Positions 1 to 64,000 of a DNA stretch of 64,000 bases are shown here, piece by piece. The notes below the pieces were generated by a model. It did not search any database, was not told the origin of the DNA, and saw only the letters and a list, made by a program, of their open reading frames with translations. The stretch is from Symbiodinium sp. CCMP2592 (Eukaryota > Sar > Dinophyceae > Suessiales > Symbiodiniaceae), in contig CAJNDT010005791.1 of assembly GCA_905221615.1 (NCBI GenBank), positions 72,736-136,735 on the forward strand, in the 5' to 3' direction. Each line of letters begins with the position of its first letter. Position 1 is the first letter of the stretch. A program made the position numbers and the translations under genes.

Positions 1-545
1 ATGACGAAACTATCCCGGAACTGTGTGGCGATGCCCGACCTTCAAACGAAGTGATACTGAGGCCTAGAACGAGGGGTCGCCCCGGGAAAAGAGCATGGCA
101 AGATGCTCTCTCTGTGGTTTTGGCCGCCACCAGCCCAGATTGAATGGCATCACAAAACCATGCAACCCCAGCCTCAGACTTGCTCAGACTTCCCCCAACA
201 CGGTCAAGCCCGGAACGCGAAAACCCAACCGAGGAAAGTGATGCAAGAATGGCAGTCCGTGCGATGTTGCTTTGTCGAATCTAGCAATCCGCGAGTTGTG
301 GCAGCCACTGCAATCGCATCCTGCGTGATCCGCCGCTTGTCCTCTACGCACCCCGCGCGCGCGCCTTTTGTCCCTCCAGCGGCTTCTCCGACTGCTGCAG
401 CAGCTACACAACAGGCAACAGCGATCTTTCCGGCAGCAGCAACAAAGATGAAGTGAGTGGGCGGCGCTTAAGCCCCTCGACCTCCTCAATACGCCTGCCC
501 AAGGAACCGTATGAACACGTTCTGCTCGCGATCAGCCAATCCCTC

Positions 546-599
546 CCCTGCCCTGCCCTGCCCTGCCCTGCCTTGCCCTGCCCTGCCCTGCCCTGCCCT
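546..599. repeat. CCCTG pentanucleotide microsatellite
   Basis: About eleven copies of CCCTG with one CCTTG variant run without interruption. Simple repeat; the open frames crossing it are a by-product of the period. Confidence 0.9.
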
Positions 600-639
600 A
601 ACGTGTTCAAGACCTGACCCGACCTTTTCAACTGGTCTC

Positions 640-1320
640 AGGGGCTTGGGTAGGGTGTGACAATGCTCCGCCCTGAAGCTGGATAAAGCAAAGGCCGTCG
701 ACTCATTGAGGTCGAAGGTCCTGGCCCATCTAGAGCAGCACCTGCCACCGTCCATGCACAGGGAGTTCGAGTGTTGGCGCAAGCTACTCGCGCCGGGGAC
801 CTCACAGAACACCGTGGGGGTCGGGACGCATCAAGCAGACGCGTTCGTTTTCGCCTTGGCAATGGAGCAGGCCCTCCACACCGCTCAAGCGCAACCCGGC
901 TGGCCTCCAAGATTGTCTGCACTGCCTGACTTAGAGCTGGGAGACATACTTTTCATGGACGATAGCTTTCTGTGGAACGCATCGAAAGCGGATGTGACCA
1001 GGAAGTACGACCTCCTCAAGCAGAGTCTGGACGATTGGGGGCTCATGGGAGAGTGGACCGCTCCTACTGGACGGGAAAGTGGTGCTGCCACGACCGAACC
1101 TACACGTGATAAGGATTCAGTTGGAGGTCCCACTCAAACCTGAGAGTCTGATGGACGCCGGCCTGGCCAAGGCCCGTAAAAAGGACTTCGCTAGCAAACA
1201 CATCTTCGAGTGCAGGAGCCCCCTCAAGAAGCGACTGCAGACCCTAGACAGGGCAGTGGGTGGTGCGGCCCTCTGGTATGCAGCGGCAGTGCTGCTTACC
1301 CCGCAAGGCTGGGGGCAGTG
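640..1320 (+). pseudogene. Non-LTR (LINE) reverse transcriptase fragment, frameshifted
   Basis: The plus strand encodes a piece of a non-LTR retrotransposon reverse transcriptase. A motif-A-like LDKAKAVDSL near 675 is followed by a stretch ending FALAMEQAL and by the catalytic box FMDDSFLW near 955-975 (F/Y-x-D-D). The C-terminal continuation (PLKKRLQTLDRAVGGAALW) lies in a different frame from about 1,079 on, so a frameshift falls near 1,060-1,090. No N-terminal endonuclease precedes it on the same strand. Assignment rests on motif order; the copy is dead. It lies downstream of the last ankyrin module and points the other way. Confidence 0.6.
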
Positions 1321-1479
1321 AAGTCCTTCCAGCTCTGGACTTGGTCACGCTCTGGGGCACCGGCATACGCCTTTCGAGCCTGTCATGGTTTCCCTGGATA
1401 GCTCTTCTCCCGAATGACGACCGCAGGGCTCCGTGTATCCTTCGTGGCGACACCGTCGATCTCGTGGGAGCATTCCATT

Positions 1480-1854
1480 GGCTGTGTTTGGGGCGCCCTC
1501 AGTGAGCCCCCCTTTCTCCAGCTCCGCCAGGCCAGTGCGGTGACGCTGGCCGAATTCCCAGTACCTGTAGGCCACCCCATTTCCGCGCAACTGTAGTAGG
1601 TCATCCCGATATTCTATCAACGTCCCAGTCCCATGCACCGATGTGTGCCACCCCGGCTTGCGGCGAGGTAATTCTTGGAAGGCCACCACAGCGGGTCGGT
1701 CTCCTCCTTCCGTGTCAGCGTCTATAGCTGCAAGGGCATCGTCCACTGGCGGCTTCCCACCGACATTCCATGAATGCAAGACAAGGTTCGAATTTGTTTG
1801 ACCGTCACAGTTTCTGATGTGAACGTGTAAGAGAATACGATGACTCTTCAACAA
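1480..1854 (-). pseudogene. Non-LTR retrotransposon endonuclease (EEP/AP-type) fragment
   Basis: The minus-strand frame contains LHSWNVGGKPPVDDALAAID followed by VVAFQELPRRKPGW. This matches the start of the exonuclease-endonuclease-phosphatase domain of LINE elements (the 'WN' motif, then the glutamate of the 'QE' motif). The remainder, around 1,500-1,600, decays into sequence without clear motifs. The fragment faces the reverse transcriptase fragment at 640-1,320, so the two come from different insertions or from an inversion. No complete domain is present. Confidence 0.6.
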
Positions 1855-3271
1855 CCCTCAACGATTCTAAAGATGTCAAATTTGCGCAACCCCAACCCAC
1901 CGAATGCACAACCAACTTATGCCAGCATAGATCTTGACATCGTCACGGAGCAGTGCAACGACCTTGACGACCACGGCAACCAGAATACAGAACACCACCC
2001 AAAGACCATCAGAACAAAGTACTGGCGTGACTCAACACCACGGCCACACGGCTTCCCCAAACTGCTGCCGGGATTCAAGACCATGTCGCAAATGCTTTCC
2101 CCAGGTACTGGCAGGTTCTGGTTTGGACCAGAAGGCTGACACATCCAAATTGTTTCCCAGCACTGGCACGGGCCCTCATACGGGATGCAGGAAGCTGCCC
2201 AAACTCGGGGTCAAATGTAGAAATTCATATAATAAAACCAGTATTGCATCAAATGGACGCGAAGCGTCCAAGGCACCGACAGCCCGCCAGCCCCCCCCCC
2301 CATCCGGATTCCGGTTGTTCGGAGGGGGGGGTACAAATCAGGAGTCACATCAGAGCAGTTTAATTCCATCCCAATGCATGCCCAACCCCTCCTCGGTCCC
2401 ACTTCGCCCCTCCGCGCCCTCTTCAACCCGCCTCGGCACCATTCGGGCTTTGGACTGGGCTGATTTTGGTGTGTTTTTGGTGGTAGTTTACATACAGTAT
2501 TGGAGTAGTTTAAGTCTGCCCCAAAGCATGCCCAACCCCTCCTAAAAAAATCCAGAATACTGCACAAATCGCGTCACAAAAAAAAAGCCCGCATGGTGCC
2601 GAAGGGGGGTTCCAGAATGCACAGAAGAACGGAAGATGGGTTGAGCACGCATAAAGAAGACGGAATCAAAATACTCTATACTCTACATACTCGGGAGTTC
2701 GCCACAATACTAATTACTCAAATCACACCAATACTAGCCCAGTCCAAAGCCAAGACGGTGCCAAAGAGAGTTCAGGGAAGGGGCGCCAACCCAGTCCAGA
2801 GCCCAAATTGTGCCGAGGGATAAATTTAGGAATACTCTAAATATATCGGCGTTATACACGGAGCGATTCCAGCTGGTAGCCCCCTTGGGGGTCGGCGGCA
2901 TTGGGGTGCAGCCATTCTTTTGGGTTCCGATCAACGAAAGCAGGGTCGATGAAAACAACCAAAGTTGAGGCAATCCGGGAAACTTCGATTTAAAGAAGTC
3001 ACCGCGAGCTCGCAGCAGCTCCGCACGTTTTCAAAGGAGCCAATGTCGCCGGCTGTGAGGCAACAGATGTCAACACCGGCGGTCGCTGCAGCCCGAAGAG
3101 TGTAGTTGCGAGAAGTCACTGTGAAGGCTCCTCTACGTTTCCGGGCTGGCCTCAGACCCGGATATGACTGAGCCGCGTAACTCCGAATAGCTACGGACAA
3201 GCACAGTCTTGACCCTTTACAAGTATGAAACAAAAAATCCTCAAACCACGCCGACATCCGCCCTCTCCCGC
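1855..3271. other. Intergenic or intronic stretch with a short direct repeat
   Basis: No gene recognised. A roughly 40-base motif (GCATGCCCAACCCCTCC core) occurs near 2,360-2,400 and again near 2,505-2,540. The last recognised ankyrin exon of the large gene starts at the right edge; where that gene ends to the left is not visible. Confidence 0.4.
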
Positions 3272-3892
3272 CTTCTCCGCGCCCTGCGCCAGCAGCTCTC
3301 TGACGATCTCTGCGCGGCCACCGGCGGCGGCTTTGTGGAGTGGGGTCTCGCCTCAGACTCGAAATGCTAAGCACTGCGGCTTCATCCGGCAAACGGCTGC
3401 TTCTGATATTGGAGTAGTTGTTGTTGCTAGGCACAGCTGAGGTCCCACATGATGGTACAATGCACGCGGTTCTATGGTGCTCTTCATGTGATGTTGCCAC
3501 CGTTATAATCCATAGCCTACACTCTACACCCTCACCCACAAAGCACCCCAAAAACTGCCCCGAAAAGTCTAAACGACCCAAACCCAAACCTTGTACGTTT
3601 CGGCTTTGTGCGACTGCCACTTGGTGAGCGTGCGGAGTCGTCGCGTTTATGTATGCAGACTTGAGAAAGGCTGCAGTAGTGAACGAAAGCTACACACATG
3701 CCAACATTGATGATGATGAGACGAACATCGATAAGCTCCTTCTCTAAGCCGTTCATGATATTTCCCTTCATGCCAGGGGACCCACTCCGAGGGGGCTGGT
3801 GGGATTTTACTGCAGTCTCGCTGTGGGACGAAGGCCGCTGCAGCGAATCGTCACAGCCACCCGAGGCTGCGGCCGTTCTTGTCCTTGGCCTC
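3272..3892 (-). CDS. Ankyrin module 25 (exons 3874-3892 and 3272-3351)
   Basis: Last module seen. The micro-exon reads EAKDKNG; the 80-nt exon begins ETPLHKAAAGGRAEIV and ends LLAQGAEK. Acceptors are AG|G for both exons and both donors are GC. The 80-nt exon is diverged from the tandem-array copies, so this is an older module. No further micro-exon was recognised to its left. Confidence 0.75.
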
Positions 3893-6800
3893 CTGTGCAG
3901 GCATGCCGTTCGGTTCCAGCTTTGCGCCGCAGGTGTCCTAAGCCCGCTGTTTTCGCCGGCTCAGCATCTCGTCTCGAAGAACAAAGACTCCAACAGCACC
4001 AGGTGCACATCAACGAGGGCTCAGCCCCACGACAAGAGCGTGTCACGAGACCGGTGGTCTACGACTTATCTGGGGTGCTCTCGTTTTGGTTTTCGCATGA
4101 AAAACACCCAGGCCGCCGCTAATCGAATTGAAAGGCATCACACAAAACCATGCAACCCCAGCCTCAAACCTTCTCAGTCTCCCACAAAAATAAATCAAGG
4201 TCCTACATCATCCACTCGTCATCTTGCCTTGTTGGATTGCCTTAAGGTTCCGATCGGCGAAAGCTTCAACGGCTAGGGGGCCAGAAAAACAACAAAAAAA
4301 TGATTTAACCCACGAAACTTCGCCTAGAAGCCGTCACAAAAAATTAAGCCAGCTCGCAGCAGCTCCGCACGTTCACTACAACGTTAACCACAAGAGGAGC
4401 CACTGTCGTCGGCCGCGAGGCGACAGCAACAGATCTCAACACCGACGGCGGCCAGTTTGCGTCTACAAAGTGCTTCCATCTTCCTTGACAGTCCATAGCA
4501 AGTCGGCATCGCGAAGAATGTAGTGGCGAGAAGTCAATGTGAGGGCTCGTCTACGTTTGCGTGCTAGCCTCAGACCTGGGTATGACTGAGCTGCAGTGCA
4601 GTCTTGAGTCTTGACCATATACAAGTATGACACAACAAACCTCAAACCACGCCGACATCCGCCCTGCCGCCTTCTCCGCGCCCTTCGCCAGCAGCTCTCT
4701 GACGGTGTCTGTGTGGCCACTGCCGGCGGCTTTGTTGAGTGGGGTGTCGCCTCAGACTCACACTGCTTCAGCCTCACCCGTCAAACGGACGCTGTTGCTG
4801 TCGTGGTTGTCCTTGTTGTTTCAATCTTGAGGCCGCGCATGCAGCTGATGTGTTCAGTGCTGTGGTGGGTGCCAGCATGTGATTATACCAGCGTCCGCTG
4901 TTATTCACAGCCGACACTCTACACCCCACCCTCCCATAAGCCATAAACCCTGACCCCACACCCTCAACCCTTGACGGGCACACCCCTCCAGACCTCATGA
5001 GTTTCTGCTTTGTGCGACTGCCACCAAACGCGCAGAGTCGTGCCTGCATTCATAGTGATCTGAGAAAGGCTACAGCATTGAACGAAATTTTTTCTCACAT
5101 GCGGACATCGACGGGCTCCCTCTCCACTTCTTTCATTAACCAATCCCTTTGATGCCAGTGCGTGGCCACTGTAGGGCCCCCACTCCGAGGGGGCTTTTGG
5201 GCTTTGACTGTAGTCTCGCTGTGAACGAAGGCCGCTGCCGCAAATCGTCACAGCCACCCGAGGCTGCGGCCGTTCTTGTCCTCGGCCTCCTGTGCAGGGA
5301 TGCCGTTCGGTTGCAGTTCGCGCTGAAGGCCGCGGAAGCCCTGGGCACGCACATTGTGGCACACGTCCGACCGTCACACGATTGACCCGGAGGCAATGGA
5401 ATTTTGGGTTTATCTCCTCAATAGTTAAATAAGCCTGGAGTGTCCTCCAAGCAGCGTCGAGTTCAAACCCAAACAGCACCATCTCCCCAACCCTTCACAT
5501 CCACGAGGGTCGCCCCACAAAGAAGAGCCACGAAAAGAGCGTGGCACTCGGCCGGTGGTCTACGATTGATCTGGGATCCTCTCTTTGTGGTTGTCGCACG
5601 AAAAACACCGCTGACCCTTCGCAGAAGGGACTTTAGAAAGAACGGAGAAAGGTTCCGATCAACGAAAGCTTCACAGGTTAGATTTAGAGCATCATGAAAA
5701 CAACAAACAAGACTGATTAAACAGCGAAAGCTTTGGCGACAAGCGGCCTCTTACGCTACGAGAGGAGCCATTTTACGTCGGCTGTAAGGCAAAGGCAACA
5801 GATCGCAACACCAACAGCGGCCAGTTTGTGTCTGCAACGTGCTACCATCTTCCTGGTCAGTCCATACCAAGACTGCATCCCGAGCAATGTAATATCGAGA
5901 AATCACTGTGAGGGCTAGCCTCAGACCTGAGTGTGACTGAGCCGCATAACTCCGGAACCTATGGGCAATTACAATCTTGACTACAAGTCTAACACAACAG
6001 CTCAAACCATGTCCACATCCGCCCTCCCACCTTCTCCGCACCCTGTGCCAGAAGCTCTTTGACGATCTCTGTGTGACCCTTGTCGGCGGCGAGCCAAAGG
6101 GGGGTCAAGCCTCAGACTCGCACCGCTCAAAGGGCTTCAGCTACATCCGTCAAACGGATGTAGTTGCATGGTGATTCTTCTTGCTGTCGCTGGGGTTATG
6201 AAGTTGAGGTCGCGCATGTGGCTAATGTGCTCAGTTGTGCTCTTCATGTGATTTGCCACTGTTGGGTTCCATAGCCGACACTCCACACCCTACCCCTACC
6301 CGCGCAAATCCTGAGTCCCACACCCTCAACCCTTACAGGCCACCCACTCAAGCCTAATGCCAACCCCCGAGGAGTCGTGCCTGCGTTTATAGTGATCTGA
6401 GAAAGGCTGCAGTAGTGAACGAAAGCTACACACATGCCAACATTGATGATGATGAGACGAACATCGATAAGCTCCTTCTCTAAGCCGTTCATGATATTTC
6501 CCTTCATGCCAGGGGACCCACTCCGAGGCGGCTTGTGGGATTTCACTGCAGTCTCGCTGTGGGACGAAGGCCGCTGCAGCGAATCGTCACAGCCACCCGA
6601 GGCTGCGGCCGTTCTTGTCCTTGGCCTCCTGTGCATCGATGCCGTGCTGTTGCAGCTTTGTGCGCCAGGCCAGCGCCGCAGCCCAGCATATCAACGAGAT
6701 TCGCCCCACGAACAAAAGGGCGGTCTACGATTGATCAGGAGGCCTTTTTTTGTAGTTGTCAGGCCCGGTGTCGGCCCATGCACGGACAACACCCAAGTCA

Positions 6801-9800
6801 GTTCAATAGACAAGCATCACAATCATACAACCCGATCTCAAAAACTCGCAATCCCAACCTCAGACCTCGGCTCAAACCCTTACCTAAATCACTGATCACC
6901 TTGCCTGCTTGCCCTGATCCTTCGCAGAAAGGATTTTTTGATACTGAAGATATCGCAGTGCTGTACCTCGCATCAATACCTGAAGCCTGTACAACAGAGG
7001 TGACTTTACAAAGAGCACGAGGAAAGGCTTCGATTTCAAAAGCTGCAAAGGTTACACGGTTAGAGGGTCATGAAAACAGACAAGAAGTCGAAAAAAGTTT
7101 GGAAACTTCGGCTTATGGCAATCAGCAGACAACAAAGCCAACGTAAGGCTCAGCACCTCCGGAATTTATGGTAAACTACAGACTTGACCAGCGCGTCTGG
7201 CATCTGCCCTCCCGCCTTCTCCGCGCCCGTCGCCAGCAGCTCGCCGACAATCTTTGTGTGGCCCTTCTCAACAGCAGCAATGACGGGGGTCCGGCCTCAG
7301 ACTCGCACCGCTACATGCCTGAAGCCTCATCCGTCAAACGGATGTTGTCCATGTTGTTGCTGCTCCTGGGGTTAACACCAAGGTCGCGCATATGCTACTG
7401 TGCTCAGTCCTGTGGTTCTCTACATGTGATGTTGCCATCGTTGTTCTTCTCCGCTGACATTCCACACCCTACACCCAGCAAACGATGAGTCCGACAGCCT
7501 CAACCGGTTCAGGCCACCTAAATAATCTAAATGCCTAACGGCCGACCCCTCCAGACCTCATGGGTTTCTGCTTTGTTCGACTGCTGCGGGTTGGTGTTGA
7601 TAAGCGAGCGGATTCGTGCCTGCGTTGATGGTGGTTTGAAAAAGGCTGCAGTAGTGAACAAAAACTACACACGTGCCCACACTGATGATGATACTCCGGA
7701 CATCGATGGACTCCTTCTCTGTAGATTGGCGCAGAATCTCTGATTATAGGCGGATCACTTGTGACTTCTGTCGCGTGTCACTTGTGACTTCTCGAGAGGC
7801 GAGTCGCTTGTGACTTCTGTCGGGTGTCACCTGTGACTTCTCTAGCCAGCGAATTTGCAACACACTCTCAGCAAAAATGCATGAAATCACTTGTGACTTC
7901 TCTGGCTTGGGATCGGGCTTCAACCTTGCATCTTGGACTTTCTCGCAAGGGTTCGCGGCTTGGGGTCAGAAATCAGGGTTTACGGTCATGGGATTGGGGT
8001 CGAGCCTCGGGGTTCAGGGTTTAGGGTTCACGGTTAGTTTAGGGGTTTACGGTTTCAGGGTTTCGGTTTAAGGCAGCGGGCCCGAGTTTTCAGGGAAACA
8101 CTGCATGAATATTTTCCCGGTAAACTGCTATGGGTCCTCAGGGTGAAGCATGAGGGTTTGGGGTAGCTTAGGGTGGCTTACGGCTTCGGGCGTTCAAGGT
8201 TTATTCGCCCGTTTAGGTTTAGGCTTGGGGTTTACGGTTCAGGGTTTGGGATCAGTGTCTAGCCTCAGGGTTCAGGGTTTACGGCGTGAGGCTTAGGGTT
8301 CAGGCTTGGCTCGGGATTAGGGTTTACGGTTTGGGGGTAACGTTAAGGCTTGGTCAGGGTCTAGGGTTTGCTGTTTGACTTTGGGGTTTTGGGTTCAGAG
8401 TTCGCGATTTAGGGTTAAGGTTTAGGATTCACGGTTTAAGTAAGGTTTGGGATTAGGGTTTAGCCTCGGTTCAAGATTCAGGGTTAGGGTTCAGGGTTGA
8501 TTACGGTTTAGGATTTACGGTTCAGGGGTTACGCTTCAAGCTTGGTCAGGGTTTGGGGTTTGGGTTTTGGGTTCAGGGTTTGCGGCTTATTGCTAGGGTT
8601 TAAGTTTTACCGTTTAAAGTTTAGCCTCAGTGTTCGGGTTGAGGAGTTAGGGTTCAAGGTTGGTTGCGGTTTAGGGCGTGCGGCTCAGGGCTGGTCAGGG
8701 TATGGCGAGGGTTTAGGGTTTGCGGTTCAGGGTTCGGGATTACACCCTAGCCTCAGGGTTGAGGGTTGAGGGATCACAGTGTAAGGGTTGAGGTTCAGGC
8801 TTGGTTGCGGTTTCGGGTTTACGATTTACGGGTCAGGGTTCTGGGTTGCTCACGGTTTAGGGTTTACGGTTTAGGGTTCAGGGTTGGTCAGGGTTTAGGG
8901 TTTACAGGTTCGCGGTTTGTCGGGGTTCGCACCGAGGTTCCGGGCGAAACCGCACCCCGAGGGATCCGAAAAAGACGCCGGTTTTAGCATCAAAACGATC
9001 AACCGCATGGGCATCATGGGCAGATCCTCGTGAGCATCTTGTGCACCATGAAAGAGGATGGAGGGGAGCAGGTGGAAGAGGTAGGAGAAGGGAAAGGAGA
9101 CCAATGAGATGATACCTGGTCGACTTGATAGCATCTCGCTCGAGCCTGACGAGCGGTATATGCTCAGAGCTGCACATTTAGAGCTCGACGGTTCTCCCGA
9201 ATAACCCTCAGGTCGGGCTCAGTCGGGGTGCCAAGGTCCCTCCAAAAAGGGACACGCAGGGCTGCCTCGGGGAGCTCTACCCCAGACACAAGCAGAAAAG
9301 CAAAAGCCTTTTCAGCTTTCACACCTCGTCAACTTGAGCCAAATATCCGCACAGAGGGCTAGTCAGCTACTTGCAGAGCAGACGGTTTGCATGCTGGAGT
9401 GCAGGTCAACTTGCAACTACCGATTAACCAGCAAGGACAATGACTTCGGTCCGCATATAGCCCTGATAACGGCATGGGTGATCCAACTGATCATCACTTG
9501 CCGTCCTGATCTTGCCTGATGCTCTCTCGTCACTCTGATTGTTTGATACAACCTATAATACGTACAATATGTGTGACTTCCGACGACTGAACGAGAAAGG
9601 TGTGCGCCACCTTCTCATAATCATGGCTTGCCTGGCTAATGTGACGTTGATCCATGCCGATCAGACGGGGCCAACAAAACGCCACAACGCATCGCGCTCC
9701 CGAGTCAAACTCTCTTCCGTGGGCTGCACCTGCCAACCAAAGAGTATGATAGACTAGAAGCAACACATGCCAGCGGATGCCAGTGGATCATTCCGGGTTC

Positions 9801-11186
9801 GGCTGTCGTGACAACCCTTTGCACAGCCGACTCTAGCTACTCGGGTCACAGCTCTCATCCCCTCTCTCAGCAATTCTCTTCAAGTGCCATGTGGCAATTG
9901 TATATCTCGATGCAGCGTCGCCAGGGTCGCCCTTCCATGCTCAAGGGACTTGTTCGGTCTGGCTTACCTTCGCCGCTAAGTTGGCGACCGTGGTCTTGAT
10001 CGCCTTCCCTGCCTCGGCCTTGGCGCTGGACTGGCACGACTTGTACGATCCTTCAATTTCCATTTGGCTCGCCAAAATTCTAAAGAATCCCCTATACCAC
10101 TCTCACATTTTTCGAACTGTCCTTCGAAATCCGCTAGCCTTTCGGACGCCTTACGGAGTCATTTTGTCGTCACTTTCGAAGTTCTCCCCGCCTCTTGCTT
10201 CTGACTACTCATTTTTCTGGGCGTCACTGCCTCTGATCCGCAATCGAGCTTCCTTACCTGGTCATCTCGATCGCCACCTCCTTCTTTTCTCAACACCTGT
10301 TCCCTCTCATGAGCTGCTGATCCTTCAGCTGTATGGAGCTACATGCGAACATTTAAGTATTTTTGGAACGACCTGGCTACTGCTCAACCAATAATTGTCG
10401 AAGCGGTTACCGCACTACAACCGGCAAGGCTATTACTCTTTACCTTTGCCCCCGGAGCAGCACAAGGGTACTTGCGACAGTGAAAAGGACAGATGCGTGA
10501 TTTCCGGCTGGCCTTGCATAACTTTCGCCGCGTCGCGGCTGCTTCGACAGTCTGCGAGAGGGGACAGGGGACAAAAACCTGCAGCTAGCGGGCGACATCA
10601 CGAACTGCCCTCGAGGGCTCCAGGTATTGAGCGGCGAAAAACCACTGGCAGAAAAACGGGGCTAAGGACGGAGGAGTGTTCCCTGCAAAAAGCCATGCAG
10701 AGCCTTTTTCGTTCTTGCTACAAGTCGGCAATCCGAGCTACAGAAGAGGGCTTTCCCGATGGCTCGTGCGCTGCCAGCATTGCTGGGGCTCCTCAAAATT
10801 TGGCTAAAAGGCCTTGGCATGGCGAAACTGCGGGCCATGCCACAGGATGGGGACGGCATTATACTGTGTTCCGAAAGAATACCCTATGGGTCCTCATTGT
10901 CAGGAATCTATGGGGGCATGGCGCCCAGAGTTTGGCGAAACAATAAAGAAGCTGCCCCGCAACTCGTGCAGGAGCGCCCAGAACCCGCCGCGGAACTTTT
11001 GCCCCAACCTGCCCCAAACCTTATTTCGGTTAACGAGCCCGTTTTTGGAGGAACAGTTCCCTCGGGATGGCTTTGGGCGAGTTCAAAGCCAAGTTCGGAA
11101 AGAATGGACCGGACGAGGCTTAAGACAGAAAGCGGATAATCCACATGCGGCATTGCTGGCTAACTGAATAACTTCCACACATAGGA

Positions 11187-11222
<36 letters not shown>

Positions 11223-14200
11223 CAGAGACAGAGACAGAGACAGAGACAGAGAAAGAGAAAGAGAAAGAGAAAGAGAAAGAGAAAGAGAAAGGGAAAGGGA
11301 AAGGGAAAGGGAAAGGGAAAGGGAAAGGGAAAGGGAAAGGGAAAGGGAAAGGGAAAGGGAAAGGGAAAGGGAAAGGGAAAGGGAAAGGGCAAGGGCAAGG
11401 GAAAGGGCAAGGGCAAGGGCAAGGGCAAGGGCAAGGGCAAGGGCAAGGGCAAGGGCAAGGGCAAGGGCAAGGGCAAGGGCAAGGGCAAGCACAAGGGCAA
11501 GGGCAAGGGCAAGGGCAAGGGCAAGGGCAAGGGCAAGGGCAAGGGCAAGGGAAAGGGAAAGGGAAAGGGAAAGGGAAAGGGAAAGGGAAAGGGAAAGGGA
11601 AAGGGAAAGGGAAAGGGAAAGGGAAAGGGAAAGGGAAAGGGAAAGGGAAAGGGAAAGGGAAAGGGGAAAGGGAAAGAGAAAGAGAAGGAGAAGGAGAAGG
11701 AGAAGGAGAAGGAGAAGGAGAAGGAGAAGGAGAAGGAGAAGGAGAAGGAGAAGGAGAAAGAGAAAGACAGAGAGAGATGTTTTTGCTAGTGGTTGTTCGG
11801 CTCCGCAGCCGTCGCTCGGCAAGCACTTTGGCTAACTCCTCCAAAACCTACCGTCTTGGGGAGCGTTCCCTGGGCACGGCGGTTGGATGTTTATTGGAAG
11901 TAAGCGAGTGCGTGGTGCAACAGTATGGGTACCACCACGCGCGAGCGTTATTCCAATTTTCTACGCCGGAGCCAGGATAGCATTTGCATGTTACATCCTG
12001 CTTGTAGCTGAATCTGACTCGGAATGGCCATTCTGGGTAAGTCCCCCCCGGGGAAAACATTCGAAGTTCTCACCCTACCCATTTGGGAGGACGAGCCGCT
12101 ACCTGCTAGCCGCAGGCCACCTGCTCCAGGCTACCTGCGGCTAACTGTGATATTTGATCACACACACGGGCCAAGCAAAGAGCGCTGTCCTGATCGTGGT
12201 TGTTCGGCTCCCCGCCGTCGCCGTTCGGTTAGCACTCACTGACTATGCCTATGCCTATACACTCCTATGCACACAAGGAAATCTTGAAGGGAGACAAAGG
12301 GAGACCAGGAACACAAGAACCCCGACAATCGCCACCCACTCAACGGAAATCATGAAGGGAGACAAAGGGGTGACAAGGCAAACCATGAAGGGAGACACAA
12401 GGGGGAGACAAACGCAGACAAGGAGACCCACAGACAAGGATTTGCGGAGGGAGACAGGGAGACAAAGGGAGACCAAAGCAGTCAATGGCGACCCACAGAC
12501 GAGGAAAAATGAAGGGAGACAAACAAAGGGAGACAAAGGCAGACAAGGAACCCGGCAATGGCGACACACAAACAGGGATATATGAAGGGCAGACAAGGAG
12601 TCCAGGAACCCGGCAATGCGACCCATAGACAAGGACCTATGAAGGGAGACAAGGGGAGACGGGAAACCAAGGAACCCGGTAATGGCGACCCACAAACACT
12701 GATATAGGAAGGGAGAAAAGGGGAGAAATGTAGCCAAGGAACCCGGCAATGGTCACTAGGATGTCGGCACTTCTTGAAACAATGGAGAACCCCTACCGTA
12801 AACTGCTTGGGGAATAAACCCTCGGTTCTGCGTGCCAAGGTCCTTTGCCGCGGGGAGCACGTGATACACGAAAAAATTGAAGTGCCTCCTCCAGCGTGGG
12901 ACACACTGCTCTACGCTAGACACAAGCAGAAAAGCAAAAGCCTTTTCAGCTTTCACACCTCGTCAACTTGAGCCAAATATCCGCACAGAGGGCTTGCAGA
13001 GCAGACGGTTTGCATGCCGGAGTTCGTTCAAAGCAAATAATAATAACCAGCAAGGACTATGACTTCGGTCCGCATAGCCCTGATGACGGCATGGGTGATC
13101 CAACCGATCATCACTTGCCGTCCTGATCTTGCCTGATGCGCTCTCGTCTTCCCGATCTCTGACAATCTGATCATGCCAGTTTGTCGACTCCTGATGCTTC
13201 CGATATTCCCAGTTCGTCGTCGTCTGATCGTTGTCGTCATTTGATACCCATCCGACCACCTAGCCATCGGACCACCTAGCCGCATCCTAGTATCCATAGG
13301 TGTGACTTAATTCCGGCGACGAAAAAGGGGTGCAAAACATTTTCCCATCTTTTCACATCCCTTCATGCCAGCGTGTATCCAATGTAGAGGTGCCGGATTT
13401 TGCTGGACCGAATCGTCCAAGCTACCCGAGGCTGTGGCCGTCGTTGTCCTTGGCCTCCTGTGCAGGGATGCCGCGCGGCTGCAGCTTTGCATTGAAACTG
13501 CTGAAGGACGAGACTATCCAAGCCCTGAGTGCACGAGTAGGCGTTGACCTTCAAACGTTTGATCCAGAGGCCTAGACCTAAAGTTACCCAAAGTTTCTTC
13601 TACAGTCATTGAGTAAGACAGACCTTGGGTATTCTACGCTCCCTGTCTTCTCCGGCTTATCGTCTCCTCTCCAAGATCAAAGACTCAAACAACACCAGGT
13701 GCACATCAACCAAGGGTCGTCCCGCGAAAAGAGCGTGGCACGAGACCGGTGGTTTACGATTGATCTGGGGGCCTCCTTTTGATTTGCAAGTGTCGCTTCA
13801 GCCCTTGTGCGACAAACAACGCCTCAAACCCTAGCCTCAGGCCTTCTCAAGCTTCAACCCAAATGCAATCCACACACCCTCTACTCAGAAAGGCCTCAAC
13901 ATTCTCCCAAGGCTTGCCTCTTCAGACTTTCAAGTTGCAGTTTCCTGATTCAGGCCCTTCCCTAAGTCATGCACTCGTCATCCTGCCTGCTTGCCTTGCC
14001 TCTTAGCAGAAGGGACTACAAGGTTCCGATCAACGAAAGCTTCAACGGTTAGAGGCTCATGAACAAAACAACACACGTGAGGCAACCAAGGGAACTTCGC
14101 CGGAGCGCGGTCACCAAGCAAAGCCAGATCGCAGCAGCAGCTCGTTACGTTACGAGAGGAGCCACTTTCGTCGGCTGTCGGGCAACAGATCTCAACACCG

Positions 14201-17200
14201 CTGTTCGCCAGCTCGTGTCTGCAAAGTTCTACCATCTTCCTACTCAGTCCATAGCAATACTGCAGCCCGAAGAGCGTAGTGGTGAGAACTTACGTAACGA
14301 CGGCTCACTGGACGGATTCCGCAAGAGTTGCAAACCTCAGCCCTTTTGAGATCGACCTGCACAGCCCCATAACCTCGGCAAGACTGAGCCGCGTAACTCC
14401 GGAACCTATGCGCAACTACTCACATTACGCCGACACCTGCCCTCCCGCCTTCTCTGCACCTTTCGCCAGCAGCTCTTTGACGATCTCTGTGTGGCCGTTG
14501 TCGGCGGCGCGCAACATGGGGGTCAAGCCTCAGACTCGCGCCGCTCAAAGGGCTTCAGCTACATCCGTCAAAAGGATGCAGTTGCATGGTGATTCTTCTT
14601 GCTGCCGCTGGGTTAAAGTTGAGGTCGCGCATCCGGCTAATGTGCCCACTGGGCTCTTCATGTGACTTGCCACTGCTGGTTTTCATAGCCGACACTCCAC
14701 ACCTTACCCCTACCCCCGCAAATCCTGAGTCCCACACCCTCAATCTTTACAGGCCACCTAACGAAGCCCAATGCCAACCCCCACGGAGTCGTGCCTGCGT
14801 TTATCGTGATCCGAGAAAGGCTACAGTAGTGACCGAAAAACTACACACATGCCAACATTGATGATGATGCGACGAACATCGGTGGGCTCCTTCTCTGGTT
14901 CTTTCATTATACAGTCCCCTGGATGCCAGTGGGTAGCCATTGTAGGGACCCACTCCGTCAAGTGCTTGGGCTTTCAGTGGGACGAAGGCGGCTGCCCCGA
15001 ATCTTCCCGAATCGTCACAGCCACCCGAGGCTGCGGCCGTTCTTGTCCTTGGCCTCCTGTGCAGGGATGCTGTACGGTTGCAGCTTTGTGTGGAGGCCGT
15101 TGAATGATGCAACTATCCCAACCCTGAGCACACGAATTGTCTAGCAAGGCCTGGACCTAACGTTGTTCTCCTCAGTCATTACAATGAAGCCTTGGGTGTT
15201 CTAAGCTCGTTTCTTGAGTTCGGCGTTTCTTCTCCAAAAGCAAACCCTCGGCAACATCAGCTGCTGGTCAGCTCCCCAGCCGAGCACGTCAACACGATTC
15301 GCCCCACGAACAAGCGTGGTTCGAGCCGGTGGTCGGACCTTCTCAGACTTCCTCCAAACACCGGCAATCCCAACCTCAGACCTCTTAGAGTCTTAGACAG
15401 TCCTGACAAATGCCTGAACATCCCAGCCGTGCCTTTTCAGGCATTAAGTGACACTCGTCCTTCCCTAAGTCATGCTCTCCATCTTGCCCGGTTGCCTTGA
15501 CTCTTAGCACAACAGAAGGTGCTCAAAGAGAATGCTTCAACGCTTGAAGGGTTATGAACACAACAAAAAAATCACGGCAGCTCGGAAATGTTGCCTCAAA
15601 GCCGTCACCAAGCTAAGCCAGCTCGTGTCTGCATCAGTCCATAGCTAAGCTGCATCCCGAAGAATGTAGTGGTGACAAATCACTGTGAGGGCTAGTCTAC
15701 GTTTGGGGGCTAGCCTCAGACCTGGGTATGACTGAGCCGCGTAACTCCGGAACCTATGGGTAACTACTTGGCAACTGCAGTCTTGACTACAAATCCAACA
15801 CAACAGCTCAAACCATGTCCACATCCACCCTCCCACCTTCTCCGCACCCTGTGCCAGAAGCTCTTTGACGATCTCTGTGTGGCCCTTGTCGGCGGCGAGC
15901 CAAAGGGGGGTCAAGCCTCAGACTCGCACCGCTCAAAGGGCTTCAGCTACATCGGTCAAACGGATGTAGTATGGTAATTCTTCTTGCTGTCGCCGCTGGG
16001 GATATAAAAATGAGGTCGTGCATGCGGCTAATGTGCCCACTGGGCTCTTCATGTGACTTGCCACTGCTGGTTTTCATAGCCGACACTCCACACCTTACCC
16101 CTACCCCCGCAAATCCTGAGTCCCACACCCTCAATCCTTACAGGCCACCTAACGAAGCCCAATGCCAACCCCCACGGAGTCGTGCCTGCGTTTATCGTGA
16201 TCCGAGAAAGGCTACAGTAGTGACCGAAAAACTACACACATGCCAACATTGATGATGATGCGACGAACATCGATGGGCTCCTTCTCTGGTTCTTTCATTA
16301 TACAGTCCCCTGGATGCCAGTGGTAGCCATTGTAGGGACCCACTCCGTCAAGTGCTTGGGCTTTCAGTGGGACGAAGGCTGCTGCCCCGAATCTTCCCGA
16401 ATCGTCACAGCCACCCGAGGCTGCGGCCGTTCTTGTCCTTGGCCTCCTGTGCAGGGATGCTGTACGGTTGCAGCTTTGTGTGGAGGCCGTTGAATGATGC
16501 AACTATCCCAACCCTGAGCACACGAATTGTCTAGCAAGGCCTGGACCTAACGTTGTTCTCCTCAGTCATTACAATGAAGCCTTGGGTGTTCTAAGCTCGT
16601 TTCTTGAGTTCGGCGTTTCTTCTCCAAAAGCAAACCCTCGGCAACATCAGCTGCTGGTCAGCTCCCCAGCCGAGCACGTCAACACGATTCGCCCCACGAA
16701 CAAGCGTGGTTCGAGCCGGTGGTCGGACCTTCTCAGACTTCCTCCAAACACCGGCAATCCCAACCTCAGACCTCTTAGAGTCTTAGACAGTCCTGACAAA
16801 TGCCTGAACATCCCAGCCGTGCCTTTTCAGGCATTAAGTGACACTCGTCCTTCCCTAAGTCATGCTCTCCATCTTGCCCGGTTGCCTTGACTCTTAGCAC
16901 AACAGAAGGTGCTCAAAGAGAATGCTTCAACGCTTGAAGGGTTATGAACACAACAAAAAAATCACGGCAGCTCGGAAATGTTGCCTTAAAGCCGTCACCA
17001 AGCTAAGCCAGCTCGTGTCTGCATCAGTCCATAGCTAAGCTGCATCCCGAAGAATGTAGTGGTGACAAATCACTGTGAGGGCTAGTCTACGTTTGGGGGC
17101 TAGCCTCAGACCTGGGCATGACTGAGCCGCGTAACTCCGGAACCTCTGGGCAACTGCAGTCTTGACTACAAATCCAACACAACAGATCAAACTATGTCCA

Positions 17201-20200
17201 CATCCGCCCTCTCACCTTCTCCGCACCCTGTGCCAGAAGCTCTTTGACGATCTCTGTGTGGCCCTTGTCGGCGGCGCGCAACATGGGGGTCAAGCCTCAG
17301 ACTTGCATCGCTCAAAGGGCTTCAGCTACATCCGTCAAACGGATGTAGTTGCATGGTGATTCTTCTTGCTGTCGCTGGGGTTATAAAGTTGAGGTCGTGC
17401 ATGCGGCGAATGTGCTCAGTTGTGCTCTTCATGTCATTTGCCACTGTTGCTTTTCATAGCCGACACTCCACACCCTACCCCCACGTAACGAAGCCTAATG
17501 CCAACCCCCACGGAGTCGTGCCTGCGTTTATCGTGATCCGAGAAAGGCTACAGTAGTGACCGAAAAACTACACACATGCCAACATTGATGATGATGCGAC
17601 GAACATCGGTGGGCTCCTTCTCTGGTTCTTTCATTATACAGTCCCCTGGATGCCGGTGGGTAGCCATTGTAGGGACCCACTCCGTCAAGTGCTTGGGCTT
17701 TCAGTGGGACGAAGGCTGCTGCCCTGAGTCTTCCCGAATCGTCACAGCCACCCGAGGCTGCGGCCGTTCCTTTCCTTGGCCTCCTGTGCAGGGATGCTGT
17801 ACGGCTGCAGATTTGTGTGGAAGGCCGTTGAATGATGCAACTATCCCAGCCCTGAGCACACGAATTGTCTAGCAAGGCCTGGACCTAACGTTGTTCTTCT
17901 CAGTCATATTACAATGAGGCCTTGGGTGTTCTGAGCTCGTTTCTTGAGTTCAGCGTTTTTTCTCCAAGAGCAAACCCTCGGCAACATCAGCTGGTCAGCT
18001 CCCCAGCCGAGCACGTCAACACGATTCGCCCCACGAACAAGCGTGGTTCGAGCCGGTGGTCGGACCTTCTCAGACTTCCTCCAAACACCGGCAATCCCAA
18101 CCTCAGACCTCTTAGAGTCTTAGACAGTCCTGACAAATGCCTGAACATCCCAGCCGTGCCTTTTCAGGCATTAAGTGACACTCGTCCTTCCCTAAGTCAT
18201 GCTCTCCATCTTGCCCGGTTGCCTTGACTCTTAGCACAACAGAAGGTGCTCAAAGAGAATGCTTCAACGCTTGAAGGGTTATGAACACAACAAAAAAATC
18301 ACGGCAGCTCGGAAATGTTGCCTTAAAGCGGTCACCAAGCTAAGCCAGCTCGTGTCTGCATCAGTCCATAGCTAAGCTGCATCCCGAAGAATGTAGTGGT
18401 GACAATTGCCTTAAAGCGGTCACCAAGCTAAGCCAGCTCGTGTCTGCATCAGTCCATAGCTAAGCTGCATCCCGAAGAATGTAGTGGTGACAAATCACTG
18501 TGAGGGCTAGTCTACGTTTGGGGGCTAGCCTCAGACCTGGGCATGACTGAGCCGCGTAACTCCGGAACCTCTGGGCAACTGCAGTCTTGACTACAAATCC
18601 AACACAACAGATCAAACTATGTCCACATCCGCCCTCTCACCTTCTCCGCACCCTGTGCCAGAAGCTCTTTGACGATCTCTGTGTGGCCCTTGTCGGCGGC
18701 GCGCAACATGGGGGTCAAGCCTCAGACTTGCATCGCTCAAAGGGCTTCAGCTACATCCGTCAAACGGATGTAGTTGCATGGTGATTCTTCTTGCTGTCGC
18801 TGGGGTTATAAAGTTGAGGTCGTGCATGCGGCGAATGTGCTCAGTTGTGCTCTTCATGTCATTTGCCACTGTTGCTTTTCATAGCCGACACTCCACACCC
18901 TACCCCCACGTAACGAAGCCTAATGCCAACCCCCACGGAGTCGTGCCTGCGTTTATCGTGATCCGAGAAAGGCTACAGTAGTGACCGAAAAACTACACAC
19001 ATGCCAACATTGATGATGATCAACGAACATCGATGGGCTCCTTCTCTGGTTCTTTCATTATACAGTCCCCTGGATGCCAGTGGTAGCCATTGTAGGGACC
19101 CACTCCGTCAAGTGCTTGGGCTTTCAGTGGGACGAAGGCTGCTGCCCCGAGTCTTCCCGAATCGTCACAGCCACCCGAGGCTGCGGCCGTTCTTGTCCTC
19201 GGCCTCCTGTGCAGGGATGCTGTACGGTTGCAGCTTTGTGTGGAGGCCGTTGAATGATGCAACTATCCCAACCCTGAGCACACGAATTGTCTAGCAAGGC
19301 CTGGACCTAACGTTGTTCTCCTCAGTCATTACAATGAAGCCTTGGGTGTTCTAAGCTCGTTTCTTGAGTTCGGCGTTTCTTCTCCAAAAGCAAACCCTCG
19401 GCAACATCAGCTGCTGGTCAGCTCCCCAGCCGAGCACGTCAACACGATTCGCCCCACGAACAAGCGTGGTTCGAGCCGGTGGTCGGACCTTCTCAGACTT
19501 CCTCCAAAAACCGGCAATCCCAACCTCACACCTCTTAGACAGTCCTGACAAATGCCTGAACATCCCAAGCCGTGCCTTTTCAGGCATTAAGTGACACTCC
19601 CTTGGTTCAGGTCCTTCCCTAAGTCATGCTCTCCATCTTGCCCGGTTGCCTTGACTCTCAAACATAATGCTTCAACGCTTGAAGGGTTATGAACACAACA
19701 AAAAAATCACGGCAACTCGGAAATGTTGCCTTAAAGCGGTCACCAAGCTAAGCCAGCTCGTGTCTGCATCAGTCCATAGCTAAGCTGCATCCCGAAGAAT
19801 GTAGTGGCGAGAAATTAGCCTCAGACCCGGGTATGACTGAGCCGCGTAACTCCGGAACCTATGGGCAACTACTTGGCAACTACAGTCTTGACTACAAATC
19901 CAACACAACAGCTCAAACCATGTCCACATCCGCCCTCTCACCTTCTCCGCACCCTGTGCCAGAAGCTCTTTGACGATCTCTGTGTGACCCTTGTCGGCGG
20001 CGAGCCAAAGGGGGGTCAAGCCTCAGACTCGCACCGCTCAAAGGGCTTCAGCTGCATCCGTCAAACGGATGTAGTTGCATGATGATTCTTCTTGGTCGCC
20101 GGGGCATTTAAGGTGAGGTCGCACATGCGGCTAATGTGCTCAGTTGTGCTCTTCAAGTGATTAGCCACTGTTGCTTTTCATAGCCGACACTCCAGACCCT

Positions 20201-23200
20201 CCCCTCCCCCCACACCCGCAAATCCTGAGTCCCACACCCTCAATCCTTACAGGCCACCTAACGAAGCCTAATGCCAACCCCCACGGAGTCGTGCCTGCGT
20301 TTATCGTGATCCGAGAAAGGCTACAGTAGTGACCGAAAAACTACACACATGCCAACATTGATGATGATGCGACGAACATCGATGGGCTCCTTCTCTGGTT
20401 CTTTCATTATACAGTCCCCTGGATGCCAGTGGGTAGCCATTGTAGGGACCCACTCCGTCAAGTGCTTGGGCTTTCAGTGGGACGAAGGCGGCTGCCCCGA
20501 ATCTTCCCGAATCGTCACAGCCACCCGAGGCTGCGGCCGTTCTTGTCCTTGGCCTCCTGTGCAGGGATGCTGTACGGTTGCAGCTTTGTGTGGAGGCCGT
20601 TGAATGATGCAACTATCCCAACCCTGAGCACACGAATTGTCTAGCAAGGCCTGGACCTAACGTTGTTCTCCTCAGTCATTACAATGAAGCCTTGGGTGTT
20701 CTGAGCTCGTTTCTTGAGTTCGGCGTTTCTTCTCCAAAAGCAAACCCTCGGCAACATCAGCTGCTGGTCAGCTCCCCAGCCGAGCACGTCAACACGATTC
20801 GCCCCACGAACAAGCGTGGTTCGAGCCGGTGGTCGGACCTTCTCAGACTTCCTCCAAAAACCGGCAATCCCAACCTCACACCTCTTAGACAGTCCTGACA
20901 AATGCCTGAACATCCCAAGCCGTGCCTTTTCAGGCATTAAGTGACACTCCCTTGGTTCAGGTCCTTCCCTAAGTCATGCTCTCCATCTTGCCCGGTTGCC
21001 TTGACTCTCAAACATAATGCTTCAACGCTTGAAGGGTTATGAAAACAACAAAAAAATCACGGCAACTCGGAAATGTTGCCTTAAAGCGGTCACCAAGCTA
21101 AGCCAGCTCGTGTCTGCATCAGTCCATAGCTAAGCTGCATCCCGAAGAATGTAGTGGCGAGAAATTAGCCTCAGACCCGGGTATGACTGAGCCGCGTAAC
21201 TCCGGAACCTATGGGCAACTACTTGGCAACTACAGTCTTGACTACAAATCTAACACAACAGCTCAAACCATGTCCACGTCCGAACTCCCACCTTCTCCGC
21301 ACCCTGTGCCAGAAGCTCTTTGACGATCTCTGTGTGACCCTTGTCGGCGGCGAGCCAAAGGGGGGTCAAGCCTCAGACTCGCACCGCTCAAAGGGCTTCA
21401 GCTGCATCCGTCAGACGGATGTAGTTGCATGGTGATTCTTCGTGCTGTCGCTGGCGTTACAAAGTTGAGGTCGCGCATGCGGCTAATGTGCTCAGTTGTG
21501 CTCTTCATGTGATTTGCCACTGTTGGGTTCCATAGCCGACAATCCACACCCTACCCCTACCCCCGCAAATCCTGAGTCCCACACCCTCAACCCTTACAGG
21601 CCACCTAACGAAACCTAATGCCAACCCCTAAGGAGTCGTGCCTGCGTTTATCGTGATCTGAGAAAGGCTACAGTAGTGACCGAAAACCTACACACATGCC
21701 AACATTGATGATGATGATGCGACGAACGTCGATGGGCTCCTTCTCTGGTTCTTTCATTATACAGTCCCCTGGATGCCAGTGGGTAGCCATTGCAGGGACC
21801 CACTCCGTCAAGTGCTTGGGCTTTCAGTGGGACGAAGGCTGCTGCCCCGAATCTTCCCGAATCGTCACAGCCACCCGAGGCTGCGGCCGTTCTTGTCTTT
21901 GGCCTCCTGTGCAGGGATGCTGTACGGATGCGACTATCCCAGCCCTGAGCCTGAGCACACGAATTGTCTAGCAAGGCCTGGACCTAACGTTGTTCTCCTC
22001 AGTCATTACAATGAAGCCTTGGGTGTTCTAAGCTCGTTTCTTGAGTTCGGCGTTTCTTCTCCAAAAGCAAACCCTCGGCAACATCAGCTGCTGGTCAGCT
22101 CCCCAGCCGAGCACGTCAACACGATTCGCCCCACGAACAAGCGTGGTTCGAGCCGGTGGTCGGACCTTCTCAGACTTCCTCCAAAAACCGGCAATCCCAA
22201 CCTCAGACCTCTTAGACAGTCCTGACAAATGCCTGAACATCCCAAGCCGTGCCTTTTCAGGCATTAAGTGACACTCCCTTGGTTCAGGTCCTTCCCTAAG
22301 TCATGCTCTCCATCTTGCCCGGTTGCCTTGACTCTCAAAGATAATGCTTCAACGCTTGAAGGGTTATGAACACAACAAAAAAATCACGGCAACTCGGAAA
22401 TGTTGCCTTAAAGCGGTCACCAAGCTAAGCCAGCTCGTGTCTGCATCAGTCCATAGCTAAGCTGCATCCCGAAGAATGTAGTGGCGAGAAATCACTGTGA
22501 GGGCTCGTCTATGTTTGGGGGCTAGCCTCAGACCTGGGCATGACTGAGCCGCGTAACTCCGGAACCTCTGGGCAACTACTTGGCAACTGCCGTCTTGACT
22601 ACAAATCCAACACAACAGCTCAAACCATGTCCACATCCGCCCTCTCACCTTCTCCGCACCCTGTGCCAGAAGCTCTTTGACGATCTCTGTGTGGCCCTTG
22701 TCGGCGGCGAGCCAAAGGGGGGTCAAGCCTCAGACTCGCCCTGCTGAAGGGTAGGGGGGTCCAGTTCGCATCCACTTTACGGTCGAGTGCGCTTCAAATT
22801 CCACCTTTCGGTCCAGCGCACATCGGGGCTTACCGAAATGCATGCGCACTGGACCTCCCTTGCACCGCCCTGCCCCGGGGGTTCAGTGTGCATCCTTTTC
22901 CAACACGCCCCTCCTTCGGCGATTGCGGTCCATCGTATATCTTAAACACGTCCCCTGATTTAGTGAACCCGGTTCATCAAAAATCTATATCCGGTTCATG
23001 ATATACCTTAAACACGCCCCCCCCCTCCTCCTTAGGGTTTTCGTCTGCGGCCAAAGGTTCCTGAGGGGTTTACTCCTTAAGGGTTTCGTCTGTGGCAAAA
23101 GGTTCGTGCTGGGCTTGCTCCTTCGGGTTTCGTTTTTGCTAGAGCCCATGCTGGGTTTACTCCTTAAAGTTTTCGTCATCGGCCACAGGTTCATCCTGGG

Positions 23201-23508
23201 TTTGCTCTTTAGGGGTTTGCGTCTTCGGCCAACGCTTCCTGCAGGGTTTACTCCTGTCCATAAAGTTTCGTCGTTGCTAGAGTTCGATGCCGGGTTTACT
23301 CCTTAGGTTTTCGTCATCGGCCACATCACCATCATCGATCGTCAGTCGTCATCACCATCACCATCATCATCATCATCAACAGCAATAACATCACGATCAT
23401 CATCATCATCATCGTCACCATCGTCCTCATCATCGACATCATCATCTTCTTCTTCACCATCATCGTCACCATCGTCCTCATCATCGACATCATCATCATC
23501 ATCAGCGG

Positions 23509-23548
<40 letters not shown>

Positions 23549-24940
23549 GCGAGGACTCCACCCCGCTGTGTTCCACGCAGAAGGATGCGCACTGCACCCC
23601 TCCCGAGAGGGCGCGCGACTGCCCCCTCATGGTGTTTCACACGAAAAGGATGCGCACTCGACCGTAAAGTGGATGCACACTGGACCGTTAAGTAGATGTG
23701 CACTCGACCCCGCCCCCCTGCAGGGCTTCAGCTTCATCCATCACGCCGCCCGAGGCTGTGGCCGCTGTTGCTCTTGGCATCCTGTAGTACAGCGATGCGG
23801 CTCGATTGCAGTCTTGTGTGCGAGGCCGCTGAAGGATGGCACATGCCCCGACAGTTGCGGCAACTGGGAAACGTTGCGATAAAGCGGCGCAAACCTAAGG
23901 AAGCTAGCAGCAGCTCCTTACGTTACGAGAGGAGCAACAGACTGCAACAGGTTTCAACCTAGGCTGTCGCCAGCTCGTGTCTGCAACGTGCTACCATCTT
24001 CCTTGTCAGTCCATACCAAGGCTGCAAAGTTCACTGTGAGAGTTCATCTACGTCTGCAGGCTTGCCTCAGACCTGGGCATGACTGAGCCGCGTAACTCCG
24101 GAACCTCTGGGCAACTACTTGGCAACTGCCGTCTTGACTACAAATCCAACACAACAGCTCAAACCATGTCCACATCCGCCCTCTCACCTTCTCCGCACCC
24201 TGTGCCAGAAGCTCTTTGACGATCTCTGTGTGGCCCTTGTCGGCGGCGAGCCAAAGGGGGGTCAAGCCTCAGACTCGCCCTGCTGAAGGGTAGGGGGGTC
24301 CAGTTCGCATCCACTTTACGGTCGAGTGCGCTTCAAATTCCACCTTTCGGTCCAGCGCACATCGGGGCTTACCGAAATGCATGCGCACTGGACCTCCCTT
24401 GCACCGCCCTGCCCCGGGGGTTCAGTGTGCATCCTTTTCCAACACGCCCCTCCTTCGGCGATTGCGGTCCATCGTATATCTTAAACACGTCCCCTGATTT
24501 AGTGAACCCGGTTCATCAAAAATCTATATCCGGTTCATGATATACCTTAAACACGCCCCCCCCCTCCTCCTTAGGGTTTTCGTCTGCGGCCAAAGGTTCC
24601 TGAGGGGTTTACTCCTTAAGGGTTTCGTCTGTGGCAAAAGGTTCGTGCTGGGCTTGCTCCTTCGGGTTTCGTTTTTGCTAGAGCCCATGCTGGGTTTACT
24701 CCTTAAAGTTTTCGTCATCGGCCACAGGTTCATCCTGGGTTTGCTCTTTAGGGGTTTGCGTCTTCGGCCAACGCTTCCTGCAGGGTTTACTCCTGTCCAT
24801 AAAGTTTCGTCGTTGCTAGAGTTCGATGCCGGGTTTACTCCTTAGGTTTTCGTCATCGGCCACATCACCATCATCGATCGTCAGTCGTCATCACCATCAC
24901 CATCATCATCATCATCAACAGCAATAACATCACGATCATC

Positions 24941-24972
<32 letters not shown>

Positions 24973-27900
24973 CATCATTGCCATGGTCGCGCGCGGATTC
25001 CTTCAACTTTTCGCCGATTATTCCGTCAACCACTGCCCGCGGATTCTGTCAACCCGTCAACGCGGATGCCTTCAACCTCAAAACCTGATTCCTTCAACCA
25101 AACAACGCAGATTCACTCAACCACGTCCCCGGGAATGATTCCTTCAACCCAAACAACTGCTTCGTTCAACCTATACAGAAAGAGTCGCTCCAACTACAGA
25201 CACGCGTGCTACCCCAACCACGAGGACTTACTCAACCACAAACACGCGGATTCTTGTGCCCCGGGTTTGCTTTTCCTACAAAAACAAACTCTGGGGGGAG
25301 GATTTTGTTTTCACTAGGAAAACAAACTCCGAAGGCGGGGTGCAGGGGAGTTTGTTTTTTCCTACAGAAAACAAACTCTGGGGGAGGGCTTTGTTTTTCC
25401 TACAAAAAACAAACTTTGGGGGAGGGCTTTGTGTTTCCTACAGAAAACAAACCCTGGGGGGAGGGGTTCGTTTTCACTAGGAAAAACAAACTCCGAAGAG
25501 GGGGGGGGGTCCAGGCGAGCTTGTTTTTTCCGCAAACAGAAACAAACACTGGGAGGAGGGGTTGGGTTTGTTTCGCCGGAAGAAAACAAACGTTTGCGGA
25601 TCATCTTTGGTTGGGTCACGAAGAGCCAGGTTGGGGAGGAGAGGAAAACAAACCAACTTGAAACTCCGTCTCGACGAGTTTGTTTCAGCGGGGACAAACA
25701 AACCCTGACCAGGTGAGTTTGTTTCAGCGGTGAAAAAACTCCTATGGGAGAAGTTTGTTTGTTTCAGTGATGCTAGCGGGAGTGGTTTGGGCGGCGCGGG
25801 GGTAGAGGAGGATTTGTTTTTCCTACAAAAACAAACTCTGGGGGGAGGGTTTTGTGTTTCCTACAGAAAACAAACTCTGGGGGGAACGGTTTGTTGGTCC
25901 AAGGAAAACACACTCCAAACAAACTCCGAGGGAAGATGAAAACACTCGGAAGGTGGAGGTTGTCCTTCCTACAAGGGTTAGCCGCACGAAATCGTTTCAC
26001 GGAGTTACAAGCAAAGAAAAGAAAGTAAATACTGTATAACCAAAAACTAATTGAAAACGTTATCTCCAACACGAAGAATTCAGCCACACGAAATCGCTTC
26101 CGGGGGTTAGAAGCGACGAACAAGATTCAACATTATATAGCAGAACATTACACAAAAACGTCTTTGCCAACACAAACGAAGAGGCCACATAAAATCGCTT
26201 TAGGTGGGCTAAAAGCGAAGAACAAAGCAAATAAACAACATTTCATCAACATGAAGGAAGAAGCCACACAAAACCGCTTCAGAAAGGTACAAAGCTAAAC
26301 AAAGAAGTGGCGCTTGTCTTTTTTACAAAAGAAGAAGAGCCTCACGAAATCGTTTCAGGAAGTCCGAAGCGAACGTCTTTTCCAACACGATCGAAGAGGC
26401 CACACGAAATCGCTTCAGGGGCGTGAAGAGCGAAGAAAAAAACAAATGAGGTACAACCGAAAATTAAACCAAAACATTTCATCAACATGAAGGAAGAAGC
26501 CACACGAAATTGCTTTAGAAAGGTAGAGGAAAAGTGAAGCTCGTCTTTCCTACAACAAGAAGACGAGCCGCACGAAATCGTTTCAGGGGGTTGAAAGCAA
26601 TTGTCTTTTCCAACACGAACGAAGAGGCTGCCCGAAATCGCTGCAGGGGGGTTAAGAGCGAAGAAGAAAGTAAATGAGGTACAACCGAAAACTAAGCACA
26701 AACATTTCATCAGCGTCAAGGAAGAAGCCACACGAAATCCCTTTAGGAAGGCAAAAAGAGAAGCAAAGTGGAGCTTGTCTTTCCTACAAGAATAAGACAT
26801 TGAATAAGAAGGAGAGCTGCACGAACTCGCTTCGAGGGGTAAAAGCGAAGAAAAGAAAGTAAATACTGTATAGCTGAAAAGTACACAAAAACGTCTTTTC
26901 CAACACGAACGAAGAGGCTACACGAACTCGCTTCAGGGGGGTCAAGAGCGAAGAAAAAAGTAAATGAAGTACAACGGAGAAGCCATACGAAATCGCTTTA
27001 GAAAGGTAAAAAGCTAAGACAACCAAAATGATATAAAGCGAAAACGACACAAATTTCCAACACAGAAAAAGAAGCCATACGAATGGTGCCTACCCGGGAC
27101 TCGGAAAGTTTGTTTTTTCTGTCTTTAAACAAGACAAAGAAAGTTTGTTTTCTGTGTTTAAACTAAATACAACCTATAAAGGGTTTGTTTTCCATGTCTA
27201 AACTAACTTGCGCCTACCCGGGACTCCGAAAGTTGGTTTTTCTGTGTTTAAACTAAATAAACCCAATTCAAGGTTTGAATTCAATGTCTAAACTAGCTAC
27301 CCGGGACTCAGAAAGTTTTGTTTTTCTGTGTTTAAACTGAATAAACCCTACAAAAGGTTTGTTTTCCATGCCTAAACCAACCTGCGCCTACCCGGGACTC
27401 CGAAAGTTTGTTTTTCTGTGTTGAAACTAAATAACCCCTACAAAAGGTTTGTTTTCCATGTCTAATGTCTAAACTAACTGGTGCCTACCCGGGACGTCGA
27501 AAATGTGTTTTTCTGTGTTTAAACTAAATAAACGCCACAAAAGGTTTGTTTTCCATGTCTAAACTAACCTGCGCCTACCCGGGACTCCGAAAGTTTGTTT
27601 TTTTGTGTTTAAAGTAAATGAACCCTATAAACGGTTTGTTTTCCATGTCTAAACTAACTGGTGCCTACGCGCGACTCCGAAAATGTGCTTTTCTGTGTTT
27701 AAACTAAAAGACTACGAAAGTTTGCTTGTCTATGTTTAAACTAAATAAAACCTACAAATGTTTAAACTAACTTACGTCTGCCCTATTTGTCAATGCGAGA
27801 CTGGCAAAAGAGCGGGCGAAATGCTTAGATTGCAGTGTAGTGTTGACGGAAGCGGGGGGGGCGGAGTTGACGGAATGAGTTGATGGAAGCGGGCAATGGG

Positions 27901-30463
27901 GGTTGACAGACTCGGGAGTTGAGGGAAGCGGGCGATGGGGGTTGAAAGAATCGGCACGATCTGAGTTGAGGGAAGCGGGGAACATGGTTGAAGGAAGTGC
28001 GGTTGACGGAATCTTGGTTGACGGAACCGCGCGAAGTTGAGGAATAAGGCTTGTACCTCATTGCCATCATCATCATCATCAACAACAACAATAACATCAC
28101 GATCATCATCATCATCATCATCATCATCGTCACCATCGTCCTCATCATCGACATCATCATCATCATCTTCTTCTTCTTCTTCACCATCATCGTCACCATC
28201 GTCCTCATCATCGACATCATCATCATCATCATCATCAGCGGCATCATCATCATCATCATCATCATCGCGAGGACTCCACCCCGCTGTGTTCCACGCAGAA
28301 GGATGCGCACTGCACCCCTCCCGAGAGGGCGCGCGACTGCCCCCTCATGGTGTTTCACACGAAAAGGATGCGCACTCGACCGTAAAGTGGATGCACACTG
28401 GACCGTTAAGTAGATGTGCACTCGACCCCGCCCCCCTGCAGGGCTTCAGCTTCATCCATCACGCCGCCCGAGGCTGTGGCCGCTGTTGCTCTTGGCATCC
28501 TGTAGTACAGCGATGCGGCTCGATTGCAGTCTTGTGTGCGAGGCCGCTGAAGGATGGCACATGCCCCGACAGTTGCGGCAACTGGGAAACGTTGCAATAA
28601 AGCGGCGCAAACCTAAGGAAGCTAGCAGCAGCTCCTTACGTTACGAGAGGAGCAACAGACTGCAACAGGTTTCAACCTAGGCTGTCGCCAGCTCGTGTCT
28701 GCAACGTGCTACCATCTTCCTTGTCAGTCCATACCAAGGCTGCAAAGTTCACTGTGAGAGTTCATCTACGTCTGCAGGCTTGCCTCAGACCTGGGTATGA
28801 CTGAGTCGCGCAACTCCGGAAGCTATGGGCAATTACAGTGTTGCCTACCAGTCTAACACGACAACTCAAAACACGCCCACATCCGCCCTCCCGCCTTCTC
28901 CGCGCCCTTCGCCAGCAGCTCTCTGACAATATCTGTGGAACCACTAGTGGCGGCGCCATAAAGGGGAGTCCGGCCTCAAACTTGCACAGCTCAAAGGGCT
29001 TCAACTTCATCCATCAAGCGAAGGTTGGCGCTATTGTGATTAAGGTCGTGCATACTGCTACTGTGCTCAGTCCTGTGGTGCTCTGCATGTGGTGTTGCCA
29101 TCGTTGCTATTCACCGCCGACATTCCACACCCTACACCCCGCAAACGATGAGTCCGACCGCCTCAACCCGTAAAAGCCACCTGAAACAGCCTGACTGCCG
29201 ACCTCTCCAGACCCTATGAGTTTCTGCTTTGTTCGACTGCTGCGGGTTGGTGTTGGTGAGCGTGCGGAGCTGTGCCTGCGTTTATGGTGGTTTGAGAAAG
29301 GCTACAGTAGTGAACGAAAACTACACACATGCCCACACTGATGATGCTACCGACTCCTTCTCTTCTCTATAGATTGGCGCAGAACCTCTGTTTTTCCGTT
29401 ACCAAAATCATATATGATACCTGATCGACTTGAGAATGTAAGTAAGCGGCCCGCATTGAAAAGGTTGCTGGCACCGACTGCTCAGTGCCGCAGCATAGGT
29501 GCTGATACTTGCACATAGCTCGGACTAGCTACTATGTCGAGAGGTATATGCACAGAGCTGTACGTCTAGAGTTCGAAGGGGAAAATTCCTCAGTTTTTTG
29601 GAGATCTACCCAGGACACCTCACTTATTTTTAGAGGAACAGTTACGTTGGCCCCTCGGGATTGGGCGAGTTCAAGGCCAAGTTCGGAGAGACTTGGGAGC
29701 ACGAGGCCAAACACAAGAAAGCGGATAATCCAAATGCCACTCACGGCGTCAGAGAACCGCGGAGAAAGTGCAGGGATAAGATCTGCGCACCGGGGGGTAT
29801 GGCCTAGGGTTGTGAACGCGTGTTGTTGGTATCTTATGTAAGGTGAAACAAAGTTAAAACAAAGGTGCTAGTATCTGAGAAGAGGTACAGCAAACGAAAA
29901 ATGTTTTTCCGGACACAGTTTTTTACCTTTGTTTTTACAAGCCGCGCTTTAACCTTCCCCGGTTTTTTGTTTACCTTTGTGTCCGTGGCCACGTTTTCTT
30001 TACTTTATCTTGTTAAACTTCTCCTCAGGAAAAGCCAACCTTGTAAGGGGAGGAGGGGCGAGGTGACAAGGTCCTTTGGCGCGGGGAGGCCCCCTGGAGT
30101 GGGACGCGCAGGGCTGCCTAGGGGAGCTTTACCCTGGACAGCCCAGATGTCCGCATAGCCCTGATAACGGCACGGGTGAGTGATCCAACCGATCATCACT
30201 TGCCGTCCTGATCTTGCCGGATGTGCTCTCGTCTTTCCGATTTCTGATAGTCTGATCATGCTAGTTTGTCGTCTCCTGATGCTTCAGATATTCCCAGTTC
30301 GTCGTCGTCTGATCGTTGTCCTCATTTGATACTCATTCGACCAGCTAGTCATCGGACTACCTCGCCAAAACGTACAATGCATAGGCGTGTCTTCCGGCGG
30401 TGTGCAAAACATTCTCTCATCTTCTCACTTATATATATATATATATATATATACATTATAATA

Positions 30464-30494
<31 letters not shown>

Positions 30495-33400
30495 TTATAT
30501 TTATATTTATATTTATATTTATATTTATATATATATATATATATATATTATATAGAAAAAACTCCTTCATGCCAGTGGGTATCCACTGTAATGGTACCCA
30601 CTCCGAAAGGACTTTGCTGCCCCGAATCTTCGCAGCCACCCGAGGCAGTGGCCGTCGTTATCCTTGGCCTCCTGTGCAGGGATGCCACGCGGTTGCAGCG
30701 TCGCTGAAGGACGAGGCTACCCCGGCCCTGAGTGTGGGGCACATGCCCGACCTTCAAACGATTGATCCGGAGGCCTAGACCCAAAGTGTTGCTCCTCAGC
30801 CGTTAAAGTCGTTAAGTAAGACCTTGGGTGTTCTAAGCTCCCTTTCTTCTCCCACGAAAAGAGCGAGGCATGAGGCCGGTGGTGTACGATTGAAATGGAG
30901 GCCTCTTTTTGGCTTGCAAGTGTGGCCTCAGCCCTTGCACGAAAACAACCTGCAGCGGGTTGCTGCAATGGTAGGAATTGGGCTCTCGCAGAAAGCTTGA
31001 ATGATCAGTCACAACAGCAAGCAAAGGGCTCTGCGCCCTGTCTCCTTTTGCACGAGCGCCGGGCTCGATCCGTGGCTCTGGCTACAGCTTTACGAAGCTA
31101 GTCCTCTAAAAGGGGCGCCCCAGCTGTCGAGCCTGAAAGGCCCACATGTTGAAAGCATCGGCATCGTCGACAAAAGCCTCAGAAGTTGCATCACCCCCAA
31201 AAGACATCGACGATGCATAGGGGCTGCCCATGAACTTATCGATGGCCTCGACCGCTGACTTGCCTTGGCGTTTGCCTTTCTTTGCAGCTGTGAAGGTGGG
31301 GTCGAACTTGATTGACCACACTGAAGTCTGCAGAAACTTAGCAAGTCCAATACGGCAGTCTTGTCGTTTCTTTGTCAAAGCATCCGCTAAATCATAGTCG
31401 CTGGGAAGCCAGCGCAACTGGCATCGGCACCGGCTGAGCGTCTCTCGAAGTTGAAACGCTTGCAAAGCTGCTCGCATGTTCGACAGCCCGAGTAGAGGAC
31501 TCTCATTCAGCTCAACAGCATCAAACCCTCCACGAGAGTCTGTACAGAGGACTCCTTGAACTTGAGCAACTTGCTTCTCGAGGATGCTCACAAGGTCTTG
31601 CCGAGGTGGTAGTTGATCGCGAACGCCGCCGGCTCCGTTAAGCTCAGTCCAGATAAGCCTCGCACGGAAGTTATGATCTTCAGCTTCCAAGATGGCTTGC
31701 ACCTCCGAGTCATTGGAGCTGATGGCCTTGCGTCGTAGTTTCCACGTTCGCCATCCAAGAAGTGACATTGTGGAAACTTGTCCAGATAGGCATTCTGGTC
31801 CGGCTAGAAGAGTCAGGAGGCCACCTGTAGAATCACCCTTGGGACGATTAGCATGTGCAGAATCTCCCATGGACACCATCACAAGCTGTGACCAATGAGT
31901 CGCCGTCGGGAGCTTCCGGAAAGTCAGCTTGGTGGGAGCTTGTCGAATTTCTCCAATCAGTGCTTGAATCTCGCGTGCCACTTGCATGGAACCATCAGTC
32001 GACAGCTCCGTTAGCAGTAGATTGCATCTCGCACATAGGAGGGGTTGAGATTGGATAGCAGGCCAGGACAAGACGCCTAGCGCGGTCCTGCAGGCTTCCT
32101 TCTCCTTCGCGTCCATAGCTGTATCCAGGCGTATGCGCTCAGGGGAGATCTCCACGTCCGCAATGGTCTCCGTGTAGTAGGTCTGGTCCACAACGATCAT
32201 CTTGTTGCCATTCGCATCCAGCTGAGTGGACACATCGGTCCCCGCATGGCGGTAGGAACCTTTCTTCGCCATGCCCCATTTGTAAGAAGAGTCGATCTCC
32301 TTCTTGATGTCCAGCCATTCTGGGCTGTTGTCGCCAATTCGGTGAAAGTCGTCAACGTGGCCGCCCATGGCACCGATCACCTTGGGGTGGTCGCCATCCA
32401 TGACGAGCTTGGAAAACCATATCCATAGGCAACGTTCTCCAAGTACAGCTTGGGCACCCAGCTCAGTCAAACGTTTGTTGAGTGACAACCACAAACCACG
32501 AGGAGCTGTAGTTGAGCCGTAGATGTTGCGTAGGATTCTCATGATCCTTTCGTCGCCAATTTGTAAGGCGTCTCGAAGTTCTTGAACACCAGAGGTCCAT
32601 AGCTCTTGATCTGCAGCAGTCGGTTGAGTCTGCAGAAAAGCCGTTGCTAGGTCCAAGCCTTCAAGTTCCCATTGGTTCTGAGCGGCCATGGAGTACAACA
32701 AATGTCGACCCAACGAAGATTGCACAGGGCTCGAGGTCTTAAAGGAGGGGTCCAGCAAGTTCGGATGTTGAAAGCCCAACAGCACGATCCGGGCTTTCGC
32801 TTTCACTGCCCCGTCTCTGCCATGCAGAGTCTTGGGGTTCTCTGCTTGGTCGCGTCTGGCTTCTTCTCGGTCTTCGGGAGGTACAGACTTCCAAGTCAAC
32901 ACCCAACGAGCTTTCACAATGCGATTCGTAGAGTAGGCTTTCTGAACCTCCGCATTGTCCTTGCACTTGCGCACAGCCTCATTCGTGATGAAGCTGTCAA
33001 CCTCTTTCGCCTTGGCTCTCGTGAAAAGTTGACGCTCATGCTCAGGAAGTCGAGCGAGAACCACCTCACTGTCCCGCATCTTTTTGACCATGAATGCAAC
33101 AGGATTGCGCTCGAGGGCCTTGCGCTGGCGATTTGACATCTCACCACCAATGTCAAATTCAATCTTCAGGAACTCCTCGGTCTCGTCCATGGCAGTGAAA
33201 AGGTCCATTCCCTGAGCTTCGGCTCGGGCTTCTGCTTGAAGAGCTTCCACCCAGTTCAACTCTTCAACGCCGTCTCCCTTGTGGCGTTTGAGCTGTGGAG
33301 TTTCATACTCATTGACTTCAACGGGGTGTTTTACTGCCGAAGAGGTTGATGGACTGGCAGGATCATCACCATCTGCTTCAACAGCATCTTCCGCAAAAGT

Positions 33401-36400
33401 CACCGTAGGTCTCGTCTTAGCACGAACTCGCCGGGTTGGAGGTCGATGAACAGTGGTTGAGTCTGGCTCTGGTGGTAGATCAGGTAACTCAACCTCGTCC
33501 TCCGTTGGCTCGTGGTCAACCAGGTCGTGGTACTCCTTGCGGGGCAAAACATCTTCAAGAGACTTCCATTGAGATGGTTGATCACCATCCACGCTCTCAA
33601 ATTGAAAGCGTTCCGTTTCGGTGACGGGCCGGACGGAGTGTGCCGAACACCTGAACAGCTGCGTGCCGATCAGCACCCAGACTACATGCCGCCTTTGGTC
33701 TCCGTGAGATTGGTGTGGTAAGACTTCGGAGAACACCACTCGCCCAGGTCCTATCCAAGCAGGTCGCCCAGACTTTCGAAAACCACCTCGCGGCCCAGTA
33801 TGTTGGCTTTTTGGCCAAACCTTCCTCCAAATTTTCACCAGATCGAGGGGATTGTAGTTGCGGATGGGCTGCCGGACAGTAGTGTTTCCGAGCTTGGAAA
33901 GAACTCGTTTGGCTCGAGTCTTTTGGGCAACTGATTCAGCATGTTGTCGTGCTGTAACAAGTCGGGCAAACTCCACGTCGGGGTCGAGGTCATGGATGGT
34001 TCTCAAGTCCTCGTCGTTCAAACTGAACTGTTTGCCAAATGCCCATTGGAAAGAAGAGTAGCCCGCCGTATACTCGGTGGAGTTGAGGGCAGACGTGGCC
34101 AGATATAAGGTCACAGTTGGTGCTTGGTGACGGGCCTCGAGATGAATGGCTGAGGCCGTGTGTTTGATGTCCTGCACCACGGCTTCAATCGCGCCGTGTG
34201 CCCAATGTTCTTTCTCAGCCACCAAATGGATCATCAAGTTGATGCTCGAAGCAAAGTCATGCATAGCCTCCGAAGATAAACTCTTAGCCGAATCGAGCAA
34301 CAGGACTTTTGGTTTGGGGAAGCAGGCCAACCAACATTCGCAGAAGGCCGTCACAATGTCCTTGGTGCTCTCGGCCTTCATCTCCAAGAGGTTGTAGGTC
34401 TGAAGAGGCTTTACCACACGTAGTTTGGTGGCCAGGTCGACAAACACAACAAACTTGATCTTTGTTCGGCTTTCAGGAACAACCCATTCACCAACATCAG
34501 CACCAACTGCTTCCCAAGCGGCGTATTGGGGATGAGTAGCCGCCGGGGGTACTTGTCCCGAGCTGGTTCCTCCATGTTTCAAACTCTGGCAGGCGGGACA
34601 CACATGTTTCAAAGCCACATCAACTTTCCACTGCTCGTGTCCTGCTTCTTGAATGATTCGAGCAAGGTTGCGATTCGTAGGATGTCCCGCAGCCTTGTGA
34701 AACTTGGACACCTGCGCTTCCCATTTCTCATAGTCCGTTTTCGTCACACCCGCTGGTAGTGGATCAAGTTCCGGATCGGGAGAAATCTCAGCCGGGAAGG
34801 CAGTAGAAGTAGCCGGCATGGCAATCGGAAATCCAAGTCGCCGTAGACGTCGAAGTTCCTCTGGTTGTAGATGAGGTGTCATCCGGGTGGTGTAGGCAGA
34901 CACTGCGATGCGGTAGCCGCTCCATTTTTCCGATGCGTGCCAAGCGTCGGGATCAAAGCTGACAATTTGACGACGTGTAGGTTGAACAAAGCCATCACGT
35001 AGTCGACCATCCGGCGTCTTGCGGCGCATCATCGGATGTGTGGTGGAATATCCCGCAGTCCACAAGCCACCGTTGGAGAAAGGGCCGACGCACACCAGGT
35101 AGTTGGTGGAATCCTTGACGTTATGAAAGTCCCGGTGGGGCATTGCCGGACAGTTGAACGACACCATCAAACTCGACCAGGTAGATTGTGGTAGCTGTCG
35201 TCTGAGAAAGGCATTCAAGTACTGCACCAAAGGTTCCAGAGCAGCAGTCTTGTTGCTGATGCCACCAAAGCTTCCATGGGAGTAGGCACCAAGCACAAAT
35301 CCTTTACGACGCACAGCCTGCCAACGAGCATGGGGAGTTGTCATATCCTTGACGTTCTCAGAGGCACACATGAGGACGGATTCCAAAGCATCATACGAAA
35401 AGTCACCCTGGATGGTGTATTTGTTGACCAGATCCAACAGCGTACTAGACGATGTCACCCCTGCTGAGACACACTGATCACCTGAAGACGATGTTAATCC
35501 TTCCAGATCCCCTGCTGAGACACACTGATCACCTGAAGACGAGGTTAATCCTTCCAGATCCCCTTCTGTCAAACCGTAGTCCTCCACATACTCCTCGCCA
35601 ATGGGATCGTCCCCAGCAGGTTGTGGATCATCGTCTGCATCAAACCACGGTTGGTCTTGACGTAGAGCAAGAAGACGAAGATGTCGAGCAGGAGCTGCTT
35701 GATCTCTCCAGTGTCGTGCAATGGATTGTACCAACCGCCAGGGGTAGTAGGCGGACACCGCGGTTTCGCCGCCCTCAATGTGACCATGGACACCATGATT
35801 GCCAGGGCATACTTTAGCTCTGAACACGCGGTGAAATTGCTCATCCGTGGTCTTGATCATCCATTTCTTCTGAATGAATTGAACACCTGCACGATCTTTC
35901 ATGCCGTAGTTGCAGCCATCAACACGACACGAAAGCCACGGAATCTCCATCGATTGAAGGTGCTTGTCCAGGTCCTCCATTGGCATTTGACGCCACCCGA
36001 AACAAGGATGGGGCCACTCAAAGTACACCTGAACCGAAGGGTCATCACTCAGAGCCTCCTTGATGAAAGCATTGGAATGCCACAGCAGCCTCCGTTCACG
36101 GCGACGCGCCGTCTCCAGATTGGTCTTCTTCTCGGGAGTGTTGTAGTTCACGGAGGTCCACGCACACCACTTTGTGCACGGCAAGGAAAACCAAAGACGC
36201 CGAGGTTGGTGGAGACGACGTAGTTCACGTAGGCGATCCCAAGTGGAGGGCTGGTACAGGTCAAAGCCATTGGCCAAATTGATGCGACGAGCCTTGATGC
36301 CGTGCTCTTCAGAAGCCTCGGATAGCCAGCTGTGAGGAGCACAGGCAATCTCCCACACACCGTCACGCTCATGTTGATGAAGATTCAACAACAGGGTCGT

Positions 36401-39400
36401 TGTCATCGCATTGAACAGTGTCGCCATAGCCATGATCTTCTTGCCAATGTACAAAGGCACATGTGGCGTGTACACCTTGCCCTTCTGACCAGGTTTCACT
36501 CGCCCGTCTTCTCGTTCTCGTAGGCCGCCACCAACTCCTCGTCGTCCACCATGCCCCACGCCGTGCTCGGTGACGAGGGTGCTGTCCTGGTAGAGGTCGG
36601 GTTGTCGATCAACTCCCGAATCGCTTTCTCCAGAACCGTCTCCGCCGTGATCTTGTTCATCATGTGCAAGCAGACCTTCGCGGTTGGCTTGACATTGCCC
36701 AGGTGCTGGCGAAGTTCCTTCAGCATCTGAGACACCATTGGCGCGTTGAGCACCGCCGTCGAGGAAGCCGGTGATCCCTTCCTCGGTGTGTAAAGGAGTC
36801 TCACGTTGCAGACGCTGCACGTGATCCACTGGCCGTGTGCATTCGCTTCCGGAGCCGCGGGTACATGTCGGTTGTAGCATGGCCATTGTTCCGGTGACAT
36901 TCGTGGATCCCGAGGGTCTGCCTTCATGCGACGGGTGGTGTCGAAAGAGCGGGCCCGAGCTTTGGGCTTCGCCTTTGCCGCTTTGGCCTTGTAGGACTGG
37001 ATCAAGAGCTGCTCGGTCTCCGGGTCGAGGTCGCGGGTCTCCTGAGAGGAAGCCGCCATTGCTGCGCGAAGAAGTTGTTGTCGAAGAATCTATGGCACCG
37101 AAGGCGCCAGACATTTGAGCTTGAGAAGCTGAGGTGGTGGACGTCGTTCGAGAGGCTTCGAAAAGCTGCCACATCCTAGCACGTGCCAACTGCAGCTCTT
37201 GCTCATCAAACTCAGCATCGCGAACAGTCATGTCCAGCCAAAGTGTCCCTAGCTCAAGCACTTGATGATCGTGTACAGGACAGCTACTGGCAGGGGATAG
37301 AGCACGAACAACAACATGAGCCTGACCTTCATGGTTGGTGTAGCCCTTGGTGAGGTGTTCAACGATGTCCAGGACAAGATGACCTTTGTGATTGGTGTGA
37401 AGCTGGTACACCTCGGGTTTGGGGTCCTTGGTGTTCATTGCGAGGCCTGTAGCGAAATCTATCATCATGCCAACTCCTTGAGGTCCCAGGTAGTCCATGC
37501 CGATAAGGACTGGTACAAGCGACGTCTTATCCAGGCTGTTGTTGTAGTAGGCTTCGGGGTTGGGGAGTGCATACAACGAGAAATGTTGATGTTGCCCAGA
37601 AACTTGGCTAGATAAATGCACTCGACACAAAGCCCGGCCCCAACGCCCATTCCCAAACCTGAAATACGGTCGCGCGGACTGCTCGAGTTCGATCTTGGCT
37701 CCCTTGTCCTGTGTGAGAACGGCCGAAATCAAGCTGCGAACTATGGCTTCTGGAGCAGCTGAAGCAGTCGCACCGCAATCAAGCATACCTACACTGGGAG
37801 AAGAAGTGCTCACACTCGCCGTGGCCGCCTCCATCACATCGGCAACCTCAAGGCCACCAATGAACATGTCCGAGGCATAAGCATTCACACTGCGATGTCC
37901 TGGGCCATCCTTGCCATGGCCCTTGGACTTGCCCTTGGATTTGCCCTTAAGCCAGGCTTGAGCTTCATGCATCATGCCCTTCTTGCCCTTGAACTTCCCC
38001 TTGCCCTTGCCCTTCGAGAAGTAGTAGGAGTAGAAGTCGTCCATATCCGCAGCAAAGTTCCGGAAGTAGCCCTTGCCACGTCCTTTACCTCCAGGATGCT
38101 GCCGATCGGGGCATTCACGGGCAAAGTGATTGCCTCCGCACAGAAAGCACTTACCGCCACCAAGATTGTTGGCCGGAGATCCAAAGCCGCGGTCTCGACG
38201 AAGAGCTTGCGTGGCTCGCTGGGCTTCAGTCCATGTTCGAGTCGCTTCGGCAGCAAGCGACTCAGCCACACGCTCAGCATTTTGCGCCTCCTGAAGTTTG
38301 GCCATCGCTTCAGGATCTTCGGGCTCAGGCACAGTCGCCTGTTGCCCTTCGTAGTACCATTCATCATCTCGCCAAGAGTCGCGCCATTGATCCACAGCAT
38401 AGTCCGCGTAGGTATCATCCTGCCACCACGCGTCGTCCTCGTACCACCAATCGTCCGACTCCTGCTGGTAGTTAGCGTAGTGCTCGTCCCCGGAGTCCAT
38501 GAAATGGGCGTTGTAGTGGCCAGCAGATCCTCCACGCAGTCCTCCTAGAAGTTGATCATCCCAGAGACTCTGCAACGCTGAGGAAATCACTGAGTGGTCC
38601 AAGGAGTTCTTAGTAGAACTCAGGATATCTCGTTTCTCTTCTGCGCTCAACCCGGCTGCTTGCAACAGCCTCCATCCGCGCAGAACGTCCATGATGAAGG
38701 AATCTGCCACTGACATCTCATCCAAGGGAGTCTTCGCAGCAGGCGGAATCTCGCCCTTGCGGGAGCCTGCCACAGATCCAGCATCAGCCTGTCGGTGGCT
38801 GGGTGACGAACCTGTAGCTCCTCTTGCCGGTGTGGCATCCGTAGGTGCATCTTCACGTCGTTCCGCTGGAGTTCTGGGAGCACTATCATCTGGGGGAGAA
38901 TCGCCGTCAGGAGCAGGAGGTGCAGGGTCCGGCTCCTCGTAGTCCTCGTCGCCCCAGCCGCCACCACCATACCAGGAGTTCCAATCTGGGTCATCACGCC
39001 AGTCAGTCTCCTCTTCGGGAAGACCGAAGTCCCTGTCAGCTTGCGAAACTCCAAGCTTCTCCTCGTGCAAGCGTATGATCGCTTCCACAAACTCCTCATG
39101 CACCAGCGTCTCTCGTACAAGAAAATTCCCAATCGACTCGCCCGGTTGGCGACGGAAGCTGAAGTACTGCTGGCATATGGCAGCTGCGTTAGGAAGCGAT
39201 CGTCGAACAAGAGGGGAGCTCGCCAATCGCTGAAGCAGCAGCTTGGTCCCAGACGGAGTGTCGAACTCCATCTTTGCCCAGCTCATAGCCAGAAGACGAG
39301 CTGGTCCACTCAACCTGGTAAGCAGCCTGCTTGCACAGTAGCGTCTCTTGTGTACAGGCGTGCTCTGCATGAACCAACTCACTTCTCTCGTATACTTCCG

Positions 39401-42400
39401 CCAAGTGCGGGCTTGGCCGTCCCAGGCTGGGACCAACGACTTGTCATGAGCATCGGCCATGATGGCCACCGAAAACTGGATATAGGAAAAACTGTCGCGC
39501 TGACAGGTCGGCAGTGATCAGGTTGAAACCGTAATCGCCAGGAGGTGGATCACTTGCCAGTAAAAGAGAAAAGAGATGCAGCGTGCAGTTCCGACCACAG
39601 GCAGTTCCCTGGAGCGAGCACTGCTCCGCTACCAATGCAGCGGGTTGCTGCAATGGTAGGAATTGGGCTCTCGCAGAAAGCTTGAATGATCAGTCACAAC
39701 AGCAAGCAAAGGGCTCTGCGCCCTGTCTCCTTTTGCACGAGCGCCGGGCTCGATCCGTGGCTCTGGCTACAGCTTTACGAAGCTAGTCCTCTAAAAGGGG
39801 CGCCCCAGCTGTCGAGCCTGAAAGGCCCACATGTTGAAAGCATCGGCATCGTCGACAAAAGCCTCAGAAGTTGCACAACCCTTAAGTGCTGCACCCGAAA
39901 AGTATGAACTTAGAATGAAAATAGCTATGGCACAAGGATTCTATAGAATTCCAAACTAGAAACGAAGCTCAGACCTCTCAGACAGTCTTCAGAAAGGCCT
40001 CAAGAATATCCCCCGCTCTTGCCTCCTGAGGCTTTCAAGTTGCAGTTTCTTGGTTCAGGCCTTTCGCTAAATAAAGTACAGTCTTGACTACCAACAAAAC
40101 ACAAAAACTCAAACCACGCCGGCATCCTCCCTCCGACCTTCTCCGCACCCTGTGCCAGCAGCTCATTGACGATCTCTTTGTGGCCCTGCTCGGCGGCGAC
40201 CATGAGGGGGGTCCGGCCTCATACTCGCACCGCTACAAGAACAGGGTTGAAGCTTCATCCACCAAACGGAGGTTGGTGCTATTGTGGTTGTCCTTGTCGT
40301 TGCTGCTGCTGGGGTTAAAGCTGACGTCGCGCATGCTGCTTAATTATGTGCTCAGTCCTGTGGTGCTCTGCCTGTGACATTGCCACCGTTGTTCTTCGCA
40401 GCCGACACTCCACACCCTACTCTCTCGTGAACCCCCTAACTGCATGCCCGTCTCGCTCACCACAATCACTGTTTGATGGCTTTCCTCAAACCCATCTGTT
40501 TTGCGCTCTGTTGGTTCTTTGAACGGAATCTGACGTTTTATTTTGTCGTAGTTTTTTCGTTGCGACTTCGTCGTAAGTTCAAAGCTCACGGCCTCCGTGG
40601 TGAATACCATACTTCGTGAAACCACCTTTTTGGCTATCTTGAGCCTTGGGCATTTTGCGCTGTTTACGTGCTTTCGGGTGTCGGCGTTTGGCGATTCTTA
40701 CTTCATTGCCGAAGTCGGTGATGCTGTCTGCTTGCTCTTTCGAGGGGGGGGGTTGGGGAGTGGGAATTTTGACTCACTTCTGTTTCACCAAACACCATCT
40801 CGAGTACAGAAGGGTGGGGGGGCTGGGGTGGGGAGGGGGGAGGGTAATTACGTTCTGCTTCACAAAAACAACATCTGGAGTAGCCTCTAAGTCTCTAAGT
40901 CTGAAGCCTCGAATCCGAAACTGCAAAAAAGCAACTGTGGCACCCGAACAAACGAACTGTTGCTACCCGACACATGTTGCGACCCGCACATGACAGCAGC
41001 AGTAGGTACAGAATCAGCAGGACAACACGCACATAACACGCACCATCGAAATAGCAATCGCCAGAGCAGCAGCAAAACTCAGAGTGTGATCACATACGAA
41101 ACAACTTCAGAATCAAGAGAACACGTGCTAGCAAAAGAAGTGATCAATAAACGCTTTTTTCAGTACATAAAAACACAACACCAAGAAAGGAACTGTGCAA
41201 AACCACCCCCGCAACTGAACCCGTAGGGATTACCCTGAACCCCCTCAGCCCCAGACCCTCAACCCTTAAAGGCCACTCCTGGTGATTGTAGACAGGCTAC
41301 AGTAGTCAACGAAAACTACACACAGGCCCACACTGATGACAATACTGTGGACATCGATGGGCTCCTTCTCCAATCCTTTCAGTATATACTCCTTCATGCC
41401 AGTGGGTAGCCACTTCAGTTGAACGACTCCGATGGGGGCTTTGGCTTTGACTGCCGTCTCGCTGTGAGGCGAAGGCTGCTGCGCCGAATCGTCAAAGCCA
41501 CCCGAGGCTGTGGCCGTCTTTGTCCTTGGCCTCCTGCGCAGGGATGCTGCTCTGTTGCAGCTTTGCATTGAAAGCTGCTGAAGGACGAGACTACTCAGGC
41601 CCTCAGCACAGACGAAGTGTGTGGCACATGCCCGACCTTGAAATGATTGGTTTGGAGGCCTAGACCTAAAGTCTTTCTCCTCAGCCATTAAGCAAGAACG
41701 TGGGTGTTGATTTCTTCTCCGGCCTAGCATCTCCGCTTCAAGATAAAAGACTCAAACAACATCAGGTGCACATCGACGGGGGGTCGCCCCACGAAAAGAG
41801 CGAGGGCCGAGGCCGGAGGTCTACTCTACGAATCTGGGGGCCGCTCTTTCACACGAAAAAACACCCACACCGCAAGTCCAAATTGAACGGCATGACAAAG
41901 CATACGACCCCGGCCTCAGACCTTCTCAGACGAGGGGTGACTGGGGAGTATCCAACGTGCGCGACAGGATTCCCTTTTGCGGGGTTCCTCCTAGAGACTC
42001 TTGAACGAGGAAGCAGCATCCCACATGCTCCACTTGACAGGTACACCTAACCCGCGGAGGTTGACGTGCAGTATGCGGTACGTAATATCTCAGACTTCAA
42101 CATATCCACTCCATGAGGCAACCGGGGAAACTTCGCCTTAAAGCGGTCAAACGGAGACCGCTCGCAGAAGCTCCCGACGTTACGAAAACAGCCACTGTCG
42201 TCGGCTGTGGGGCAACAGATCAAGGCTGCATCCCGAAGATTGCAGTGGTGAGAACAGTCTTGACTACAAGTCTAGCATTGGAGAACCCAACCATGCCGAC
42301 ATCCGCCCTCCCGCCTTCTCTGCGCCCTGTGCCAGCAGCTCGTTGACGATCTCCGTCTGGCACTTCTCGGCAGCGACCATCAGGGGGGTCCGGCCTCAGA

Positions 42401-45400
42401 CTCGCACCGCTACAGGCGCTAGACTTATGTCGCGGCAGCGTTCTACAAGTCCCGGCACTGCATGGCCACACTGCATAAAGTGAAGTCGCGGCAGGGGCCC
42501 AGAAGCTGTTTGTCTAGGGAATCCCCAAGGCCACGCAGTGTTGCAAGCCTGCTCAGGCGAAGCCTCAGAACAGCTGAAATCAGGCCCACGTGCTGGCAAA
42601 CTGCAAACTTTTCCAACATCATAACATGCGAAAAACATGGGAATCCCCGTTGACACGCGCCCTTCAGAAGCAGGAGCACGGAGGGTTTCAAGAGTGGTTT
42701 TCAACATTCAGGGCTTGAGGCTTCAGGGCTAAAGGTGTACGGTTAAGAATTTGAGGTTTGGGAAATCGCAATGTGACTAGTGGCGCGTTCTCCTGCTTCC
42801 CTCACTTCTTCCCTCCAAGCCTTTACCACCTCTACTAGCCCAAACGCTTTAATCTGAAGGGGGACTACAGAGAGTTGGTGGTGCCAGTCAGTGGGGGTGT
42901 GGCTTACGTGGCAAGCGCACACCAGGCCGGGCCCCGATTGCTGAACCCTGGACGCTGAAAGATGTGTATTTCCTCAACAAAATGTGAGTTAAACCCTCCC
43001 CTCGTAAATAGTAGCAGTACGCAACGACTTCCACAAGATGCTACTGCTTCAGTAGTCAACCACAAGAACAGGGTTGAAGCTTCATCCACCAAACAAAGGT
43101 TGGTGCCATTGTGGTTGTCCTTGTTGTTGCTGCTGCTGGGGTTAAAGCTGGGTCGCGCATGCTGCTTATGTGCTCAGTCCTGTGGTGCTCTGCATGTGAC
43201 ATTGCCACCGTTGATACTCGCAGTCGACACTCCAAACCCTACTCTCCCATGAACGCCCTAACGGGTTCAGTTGTTGGGGTGGGTTTTGCTCTTGTTTGCA
43301 TGCCTTTGTCTGCCCGGCTCGCTCACCACAGCCACTCCTTCGGGAACGCTCTGCTCACAATGCAAATATCCGGAGTACACAATCAAAACCTTCAAGCTTG
43401 CGCAGCCTCCAAGTCCGAAGCCTCGCACCGAAACTGCAAAACAAGCAACTGCGGTACCCGATCAAACCAACTGCTGCGACCCGACACATGTTGCGACCTG
43501 ACACACAGAAGCAGCGGTGCATACAGCTTGCTCCCAACTCCTGAAATGCTTGCTGTGGTACCTGAACGAACGAACTGCTGCGACCCGGGCGAGGGTTCCT
43601 GGTCTGCACCGGCTATATCCCTTCCTACCCCGTCGTAGACTACTCGAGAGTTTGCAAAACATCAACCACGGACGTAACACGCACCATCGTGATAGCACTC
43701 GACGACGCAGTACCCAGACTAAGCGCAGCACATGACAGCAGCCGAAGGTACAGAATCGGCAGAACACCACGCATAACACACACCATTGCAATAACAATCG
43801 CAAGAGCAACAGAAAAAATCAGGTCCGCGCACCACTGAGTGTGATCACCACATACGAAACAACATCAGAATCAACAGAACACGTGCTAGCAAGAAAAACC
43901 TTAGAAATAAACGAATTTTCCCAGTACAAAAAACACGACAACAAGAAAAGAACTGTGCAAAACCACAGTAGTCAACGAAAACTACACACAGGCCCACACT
44001 GATGACAATACTGTGGACATCGATGGGCTCCTTCTCCAATCCTTTCAGTATATACTCCTTCATGCCAGTGGGTAGCCACTTCAGTTGAACGACTCCGATG
44101 GGGGCTTTGGCTTTGACTGCCGTCTCGCTGTGAGGCGAAGGCTGCTGCGCCGAATCGTCAAAGCCACCCGAGGCTGTGGCCGTCTTTGTCCTTGGCCTCC
44201 TGCGCAGGGATGCTGCTCTGTTGCAGCTTTGCATTGAAAGCTGCTGAAGGACGAGACATGACGAGAGCACCCCGGCCATGAGCACGAACGAATTGTGCAC
44301 ATGCCCGACCTTCAACCGATTTTCTCCTCACACACAAGCCGCTTTCTTTCCGGCTCAGTGTCTCTCCTCCAAGCGCAAGGCGCAAACCCTTTACAACACC
44401 GGCTGGCGGCCCCCCAGCGCATCGACGAGGGATCACCCCACGAAAAAGAGCGTGGCTCAGGCCGGAGGTCTATGATTGATCGGGAGTAAGGCCTGGTAAG
44501 CTCGAAAAGCCAACCCTCGGCCGTCACGAAACACCCAAAGAGCCTCGAGTCTTCAGCTTCTCTGTGCCTTGTCTACACCCCGTCAAATCAAACCCCCCGC
44601 AACCCAGCCTCAGCCCCCTAACGGTCCATGCAATCCCATCCTCAAACCTCTCCTGCGGAGGGGCATCACAAGACCGTGCAATCCCCAGCCTCAGAACTTG
44701 CAATTAAAAAGGCCTCAGGAAACACAGGTTCGCCTCCACAGGATTCAAGTTACACTTTCTTCGTTCAGGCATACAAATCATCCACCGTCGTCTTGCCTGG
44801 CTGCCTGGACCCTCAGCGGAAAATGGAAAGAGAATCTTATCTGCATGAGGCTATGACTCTACATGTCTGACAGGCTTCTGCTTTCCCACCTTGTTCGCAC
44901 CTGCGGCCAGGAGCTCAATGAGGAGTTCTGCATCGCCATCCTCAGCAGCTTGGAGCAGATGCCCATCACCTTAGCATATGTAGACCAGATCGACGACACT
45001 TTAGGATTTGCGCTCGAGCCTTGAGGCGCCGGGGCCCTTGCCCTCCCGATTGATCGTAACCTGTCACACATGCGCCAATGGCGAGAGCTGCTGCAGAGTT
45101 GGCAGATGCCCACCTTGCTGTGCAAGAGCTTCACGCACTTGTTGTGACCATTGCCGGCGGCCTGCATGACAGCCGCGTAGCCTCAGAATCAAGAATTGAC
45201 ACACGGTGGTACCAGCTGCTTGGGAACACAGTGTGAGTGAATGGGAACACCATGTTGGCAGGACCGTGGCGCTTATGAGCATGCCTTTGACAGCCACGGA
45301 GACGATCTGAGAAGGGGAACAAACCACATGCCTTGCACGCTCGTAGACCACAGAGGAACTGCTACCGCTATCATTCGGGATATCTGGCGGGCACATTTAT

Positions 45401-47851
45401 CATGGCACAGATGCGTTACAGTGCAACACGGAACCAGCATCATGACATGGCTATTCAATTCACTCAACCACCACGGCCCTGACCGTGCTCATTCTTTGCC
45501 TCCTGGCGACGTCAGAGACACGACCGCACTTGGTCGTTCCGTTGAGCGAACATGTGATGTACGATGTCCGACCATCAGCTCACATCATTAGACATGAAGG
45601 CAGGCTCTGACGCGTTCAGTGCCCTGGCTTCTGGCCTTCTCAGCGCCAGCATCCAACAGTGTGGCTAGCGAGTCAGCCTGGCCATGTCGCGCAGCGAGCA
45701 TCAGGGCGGTGTTTCCTCAGTGCAGCACCCTGAGCCTACACCCGTGAGCGCACAAGCACCTTATTACCAAGGCGTTGGCCGAATCTGTCGCGGGCATCCT
45801 GGCTGGACGGAACACGTGGCGCGTCGGGTTCGCTTTGCACGTCGTTGCGCTCAGAAGCAATGCGTCGCGCTCATCAGCCGAGTCAGCCCTCGTAGATTCA
45901 GTTGAGCTTCGCTTTCAGAAAGATGGCTTCGTGATGCTTCATGCATACTTGCGACTCTCGTGTGAACCCCAAACGGCTAACACCAGATGCTTTTCGCAGA
46001 CTCTTCTGCCTGCCATTTGGATTGCCTTGCTGGAAAGGTTAGGTGGCCTTCAGTAGCCTTGGGCAAGCAATTAGACTTCTTTCTTGAAAGCCCTACGAGG
46101 CTGAATCTGGCTTTCAGGCCAACTCAAAGTTGCTGGCGACCACAACGTAACACATCATGAGCAGACCGAAAAATGCCTCTTGCATATACGTGCCTCTTTG
46201 ATATTCCACAAAGTCAGTTCGACAAGATCTACCTTGGCCATGGCCAAAGCGGTCAGAGGTTCCCACAGAACCTCTGCCTTCCTTCCTGTGGATCCCCTTC
46301 CCAGCAACCGCGTTAACCGATCCCAATGGTGCACTGTCATGTCCTCCACTGGATTTCGAGGCTCAGAACACAAAAAGGCCTTCCTGGCACACTACTCGAG
46401 ACCGACCTGCCGCGACCAAACAAACCCGTGAGTGGCTCAATAGGGGCCAAAGCGGAGGGCGAATCTCTGGTGCAGGATTTGCAACGCAAATGAGAGCAGA
46501 AGTTGGCAAAGCATGCCGCGCGCGGACAATGGCCTGACGATCACCCAACGGCAGCAGTACGAGAAGGACATGCAGAAGGCCTACACGACGCAGCAGAAGC
46601 GACATCTCCAGGCTCTAGCACAGTACGGCAAGGACATCATGGCCCAGGAACTTAAAGCGGAGGCCAGACTCCATGTCGGGATGAGGGCGGCAGGTTCCAG
46701 CCAGGAGGAGGAGGAGGAGGAGGAGGAGTTGCCTCCGAAGTCGCAGCCGGAGGATGATGGCTGGGTGGAGCTCACGCGATGTTGGAAGGTGGAAGATCAC
46801 GGGGATCTCAACGCTTTGCTTCACCGCATTCACGTGCCGTCATGTCCTCCGCTGGATGTCGCGTTTGCATATTTGCTGGCTTCTGCCGCCTGCACGACCC
46901 TCCTAACCCATGTAACTAGTTTCTTTCCAGTCGTACTCGACCGGGCCGAGGCGGACGACGCAAAGCGTTTAGCAAAATGCTTGCTGACAGCACGAGCAAG
47001 CGTCTTCAAGGAGCTATGCAGTAATCACGAAATACCCCTGCCACAGCAGACAGTATGCGAAGAGCTTCAAGGCTGCGAGTATGCTGACGTCAGCAGCAAC
47101 GATGTTGCATCTGCTTCCCAGCGCTTGCCTTCTTGGCGCCCGCGGCCAGCAGCTCTTGGAGCAACTCGAGCTCGCCGCCTGCTGCTGCTCTGAGCAGCGC
47201 CTTGTCACCTTGGCGGTTTCCGCTTGCCACTACGTGCAGAACACGAATCGCCTGGCAGTTGCGAAAGTGCAGTTGCTCAAGGCAGGTCCAAGCCCAGCAC
47301 CCTCCTCATTCTCTTCTTCCTGACAAGAACATCCGGATACCGTGCTGTTCTGCTTTCGACTCTAGGCCTGGAAGCAGCAAAACAATGGACTCGAGTCGGC
47401 TCGCCTGGTTGGCTCCCTCCCTCGTCAAGCGCTTCGCGCACTCGGTATGGCCGTTCGCTGCTGCCTGCATGTAGGCAGTGAAGCCTCGCCAGGGACGAAT
47501 CCAGGTTCCAACTCGGTTGGATACCAGTCGCTACATCTTCAGCAGCAGCTCCATTCCGAAACATCGAGGCCCCCAGCCATTCTGGTTCTTCGTGTCCTGC
47601 CCGAACTGGACGTGTTTAGGTAAACAGGAAAGCGCGAGGCGTGATTGTCGTGCACAGTACTACAGTGCCAGCAGCAGGTCGGAGATGAAACAAACATTTA
47701 CACACCATTCGCCCAGGCAATGCTGCATCAATCCAGGCACACAAACACAACAGACCGAAAGCAAAGACACAAATGAATGCACAAATGCACATAGTCTCTG
47801 TCTCTTTGAATTGCTTTGCTTTGCTTGGGGCTTGGGGCCGGAGCGCTCGCT

Positions 47852-47889
<38 letters not shown>

Positions 47890-50800
47890 ACCTTGTCTGC
47901 CTCGGCAACCAAAAGGACTGCCAAACAGTCTGTTTGACCATTCCGTGCCGCATGCATCAGGGCGGTGTTGCCTTGCTCGGAGGGGGAAACAGAGCCCGAG
48001 TACCGACGTGTCAATCTCTTGCCGAGGCCATAGCCGAAGCCGTCCATGACATCCTAACCACCAAGCGTCCAACATGCAAGAGCGACCCACGCAAAAGACT
48101 TCATTGCGAGTGTGCGATGGGATTCCGTGGCGAATTTGCAAATCATTGCCTCCTCAAGTCTTGTAGCTCCTTGATTATCAATCTCATCGGACTCAGGATG
48201 TCAGCCCTCCGGCTCCCTCACCTCCTCGGCTCCCTTCTCCAAGAGCTCTTTGACGAGCGCGCTGTGGCCGCCCTTTGCCGCCTCCATGAGAGCTGTTGGA
48301 CCTCAGACACAGAAGCCCCACGCAGTTATACACGCAAGCCACGGACTGAAGAGTGCCCGCTACTGGCAAACCTCGCCTAATCTGCGGATGATGCACTTTT
48401 GTTCATAATATGGAAGCACGGCACAACAATGCATGTTCGCCTACTTGTTGGTGGCTGCTGAAGCCAAATAGGACTTGTCACTCCATAAGGCTCCGGCGGC
48501 CCAGAAGTGCCCGGAATTTCACATTGTCGGCGGACAGTTCCAACACCGTCTTACCTCCGGCAAACACGAAGTCCCTCTTGTCTGGCTTTGCTCAACTTTA
48601 GCAAAAGCTGGATCGGGAACGGTGACAGCGCTAGCATAAGTTTCACAGTCAAGGCATGTTGAGGCTCCTGCCGGCACTGCTTTTCAGGCCCTGGGGCGAG
48701 CCATGATCAGATGCGTCACTGGGTGGAGGAACGTGGAGGAAATGCGATGCTCTCGGTTGTCACACCCTCACAAAAGCTGCAGTCTATTTGGCTTACAAGA
48801 TTATAGAATCGGCCACTTGGCGCGCTCGAAGCATGCCGTTGGACCATCTCTCACCATCTTTGCCAGGTCACCCTCTTTGCCATCCTGTCCAGGAGCAGAT
48901 TGAAGCACTCCTCATGGCCACCCTGCATGGCGAGCATCAGTGGGGTATAACCTGGCAGTGCGATGCGCTTTCCGGAAGCATTCCTCTCTTGAGCTCTCTT
49001 ATGCTGCAACAGGCTTTGACAGGCTGCTTGGCAGCTCGGCACCAAGGCCCCGGCCCTCGTTGTTTTGGCAGTCCTGCGCCACGAACTGCGAGGCCGCTCT
49101 GCTCCACGTCACAATCCCTCAGGTTCCGAGCCTTCTCGGCGTTCCTATCCAGGAGCTCTTTGAGAGATGCCGTCTTACCCTCCCTGGCCGCGAGCATCAA
49201 AGCCGTGCTGCCTTGGGCTCGGAGGGGTCCGCTTCCGTGTGAAACACGGAATCAACTCTTGGCTTATGCCAGAGCCGACTGCCTACGCCCACATGATGCA
49301 TGTCAATGTGGGGATACACCCCCTCCCAGATACATAATCATGAGCAGACTCCTTTCTGCGCTGAGATCGCACGACCCTCCCTTATCCGGATATCTGCAAG
49401 GGCCGGGCCATCGGCGCATCTGGCATCCTGGCTGAAGTGGGTTGCAGCGAGATGGTACGGATCCGGAGCCCTTGGGCCATTTGCAAAACCTGCCTTCTCT
49501 ATGCCTTTGTCGAGGAGCTGCTTGATGTGGTCCGCATTACCATGCTTCACCGCCAACATCAGGAACGTCAAGCCTGAGCCATCTCCAACTTGTGAAAAAT
49601 CCTAGTGGTGAACGGGACGTCATGGCCCATGGCCACTGGCCCAATAACGGTCCACCATACACTTCATGTGCGCTTTCAGTTGCAAGCGATTGCCTCCGGT
49701 AGGCTTCCACTTTCATCGCCATGTGACCGCAATGGGTGGCTGCCAACGTCAGGCATGGATGCGAGTCCGAAGCGACAGTGGAGATTTGTGGAGCAGGTCA
49801 GACGGCAAAGCCGGAAACCAGGAAAGGGCCAAGGACGAATGCGGGGTTTTGAAGGGTCACATGCAGGATTCCCCGTAAATACAACCTCCTTTCTTCCGTT
49901 TCCGTGGCTCGAGGAACCACTGCAAAGCGCCCTGTAAGCCGTCATTGGCCCTCTCACAGCTTCAGAATCAAAAAGAAGCAAGCAGGGCTTCGGCGATCCT
50001 CCGTCAGGTACCGGCTTCGCCGACCAACAGAGCTGAGGCCGTGACCAGCATCGTTTTTGAAGTCCTGAGCAAAGAGCGATTTATGCGGCCGTTGCCATGA
50101 GCCAACAGCCTATCGAACCGAACGAAGGCGTCTTCAACCTCTGGGAGCAGGGAGCTTGCCAAGCCTGACTGTCCAAGCCCCGGCCTTGTACTGCTCGTGC
50201 AGGTCGACCAAGAGCTCCAGAGATCCGGGATTCTCCGTTGCCACTTCCAGAGCGATGTCCAAGGCAGTGCTACCGTTCTCCGTCAACCAGATGTCGGCCT
50301 GGTTGTTCTGGATTATGGAACCACAAACAGTAGAACCTTTTCACAGGGCCCCTAAACAAGCACCAATTTCTGAAACTGTTCCCATATGTCTGCCTTGTAG
50401 GTCAGGAGCTGCCTTGCCACGGCAGTGTGGCCCTGAGCCAACGCTCGGTGGAGAGCGTGCTTGCCGTCGTTCGAGGCACTGTTGGGGTTCGCCCAGGTGC
50501 GCAAGTGCTCGACTACCTTCTGAACATTATCGTCGTAGGCCCTCAGCACTGCGACAAGATGAGATAGTCGTACGAAACGGCCCTTGTGACAAGAAGTCCC
50601 CGCTCGAGTCAACGCGGAGAAATTACGCAGCAACTGAGTCGTAGACGCACTGACGAGCTCCGAGCTGTTCTTCAGCCGTTGTTGCACCACCTCGCTGAAC
50701 TCCTCCTTGGCAAGCCGCAACTCCTGTGGCCATGGCTCCAGAAGCCATGAAACTATGGAAGACGACTCCACCGCTGGAGATGTTGGACGATGTAGGTCCT

Positions 50801-53800
50801 CCAGGCCCAACCTCTGCGACAGCATGGAGACGCACCTGCACGAAGTGGTGTTGCAGAGCGCAAAGGCTGTGTCTTGGACTGCAGCAAATAGATTATTTAT
50901 CGCTCTCGCTGTTGAGGGTCCCTAAAGCTGTTGAAGGTCTGTGTCCTGTTGGGGTTGAAGGCTTCGAGGCCAGCCTCGCCACGGCCTCGCTCTCGGGGTA
51001 CACGCGCTGGCGCAAGAGTCCTCGTCCGTGAAACACATGGAGGCTTCCAGACATGGGATCATGCAATTTTATGCGACGTTGTGCAATGGATGTGCTCCCA
51101 CAACCCCGTGTCAGGAATACCCAACGCAACCGCACGCCGTGGCTTTCCTGGACATAAAGACGAAGGGACATTGCTTGTCCAACTGTTCAAGGCTCCATGA
51201 CGACGGATTTCTAACTTAACGGACGGCATGCCTAAACATGCATTCAAGAGTCCAGCCGCCCCTGAATCTCTCAACAGGATGGCATGCTCTGTCGCAAGTG
51301 CAACGAGCAGTTTACGATAATTGCGGTCATTAGACCCTGAAGGATCGTTGCAGCGAGGTCTCCGAGCAAGAGGGGCGTCTGCCCGTCTGCATCCTTGACG
51401 TCTTGCTTCGCACCCGCCGAGATCAGGGCCCACGCAGCACAGGCGTGGCCCTTGCCCATCGCCTTTGAAGAGCAGAGCAAAATCCCTTCGAGGGACGGTT
51501 TCCACAGCTCCTTCGTCAAGAGTCTTGCACTGCTTCTTTTTCAAAAACAGGCCTCGTGCAGGGCCGTGCGGTGAGTAGTCTCCTCCATGAGGTTTACATC
51601 CGCCCCGTGCTGAAGGAAGAGCTCCCTCAGCAAGAGGCGTGGAGCCGCAACGAGGCTTCAGGCAAGACTAAAAGAGCGCAATGATCGCCGCTGTTGATCA
51701 ACGGGCAAGGACTCCCTTGTAGCAGACCACACCAAGTGACAACTCCAACAAGCCGGGATGCACCATGCCGGAGTTGCCCTGCGAAGCTGCTTTGTGGAGC
51801 AAAGGCTTCTTCTTCTCCTGAAGCACAGCCTGTCCAGGATGCAGTCCAGTCTAGACGACTTCACGCTCGAATTCTGCAGGCACGTCCTCATCATCGAACC
51901 ATCGAGCTACATCTACCAAGGCTTGCTTGGGATCACTTTACCTTCGTCACGAGCATGAAAATGGGAGTCTTCGCACCGGCAACGGTGGTGCTGGTAGTCA
52001 AGGAAAAGTCAGCAACAACAAGAAGGCCAGGATTACAGCGCTCGCCCATGTAGATGGCCGCAGAATTAGCAATACTTTTCGCACAGTGACAAAATTGCCT
52101 CAGCATCCTTTCCAGCCCAGTGGAGTGTCTTCCGACACTCCAGCTCGCTGTTGGCAGCTACATCGGCAATGAGCTGTCGTTTGATCTCGAAGACCCTGTG
52201 CCCACTCGACTCCTGGCACAGAAAGAACCAGGCAATGTCACTGCTAACTTGGCAACAGCAATCTGGGCGCAGGGGCCTTAATAAAGAGCATGTACTTTGT
52301 TGTAAGTTGCAGCTCGCAGACCAACTTACCTGAGGCGGAACGAACTCGACACGCCAAAGCCTGGGATGAAGAACAATTGCGAAGGCGGGAAGGATGCCTT
52401 GCACTCGAAGTGTCAGCTGGAGGTCGCGGTATCCACCATCCAATGGAGTTTGATACCTTCACCACATCCCTTTCGAGACAAGGGCTGAAGACACGTCTAT
52501 AGACCTACTGGGCTTGTGGCCGGTCGTTGAACTCTACGATTTCAACGTTGTCGTCCTCGTTAGCCGCAACATGTGCCACGTTGCAGGCCCTCGACCACGC
52601 TGCAGCCGTGCGTCCTCATCGATCAGCTTCAGTCCGTCGTACATATCCTCCAAGTTCTCGTAGCTGAGCGTGTCTCGAACGATGTCAGTAAGTCGATGCC
52701 TGGCTTCGATCAACAAGAACCCAAATCTATCATACTGTAAATATGGTCGAGGCCCTCCTCTTCTTCGAACACTCTACTGCACCGGACTTGAACTAACCGT
52801 GACTAACCAAGTGCAAAGAACTTAGCACCGGGTGTGCTTCCGACCAGTGGTCTGCCCAAGGCAATCTTCGTTCTAACACCAGCTATCCTGTTTTTGAGGC
52901 CAGTTCTCCTGCCCTCAGTTTTCTGCGGTGTACCTTTTGAACACCAGAACTGGTTTTCAGATACTTGGGTGATGGCAAACAAGACTAGCTTCAAACCCCG
53001 CGACAGTGCAGGAGACAAACCTTGCATGCCCTGGAGACGCTGCACTTCCGTGATTTTCGTGGCCCTTCAAACCAAAGTGTGTATGCAGGCAGTGACTCGG
53101 CCCCTCTAAGTGTAGCTTCTTTCTCTGGATCCCTGTCTGCACTCTGAGAATGTCGTCCAGCTCAGCCTGCAAGGTTGAAAGCCCAGCCGTGCTCAAAAGC
53201 GCTCATGGAAACCTTCAACTGGTTGCAGAGAAAGAGCACTAAGACTGAGAAGCATCGTTCGCCGTCGTCGTCATGATTGCTGCTGTCGTCATCGCTGTCG
53301 TCGTTGTCGCTGTTGCTGCCATTATCTTCCTCGCTGCTGCTGCCGTCGTCGCCGTCGCCAATAGCGTCGCCACTGTCGCAACTCGCTTCAGCATCGATCA
53401 CAACATTACGGTTTCACTTGCATCCTCCCAGCCCGTCCCAGCAGACGTGAAGAGAGCGGCGAATGCCAAGCGTTTGGGAGTGCTTCGCTTCACGCCTCTT
53501 GTTCCTTACCTACACACAGGACTTCAAGATAACGTCATGCTCTAAGAGCAAGCCAGCAGAACCATTCGATGTTGCCGGCACTGTCCACGTACTTAAACCT
53601 TGCCTTTGATTCGCAGCCTCAGCTTATTGCACACGTGTTTGAAATGAGTGGGGGAAATCCGGATAAGCGGGAAACCGGCCACAACAACACGCACCCTTGT
53701 CGCAATCGAGCAGCGTTCTTTGCCTTTCAGGGGAGGCTTTGCACAGGTACCATGAGTGGCTGTCGCGACCCTGTCGACAAGGTCGAAGAAGTGGTGCTTG

Positions 53801-56800
53801 TGCTTGTGCGCAAACTCAAAGAGCTTATCCAGCGTTGGAAAGAAGGGCTGGAAATTTACCTGGCACGTGTCCCGAACACGTCGGTTTAGGTTGCCGTCAC
53901 GATGCAGTCCCACCAGCCCGCCGTGGCCTTAACGCTGCGTGCGGCGCGCTCGCCGGTGGAAATGACATCCTTCTGCTCCTCGTGCAAGCCGTGCTTGCTC
54001 TGCAGCTCTTTGCCTGACTGGTACAGGAGGTGGGACGGGGACAATGACAAAAGCTTTGCAGCTATCGGAGTAGCATCTCTCGCTAAGCCAAGGCACTGAG
54101 TTGCCGAAAGCTCCTCAGCTTTTCCTCCCCTCCGGAGATCTCCAGCGCCTTCGCGTACTTGGCTGCTGCACCGTCTTCTCGATCCAGGAGCACGATGTTC
54201 TCGTCGTACTTGGAGTCCGCGAGGCCGAACTGTTCAAGGGGAAAGCACGAAGGAGGGCTGATATTGGCTTGCACGAGCACCGTTGGGAGGCAGGGCAATC
54301 GAAGGCAAAGGAAGGAACGAATTATCTTGTGGCTTCGGCCTTCTCACGGAGTGACTGCTTCGGCGCGTGCTCTGCCTTGGGACCCGTCTCCTGACAGCAT
54401 GATGGGGAATCAGCAACACATAGCATCACCGATTGCAGCGGTGTCATCCCGGCCTGGGTGGCACCCTCGGAGCCCATGCCCGGGTCCTTCAGCAAGCTGG
54501 CTACAAAGGACTCCGGGCACGGATGCAATGCAACCAGTGCCTGCTTGGCGCTGGCGGCTCCCATGCCGGTGCGAATGCCTCAAGAGGCAGCCCCGCCTGC
54601 CCTCGAAGATCAATGAAGTCGGACGCCGGCTTCTTTCCCGGTCTAGTCTAGCTCCTTTTGCCACGTGCATCCATGCCACTGGCTGCCACTTCCTCAACTT
54701 TGGAGTTCAGAACTTCCAGCCTTAGCAACTTCCAGTCGCTGAGAACGAAGTTGGCTCTACTTGAGAGCGAACTGGAAGAGATCGGCATCACGGGTTTGTA
54801 CGGATTCACGATTGAATGCACGACACCTGACATAGCTTCCGTTTTCCGGCTGCTATGCCAAGGGTGCGGCATCCGTGCTTCCAAATGCTCGCCCAAGCGC
54901 TGGACCTGATCAGCTGACCGACGGTTGCGGCGCTGTGCGAGCCCAAGATCAGACGCGACATCACAAAGTCCAAAGTCCAAAGCAGCAGCCGTGGCAAGAA
55001 TCCACAAACTCTTCTTCACGACATACGAACTCCCACATCCTCGGCGTAAAGAGCCTGGCCTTCTTCTCAATTTGCTCCACAAGTCGCACCTGTGGCAGTG
55101 CGTCACGGGTAATGACTAGAACGAGACCTCTGACACTTCAAGATGCAATCTTCAAGCTCGAGCTGCAGGTAACAAGATCCAACTCGCAAACCTTGTGACA
55201 ACTGCACCTAAAGCCTGAACCCCAAGATCCATCCAAACACTGCAAGAGTTTCGAACTATGAAGACGACTGGCCTGCACGGCCTCCAGCGATGTCGTTAGA
55301 TCTGCCGATGTCCCGCCACCTCGGCAGCCGGCTCTGGCGGCTCGCACGACTCGTGGTGCAGTAGCACTTCTTGGTCCTGCTGCAGTCATGGTGTCATGAA
55401 AGGTCTTACTGCATTGTAACAGGATACCCAGGGTCTGAGAAGTTCTGCTGGCCAAAGCTTCGATAGGTGGAGGAAGCTGACTCAAACGACAACTGCTGTT
55501 GAAGATCTACCCTGGGTGTCCCGCACATACGAGTAGATCTTCCACGCGCAGCATCGGCACAAGCGAAGTCTAAGGGAGCTTCCTCGTTGTCCTAAACAGC
55601 CTCCTTGGCCTGAGGAGCGTGCGCATCGTGCCCACTTCGGAGACCAGCTGCGCGACACAACAAAGAAATGAAGCGACTCCAATCGGGTTCCAAGCTGACT
55701 GAGTCCTTAACGTTAAAACGTAGCACTTCACAGACCCTGCTCAGATAGTTGCAAACAACTTCCCTAAACCCCAAACCCCCTTCAACCCTCAGGCACCGCC
55801 GCCGCTGTAGCCTTCCAGGCGCTCACGGAGAGGAGCCCGCCTCCGAGCTCACCGCCTGCGAGGCCTCCGGCTCCCGCGCCGACACCTCCAGAGAGTCAAG
55901 CCCGAACTCCCCGAAACCTCACGAGCTGAAACTAGAGTCAAAATATAAAATGTAGCATCGATCATGCACAACCTATAAATGTACAGGCTAGAACAACTAC
56001 ATAGATTCATAGATACTATAATGTAATCTACCATCCATAGAATCCATAGAATCTATGGTGGATATAACGCACTATCATAAGATGCAATATAGAATACTTC
56101 ACAGGTCCCTTCACAGGCCGATGGCGGTCCAGTTTCAGAAGCTGCTCCTCGTCGAAGCTCTACATAGCACGATGGCAACGGAAAGACAGGGTGTAGGGCT
56201 TTGGACAAGCAGGTAAACATGTGCCAACATCCAGATGTCAATCCTTGGCCACAAAGCCGCCGTGTGCAAGGGCAAGCCCCCGAGACCCTCGCCCTGAAGA
56301 ACATCGCAAGGTACACCGAAGACTGCTAAAGTGAAACAAACAAGGACAGCTGCGATTCGACTACCTAGCTCTCGGAAGGAACTCAAATGCAAGGGAACAT
56401 GTCCGCAGCACATCCCGACCCTCTAGACCCAAAGCTCTGAACGCTGCATATGAACTCCTAAACCCTAAACCCCACTCAACCCCAGAGTTCTCAAGATCAC
56501 CAACTCCTAAACCTAAACCGTCCCTGGCACTCTGGACTTGGGGTCGGCCTTTGCGTCGCCAGTCAGCACTTCACCCTGCAGGCAAGAGAGCTCCTGAGGG
56601 GCTGTAGTATTGCATTGAAGTATATTCTAGTAATCTAGTGCATTTTATCTGTCATATGATACATATGTCTTTTGGCATGGTATGTGCTCCTAGGAGCTCG
56701 TGTTCGGAGTTTCATCGAAGCCTTCATACGACACTGAAGGGTATGTCTAAAACATCATGTTGGACGTAGCACTATGGCTTCCTCCGCATGCACACAACCT

Positions 56801-57171
56801 CTCGGTGCTCCAACGGACAATCGAAACGACTCGAGCAAAGAACCGACACCTCTCTTTGAACTACCAGCACAGTACAATTCCTGCCCCCGAAGCTCCTGCT
56901 TCAGGGCTCGGTTGCGCTGTCGGAGGGAGATGTTGTCGCTCTCGTGACTCGGAGCTCGCTGGCGGAGCCAACGCATCATGAAGGATTCCGGATCCTGACC
57001 ACGTGTTGATGTGTGGTACTTTGACATTTACCCCACCAACCCAAGGGGACGAAACGTTGAGGTCTCTGAGACTGGGGATCACTTTGCTCAGCCTACCTCC
57101 GGCATCGCACCCAGCACGTCTCTGACGAGCTCCATCGCCAGGGGCTGCACCGTCGTCACGAGATACCGCTC
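3272..57171 (-). CDS. Giant ankyrin-repeat gene, multi-exon, partial
   Basis: Overall extent of the minus-strand gene as far as it can be followed. Irregular exons at 57,171-50,185 come first. Then come 25 ankyrin modules, each made of a 19-nt exon (7 codons less 2 nt) and an 80-nt exon (2 nt plus 26 codons), 33 residues per module. Intron phases are constant: phase 0 between modules and phase 1 inside a Gly codon within each module. No in-frame stop was seen in any module exon. Ankyrin repeats are protein-protein interaction scaffolds; partner and location are unknown and no catalytic domain was found. Neither the initiator Met nor the 3' end is identified. A copia-type retrotransposon and many satellites sit in its introns. 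Two neighbouring ankyrin genes rather than one cannot be excluded without transcripts. Confidence 0.7.
4671..5289 (-). CDS. Ankyrin module 24 (exons 5271-5289 and 4671-4750)
   Basis: Micro-exon EAEDKNG; the 80-nt exon begins DTPLNKAAGSGHTDTV and ends LLAKGAEK. GC donors, AG|G acceptors. Lys-to-Glu at micro-exon position 3 is shared with module 18. Confidence 0.75.
6031..6628 (-). CDS. Ankyrin module 23 (exons 6610-6628 and 6031-6110)
   Basis: Micro-exon EAKDKNG; the 80-nt exon begins LTPLWLAADKGHTEIV and ends LLAQGAEK, the same protein sequence as in the 15.8-24.3 kb copies, with a GT donor. About 130 bases upstream of its micro-exon's intron (6,401-6,530) are nearly identical to 3,664-3,793 in module 25. 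Confidence 0.75.
7216..13457 (-). CDS. Ankyrin module 22 (exons 13439-13457 and 7216-7295)
   Basis: Micro-exon EAKDNDG; the 80-nt exon begins RTPVIAAVEKGHTKIV and ends LLATGAEK, GC donor. The internal intron is about 6.1 kb and is filled with satellites and dispersed repeats listed separately. The exon-to-exon distance is about ten times that of most modules, yet frame and phase are kept. Confidence 0.65.
7747..7900. repeat. Short tandem repeat built on TCACTTGTGACTTCT
   Basis: At least five copies of the 15-base core TCACTTGTGACTTCT, with small variants, are spaced about 26-30 bases apart. Each core contains the imperfect palindrome TCACTTGTGA. Lies in the module 22 intron. Confidence 0.75.
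7960..8935. repeat. Degenerate TTTAGGG-like tract (interstitial telomere-like)
   Basis: About 950 bases rich in GGGTTTAGGGTT, GGGTTCAGGG, GGGTTTACGG and related variants, all G-rich on the plus strand. TTTAGGG is the plant-type telomere unit reported for dinoflagellates. Copies are heavily mutated, so this is an old interstitial tract or a telomere-like satellite rather than a chromosome end. Confidence 0.7.
9108..9535. repeat. Dispersed repeat, copy 1
   Basis: Includes AAGCAAAAGCCTTTTCAGC followed by the stretch around ATCACTTGCCGTCCTGATC. The same block recurs at 12,833-13,290 and, more diverged, at 29,410-30,410. No coding capacity recognised; possibly a non-autonomous element or a remnant of one. 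Confidence 0.55.
9540..11185. other. Intronic stretch with possible decayed coding sequence
   Basis: The minus strand around 9,990-10,370 has coding-like pieces in two frames, for example MEIEGSYKSCQSS then KAIKTTVANLAAK ending at a GT (GTAAGC) near 9,990, and LADFEGQFEKCESGIGDSLE just upstream in another frame. This could be an old exon or a retro-copy with a frameshift. The segment 11,045-11,160 resembles 29,630-29,745. No function recognised. Confidence 0.3.
11186..11777. repeat. Near-homopurine hexamer tract (GAGACA/GAAAGA/GGGAAA/GGGCAA/GAAGGA blocks)
   Basis: Nearly 600 bases of successive hexanucleotide blocks on the plus strand. The order is GA, GACAGA, GAAAGA, GGGAAA, GGGCAA, GGGAAA again, GGAGAA, then GAAAGA. 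The only pyrimidines are single C bases in some hexamers. The long minus-strand frames of alternating Pro, Phe, Cys, Leu and Ser are by-products of the period. Confidence 0.95.
12280..12750. repeat. Minisatellite with AAGGGAGACAAAGGGAGAC and CCCGGCAATGGCGACCCAC motifs
   Basis: An imperfect tandem repeat of about 70 bases with five to seven units, alternating a purine-rich half and a CCCGGCAATGG half. Non-coding. Confidence 0.75.
12833..13290. repeat. Dispersed repeat, copy 2
   Basis: Shares long blocks with copy 1, including the AAGCAGAAAAGCAAAAGCC region and the ATCACTTGCCGTCC region. It also shares the trailing GTTCGTCGTCGTCTGATCG segment with copy 3 near 30,300. Lies immediately right-adjacent to the module 22 micro-exon intron. 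Confidence 0.6.
14449..15056 (-). CDS. Ankyrin module 21 (exons 15038-15056 and 14449-14528)
   Basis: Micro-exon EAKDKNG; the 80-nt exon begins LTPMLRAADNGHTEIV and ends LLAKGAEK, GC donor. It is the most diverged member of the tandem array and marks its left edge. Confidence 0.8.
15837..16446 (-). CDS. Ankyrin module 20 (exons 16428-16446 and 15837-15916)
   Basis: Micro-exon EAKDKNG; the 80-nt exon begins LTPLWLAADKGHTEIV and ends LLAQGAEK, GT donor (GTGGGA). Confidence 0.8.
17216..17783 (-). CDS. Ankyrin module 19 (exons 17765-17783 and 17216-17295)
   Basis: Micro-exon EAKERNG, the only array copy with Asp-Lys changed to Glu-Arg. The 80-nt exon begins LTPMLRAADKGHTEIV and ends LLAQGAEK, GT donor (GTGAGA). 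Confidence 0.8.
18318..18493. repeat. 88-base local tandem duplication inside one array unit
   Basis: The segment beginning TTGCCTTAAAGCGGTCACC occurs twice in a row with a period of 88 bases, only in this unit. It explains why the unit is about 70-90 bases longer than its neighbours. Intronic. Confidence 0.85.
18641..19206 (-). CDS. Ankyrin module 18 (exons 19188-19206 and 18641-18720)
   Basis: Micro-exon EAEDKNG; the 80-nt exon is identical in protein to module 19 (LTPMLRAADKG start), GT donor. Introns on both sides are almost identical to those of module 19. Confidence 0.8.
19942..20556 (-). CDS. Ankyrin module 17 (exons 20538-20556 and 19942-20021)
   Basis: Micro-exon EAKDKNG; the 80-nt exon begins LTPLWLAADKGHTEIV and ends LLAQGAEK, GT donor (GTGAGA). 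Confidence 0.8.
21292..21906 (-). CDS. Ankyrin module 16 (exons 21888-21906 and 21292-21371)
   Basis: Micro-exon EAKDKNG with a silent change; the 80-nt exon has the same protein as module 17, GT donor (GTGGGA). The intron just downstream of the micro-exon lacks about 30 bases that the other units have near 15,080. Confidence 0.8.
22525..23412. repeat. Segmental duplication, left copy (period 1,539)
   Basis: About 888 bases appear identical to 24,064-24,951. The copy includes the whole 80-nt exon of module 15, a TTTCGTC/GGGTTTACTCC repeat and the start of an ATC array. Divergence begins inside the triplet repeat. Confidence 0.9.
22649..23781 (-). CDS. Ankyrin module 15 (exons 23763-23781 and 22649-22728)
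   Basis: The micro-exon reads DAKSNSG, unlike the array consensus; the 80-nt exon has the LTPLWLAADKG form with a GT donor. The micro-exon and 300 bases around it recur in module 14. Confidence 0.75.
23030..23315. repeat. Imperfect tandem repeat of TTTCGTC...GGGTTTACTCCTTA units
   Basis: Six to seven units of about 45 bases (for example GGTTTACTCCTTAAGGGTT) lie in the left segmental copy, and the same block is repeated at 24,569-24,854. The 102-residue open frame over it is the repeat being read through. Confidence 0.75.
23330..23550. repeat. ATC triplet array
   Basis: Interrupted ATC repeats including CACCATCGTCCTCATCATCG blocks. Related arrays lie at 24,868-24,980 and 28,065-28,267. Frames of Met, Ser or Ile runs over it are artefacts. 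Confidence 0.95.
23551..24072. repeat. Duplicated segment paired with 28,269-28,790
   Basis: About 520 bases starting GAGGACTCCACCCCGCTGTG are essentially identical to the segment 4,718 bases further right. The copy contains the DAKSNSG micro-exon. Confidence 0.9.
24064..24951. repeat. Segmental duplication, right copy (period 1,539)
   Basis: Right partner of 22,525-23,412. It carries the 80-nt exon of module 14. Confidence 0.9.
24188..28499 (-). CDS. Ankyrin module 14 (exons 28481-28499 and 24188-24267)
   Basis: Micro-exon DAKSNSG and an 80-nt exon identical to module 15. The phase-1 intron between them is about 4.2 kb and holds three satellites. Modules 14 and 15 therefore encode the same 33 residues through a duplication of the genomic block. 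Confidence 0.7.
25010..25250. repeat. TTCAACC/TCAACC-periodic stretch
   Basis: Irregular repeats of 'GATTCCTTCAACC' type (GATTCCGTCAACC, GATGCCTTCAACC, GATTCACTCAACC). The reverse complement of this pattern (GGTTGACGGAA, GTTGAGGGAAGCGGG) occupies 27,850-28,040, giving an inverted pair around the satellites. Confidence 0.7.
25255..25935. repeat. Satellite A, TTTCCTACAAAAACAAACTC unit
   Basis: About ten imperfect units of 55-70 bases, each a TTTGTTTT...CCTAC part followed by ACAAACTCTGGGGGGAGG. Several frames stay open over it on both strands, which is a property of the repeat. Confidence 0.85.
25940..27070. repeat. Satellite B, CACACGAAATCGCTTCAGG unit
   Basis: About ten diverged units of roughly 110-130 bases built from GAAGAGGCCACACGAAATCG, a GTTAGAAGCGAAGAAAAG part and a TAAATGAGGTACAACCGAAAA part. 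AT-rich and non-coding. Confidence 0.8.
27085..27775. repeat. Satellite C, CCTACCCGGGACTCCGAAAG unit
   Basis: About seven units of roughly 90 bases: CTACCCGGGACTCCGAAAG, TTTGTTTTTCTGTGTTTAAAC, then AAAGGTTTGTTTTCCATG. The CCCGGG core is conserved in most units. Confidence 0.85.
27850..28040. repeat. GGTTGACGGAA-periodic stretch (inverse of 25,010-25,250)
   Basis: Repeats of GTTGACGGAAGCGGG and GGGGGTTGACAGA type, the opposite strand of the left-hand pattern. It leads directly into an ATC array, as the left-hand one follows an ATC array. Confidence 0.7.
28065..28267. repeat. ATC triplet array
   Basis: Same composition as 23,360-23,550, including the CACCATCGTCCTCATCATCG blocks, followed by the duplicated segment starting at 28,269. 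Confidence 0.95.
28895..30671 (-). CDS. Ankyrin module 13 (exons 30653-30671 and 28895-28974)
   Basis: Micro-exon EAKDNDG; the 80-nt exon begins RTPLYGAATSGSTDIV and ends LLAKGAEK, GC donor. The intron upstream of its micro-exon contains the complete copia-type element at 30,951-39,875. Confidence 0.75.
29410..30410. repeat. Dispersed repeat, longest copy (3)
   Basis: Shares GATACCTG(A/G)TCGACTTGA and GAGAGGTATATGC-type blocks with 9,108-9,200, a 100-base block with 11,045-11,160, and the CCGATCATCACTTGCCGTCC block with copies 1 and 2. Order is the same in all, suggesting an approximately 1-kb non-coding mobile unit with truncated copies. Confidence 0.5.
30428..30556. repeat. AT-rich microsatellite (TA)n / (ATTTAT)n
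   Basis: A (TA)n block, an (ATTTAT)n block and a second (TA)n block, about 130 bases. Intronic in module 13. Confidence 0.95.
30946..30950. repeat. Target-site duplication CAACC, left
   Basis: CAACC directly abuts the LTR here and again at 39,876-39,880. A 5-bp direct repeat is typical of copia integrase. Confidence 0.9.
30951..31190 (-). repeat. 3' LTR of the copia-type element (240 bp)
   Basis: Identical by eye over 240 bases to 39,636-39,875. It begins and ends TGCA...TGCA, so it has canonical TG/CA termini. The polyprotein stop codon (31,106-31,108) lies inside this LTR, so the last ~27 codons are LTR sequence. A purine-rich GGGGGTGA precedes it on the coding strand. Confidence 0.95.
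31106..39469 (-). CDS. Copia gag-pol polyprotein with MTase-like and TET/JBP-like domains, 2,787 aa
   Basis: Residues 1-130 are gag-like; 150-380 are acidic, Trp/Asp-rich and low complexity. A short coiled coil (390-430) precedes the zinc knuckle C441-C444-H448-C453. A Gly/Lys-rich basic stretch follows, then the protease motif LDCGAT (Asp564). Residues 790-990 look out of frame. A methyltransferase-like region spans ~1020-1255 (Pro-Cys 1097-1098, FEWP with Glu1151). A 2OG-Fe(II) dioxygenase-like domain spans ~1335-1535 (His1445, Asp1447, His1511, Arg1520). Pre-integrase H1591/H1596 and C1624/C1627, integrase D1658, D1726, E1762 (D-x35-E). Reverse transcriptase D2273 (LDLATAF) and D2373-D2374 (HVDD). 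RNase H D2536, E2589, D2644. Start: first Met at 39,469, with a second Met three codons on. Typical copia polyproteins are about half this length. Confidence 0.93.
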   Translation of the reverse strand: MAIMADAHDKSLVPAWDGQARTWRKYTREVSWFMQSTPVHKRRYCASRLLTRLSGPARLLAMSWAKMEFDTPSGTKLLLQRLASSPLVRRSLPNAAAICQQYFSFRRQPGESIGNFLVRETLVHEEFVEAIIRLHEEKLGVSQADRDFGLPEEETDWRDDPDWNSWYGGGGWGDEDYEEPDPAPPAPDGDSPPDDSAPRTPAERREDAPTDATPARGATGSSPSHRQADAGSVAGSRKGEIPPAAKTPLDEMSVADSFIMDVLRGWRLLQAAGLSAEEKRDILSSTKNSLDHSVISSALQSLWDDQLLGGLRGGSAGHYNAHFMDSGDEHYANYQQESDDWWYEDDAWWQDDTYADYAVDQWRDSWRDDEWYYEGQQATVPEPEDPEAMAKLQEAQNAERVAESLAAEATRTWTEAQRATQALRRDRGFGSPANNLGGGKCFLCGGNHFARECPDRQHPGGKGRGKGYFRNFAADMDDFYSYYFSKGKGKGKFKGKKGMMHEAQAWLKGKSKGKSKGHGKDGPGHRSVNAYASDMFIGGLEVADVMEAATASVSTSSPSVGMLDCGATASAAPEAIVRSLISAVLTQDKGAKIELEQSARPYFRFGNGRWGRALCRVHLSSQVSGQHQHFSLYALPNPEAYYNNSLDKTSLVPVLIGMDYLGPQGVGMMIDFATGLAMNTKDPKPEVYQLHTNHKGHLVLDIVEHLTKGYTNHEGQAHVVVRALSPASSCPVHDHQVLELGTLWLDMTVRDAEFDEQELQLARARMWQLFEASRTTSTTSASQAQMSGAFGAIDSSTTTSSRSNGGFLSGDPRPRPGDRAALDPVLQGQSGKGEAQSSGPLFRHHPSHEGRPSGSTNVTGTMAMLQPTCTRGSGSECTRPVDHVQRLQRETPLHTEEGITGFLDGGAQRANGVSDAEGTSPAPGQCQANREGLLAHDEQDHGGDGSGESDSGVDRQPDLYQDSTLVTEHGVGHGGRRGVGGGLREREDGRVKPGQKGKVYTPHVPLYIGKKIMAMATLFNAMTTTLLLNLHQHERDGVWEIACAPHSWLSEASEEHGIKARRINLANGFDLYQPSTWDRLRELRRLHQPRRLWFSLPCTKWCAWTSVNYNTPEKKTNLETARRRERRLLWHSNAFIKEALSDDPSVQVYFEWPHPCFGWRQMPMEDLDKHLQSMEIPWLSCRVDGCNYGMKDRAGVQFIQKKWMIKTTDEQFHRVFRAKVCPGNHGVHGHIEGGETAVSAYYPWRLVQSIARHWRDQAAPARHLRLLALRQDQPWFDADDDPQPAGDDPIGEEYVEDYGLTEGDLEGLTSSSGDQCVSAGDLEGLTSSSGDQCVSAGVTSSSTLLDLVNKYTIQGDFSYDALESVLMCASENVKDMTTPHARWQAVRRKGFVLGAYSHGSFGGISNKTAALEPLVQYLNAFLRRQLPQSTWSSLMVSFNCPAMPHRDFHNVKDSTNYLVCVGPFSNGGLWTAGYSTTHPMMRRKTPDGRLRDGFVQPTRRQIVSFDPDAWHASEKWSGYRIAVSAYTTRMTPHLQPEELRRLRRLGFPIAMPATSTAFPAEISPDPELDPLPAGVTKTDYEKWEAQVSKFHKAAGHPTNRNLARIIQEAGHEQWKVDVALKHVCPACQSLKHGGTSSGQVPPAATHPQYAAWEAVGADVGEWVVPESRTKIKFVVFVDLATKLRVVKPLQTYNLLEMKAESTKDIVTAFCECWLACFPKPKVLLLDSAKSLSSEAMHDFASSINLMIHLVAEKEHWAHGAIEAVVQDIKHTASAIHLEARHQAPTVTLYLATSALNSTEYTAGYSSFQWAFGKQFSLNDEDLRTIHDLDPDVEFARLVTARQHAESVAQKTRAKRVLSKLGNTTVRQPIRNYNPLDLVKIWRKVWPKSQHTGPRGGFRKSGRPAWIGPGRVVFSEVLPHQSHGDQRRHVVWVLIGTQLFRCSAHSVRPVTETERFQFESVDGDQPSQWKSLEDVLPRKEYHDLVDHEPTEDEVELPDLPPEPDSTTVHRPPTRRVRAKTRPTVTFAEDAVEADGDDPASPSTSSAVKHPVEVNEYETPQLKRHKGDGVEELNWVEALQAEARAEAQGMDLFTAMDETEEFLKIEFDIGGEMSNRQRKALERNPVAFMVKKMRDSEVVLARLPEHERQLFTRAKAKEVDSFITNEAVRKCKDNAEVQKAYSTNRIVKARWVLTWKSVPPEDREEARRDQAENPKTLHGRDGAVKAKARIVLLGFQHPNLLDPSFKTSSPVQSSLGRHLLYSMAAQNQWELEGLDLATAFLQTQPTAADQELWTSGVQELRDALQIGDERIMRILRNIYGSTTAPRGLWLSLNKRLTELGAQAVLGERCLWIWFSKLVMDGDHPKVIGAMGGHVDDFHRIGDNSPEWLDIKKEIDSSYKWGMAKKGSYRHAGTDVSTQLDANGNKMIVVDQTYYTETIADVEISPERIRLDTAMDAKEKEACRTALGVLSWPAIQSQPLLCARCNLLLTELSTDGSMQVAREIQALIGEIRQAPTKLTFRKLPTATHWSQLVMVSMGDSAHANRPKGDSTGGLLTLLAGPECLSGQVSTMSLLGWRTWKLRRKAISSNDSEVQAILEAEDHNFRARLIWTELNGAGGVRDQLPPRQDLVSILEKQVAQVQGVLCTDSRGGFDAVELNESPLLGLSNMRAALQAFQLRETLSRCRCQLRWLPSDYDLADALTKKRQDCRIGLAKFLQTSVWSIKFDPTFTAAKKGKRQGKSAVEAIDKFMGSPYASSMSFGGDATSEAFVDDADAFNMWAFQARQLGRPF
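31191..31198 (-). promoter_or_regulatory. Candidate polypurine tract
   Basis: On the coding strand GGGGGTGA sits directly next to the 3' LTR, where plus-strand DNA synthesis is primed. One pyrimidine interrupts it. It is also coding (Gly-Gly-Asp region), so priming and coding overlap. Confidence 0.6.
34865..35467 (-). other. TET/JBP-like 2OG-Fe(II) dioxygenase domain of the polyprotein
   Basis: Domain at residues ~1335-1535. The facial-triad pattern is visible: MPHRDFHN (His1445, Asp1447), then DAWHAS (His1511) and GYRIAVSAY (Arg1520, 2-oxoglutarate contact). The H-R-D-x-H-N core and the R nine residues after the distal His resemble TET/JBP DNA-base oxidases, which oxidise 5-methylcytosine or thymine. 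All predicted metal and co-substrate ligands are present, so activity is possible. Family assignment is by motif only; another 2OG oxygenase subfamily is the main alternative. Confidence 0.65.
35461..35562 (-). repeat. 51-bp in-frame duplication within the polyprotein
   Basis: Two adjacent copies of a 51-base unit encode GDLEGLTSSSGDQCVSA twice. It lies in the linker between the methyltransferase-like and dioxygenase-like domains, so it lengthens the linker without breaking the frame. Copies differ at very few bases. Confidence 0.9.
35705..36412 (-). other. Methyltransferase-like domain of the polyprotein
   Basis: Residues ~1020-1255. VWEIACAPHSWLSEASEEHG could be a SAM-binding motif I. LWFSLPCTKWCAW carries the Pro-Cys of motif IV of C5-cytosine methyltransferases, and VYFEWPHPCFGW sits where the ENV motif VI would be. 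YYPWRLVQSIA closes the domain. Motif order fits the C5-MTase family, but the motif I glycines and the ENV asparagine are missing, so a degenerate or very divergent enzyme is more likely than a canonical one. Capture of DNA methyltransferases by dinoflagellate retrotransposons has been reported, which makes this reading plausible. Confidence 0.45.
36496..37059 (-). CDS. Out-of-frame zinc-ribbon-like ORF (187 codons) inside the polyprotein
   Basis: This frame, offset by one base from the polyprotein, reads as a normal protein. It has a basic helix (SYKAKAAKAKPKARARS), then W-x-CYNRHVP and HGQWITCSVCNVRLLYTP (a CxxC pair with upstream Cys/His). It continues KELRQHLGNVKPTAKVCLHM and ends AAYENEKTGE before TGA. 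The polyprotein frame over the same DNA (residues ~790-990) is Ser/Gly/Arg-rich and featureless. The original protein probably ran through this frame, reached by a +1 shift near 37,020-37,105 and left by a -1 shift near 36,500. The cause is either two compensating indels or recoding. Confidence 0.5.
   Translation of the reverse strand: MAASSQETRDLDPETEQLLIQSYKAKAAKAKPKARARSFDTTRRMKADPRDPRMSPEQWPCYNRHVPAAPEANAHGQWITCSVCNVRLLYTPRKGSPASSTAVLNAPMVSQMLKELRQHLGNVKPTAKVCLHMMNKITAETVLEKAIRELIDNPTSTRTAPSSPSTAWGMVDDEELVAAYENEKTGE
38111..38149 (-). other. Variant CCHC zinc knuckle (C-x2-C-x3-H-x4-C)
   Basis: The knuckle reads CFLCGGNHFAREC (residues 441-453). The usual retroviral/copia spacing is C-x2-C-x4-H-x4-C; here one residue is missing before the His. 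It is followed by a Gly/Lys-rich region likely to bind nucleic acid. Confidence 0.8.
39624..39634 (-). promoter_or_regulatory. Primer-binding site, initiator tRNA-Met type
   Basis: One base inside the 5' LTR the coding strand reads TGGTAGCGGAG, complementary to a tRNA ending CUCCGCU-ACCA. Initiator tRNA-Met acceptor stems have this form (AGC... at the 5' end) and prime many copia elements. Confidence 0.75.
39636..39875 (-). repeat. 5' LTR of the copia-type element (240 bp)
   Basis: Upstream LTR on the coding strand, identical to the 3' LTR. It should carry the promoter. The distance from its inner end to the polyprotein Met is about 166 bases. Confidence 0.95.
39876..39880. repeat. Target-site duplication CAACC, right
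   Basis: Partner of 30,946-30,950. Confidence 0.9.
40138..41533 (-). CDS. Ankyrin module 12 (exons 41515-41533 and 40138-40217)
   Basis: Micro-exon EAKDKDG; the 80-nt exon begins RTPLMVAAEQGHKEIV and ends LLAQGAEK, GT donor (GTCGGA). It is the last module before the retrotransposon-bearing intron. Confidence 0.8.
40238..41580. repeat. Duplicated intron/exon block paired with 43,063-44,270
   Basis: Three stretches are nearly identical and in the same order in both places. They are the AGGGTTGAAGCTTCATCCACC block, the ACATGTTGCGACC...AACTGTGCAAAACCAC block, and the 280 bases around the EAKDKDG micro-exon. Modules 11 and 12 thus arose by duplication of about 2.7 kb. Confidence 0.8.
42315..44199 (-). 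CDS. Ankyrin module 11 (exons 44181-44199 and 42315-42394)
   Basis: Micro-exon EAKDKDG; the 80-nt exon begins RTPLMVAAEKCQTEIV and ends LLAQGAEK, GC donor. The usual Gly-His turn is replaced by Cys-Gln, an unusual change at a structural position. Confidence 0.8.
44890..45060 (-). CDS. Ankyrin module 10 (exons 45042-45060 and 44890-44969)
   Basis: Micro-exon VTINREG (GC donor); the 80-nt exon begins DGHLLQAAEDGDAELLIELL and ends AGANK, GT donor. The TPL signature is replaced by GHLL. The intron between the two exons is only 72 bases. It is the first of the diverged modules. Confidence 0.75.
45114..45502 (-). CDS. Ankyrin module 9 (exons 45484-45502 and 45114-45181)
   Basis: Micro-exon EAKNEHG with a GT donor. 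The large exon is 68 rather than 80 nt, reading YAAVMQAAGNGHNKCVKLL then HSK before GTGGGC. The loss is 12 nt, so the frame and both intron phases survive, but the last four residues of the repeat are missing. Confidence 0.7.
45636..45798 (-). CDS. Ankyrin module 8 (exons 45780-45798 and 45636-45715)
   Basis: Micro-exon DARDRFG (GC donor); the 80-nt exon begins NTALMLAARHGQADSL and ends LLDAGAEK, GC donor. The internal intron is 64 bases. Confidence 0.8.
46513..47193 (+). CDS. Hypothetical plus-strand ORF nested in an ankyrin-gene intron
   Basis: The first ~100 codons look like real protein. A basic helical start (TQRQQYEKDMQKAYTTQQKR) leads through a Glu run to DDGWVELTRCWKVEDHGDL. The rest is less convincing, and the end overlaps the minus-strand exon at 47,129-47,208, so a splice or stop before that is likely. 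No family recognised. It could be a nested gene, a retro-copy or chance. Confidence 0.35.
   Translation: MPRADNGLTITQRQQYEKDMQKAYTTQQKRHLQALAQYGKDIMAQELKAEARLHVGMRAAGSSQEEEEEEEELPPKSQPEDDGWVELTRCWKVEDHGDLNALLHRIHVPSCPPLDVAFAYLLASAACTTLLTHVTSFFPVVLDRAEADDAKRLAKCLLTARASVFKELCSNHEIPLPQQTVCEELQGCEYADVSSNDVASASQRLPSWRPRPAALGATRARRLLLL
47129..47359 (-). CDS. Ankyrin module 7 (exons 47341-47359 and 47129-47208)
   Basis: Micro-exon SKAEQHG with a GT donor and an AG|T acceptor, the only module not following AG|G. The 80-nt exon begins DKALLRAAAGGELELLQELL and ends AGAKK, GC donor. Confidence 0.65.
47405..47596 (-). CDS. Ankyrin module 6 (exons 47578-47596 and 47405-47484)
   Basis: Micro-exon DTKNQNG; the 80-nt exon begins FTAYMQAAANGHTECAKRL and ends EGANQ. 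Both donors are GC. Confidence 0.75.
47857..47888. repeat. (TC)n microsatellite
   Basis: About sixteen TC dinucleotides abut the donor of the module 5 large exon on its intron side. Confidence 0.95.
47892..48053 (-). CDS. Ankyrin module 5 (exons 48035-48053 and 47892-47971)
   Basis: Micro-exon DVMDGFG; the 80-nt exon begins NTALMHAARNGQTDCL and ends EADK, GT donor (GTGGGA). Confidence 0.75.
48222..48690 (-). CDS. Ankyrin module 4 (exons 48672-48690 and 48222-48301)
   Basis: Micro-exon GLKSSAG; the 80-nt exon begins PTALMEAAKGGHSALVKELL and ends KGAEE, GT donor (GTGAGG). Confidence 0.75.
48872..49073 (-). CDS. Ankyrin module 3 (exons 49055-49073 and 48872-48951)
   Basis: Micro-exon DCQNNEG; the 80-nt exon begins YTPLMLAMQGGHEECFNLLL and ends MAKR, GT donor (GTGACC). 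Confidence 0.8.
49132..49427 (-). CDS. Ankyrin module 2 (exons 49409-49427 and 49132-49211)
   Basis: Micro-exon DARCADG; the 80-nt exon begins STALMLAAREGKTASLKELL and ends NAEK. GC donors. Confidence 0.8.
49494..50064 (-). CDS. Ankyrin module 1 (exons 50046-50064 and 49494-49573)
   Basis: Micro-exon DFKNDAG with a GT donor; the 80-nt exon begins LTFLMLAVKHGNADHIKQLL and ends GIEK, GC donor. First module with the regular 19/80 split; upstream exons are irregular. Confidence 0.75.
50185..50298 (-). CDS. Ankyrin-like exon upstream of the modular region
   Basis: 114 nt, AG|G acceptor and GC donor. It reads ADIWLTENGSTALDIALEVA and ends LVDLHEQYK, an ankyrin helix pair. It ends on a codon boundary, as required for joining the phase-0 micro-exon at 50,064. 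Confidence 0.6.
50394..50835 (-). CDS. Large ankyrin-gene exon (442 nt)
   Basis: A continuous minus-strand frame. First a non-repeat part (SQRLGLEDLHRPTSPAVESS, then LAKEEFSEVVQQRLKNSSE), then an ankyrin repeat with GKHALHRALAQGHTAVARQL. It ends LLTYK at a GC donor. The acceptor is a CAG|G at 50,836. The most gene-like single exon upstream of the modules. Confidence 0.6.
51271..51660 (-). CDS. Two ankyrin-like exons, approximate borders
   Basis: LVAAPRLLLRELFLQHGADV continuing to THRTALHE (about 51,565-51,655), and EGILLCSSKAMGKGHACAAW continuing to AKQDVKDADGQTPLLL (about 51,340-51,530). They lie in different frames with an in-frame stop between them, so an intron or a frameshift separates them. 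Together they form nearly two ankyrin repeats. Confidence 0.5.
51735..51817 (-). CDS. Ankyrin-like exon, left border uncertain
   Basis: AG|G acceptor, then EKKKPLLHKAASQGNSGM and a possible LLEL helix. One ankyrin helix pair. Confidence 0.4.
52099..52212 (-). CDS. Upstream exon of the ankyrin gene (114 nt)
   Basis: AG|G acceptor and GC donor. It reads ESSGHRVFEIKRQLIADVAA then SELECRKTLHWAGKDAE. Helical, not clearly ankyrin. Confidence 0.45.
52599..52699 (-). CDS. Upstream exon of the ankyrin gene (about 101 nt)
   Basis: AG|G acceptor; the sequence HRLTDIVRDTLSYENLEDMY continues GLKLIDEDARLQ to a GT donor. No family recognised. Confidence 0.45.
53105..53400 (-). CDS. Possible exons with an acidic tract
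   Basis: AELDDILRVQTGIQRKKLHL follows a CAG|G near 53,165. Upstream, a Ser/Asp/Glu-rich stretch (SSSEEDNGSNSDNDDSDDDS) comes from a GTC/GTT-rich segment at 53,265-53,365. The acidic part may be simple repeat rather than coding. Confidence 0.3.
53780..54564 (-). CDS. Cluster of candidate upstream exons
   Basis: Three coding-like pieces. NFQPFFPTLDKLFEFAHKHK lies near 53,780-53,870. FGLADSKYDENIVLLDREDG, continuing AAAKYAKALEISGGEEKL, lies near 54,105-54,229 after a CAG acceptor. ESFVASLLKDPGMGSEGATQ, continuing AGMTPLQSVMLC, lies near 54,400-54,530. The last has an ankyrin TPL signature. Borders not resolved. Confidence 0.4.
54648..55485 (-). CDS. Further candidate upstream exons
   Basis: LSDWKLLRLEVLNSKVEEVA (54,675-54,760), RLVEQIEKKARLFTPRMWEF (about 55,030-55,095) and LTTSLEAVQASRLHSSKLLQ (about 55,220-55,300) read as helical protein but in different frames. 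No domain recognised. Confidence 0.3.
56881..56994 (-). CDS. Coiled-coil-like upstream exon (114 nt)
   Basis: CAG|G acceptor, 38 codons reading DPESFMMRWLRQRAPSHESD, then SLRQRNRALKQELRGQ, followed by a possible GA donor. Heptad-like and basic. Phase 0 at both ends fits the next exon upstream. Confidence 0.5.
57097..57171 (-). CDS. Most upstream exon seen of the ankyrin gene (75 nt)
   Basis: AAG|G acceptor, 25 codons (ERYLVTTVQPLAMELVRDVL, then GAMPE) and a GTAGGC donor. Phase 0 at both ends. No start codon; further exons probably lie to the right. Confidence 0.5.
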
Positions 57172-57484
57172 CTTCCCAACATTCCAAAAGCCCTTGCTTA
57201 AGGCTATACTATACTATACCTTGACTGCAACTAGGGGGTCACTCTTTCATTTCAGGGATATTCCTGAATTAAGGGTTTCGGGAGTCTTTGGTCTCACTGA
57301 TCCAGACAGCATGGCTGGAAGGGCGAATACTCACGACCACAGCATCCAGCGCGACATGGGCGGTTGCCACCCCCCCTCATGCTGTTTCCGAACTTCCGTG
57401 GCTTGTGTTGCCATGACCCCTCGGCTGTCTGCGGACCTTGCAACTCTTTTTCACATGAAGATGCTGCCACCTCCAAAAGCACTT

Positions 57485-57640
57485 GAGCATGACGATGACG
57501 ATGGTAAGGACGACACTGATGACACTAGAGAAGAAGCAGGACAATGTAGTGCGGATGACGATGACGTTCGTGGAGAAGATGATGATCATGACGATGACGA
57601 TGGCGACAACGATGATGATGATGATGGCGGTGATGGTAAG
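57485..57640. repeat. GAT-rich triplet tract
   Basis: Interrupted GATGACGATGAC repeats, the complement of the ATC arrays at 23-28 kb. The Asp-rich plus-strand frame and the Ile/Val-rich minus frame are repeat read-through. Confidence 0.85.
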
Positions 57641-60019
57641 GAGGGTGAGCAAGAGCCGTGGTGCAACCCCTCTCCTTCGGATCGGCCTGCTGGGCTTCTC
57701 GTGACGAAGGTTCGGACGCTGCCGGCTCAACCTGTTGGTTGTCAAAGCAGTGAGAGCGCGAGAGTCACTTGGACGTCTCTCTGCTCAGGGCTTGGGGAGA
57801 AGACTCTAGTATGTCACACTGCTGCTGAGGTGGAAGCTTCCAGGCGGTGTCATCCGACGAGGAAGTCTTTTCTTCGCTATCCGCTTCTTAGCCGCTACCT
57901 ATAAGTCTACAAGACCTGGCAAGCTTCACGCAAAGCCATTTCACCAACAATCAGAACGAATAGCGAACGTCCGAGACGAAGAAACTGCTGTTGCAGTGGA
58001 TGTGAGAACAGCTGTAGATCCGCGACGGAATAACATGACATGCACTCGCGCATGCACGGCTTCCAGCTCACCCGCGGACGACCAGTTCGGACCGAGACTG
58101 GCCCGCGAGTGGAAAGCGAGGCCGAAGGCAAGCACCCGAACTAGTCTCACAAGTCGCACTACACACAGCCTTTCTTCGAGCCTCAAGGTTCTCCGGTGTC
58201 TCCCGGTATTCAATACTGAGTATATGATGTACTCTGGTTGCCGGGCTCGAGAACTCCAGGAGATTGCAGTTGAAGCCAGCTTCTGGAGGCTAAACCAACA
58301 CAACCAAAAGGAAGCACTCACAAAGCTGATGAAGCACCGTGCTCTCCGAGCAAGCAGCAACCCTCCCTCGGCCATGAAACACTGAAAAACTGAGGGGGTC
58401 CTTCAGCCCACATCCGGTCCGAATCCGAAAACCCAGCTGGGCACGTTCCTTCTGGCCACGACTTCCTGGGAAGCAGACCTCCCAACAGCCCAAACACCCC
58501 ACAACAGCCGGGATCTCCACTACGACAAAAAACTCTGCCAGAATCAAAAGGTACGCCCAAAAGACCACCACATGCCAAAGATAGCCCCACAACCCGTCTA
58601 AACCCTAAACCCTTTCGCCCCAAACTCGAGATGGCCTCCTCCGGGGCCTTTCGGGCATCCCTGGATTCCTCGGAAGCGGGAGCCTGAGAGCTGGGAGAGC
58701 TCGGGCTTCCAGGCTTTGGAGTTGAGCTTCGAGCGTGGGTCCTTGTTAAGGGAATTATTTGAAGATATCCTAATGTGGATCTATAGTACAGTTAATGAAT
58801 ATGGTTTCCCTATCATGGTAACTTACATTAAATGTCCTGAACAAGGAGCCAGGAATGTGGGGTCCGGGGGCTTGAGGCTTTGGGTCTAGGATTCCCGTCG
58901 GGACTTTACGAGTTTTCGTCTTGGAAGTTGTGGGATGGAAGGGTCAAGCTAACGAAATCTGTGGTGAAAGTTTACCTATCTGCTGCCAGTGCCCTCGTGT
59001 TCAGGTGTTAGGACTTTGAGGCATGCCCCAACCAGTTTAACAATCTATGGGATCTAGGTACTTTCCGTCGCTAAACTCCTGGCTTGTTGCTGGGTGATTT
59101 CCGGAAGAGCGTGGCCTTGCAAAACATTCCTTCGCGACGAGTCTCGCCTGGCCCTAATGCGACCCTGAGCCTTATACATCCCCTATAAGACCACTGCAAA
59201 ACACAATGCCATAAAAAAAGGGTTTACGCTAAAAGCCCGCTACAAAGACCCTGTACGACCCTGCTAGTATCTAATACAAAGAAACTTACACAACCCTCAT
59301 CACCTTCCCTAGGTTCTGGGTGCTGCGCGCTCTGCTGCGATTTGGGCATGCCATTCCGCATAGTTGATGTTACAAGGAATAATACCTAAATTTAGTTTTT
59401 CGAACCCTACCCTTCAAAAGTTCAAGGTCTCTGGGCTGCGGCAGGATCTTGGCACCGCCTTACTGTTAGTGTTCGATGACGTTAAGAGACTATGAACACG
59501 CTTGGATCCGTGCGGAAACCTTGGTCACGGAGTGCGGGCGAACAAAGAGCCCGTGCCTGCCAGGATGTACCGTGAATGTGCAAGAACTTTGCGGCTCGGG
59601 CCACTACAAAGCTTCTTTTAAGCATTAGCTGTATCAGGGAAGCAGGCAATCCTTGCAGAAAGAAGCAGAACTGAGATGGAACAACTGCTTTGAAACACCG
59701 GCAAGCCACCCTGGCTCGCACTGGAAGTACGCCGTGCCCCTTACACTGCCGTTGTTCTTGCCAACCTGGCTGAGGCGTCGGGCAAGCCGTGACTAACTGG
59801 GCTCGGGGTCCATGACTCACGCTTGCCCTAGCAAGGCCTCCCTGTTGCCACGCATATGTTGTCTTCTGCACTTGTCATCTTCAACGCCGTGGGAGCGATT
59901 GCTGAAGTATCTCATCGTGCCTGGCGGTCAAGCTCCAAGCCGAGCCACTCCTCAGTAGTCATGAACTGAGGTGAGCACACCTGCGTGTTGCTGCATGTTT
60001 CATAGAAACATACGTCTAC

Positions 60020-60115
60020 AGTAGGTGGGTTTCTAGCTAGGTAGGTAATGAGGTAGGTAGGTAAGTATGTAGCTAGGTTGGTGGGTAGATAGGTCGGTGG
60101 GTGGAGGGTATGAAA
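60020..60115. repeat. GTAG-rich tetranucleotide repeat
   Basis: Imperfect (GTAG)n with TAGCTAGG and GTGGG interruptions, about 95 bases. Confidence 0.8.
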
Positions 60116-62239
60116 TACCTGCATCACAGCATGCACATGTAGGTGGCTGTGCGATACAATGCAAATACCTGTATAGAGCTGCTCCTGCCGTAGCGGTTCG
60201 GGCCAGGGGATCTGAACTGCATAGGAGCGCATAGTGGCATAGTACATAGCACGTCGGCTTTCCACAAGATGTGTCTGGCACTGAGGAGCTCCGATTCAAT
60301 ATGTTTCGTTCGGAATGATTTCCCCTGCAACACCGAACACGTTTGAAGGAGATGCACCTCAACACAACGTCATCTTGAAGCTCGAACTGGCCCCGTGCAT
60401 GGCCCTTCCGTTCCATCGACGCGGCTGCTTTCTAGGAAGATTCCTGTGGCACCGAGTACTTCCGCTTGACGGCCCGCTCGAAGCATGGGCTTAGACTCCG
60501 TGCCACTTGCCCTGCGCCCTGCCATGAGAGCTTGTAGCGAGGGCATTCACCTATTTCAATCTTGATCCTGTTTGTCAAGCAGTGAGCATCAACGAGGCGA
60601 AGCACCTCCAGAGTTCGTGTGGCTGTGAGCATTAAACAATTTCATTGCCGGGTGCAGAAACAGGGTTTGCCAACAGTGAGCCCGACCCGCAGACCTTTTC
60701 CCAGTGGTCTCCGTGAGCAAACCGAGGCGGCGAGCGGCTAGAAGACAGGAAGAAACACGAGAAACTCGATGGCGGACGACAACTCTTCAAAGAATTGAAC
60801 CTGTGTGCATATATCTATCAATTTATTGATCTGGCCATATCTGCTTGTATGTACATGCACAAATACGCGTGCAGATGACTACAGCTCGTTGGGGATGATG
60901 CGTACATATTGCGCATTTTGCATGTGCTTCGCACCTGTTCATCCAATAGCAAGCCTTCGCTGAACCGTCAGATCCTGCACCCGAGACCCTATAAAATCTA
61001 AACCTTTGGACTGGGACCTTCATCCGGCCCACACTCCAATATCAGTGTATGTGTTCTCTTATGTGTCGGTGGATGAACGAATCGCCGAGCATCGCCGGAG
61101 GCAAAGGCCGCCTCGCCGACGAAGCGGACGGTGCCAAGCAGCACCTCCTTGCGAGCTGGCGCAAGAAGTGACGGCTTAGGGCTTTGAGGCCCCCAAGCTG
61201 CTCTTTCTATCTCTTTCTTGAAACAGGTTGCACGGGCAAAGGCCGAAGTCAGCACGAGGGCAAGCTGCGACTCTTTACAGAAGAAAGCTGCGAAGACACA
61301 GTTGAGAAAGCACCGCACCCACACAGAAAATCGATGAGACATCGGCTTCGCTGGTCGCCTTGTCGGCTTGCGGGCCGCCCTGGCCACGAATCTCCACTCG
61401 GTCACCCACTGCGGACATGAGAGCGAAAGTACACTCAGCTTCGGAGTGTAGCTGATGAGCAAAATGCTGCCAGGCGCGCGAACATTGCCATGCTCGGACG
61501 GAAACAACGCAGCAGCGGTAGACATATGCTTAGAATGTTCTCCAGCATCTCATCCTTCTCAATCGAGCCCGCACGCAAGTCCGCTCTCTGTATACTTAAA
61601 TTGTAGCAATGGAGGCACACAGCTTGGTAGTCTCCCATGCCCCTCTCCCACAACATCTGAAGCGTTCGCAATGCTGTGAAAGCTGAGGTTCAACAATGGA
61701 GCCCGAGCAAGGCCTTGAAGCCAACAGCCCTAGAGGTCCCCCCCCCGGCAGATCACTTCCGCCCACTTTACGGGACGCCGCCTTTCGGGGATTTGCCGGC
61801 CGGGTTGAGGATTTTGAATCCAAGACGCCTCTGTTGAAATTTAAGGTGTCCGCCCGACATCTCCTTCTACGTTTTTTGGCATTTGGAGTTCAGAGCCCCC
61901 TTCCCAACTTTCAGTGCACGAACGAGCCCCTGATGCTAAGAAGCCCCCAAGTGGCACAATCCATCTTCTCTGGATCCCAGACTCACGACATCCTGAAGGT
62001 GCACAGGCCCATTCCTGTGAAGGACGACAAGGCAGGATCCTTCGAAGGTAGCTCGGTCGCTCTCCCTTTTTCACCGCCATCGTCATTCCGGTTAGAGTCG
62101 AGGCTGAATTGTGTGGCACTTCGGCTTGACCATGGGGCAACCTCAAACCCCTAAGTCCGAGACCTGTTTGGCCCAAGCCCTACGATCAGATGCTCAAAGC
62201 TGTGGCACAAACTTGGTTATGGACCCTGCCTGGACCCCA

Positions 62240-62625
62240 AAGCCTATAGCGCCAAACCCCTAAACCCTAAACCCCCACAACCTGAACCGCGACCGCAAAT
62301 CCATCCACCCTGAACCCCAATCCAAGGGACTTATCTAAGGAAATCGGTATCAGGAGCTTCAAAGAATATTGCCTGTTATCCGATTCTACTCAAACCCTAA
62401 ACCCTAAACTCAAAGCTGTCGGATTCAGTTGAAGCCTCAAACTCCTCAGTGGATCGAAGCGTTTTCAATTTCGCCTGCCGCTTTTGGGCTTGACTTTTGG
62501 GTCCTTTCTATGGGGCTTAGGATGTCGAGTTTAGGGTTTGGGGTTGAGGGTTTGGGGTTTTGGGCTTAGGGTTCTGGGTTTAGGGTTTGGGGTTTATTGG
62601 GTTTAGGGTTTTGGGTTTAGGGTGA
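62240..62625. repeat. Telomere-like blocks in opposite orientations
   Basis: CCCTAAACCC blocks at about 62,260-62,275 and 62,395-62,410 are followed by TTTAGGGTTTGGGG blocks at 62,525-62,625. The two strands' versions face each other across about 120 bases. Confidence 0.7.
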
Positions 62626-64000
62626 CTGCCCAAGTCTTGGTAAGTCCCATTTTGATGATGCGGACCATTCGGGAGCCTGAAAAGCCCCAGAAAATGGAAG
62701 ACTCCTGACGACCTTGGAGCATGCTTCCGTGATGGTCACTATGGTCACTCTAGACGTATGGTATTGAGCACCCGCTCCCTTTTTAAGTGTTGAGGCCTCT
62801 CTTCGTACCTCCTTTTCACCTGCAGTTCTGCATCTAGTTCCCAAGTAAGGATCATCAGGAGCATGTACTAGAAGCTCTTTTATCTTGAGTTTCGGGATGC
62901 CCTGAACTCAACAACCTGAGCTTAGGCTTTCAGGGTGCCTGGCTGCCCCGCTGGGCTTCTGGGTCCCAACAAAACCCTTACAGATCCTCTTCTAAGGAAC
63001 CTTCAAGGATTCCTTTGAGGAACCCTAAAGCCCCCAAGTCCAGTCTAAACTGACCCAGCCGAGCCTTTCTTCTCGTTTTGGCTGAGATATCCGATGAATG
63101 GCTCCTGGGCTCGGAATCGAGGATCTTTAGCAGCACGGCTTCAGGATTCAGAGGTTTTGGCGTTTGGTGTTGCGGATGATCTAGGCATGACAGGGTTGTT
63201 CATTTCGAGTTTAACAACTCGGCTTCATGCTTGAGGACACGGTTCCGAGCTCTTTGCGCATGTTTTTGCGCTTGGGCAAAACTTCCGCTCTCTCTGACCT
63301 TCCGATAAGCCCGAAATCCTAAACCCGAGGTTCTAAACCTTAAATCTCCTAAATCCTGCAAAGCAAACCTGCAACCAAACCTGGAAAGCTCCGCACCCTC
63401 AACCTTCTACCCGAAAGCCCCAACTCTTAAAGCTTGAACCCTGGCTGGGCTCTAACCCTAAGAAAGACCACTTTCTTAGGGCTCCTTCTGTTGATTTCCC
63501 TCTGTTACAGGGTGCGAGCGGAGTTTGGAACCGATATCCCAACCAAACTGAAGGTTTTCCTTGTTGAACGTGGTACCTCGGTTCAGGGTTTAGGGTTGGG
63601 GTGTGTTGAGAGCATGGACGTTAAGTACGGAATACTTTGGGCTCGCCCCTTGCTCCTTCTGCAGTTCCAAAATTTGATGCGTCCATCCGAATAAACCAGC
63701 CCTGTTGCCCACCCCAGAACTTCAGACCATTCAGGTGTTGAAACTCCTTCGAAGCTCCAAAATTCTGAGAGTAAACCCTTACACCCTCCGAATCCGCGAC
63801 AGCCAAATGCCCCGCCCAACCCAGCTCCGAACCTCCTCGTAGACGCCAGCAGCCTCGGCCCTACATCGCCGCAGGCGAGCACCGGTGGGACTGACAAAAT
63901 AACTTGTCAAAAGCGTAATCTACTGAAAAACAAGCCTCCACTGCTCGGCACGATCCCACAAGTGCTTAGAGGCAGGTCAGAATAACTTTCTTGCAAGTAC

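Follow-up and report, generated by a model that had tools for sequence, protein, structure and literature searches.

A TET/JBP-like oxygenase domain within the Gag-Pol polyprotein of a Symbiodinium copia retrotransposon

Can a dinoflagellate retrotransposon encode its own DNA base oxidase? The question arises from a 64,000-nucleotide stretch of the Symbiodinium sp. CCMP2592 genome (hereafter the window), in which the original prediction placed a TET/JBP-like dioxygenase domain at positions 34865-35467, inside a copia polyprotein. In dinoflagellates, 5-hydroxymethyluracil (5hmU) replaces 12-70% of thymine (PMC6723414), and in Breviolum, multimapping reads are enriched about twofold by 5hmU pull-down (PMC11071213). 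A retrotransposon Gag-Pol with a TET-like domain, at least 150 genomic matches and purifying selection, in a lineage rich in 5hmU, makes two questions testable, namely what role element-borne base oxidases play and whether mobile elements take part in writing the unusual bases of dinoflagellate DNA.

The element carrying the domain spans positions 30951-39875 (8925 bp), is encoded on the minus strand and is bounded by a 5' LTR (39636-39875) and a 3' LTR (30951-31190), each 240 bp long, delimited by TG...CA and identical to the other at 240/240 positions. The LTR ends were set to TG...CA by moving the right end of each inward by six bases, whereupon the same 5-mer, CAACC, became visible at their outer ends as a 5-bp target-site duplication (30946-30950 and 39876-39880). 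Because the LTRs are identical and flanked by this 5-mer, the copia element looks like a recent insertion. An uninterrupted open reading frame (31106-39469, minus strand; 2787 aa), whose terminus lies inside the 3' LTR, encodes the Gag-Pol polyprotein. All of its features are likewise on the minus strand. A zinc knuckle in Gag (CFLCGGNHFAREC, residues 441-453, 38111-38149) and an aspartic protease motif (MLDCGAT, residues 562-568, 37766-37786) were recognized as motifs, as was the integrase zinc-binding HHCC motif (residues 1591-1627, 34589-34699) upstream of the reverse transcriptase (RT). The latter corresponds to RVT_2 (residues 2221-2399, 32273-32809; 34.1 bits, above the Pfam cut-off of 31.6) and is followed by a probable RNase H, read from the motif TDSRGG alone (residues 2643-2648, 31526-31543). 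The element is assigned to copia because integrase precedes RT, and the TG...CA LTRs, the 5-bp duplication and RVT_2 are likewise those of Copia (Ty1). The TET/JBP-like 2-oxoglutarate (2OG)-Fe(II) oxygenase domain, delimited by profile boundaries and supported by predicted fold and conservation, occupies residues 1343-1548 (34826-35443), between the protease/methyltransferase-like region and the integrase. The predicted in-frame position within a copia polyprotein is therefore borne out; the span given for the domain is right to within about 40 bases.

A region search of 5.8 billion proteins, admitting those of 0.55-1.75 times the query length, returned nine clusters of 1573-2892 aa, five of which list RVT_2 and three of which are named from Symbiodinium records (GIP, RE2 and an unnamed product), in support of the dinoflagellate origin assumed in the original prediction. 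A profile search restricted to short proteins added five more (163-378 aa). Among IMG/VR viral contigs, no relative of the window domain was found. Within the genome (1.098 Gb, 5383 contigs), loose searching gave 4650 TET-like domain candidates and 5766 for RVT_2, with 150 of each scored. All 150 scored domain matches reach E <= 7.4e-21, and 146 are without an internal stop, many lying in open frames of 2000-3800 aa. These relatives bear on the doubt that the feature is a chance motif or a misassembly. The window sequence alone has no match among PDB sequences at E <= 10 and matches Pfam Tet_JBP (PF12851) weakly (E 0.046, 13.4 bits, cut-off 34.9), as such an artefact might, but the nine homologous protein clusters, the 150/150 scored genomic matches and the intact LTRs and target-site duplication leave that explanation next to no probability.

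The copia context was established by RVT_2 for the window, for three genomic loci (L093, L094 and L095) and for the protein clusters, and is assumed for the other copies. The L093 frame joins a Tet_JBP match (6e-4) to RVT_2 at 65 bits, and the L094 frame joins a Tet_JBP match (6.7e-4, profile positions 61-161 of 164) to RVT_2 at 25 bits, below the cut-off, while no Tet_JBP was seen at E <= 0.5 in L095 or in the protein cluster P0008. Copia-type proteins do not all have the domain in the same place: the window, P0006 and P0008 have it between Gag/protease and integrase, whereas in P0009 it follows a weak match to the integrase core. TET and RT distances are correlated (r = 0.83, p = 0.0001) across 10 of 12 elements, a relationship dominated by two groups and from which L093 and P0008 were omitted for want of a match to the RT seed, which suggests that the TET-like domain and RT may have been inherited jointly.

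The residues on which the original prediction was built are present exactly as claimed. HRDFHN from residue 1445 (35120-35137) contributes the iron ligands His1445 and Asp1447 together with Asn1450, WHAS from residue 1510 contributes the distal iron ligand His1511 (34937-34939), and GYRIAV from residue 1518 contributes Arg1520 (34910-34912), the putative 2OG-binding residue. Equivalences to CcTet and TET2 were assigned by numbering and spacing, using PMC11040006, where the CcTet ligands are His326, Asp328 and His376 and the 2OG-binding Arg385 lies at distal His+9, the same spacing that separates His1511 from Arg1520. According to that paper, N4 of 5-methylcytosine (5mC) is contacted from the position five residues after the first His (His+5), which is occupied by Asn1387 in hTet2, Asp234 in NgTet1 and Asp350 in CMD1 and by Gly331 in CcTet; Asn1450 of the window is like that of TET2. 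The flipped base stacks there on CcTet Phe391 or hTet2 Tyr1902, an aromatic residue at Arg+6 that is matched by Tyr1526 (34892-34894), and a next base contact is made by CcTet Arg393 (Arg+8) or hTet2 His1904. An Asn side chain at the base-contact position could hydrogen-bond either 5mC or thymine.

To what extent this arrangement is kept was read in 70 of the 150 scored genomic copies, namely the top 30 and, from the next 47 in list order, a further 40 (seven were passed over because their scores resembled a copy already taken). Asp, the Trp preceding the distal His, the distal His itself and the Asn at His+5 are present in 70/70, and the first His in 69, with Arg in the remaining copy (L066). 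The position of Arg1520 holds Arg in 66 copies and Lys in four, at a spacing of +9 from the distal His in 65/70 and +10 in 5/70. An aromatic residue stands at Arg+6 in 69/70 (Y 56, F 13, V 1), and Arg stands at Arg+9 in 69/70. In an alignment of 10 sequences, the invariant positions include those of HxDxxN, the Trp, the distal His and a later Arg, Arg1529, and Arg1520 is found in 9/10; in a clade of TET-like domains (P0009, P0012, P0013 and P0014), Gln replaces the 2OG-binding Arg while the later Arg is retained. Among the 47 copies that share less than 85% identity with one another, pairwise identity averages 32%, and because these non-redundant copies are so diverged, the conservation of the ligands reflects selection rather than recent copying. 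Purifying selection, which the original prediction had proposed as a check across element copies, is also found in codon comparisons: 2346 pairs, which are not independent of one another, were compared over 120 shared codons, and the 18 pairs with dS of 0.03-1.0 gave a median Nei-Gojobori dN/dS of 0.077 (maximum 0.305). Sequence conservation thus supports a predicted base oxygenase kept by selection within the element.

The contact at Arg+8 is an exception to this conservation, being Thr or Ser in 54/70 copies, and base recognition is therefore probably not identical to that of CcTet and hTet2. This lack of conservation, together with the fast divergence outside the active site reflected in the 32% mean identity and with the fact that no DNA-binding loop was identified, would also suit a 2OG oxygenase of TET descent that has lost its role on DNA and now acts on protein or RNA, such as Gag or a host factor. 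Such a change of substrate is improbable, since, besides the iron ligands, the copies have kept the Asn at the position of base contact (70/70) and the aromatic residue at the stacking position (69/70).

The predicted fold is consistent with a TET-like oxygenase. An AlphaFold2 model of the domain is a confident double-stranded beta-helix (pLDDT 87.6), and TET2 and NgTet1 rank first among solved structures, NgTet1 with 14% identity in the structural alignment. The expected proximity to TET enzymes was therefore recovered, but by fold alone, AlkB/FTO enzymes are nearly level, their fold Z trailing the top value by at most 1.4. The domain might thus be an AlkB/FTO-type oxygenase that removes alkyl groups, either repairing cDNA or removing m6A/m1A from element RNA, and AlkB domains do occur in some plant RNA viruses. 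When 45 diverse genomic copies were compared with Pfam, however, Tet_JBP matched 21/45 at E <= 1 (best 2.4e-5), whereas no AlkB model was among the 23 families matching any of the 45 at that threshold. The other families comprised Asp_Arg_Hydrox in two copies (best 6.5e-4), 2OG-FeII_Oxy_3 in one (0.058) and, for the remainder, unrelated families represented by one or two members; NCBIfam gave no relevant match to these copies. The first 10 sequences gave Tet_JBP in 4/10 at E <= 10 (best 7.8e-4), and the alignment profile, searched against all PDB sequences, matched CcTet only, weakly (E 1.3 and 0.57). With the His-Arg spacing of +9, the Asn at His+5 and the aromatic residue at Arg+6 also following the CcTet/TET2 pattern, an AlkB/FTO-type enzyme is unlikely, and sequence, which appears to separate TET from AlkB better than fold does, favours TET.

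The profile comparison foreseen in the original prediction accordingly gave Tet_JBP matches and, in the 45 copies at E <= 1, no AlkB model, but the match of the window copy stayed below the Pfam cut-off. Because none of the 93 Tet_JBP matches in the genome passes that cut-off either (best 29.6 of 34.9 bits), the domain is termed TET/JBP-like and, judged from its sequence, is a divergent branch rather than a member of PF12851. The predicted double-stranded beta-helix and the HxD...H iron triad are shared with the TET/JBP enzymes TET2, NgTet1, CcTet and CMD1, whereas the copia domain differs from them in falling below the Pfam cut-off and in residing in a retrotransposon polyprotein. The TET/JBP-like assignment made originally is upheld by the predicted fold, the top ranking of TET enzymes, the retained ligands and the purifying selection; of the outcomes that would have spoken against it, the one most closely approached is the near-parity with AlkB/FTO in fold.

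Directly upstream of the TET-like domain, residues 1008-1275 (35645-36448, minus strand) form a divergent C5-cytosine-methyltransferase-like domain, delimited by profile; a low-confidence model of it (pLDDT 64) is placed closest to C5 DNA methyltransferases by VIA-align. Because Foldseek gave no match to this model at E <= 0.001 (beta-carbonic anhydrases were listed first), the assignment draws on VIA-align and motifs. No relevant Pfam or PDB sequence match was found, so that the pairing of a motif IV Pro-Cys with a PF00145 match that characterizes C5-cytosine DNA methyltransferases is not seen in the copia protein, and the motif-IV Cys is present in 10/20 copies, the window copy included. Decay of this kind in an adjoining domain, and the absence of Arg1520 from the P0009 clade, might indicate that the oxygenase is likewise a structural relic, with the fold retained for Gag-Pol architecture or nucleic-acid binding and no catalysis. 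Against this stand Asp, the distal His and Asn, each at 70/70 despite the 32% mean identity of the non-redundant copies, and the dN/dS of about 0.08, which make a relic very improbable.

Fusion of the domain to a retrotransposon protein is not unique to the window, as it occurs in other copia polyproteins and in a DIRS-like element that was revealed by the Tet_JBP search of the genome (L091:305-8638 and L092:4044-8755). The Pol frame of the latter, whose length of 1283-1285 aa recurs in the open frames of many Tet_JBP matches in the genome, carries the TET-like domain followed by a C5-methyltransferase-like stretch, a region that matches RVT_1 weakly and an end that by eye resembles RNase H. 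The methyltransferase-like stretch has no PF00145 match and contains EVFSGTA, APPC and LENP, which we take to be DNMT motifs I, IV and VI. The profile built from copia copies recognizes the DIRS-like domain (E 1.1e-31 in L091 and 3.8e-33 in L092), and the frame gave no match among PDB sequences at E <= 1. Upstream lies a frame of 738 aa that matches phage integrase weakly (E 0.42), and the Pol frame is followed by a pair of identical direct repeats of 290-297 bp. In its DIRS-type organization, L091 resembles SymbioDIRS as described in PMC5890265. In addition, three minus-strand frames of 271-320 aa (L096, L097 and L098) contain the TET-like domain alone, and two of the three begin with the basic MAPKRPRLD, which looks like a nuclear localisation signal; they may be either host genes or small elements.

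TET/JBP genes on mobile elements have been described previously. As the original prediction stated for fungal DNA transposons, and as PMC12730594 describes, they are known on DNA transposons and some Helitrons of fungi (Kyakuja and others), which resemble the present elements in being mobile and present in many copies with mostly undisrupted coding regions. That 2025 survey reports no TET-bearing retrotransposon in fungi and suggests high copy number as one reason; here, in contrast to DNA transposons and Helitrons, the TET-like domain is fused into an LTR retrotransposon Gag-Pol. The closest dinoflagellate parallels, SymbioDIRS-Dnmt3 and SymbioLINE-Dnmt, are retrotransposons with a DNA-base-modifying enzyme under purifying selection (PMC5890265), but they carry DNMTs, whereas the present copia protein carries an oxygenase plus a divergent methyltransferase-like domain. 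According to that paper, Copia elements are without any DNMT domain, and the terms TET, JBP and dioxygenase have no occurrence in its main text. Adjacent methyltransferase and TET enzymes are also found in phage cytosine hypermodification modules (PMC12730594); those modules include glycosyltransferases, none of which is among the Pfam scan matches here, and their C5-methyltransferases differ from the copia methyltransferase-like domain, which often is without the catalytic Cys. Searches of open-access literature on dinoflagellates, retrotransposons and TET/JBP, judged by titles, abstracts and selected passages, gave no report of TET in a retrotransposon.

The reading that best accommodates these observations, to which we give a probability of roughly two in three, is that the segment is a catalytically equipped TET/JBP-like Fe(II)/2OG oxygenase within Gag-Pol that would oxidise C5-methylpyrimidine in cDNA or target chromatin. 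Being translated within Gag-Pol, the oxygenase would enter the virus-like particle alongside RT and integrase, and because it is placed in one polyprotein with these enzymes, an action on new cDNA or on the target is suggested. There a pyrimidine with a methyl group at C5, either 5mC or thymine, may be flipped out by the enzyme and its methyl group hydroxylated. One outcome might be that naive cDNA comes to resemble host DNA rich in 5hmU and 5mC; De Mendoza et al. propose that methylated cDNA may escape recognition as foreign, and by analogy, oxidised bases on cDNA could serve the same logic of evasion. Alternatively, 5mC-based silencing of new insertions might be lifted, an anti-silencing reading that follows the literature on fungal TET elements (PMC12730594); CpG content, as a possible trace of demethylation, gave no signal. 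A broader and rather doubtful extension is that dinoflagellate retrotransposons write oxidised bases, the TET-like domains in Gag-Pol of very many copia elements, and those linked to methyltransferase-like domains in copia and DIRS-like elements, modifying the cDNA of the element before integration so that it is taken for host DNA and thereby contributing 5hmU or oxidised 5mC to the genome.

The surroundings of the element in the window also contain repeated sequence. The stretches that flank the copia element, at 28869-30806 and 40112-42414, show 73-90% similarity to each other, so its insertion may have taken place between two host segments that arose by duplication and have diverged. Low complexity is seen at 28037-28299 and 30413-30580, in the form of a triplet array coding for serine/methionine and of an AT microsatellite. 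Farther along the window, two plus-strand stop-to-stop frames (47475-48380 and 56999-57904), both of 301 aa, lie 9.5 kb apart, and their equal length suggests a possible duplication.
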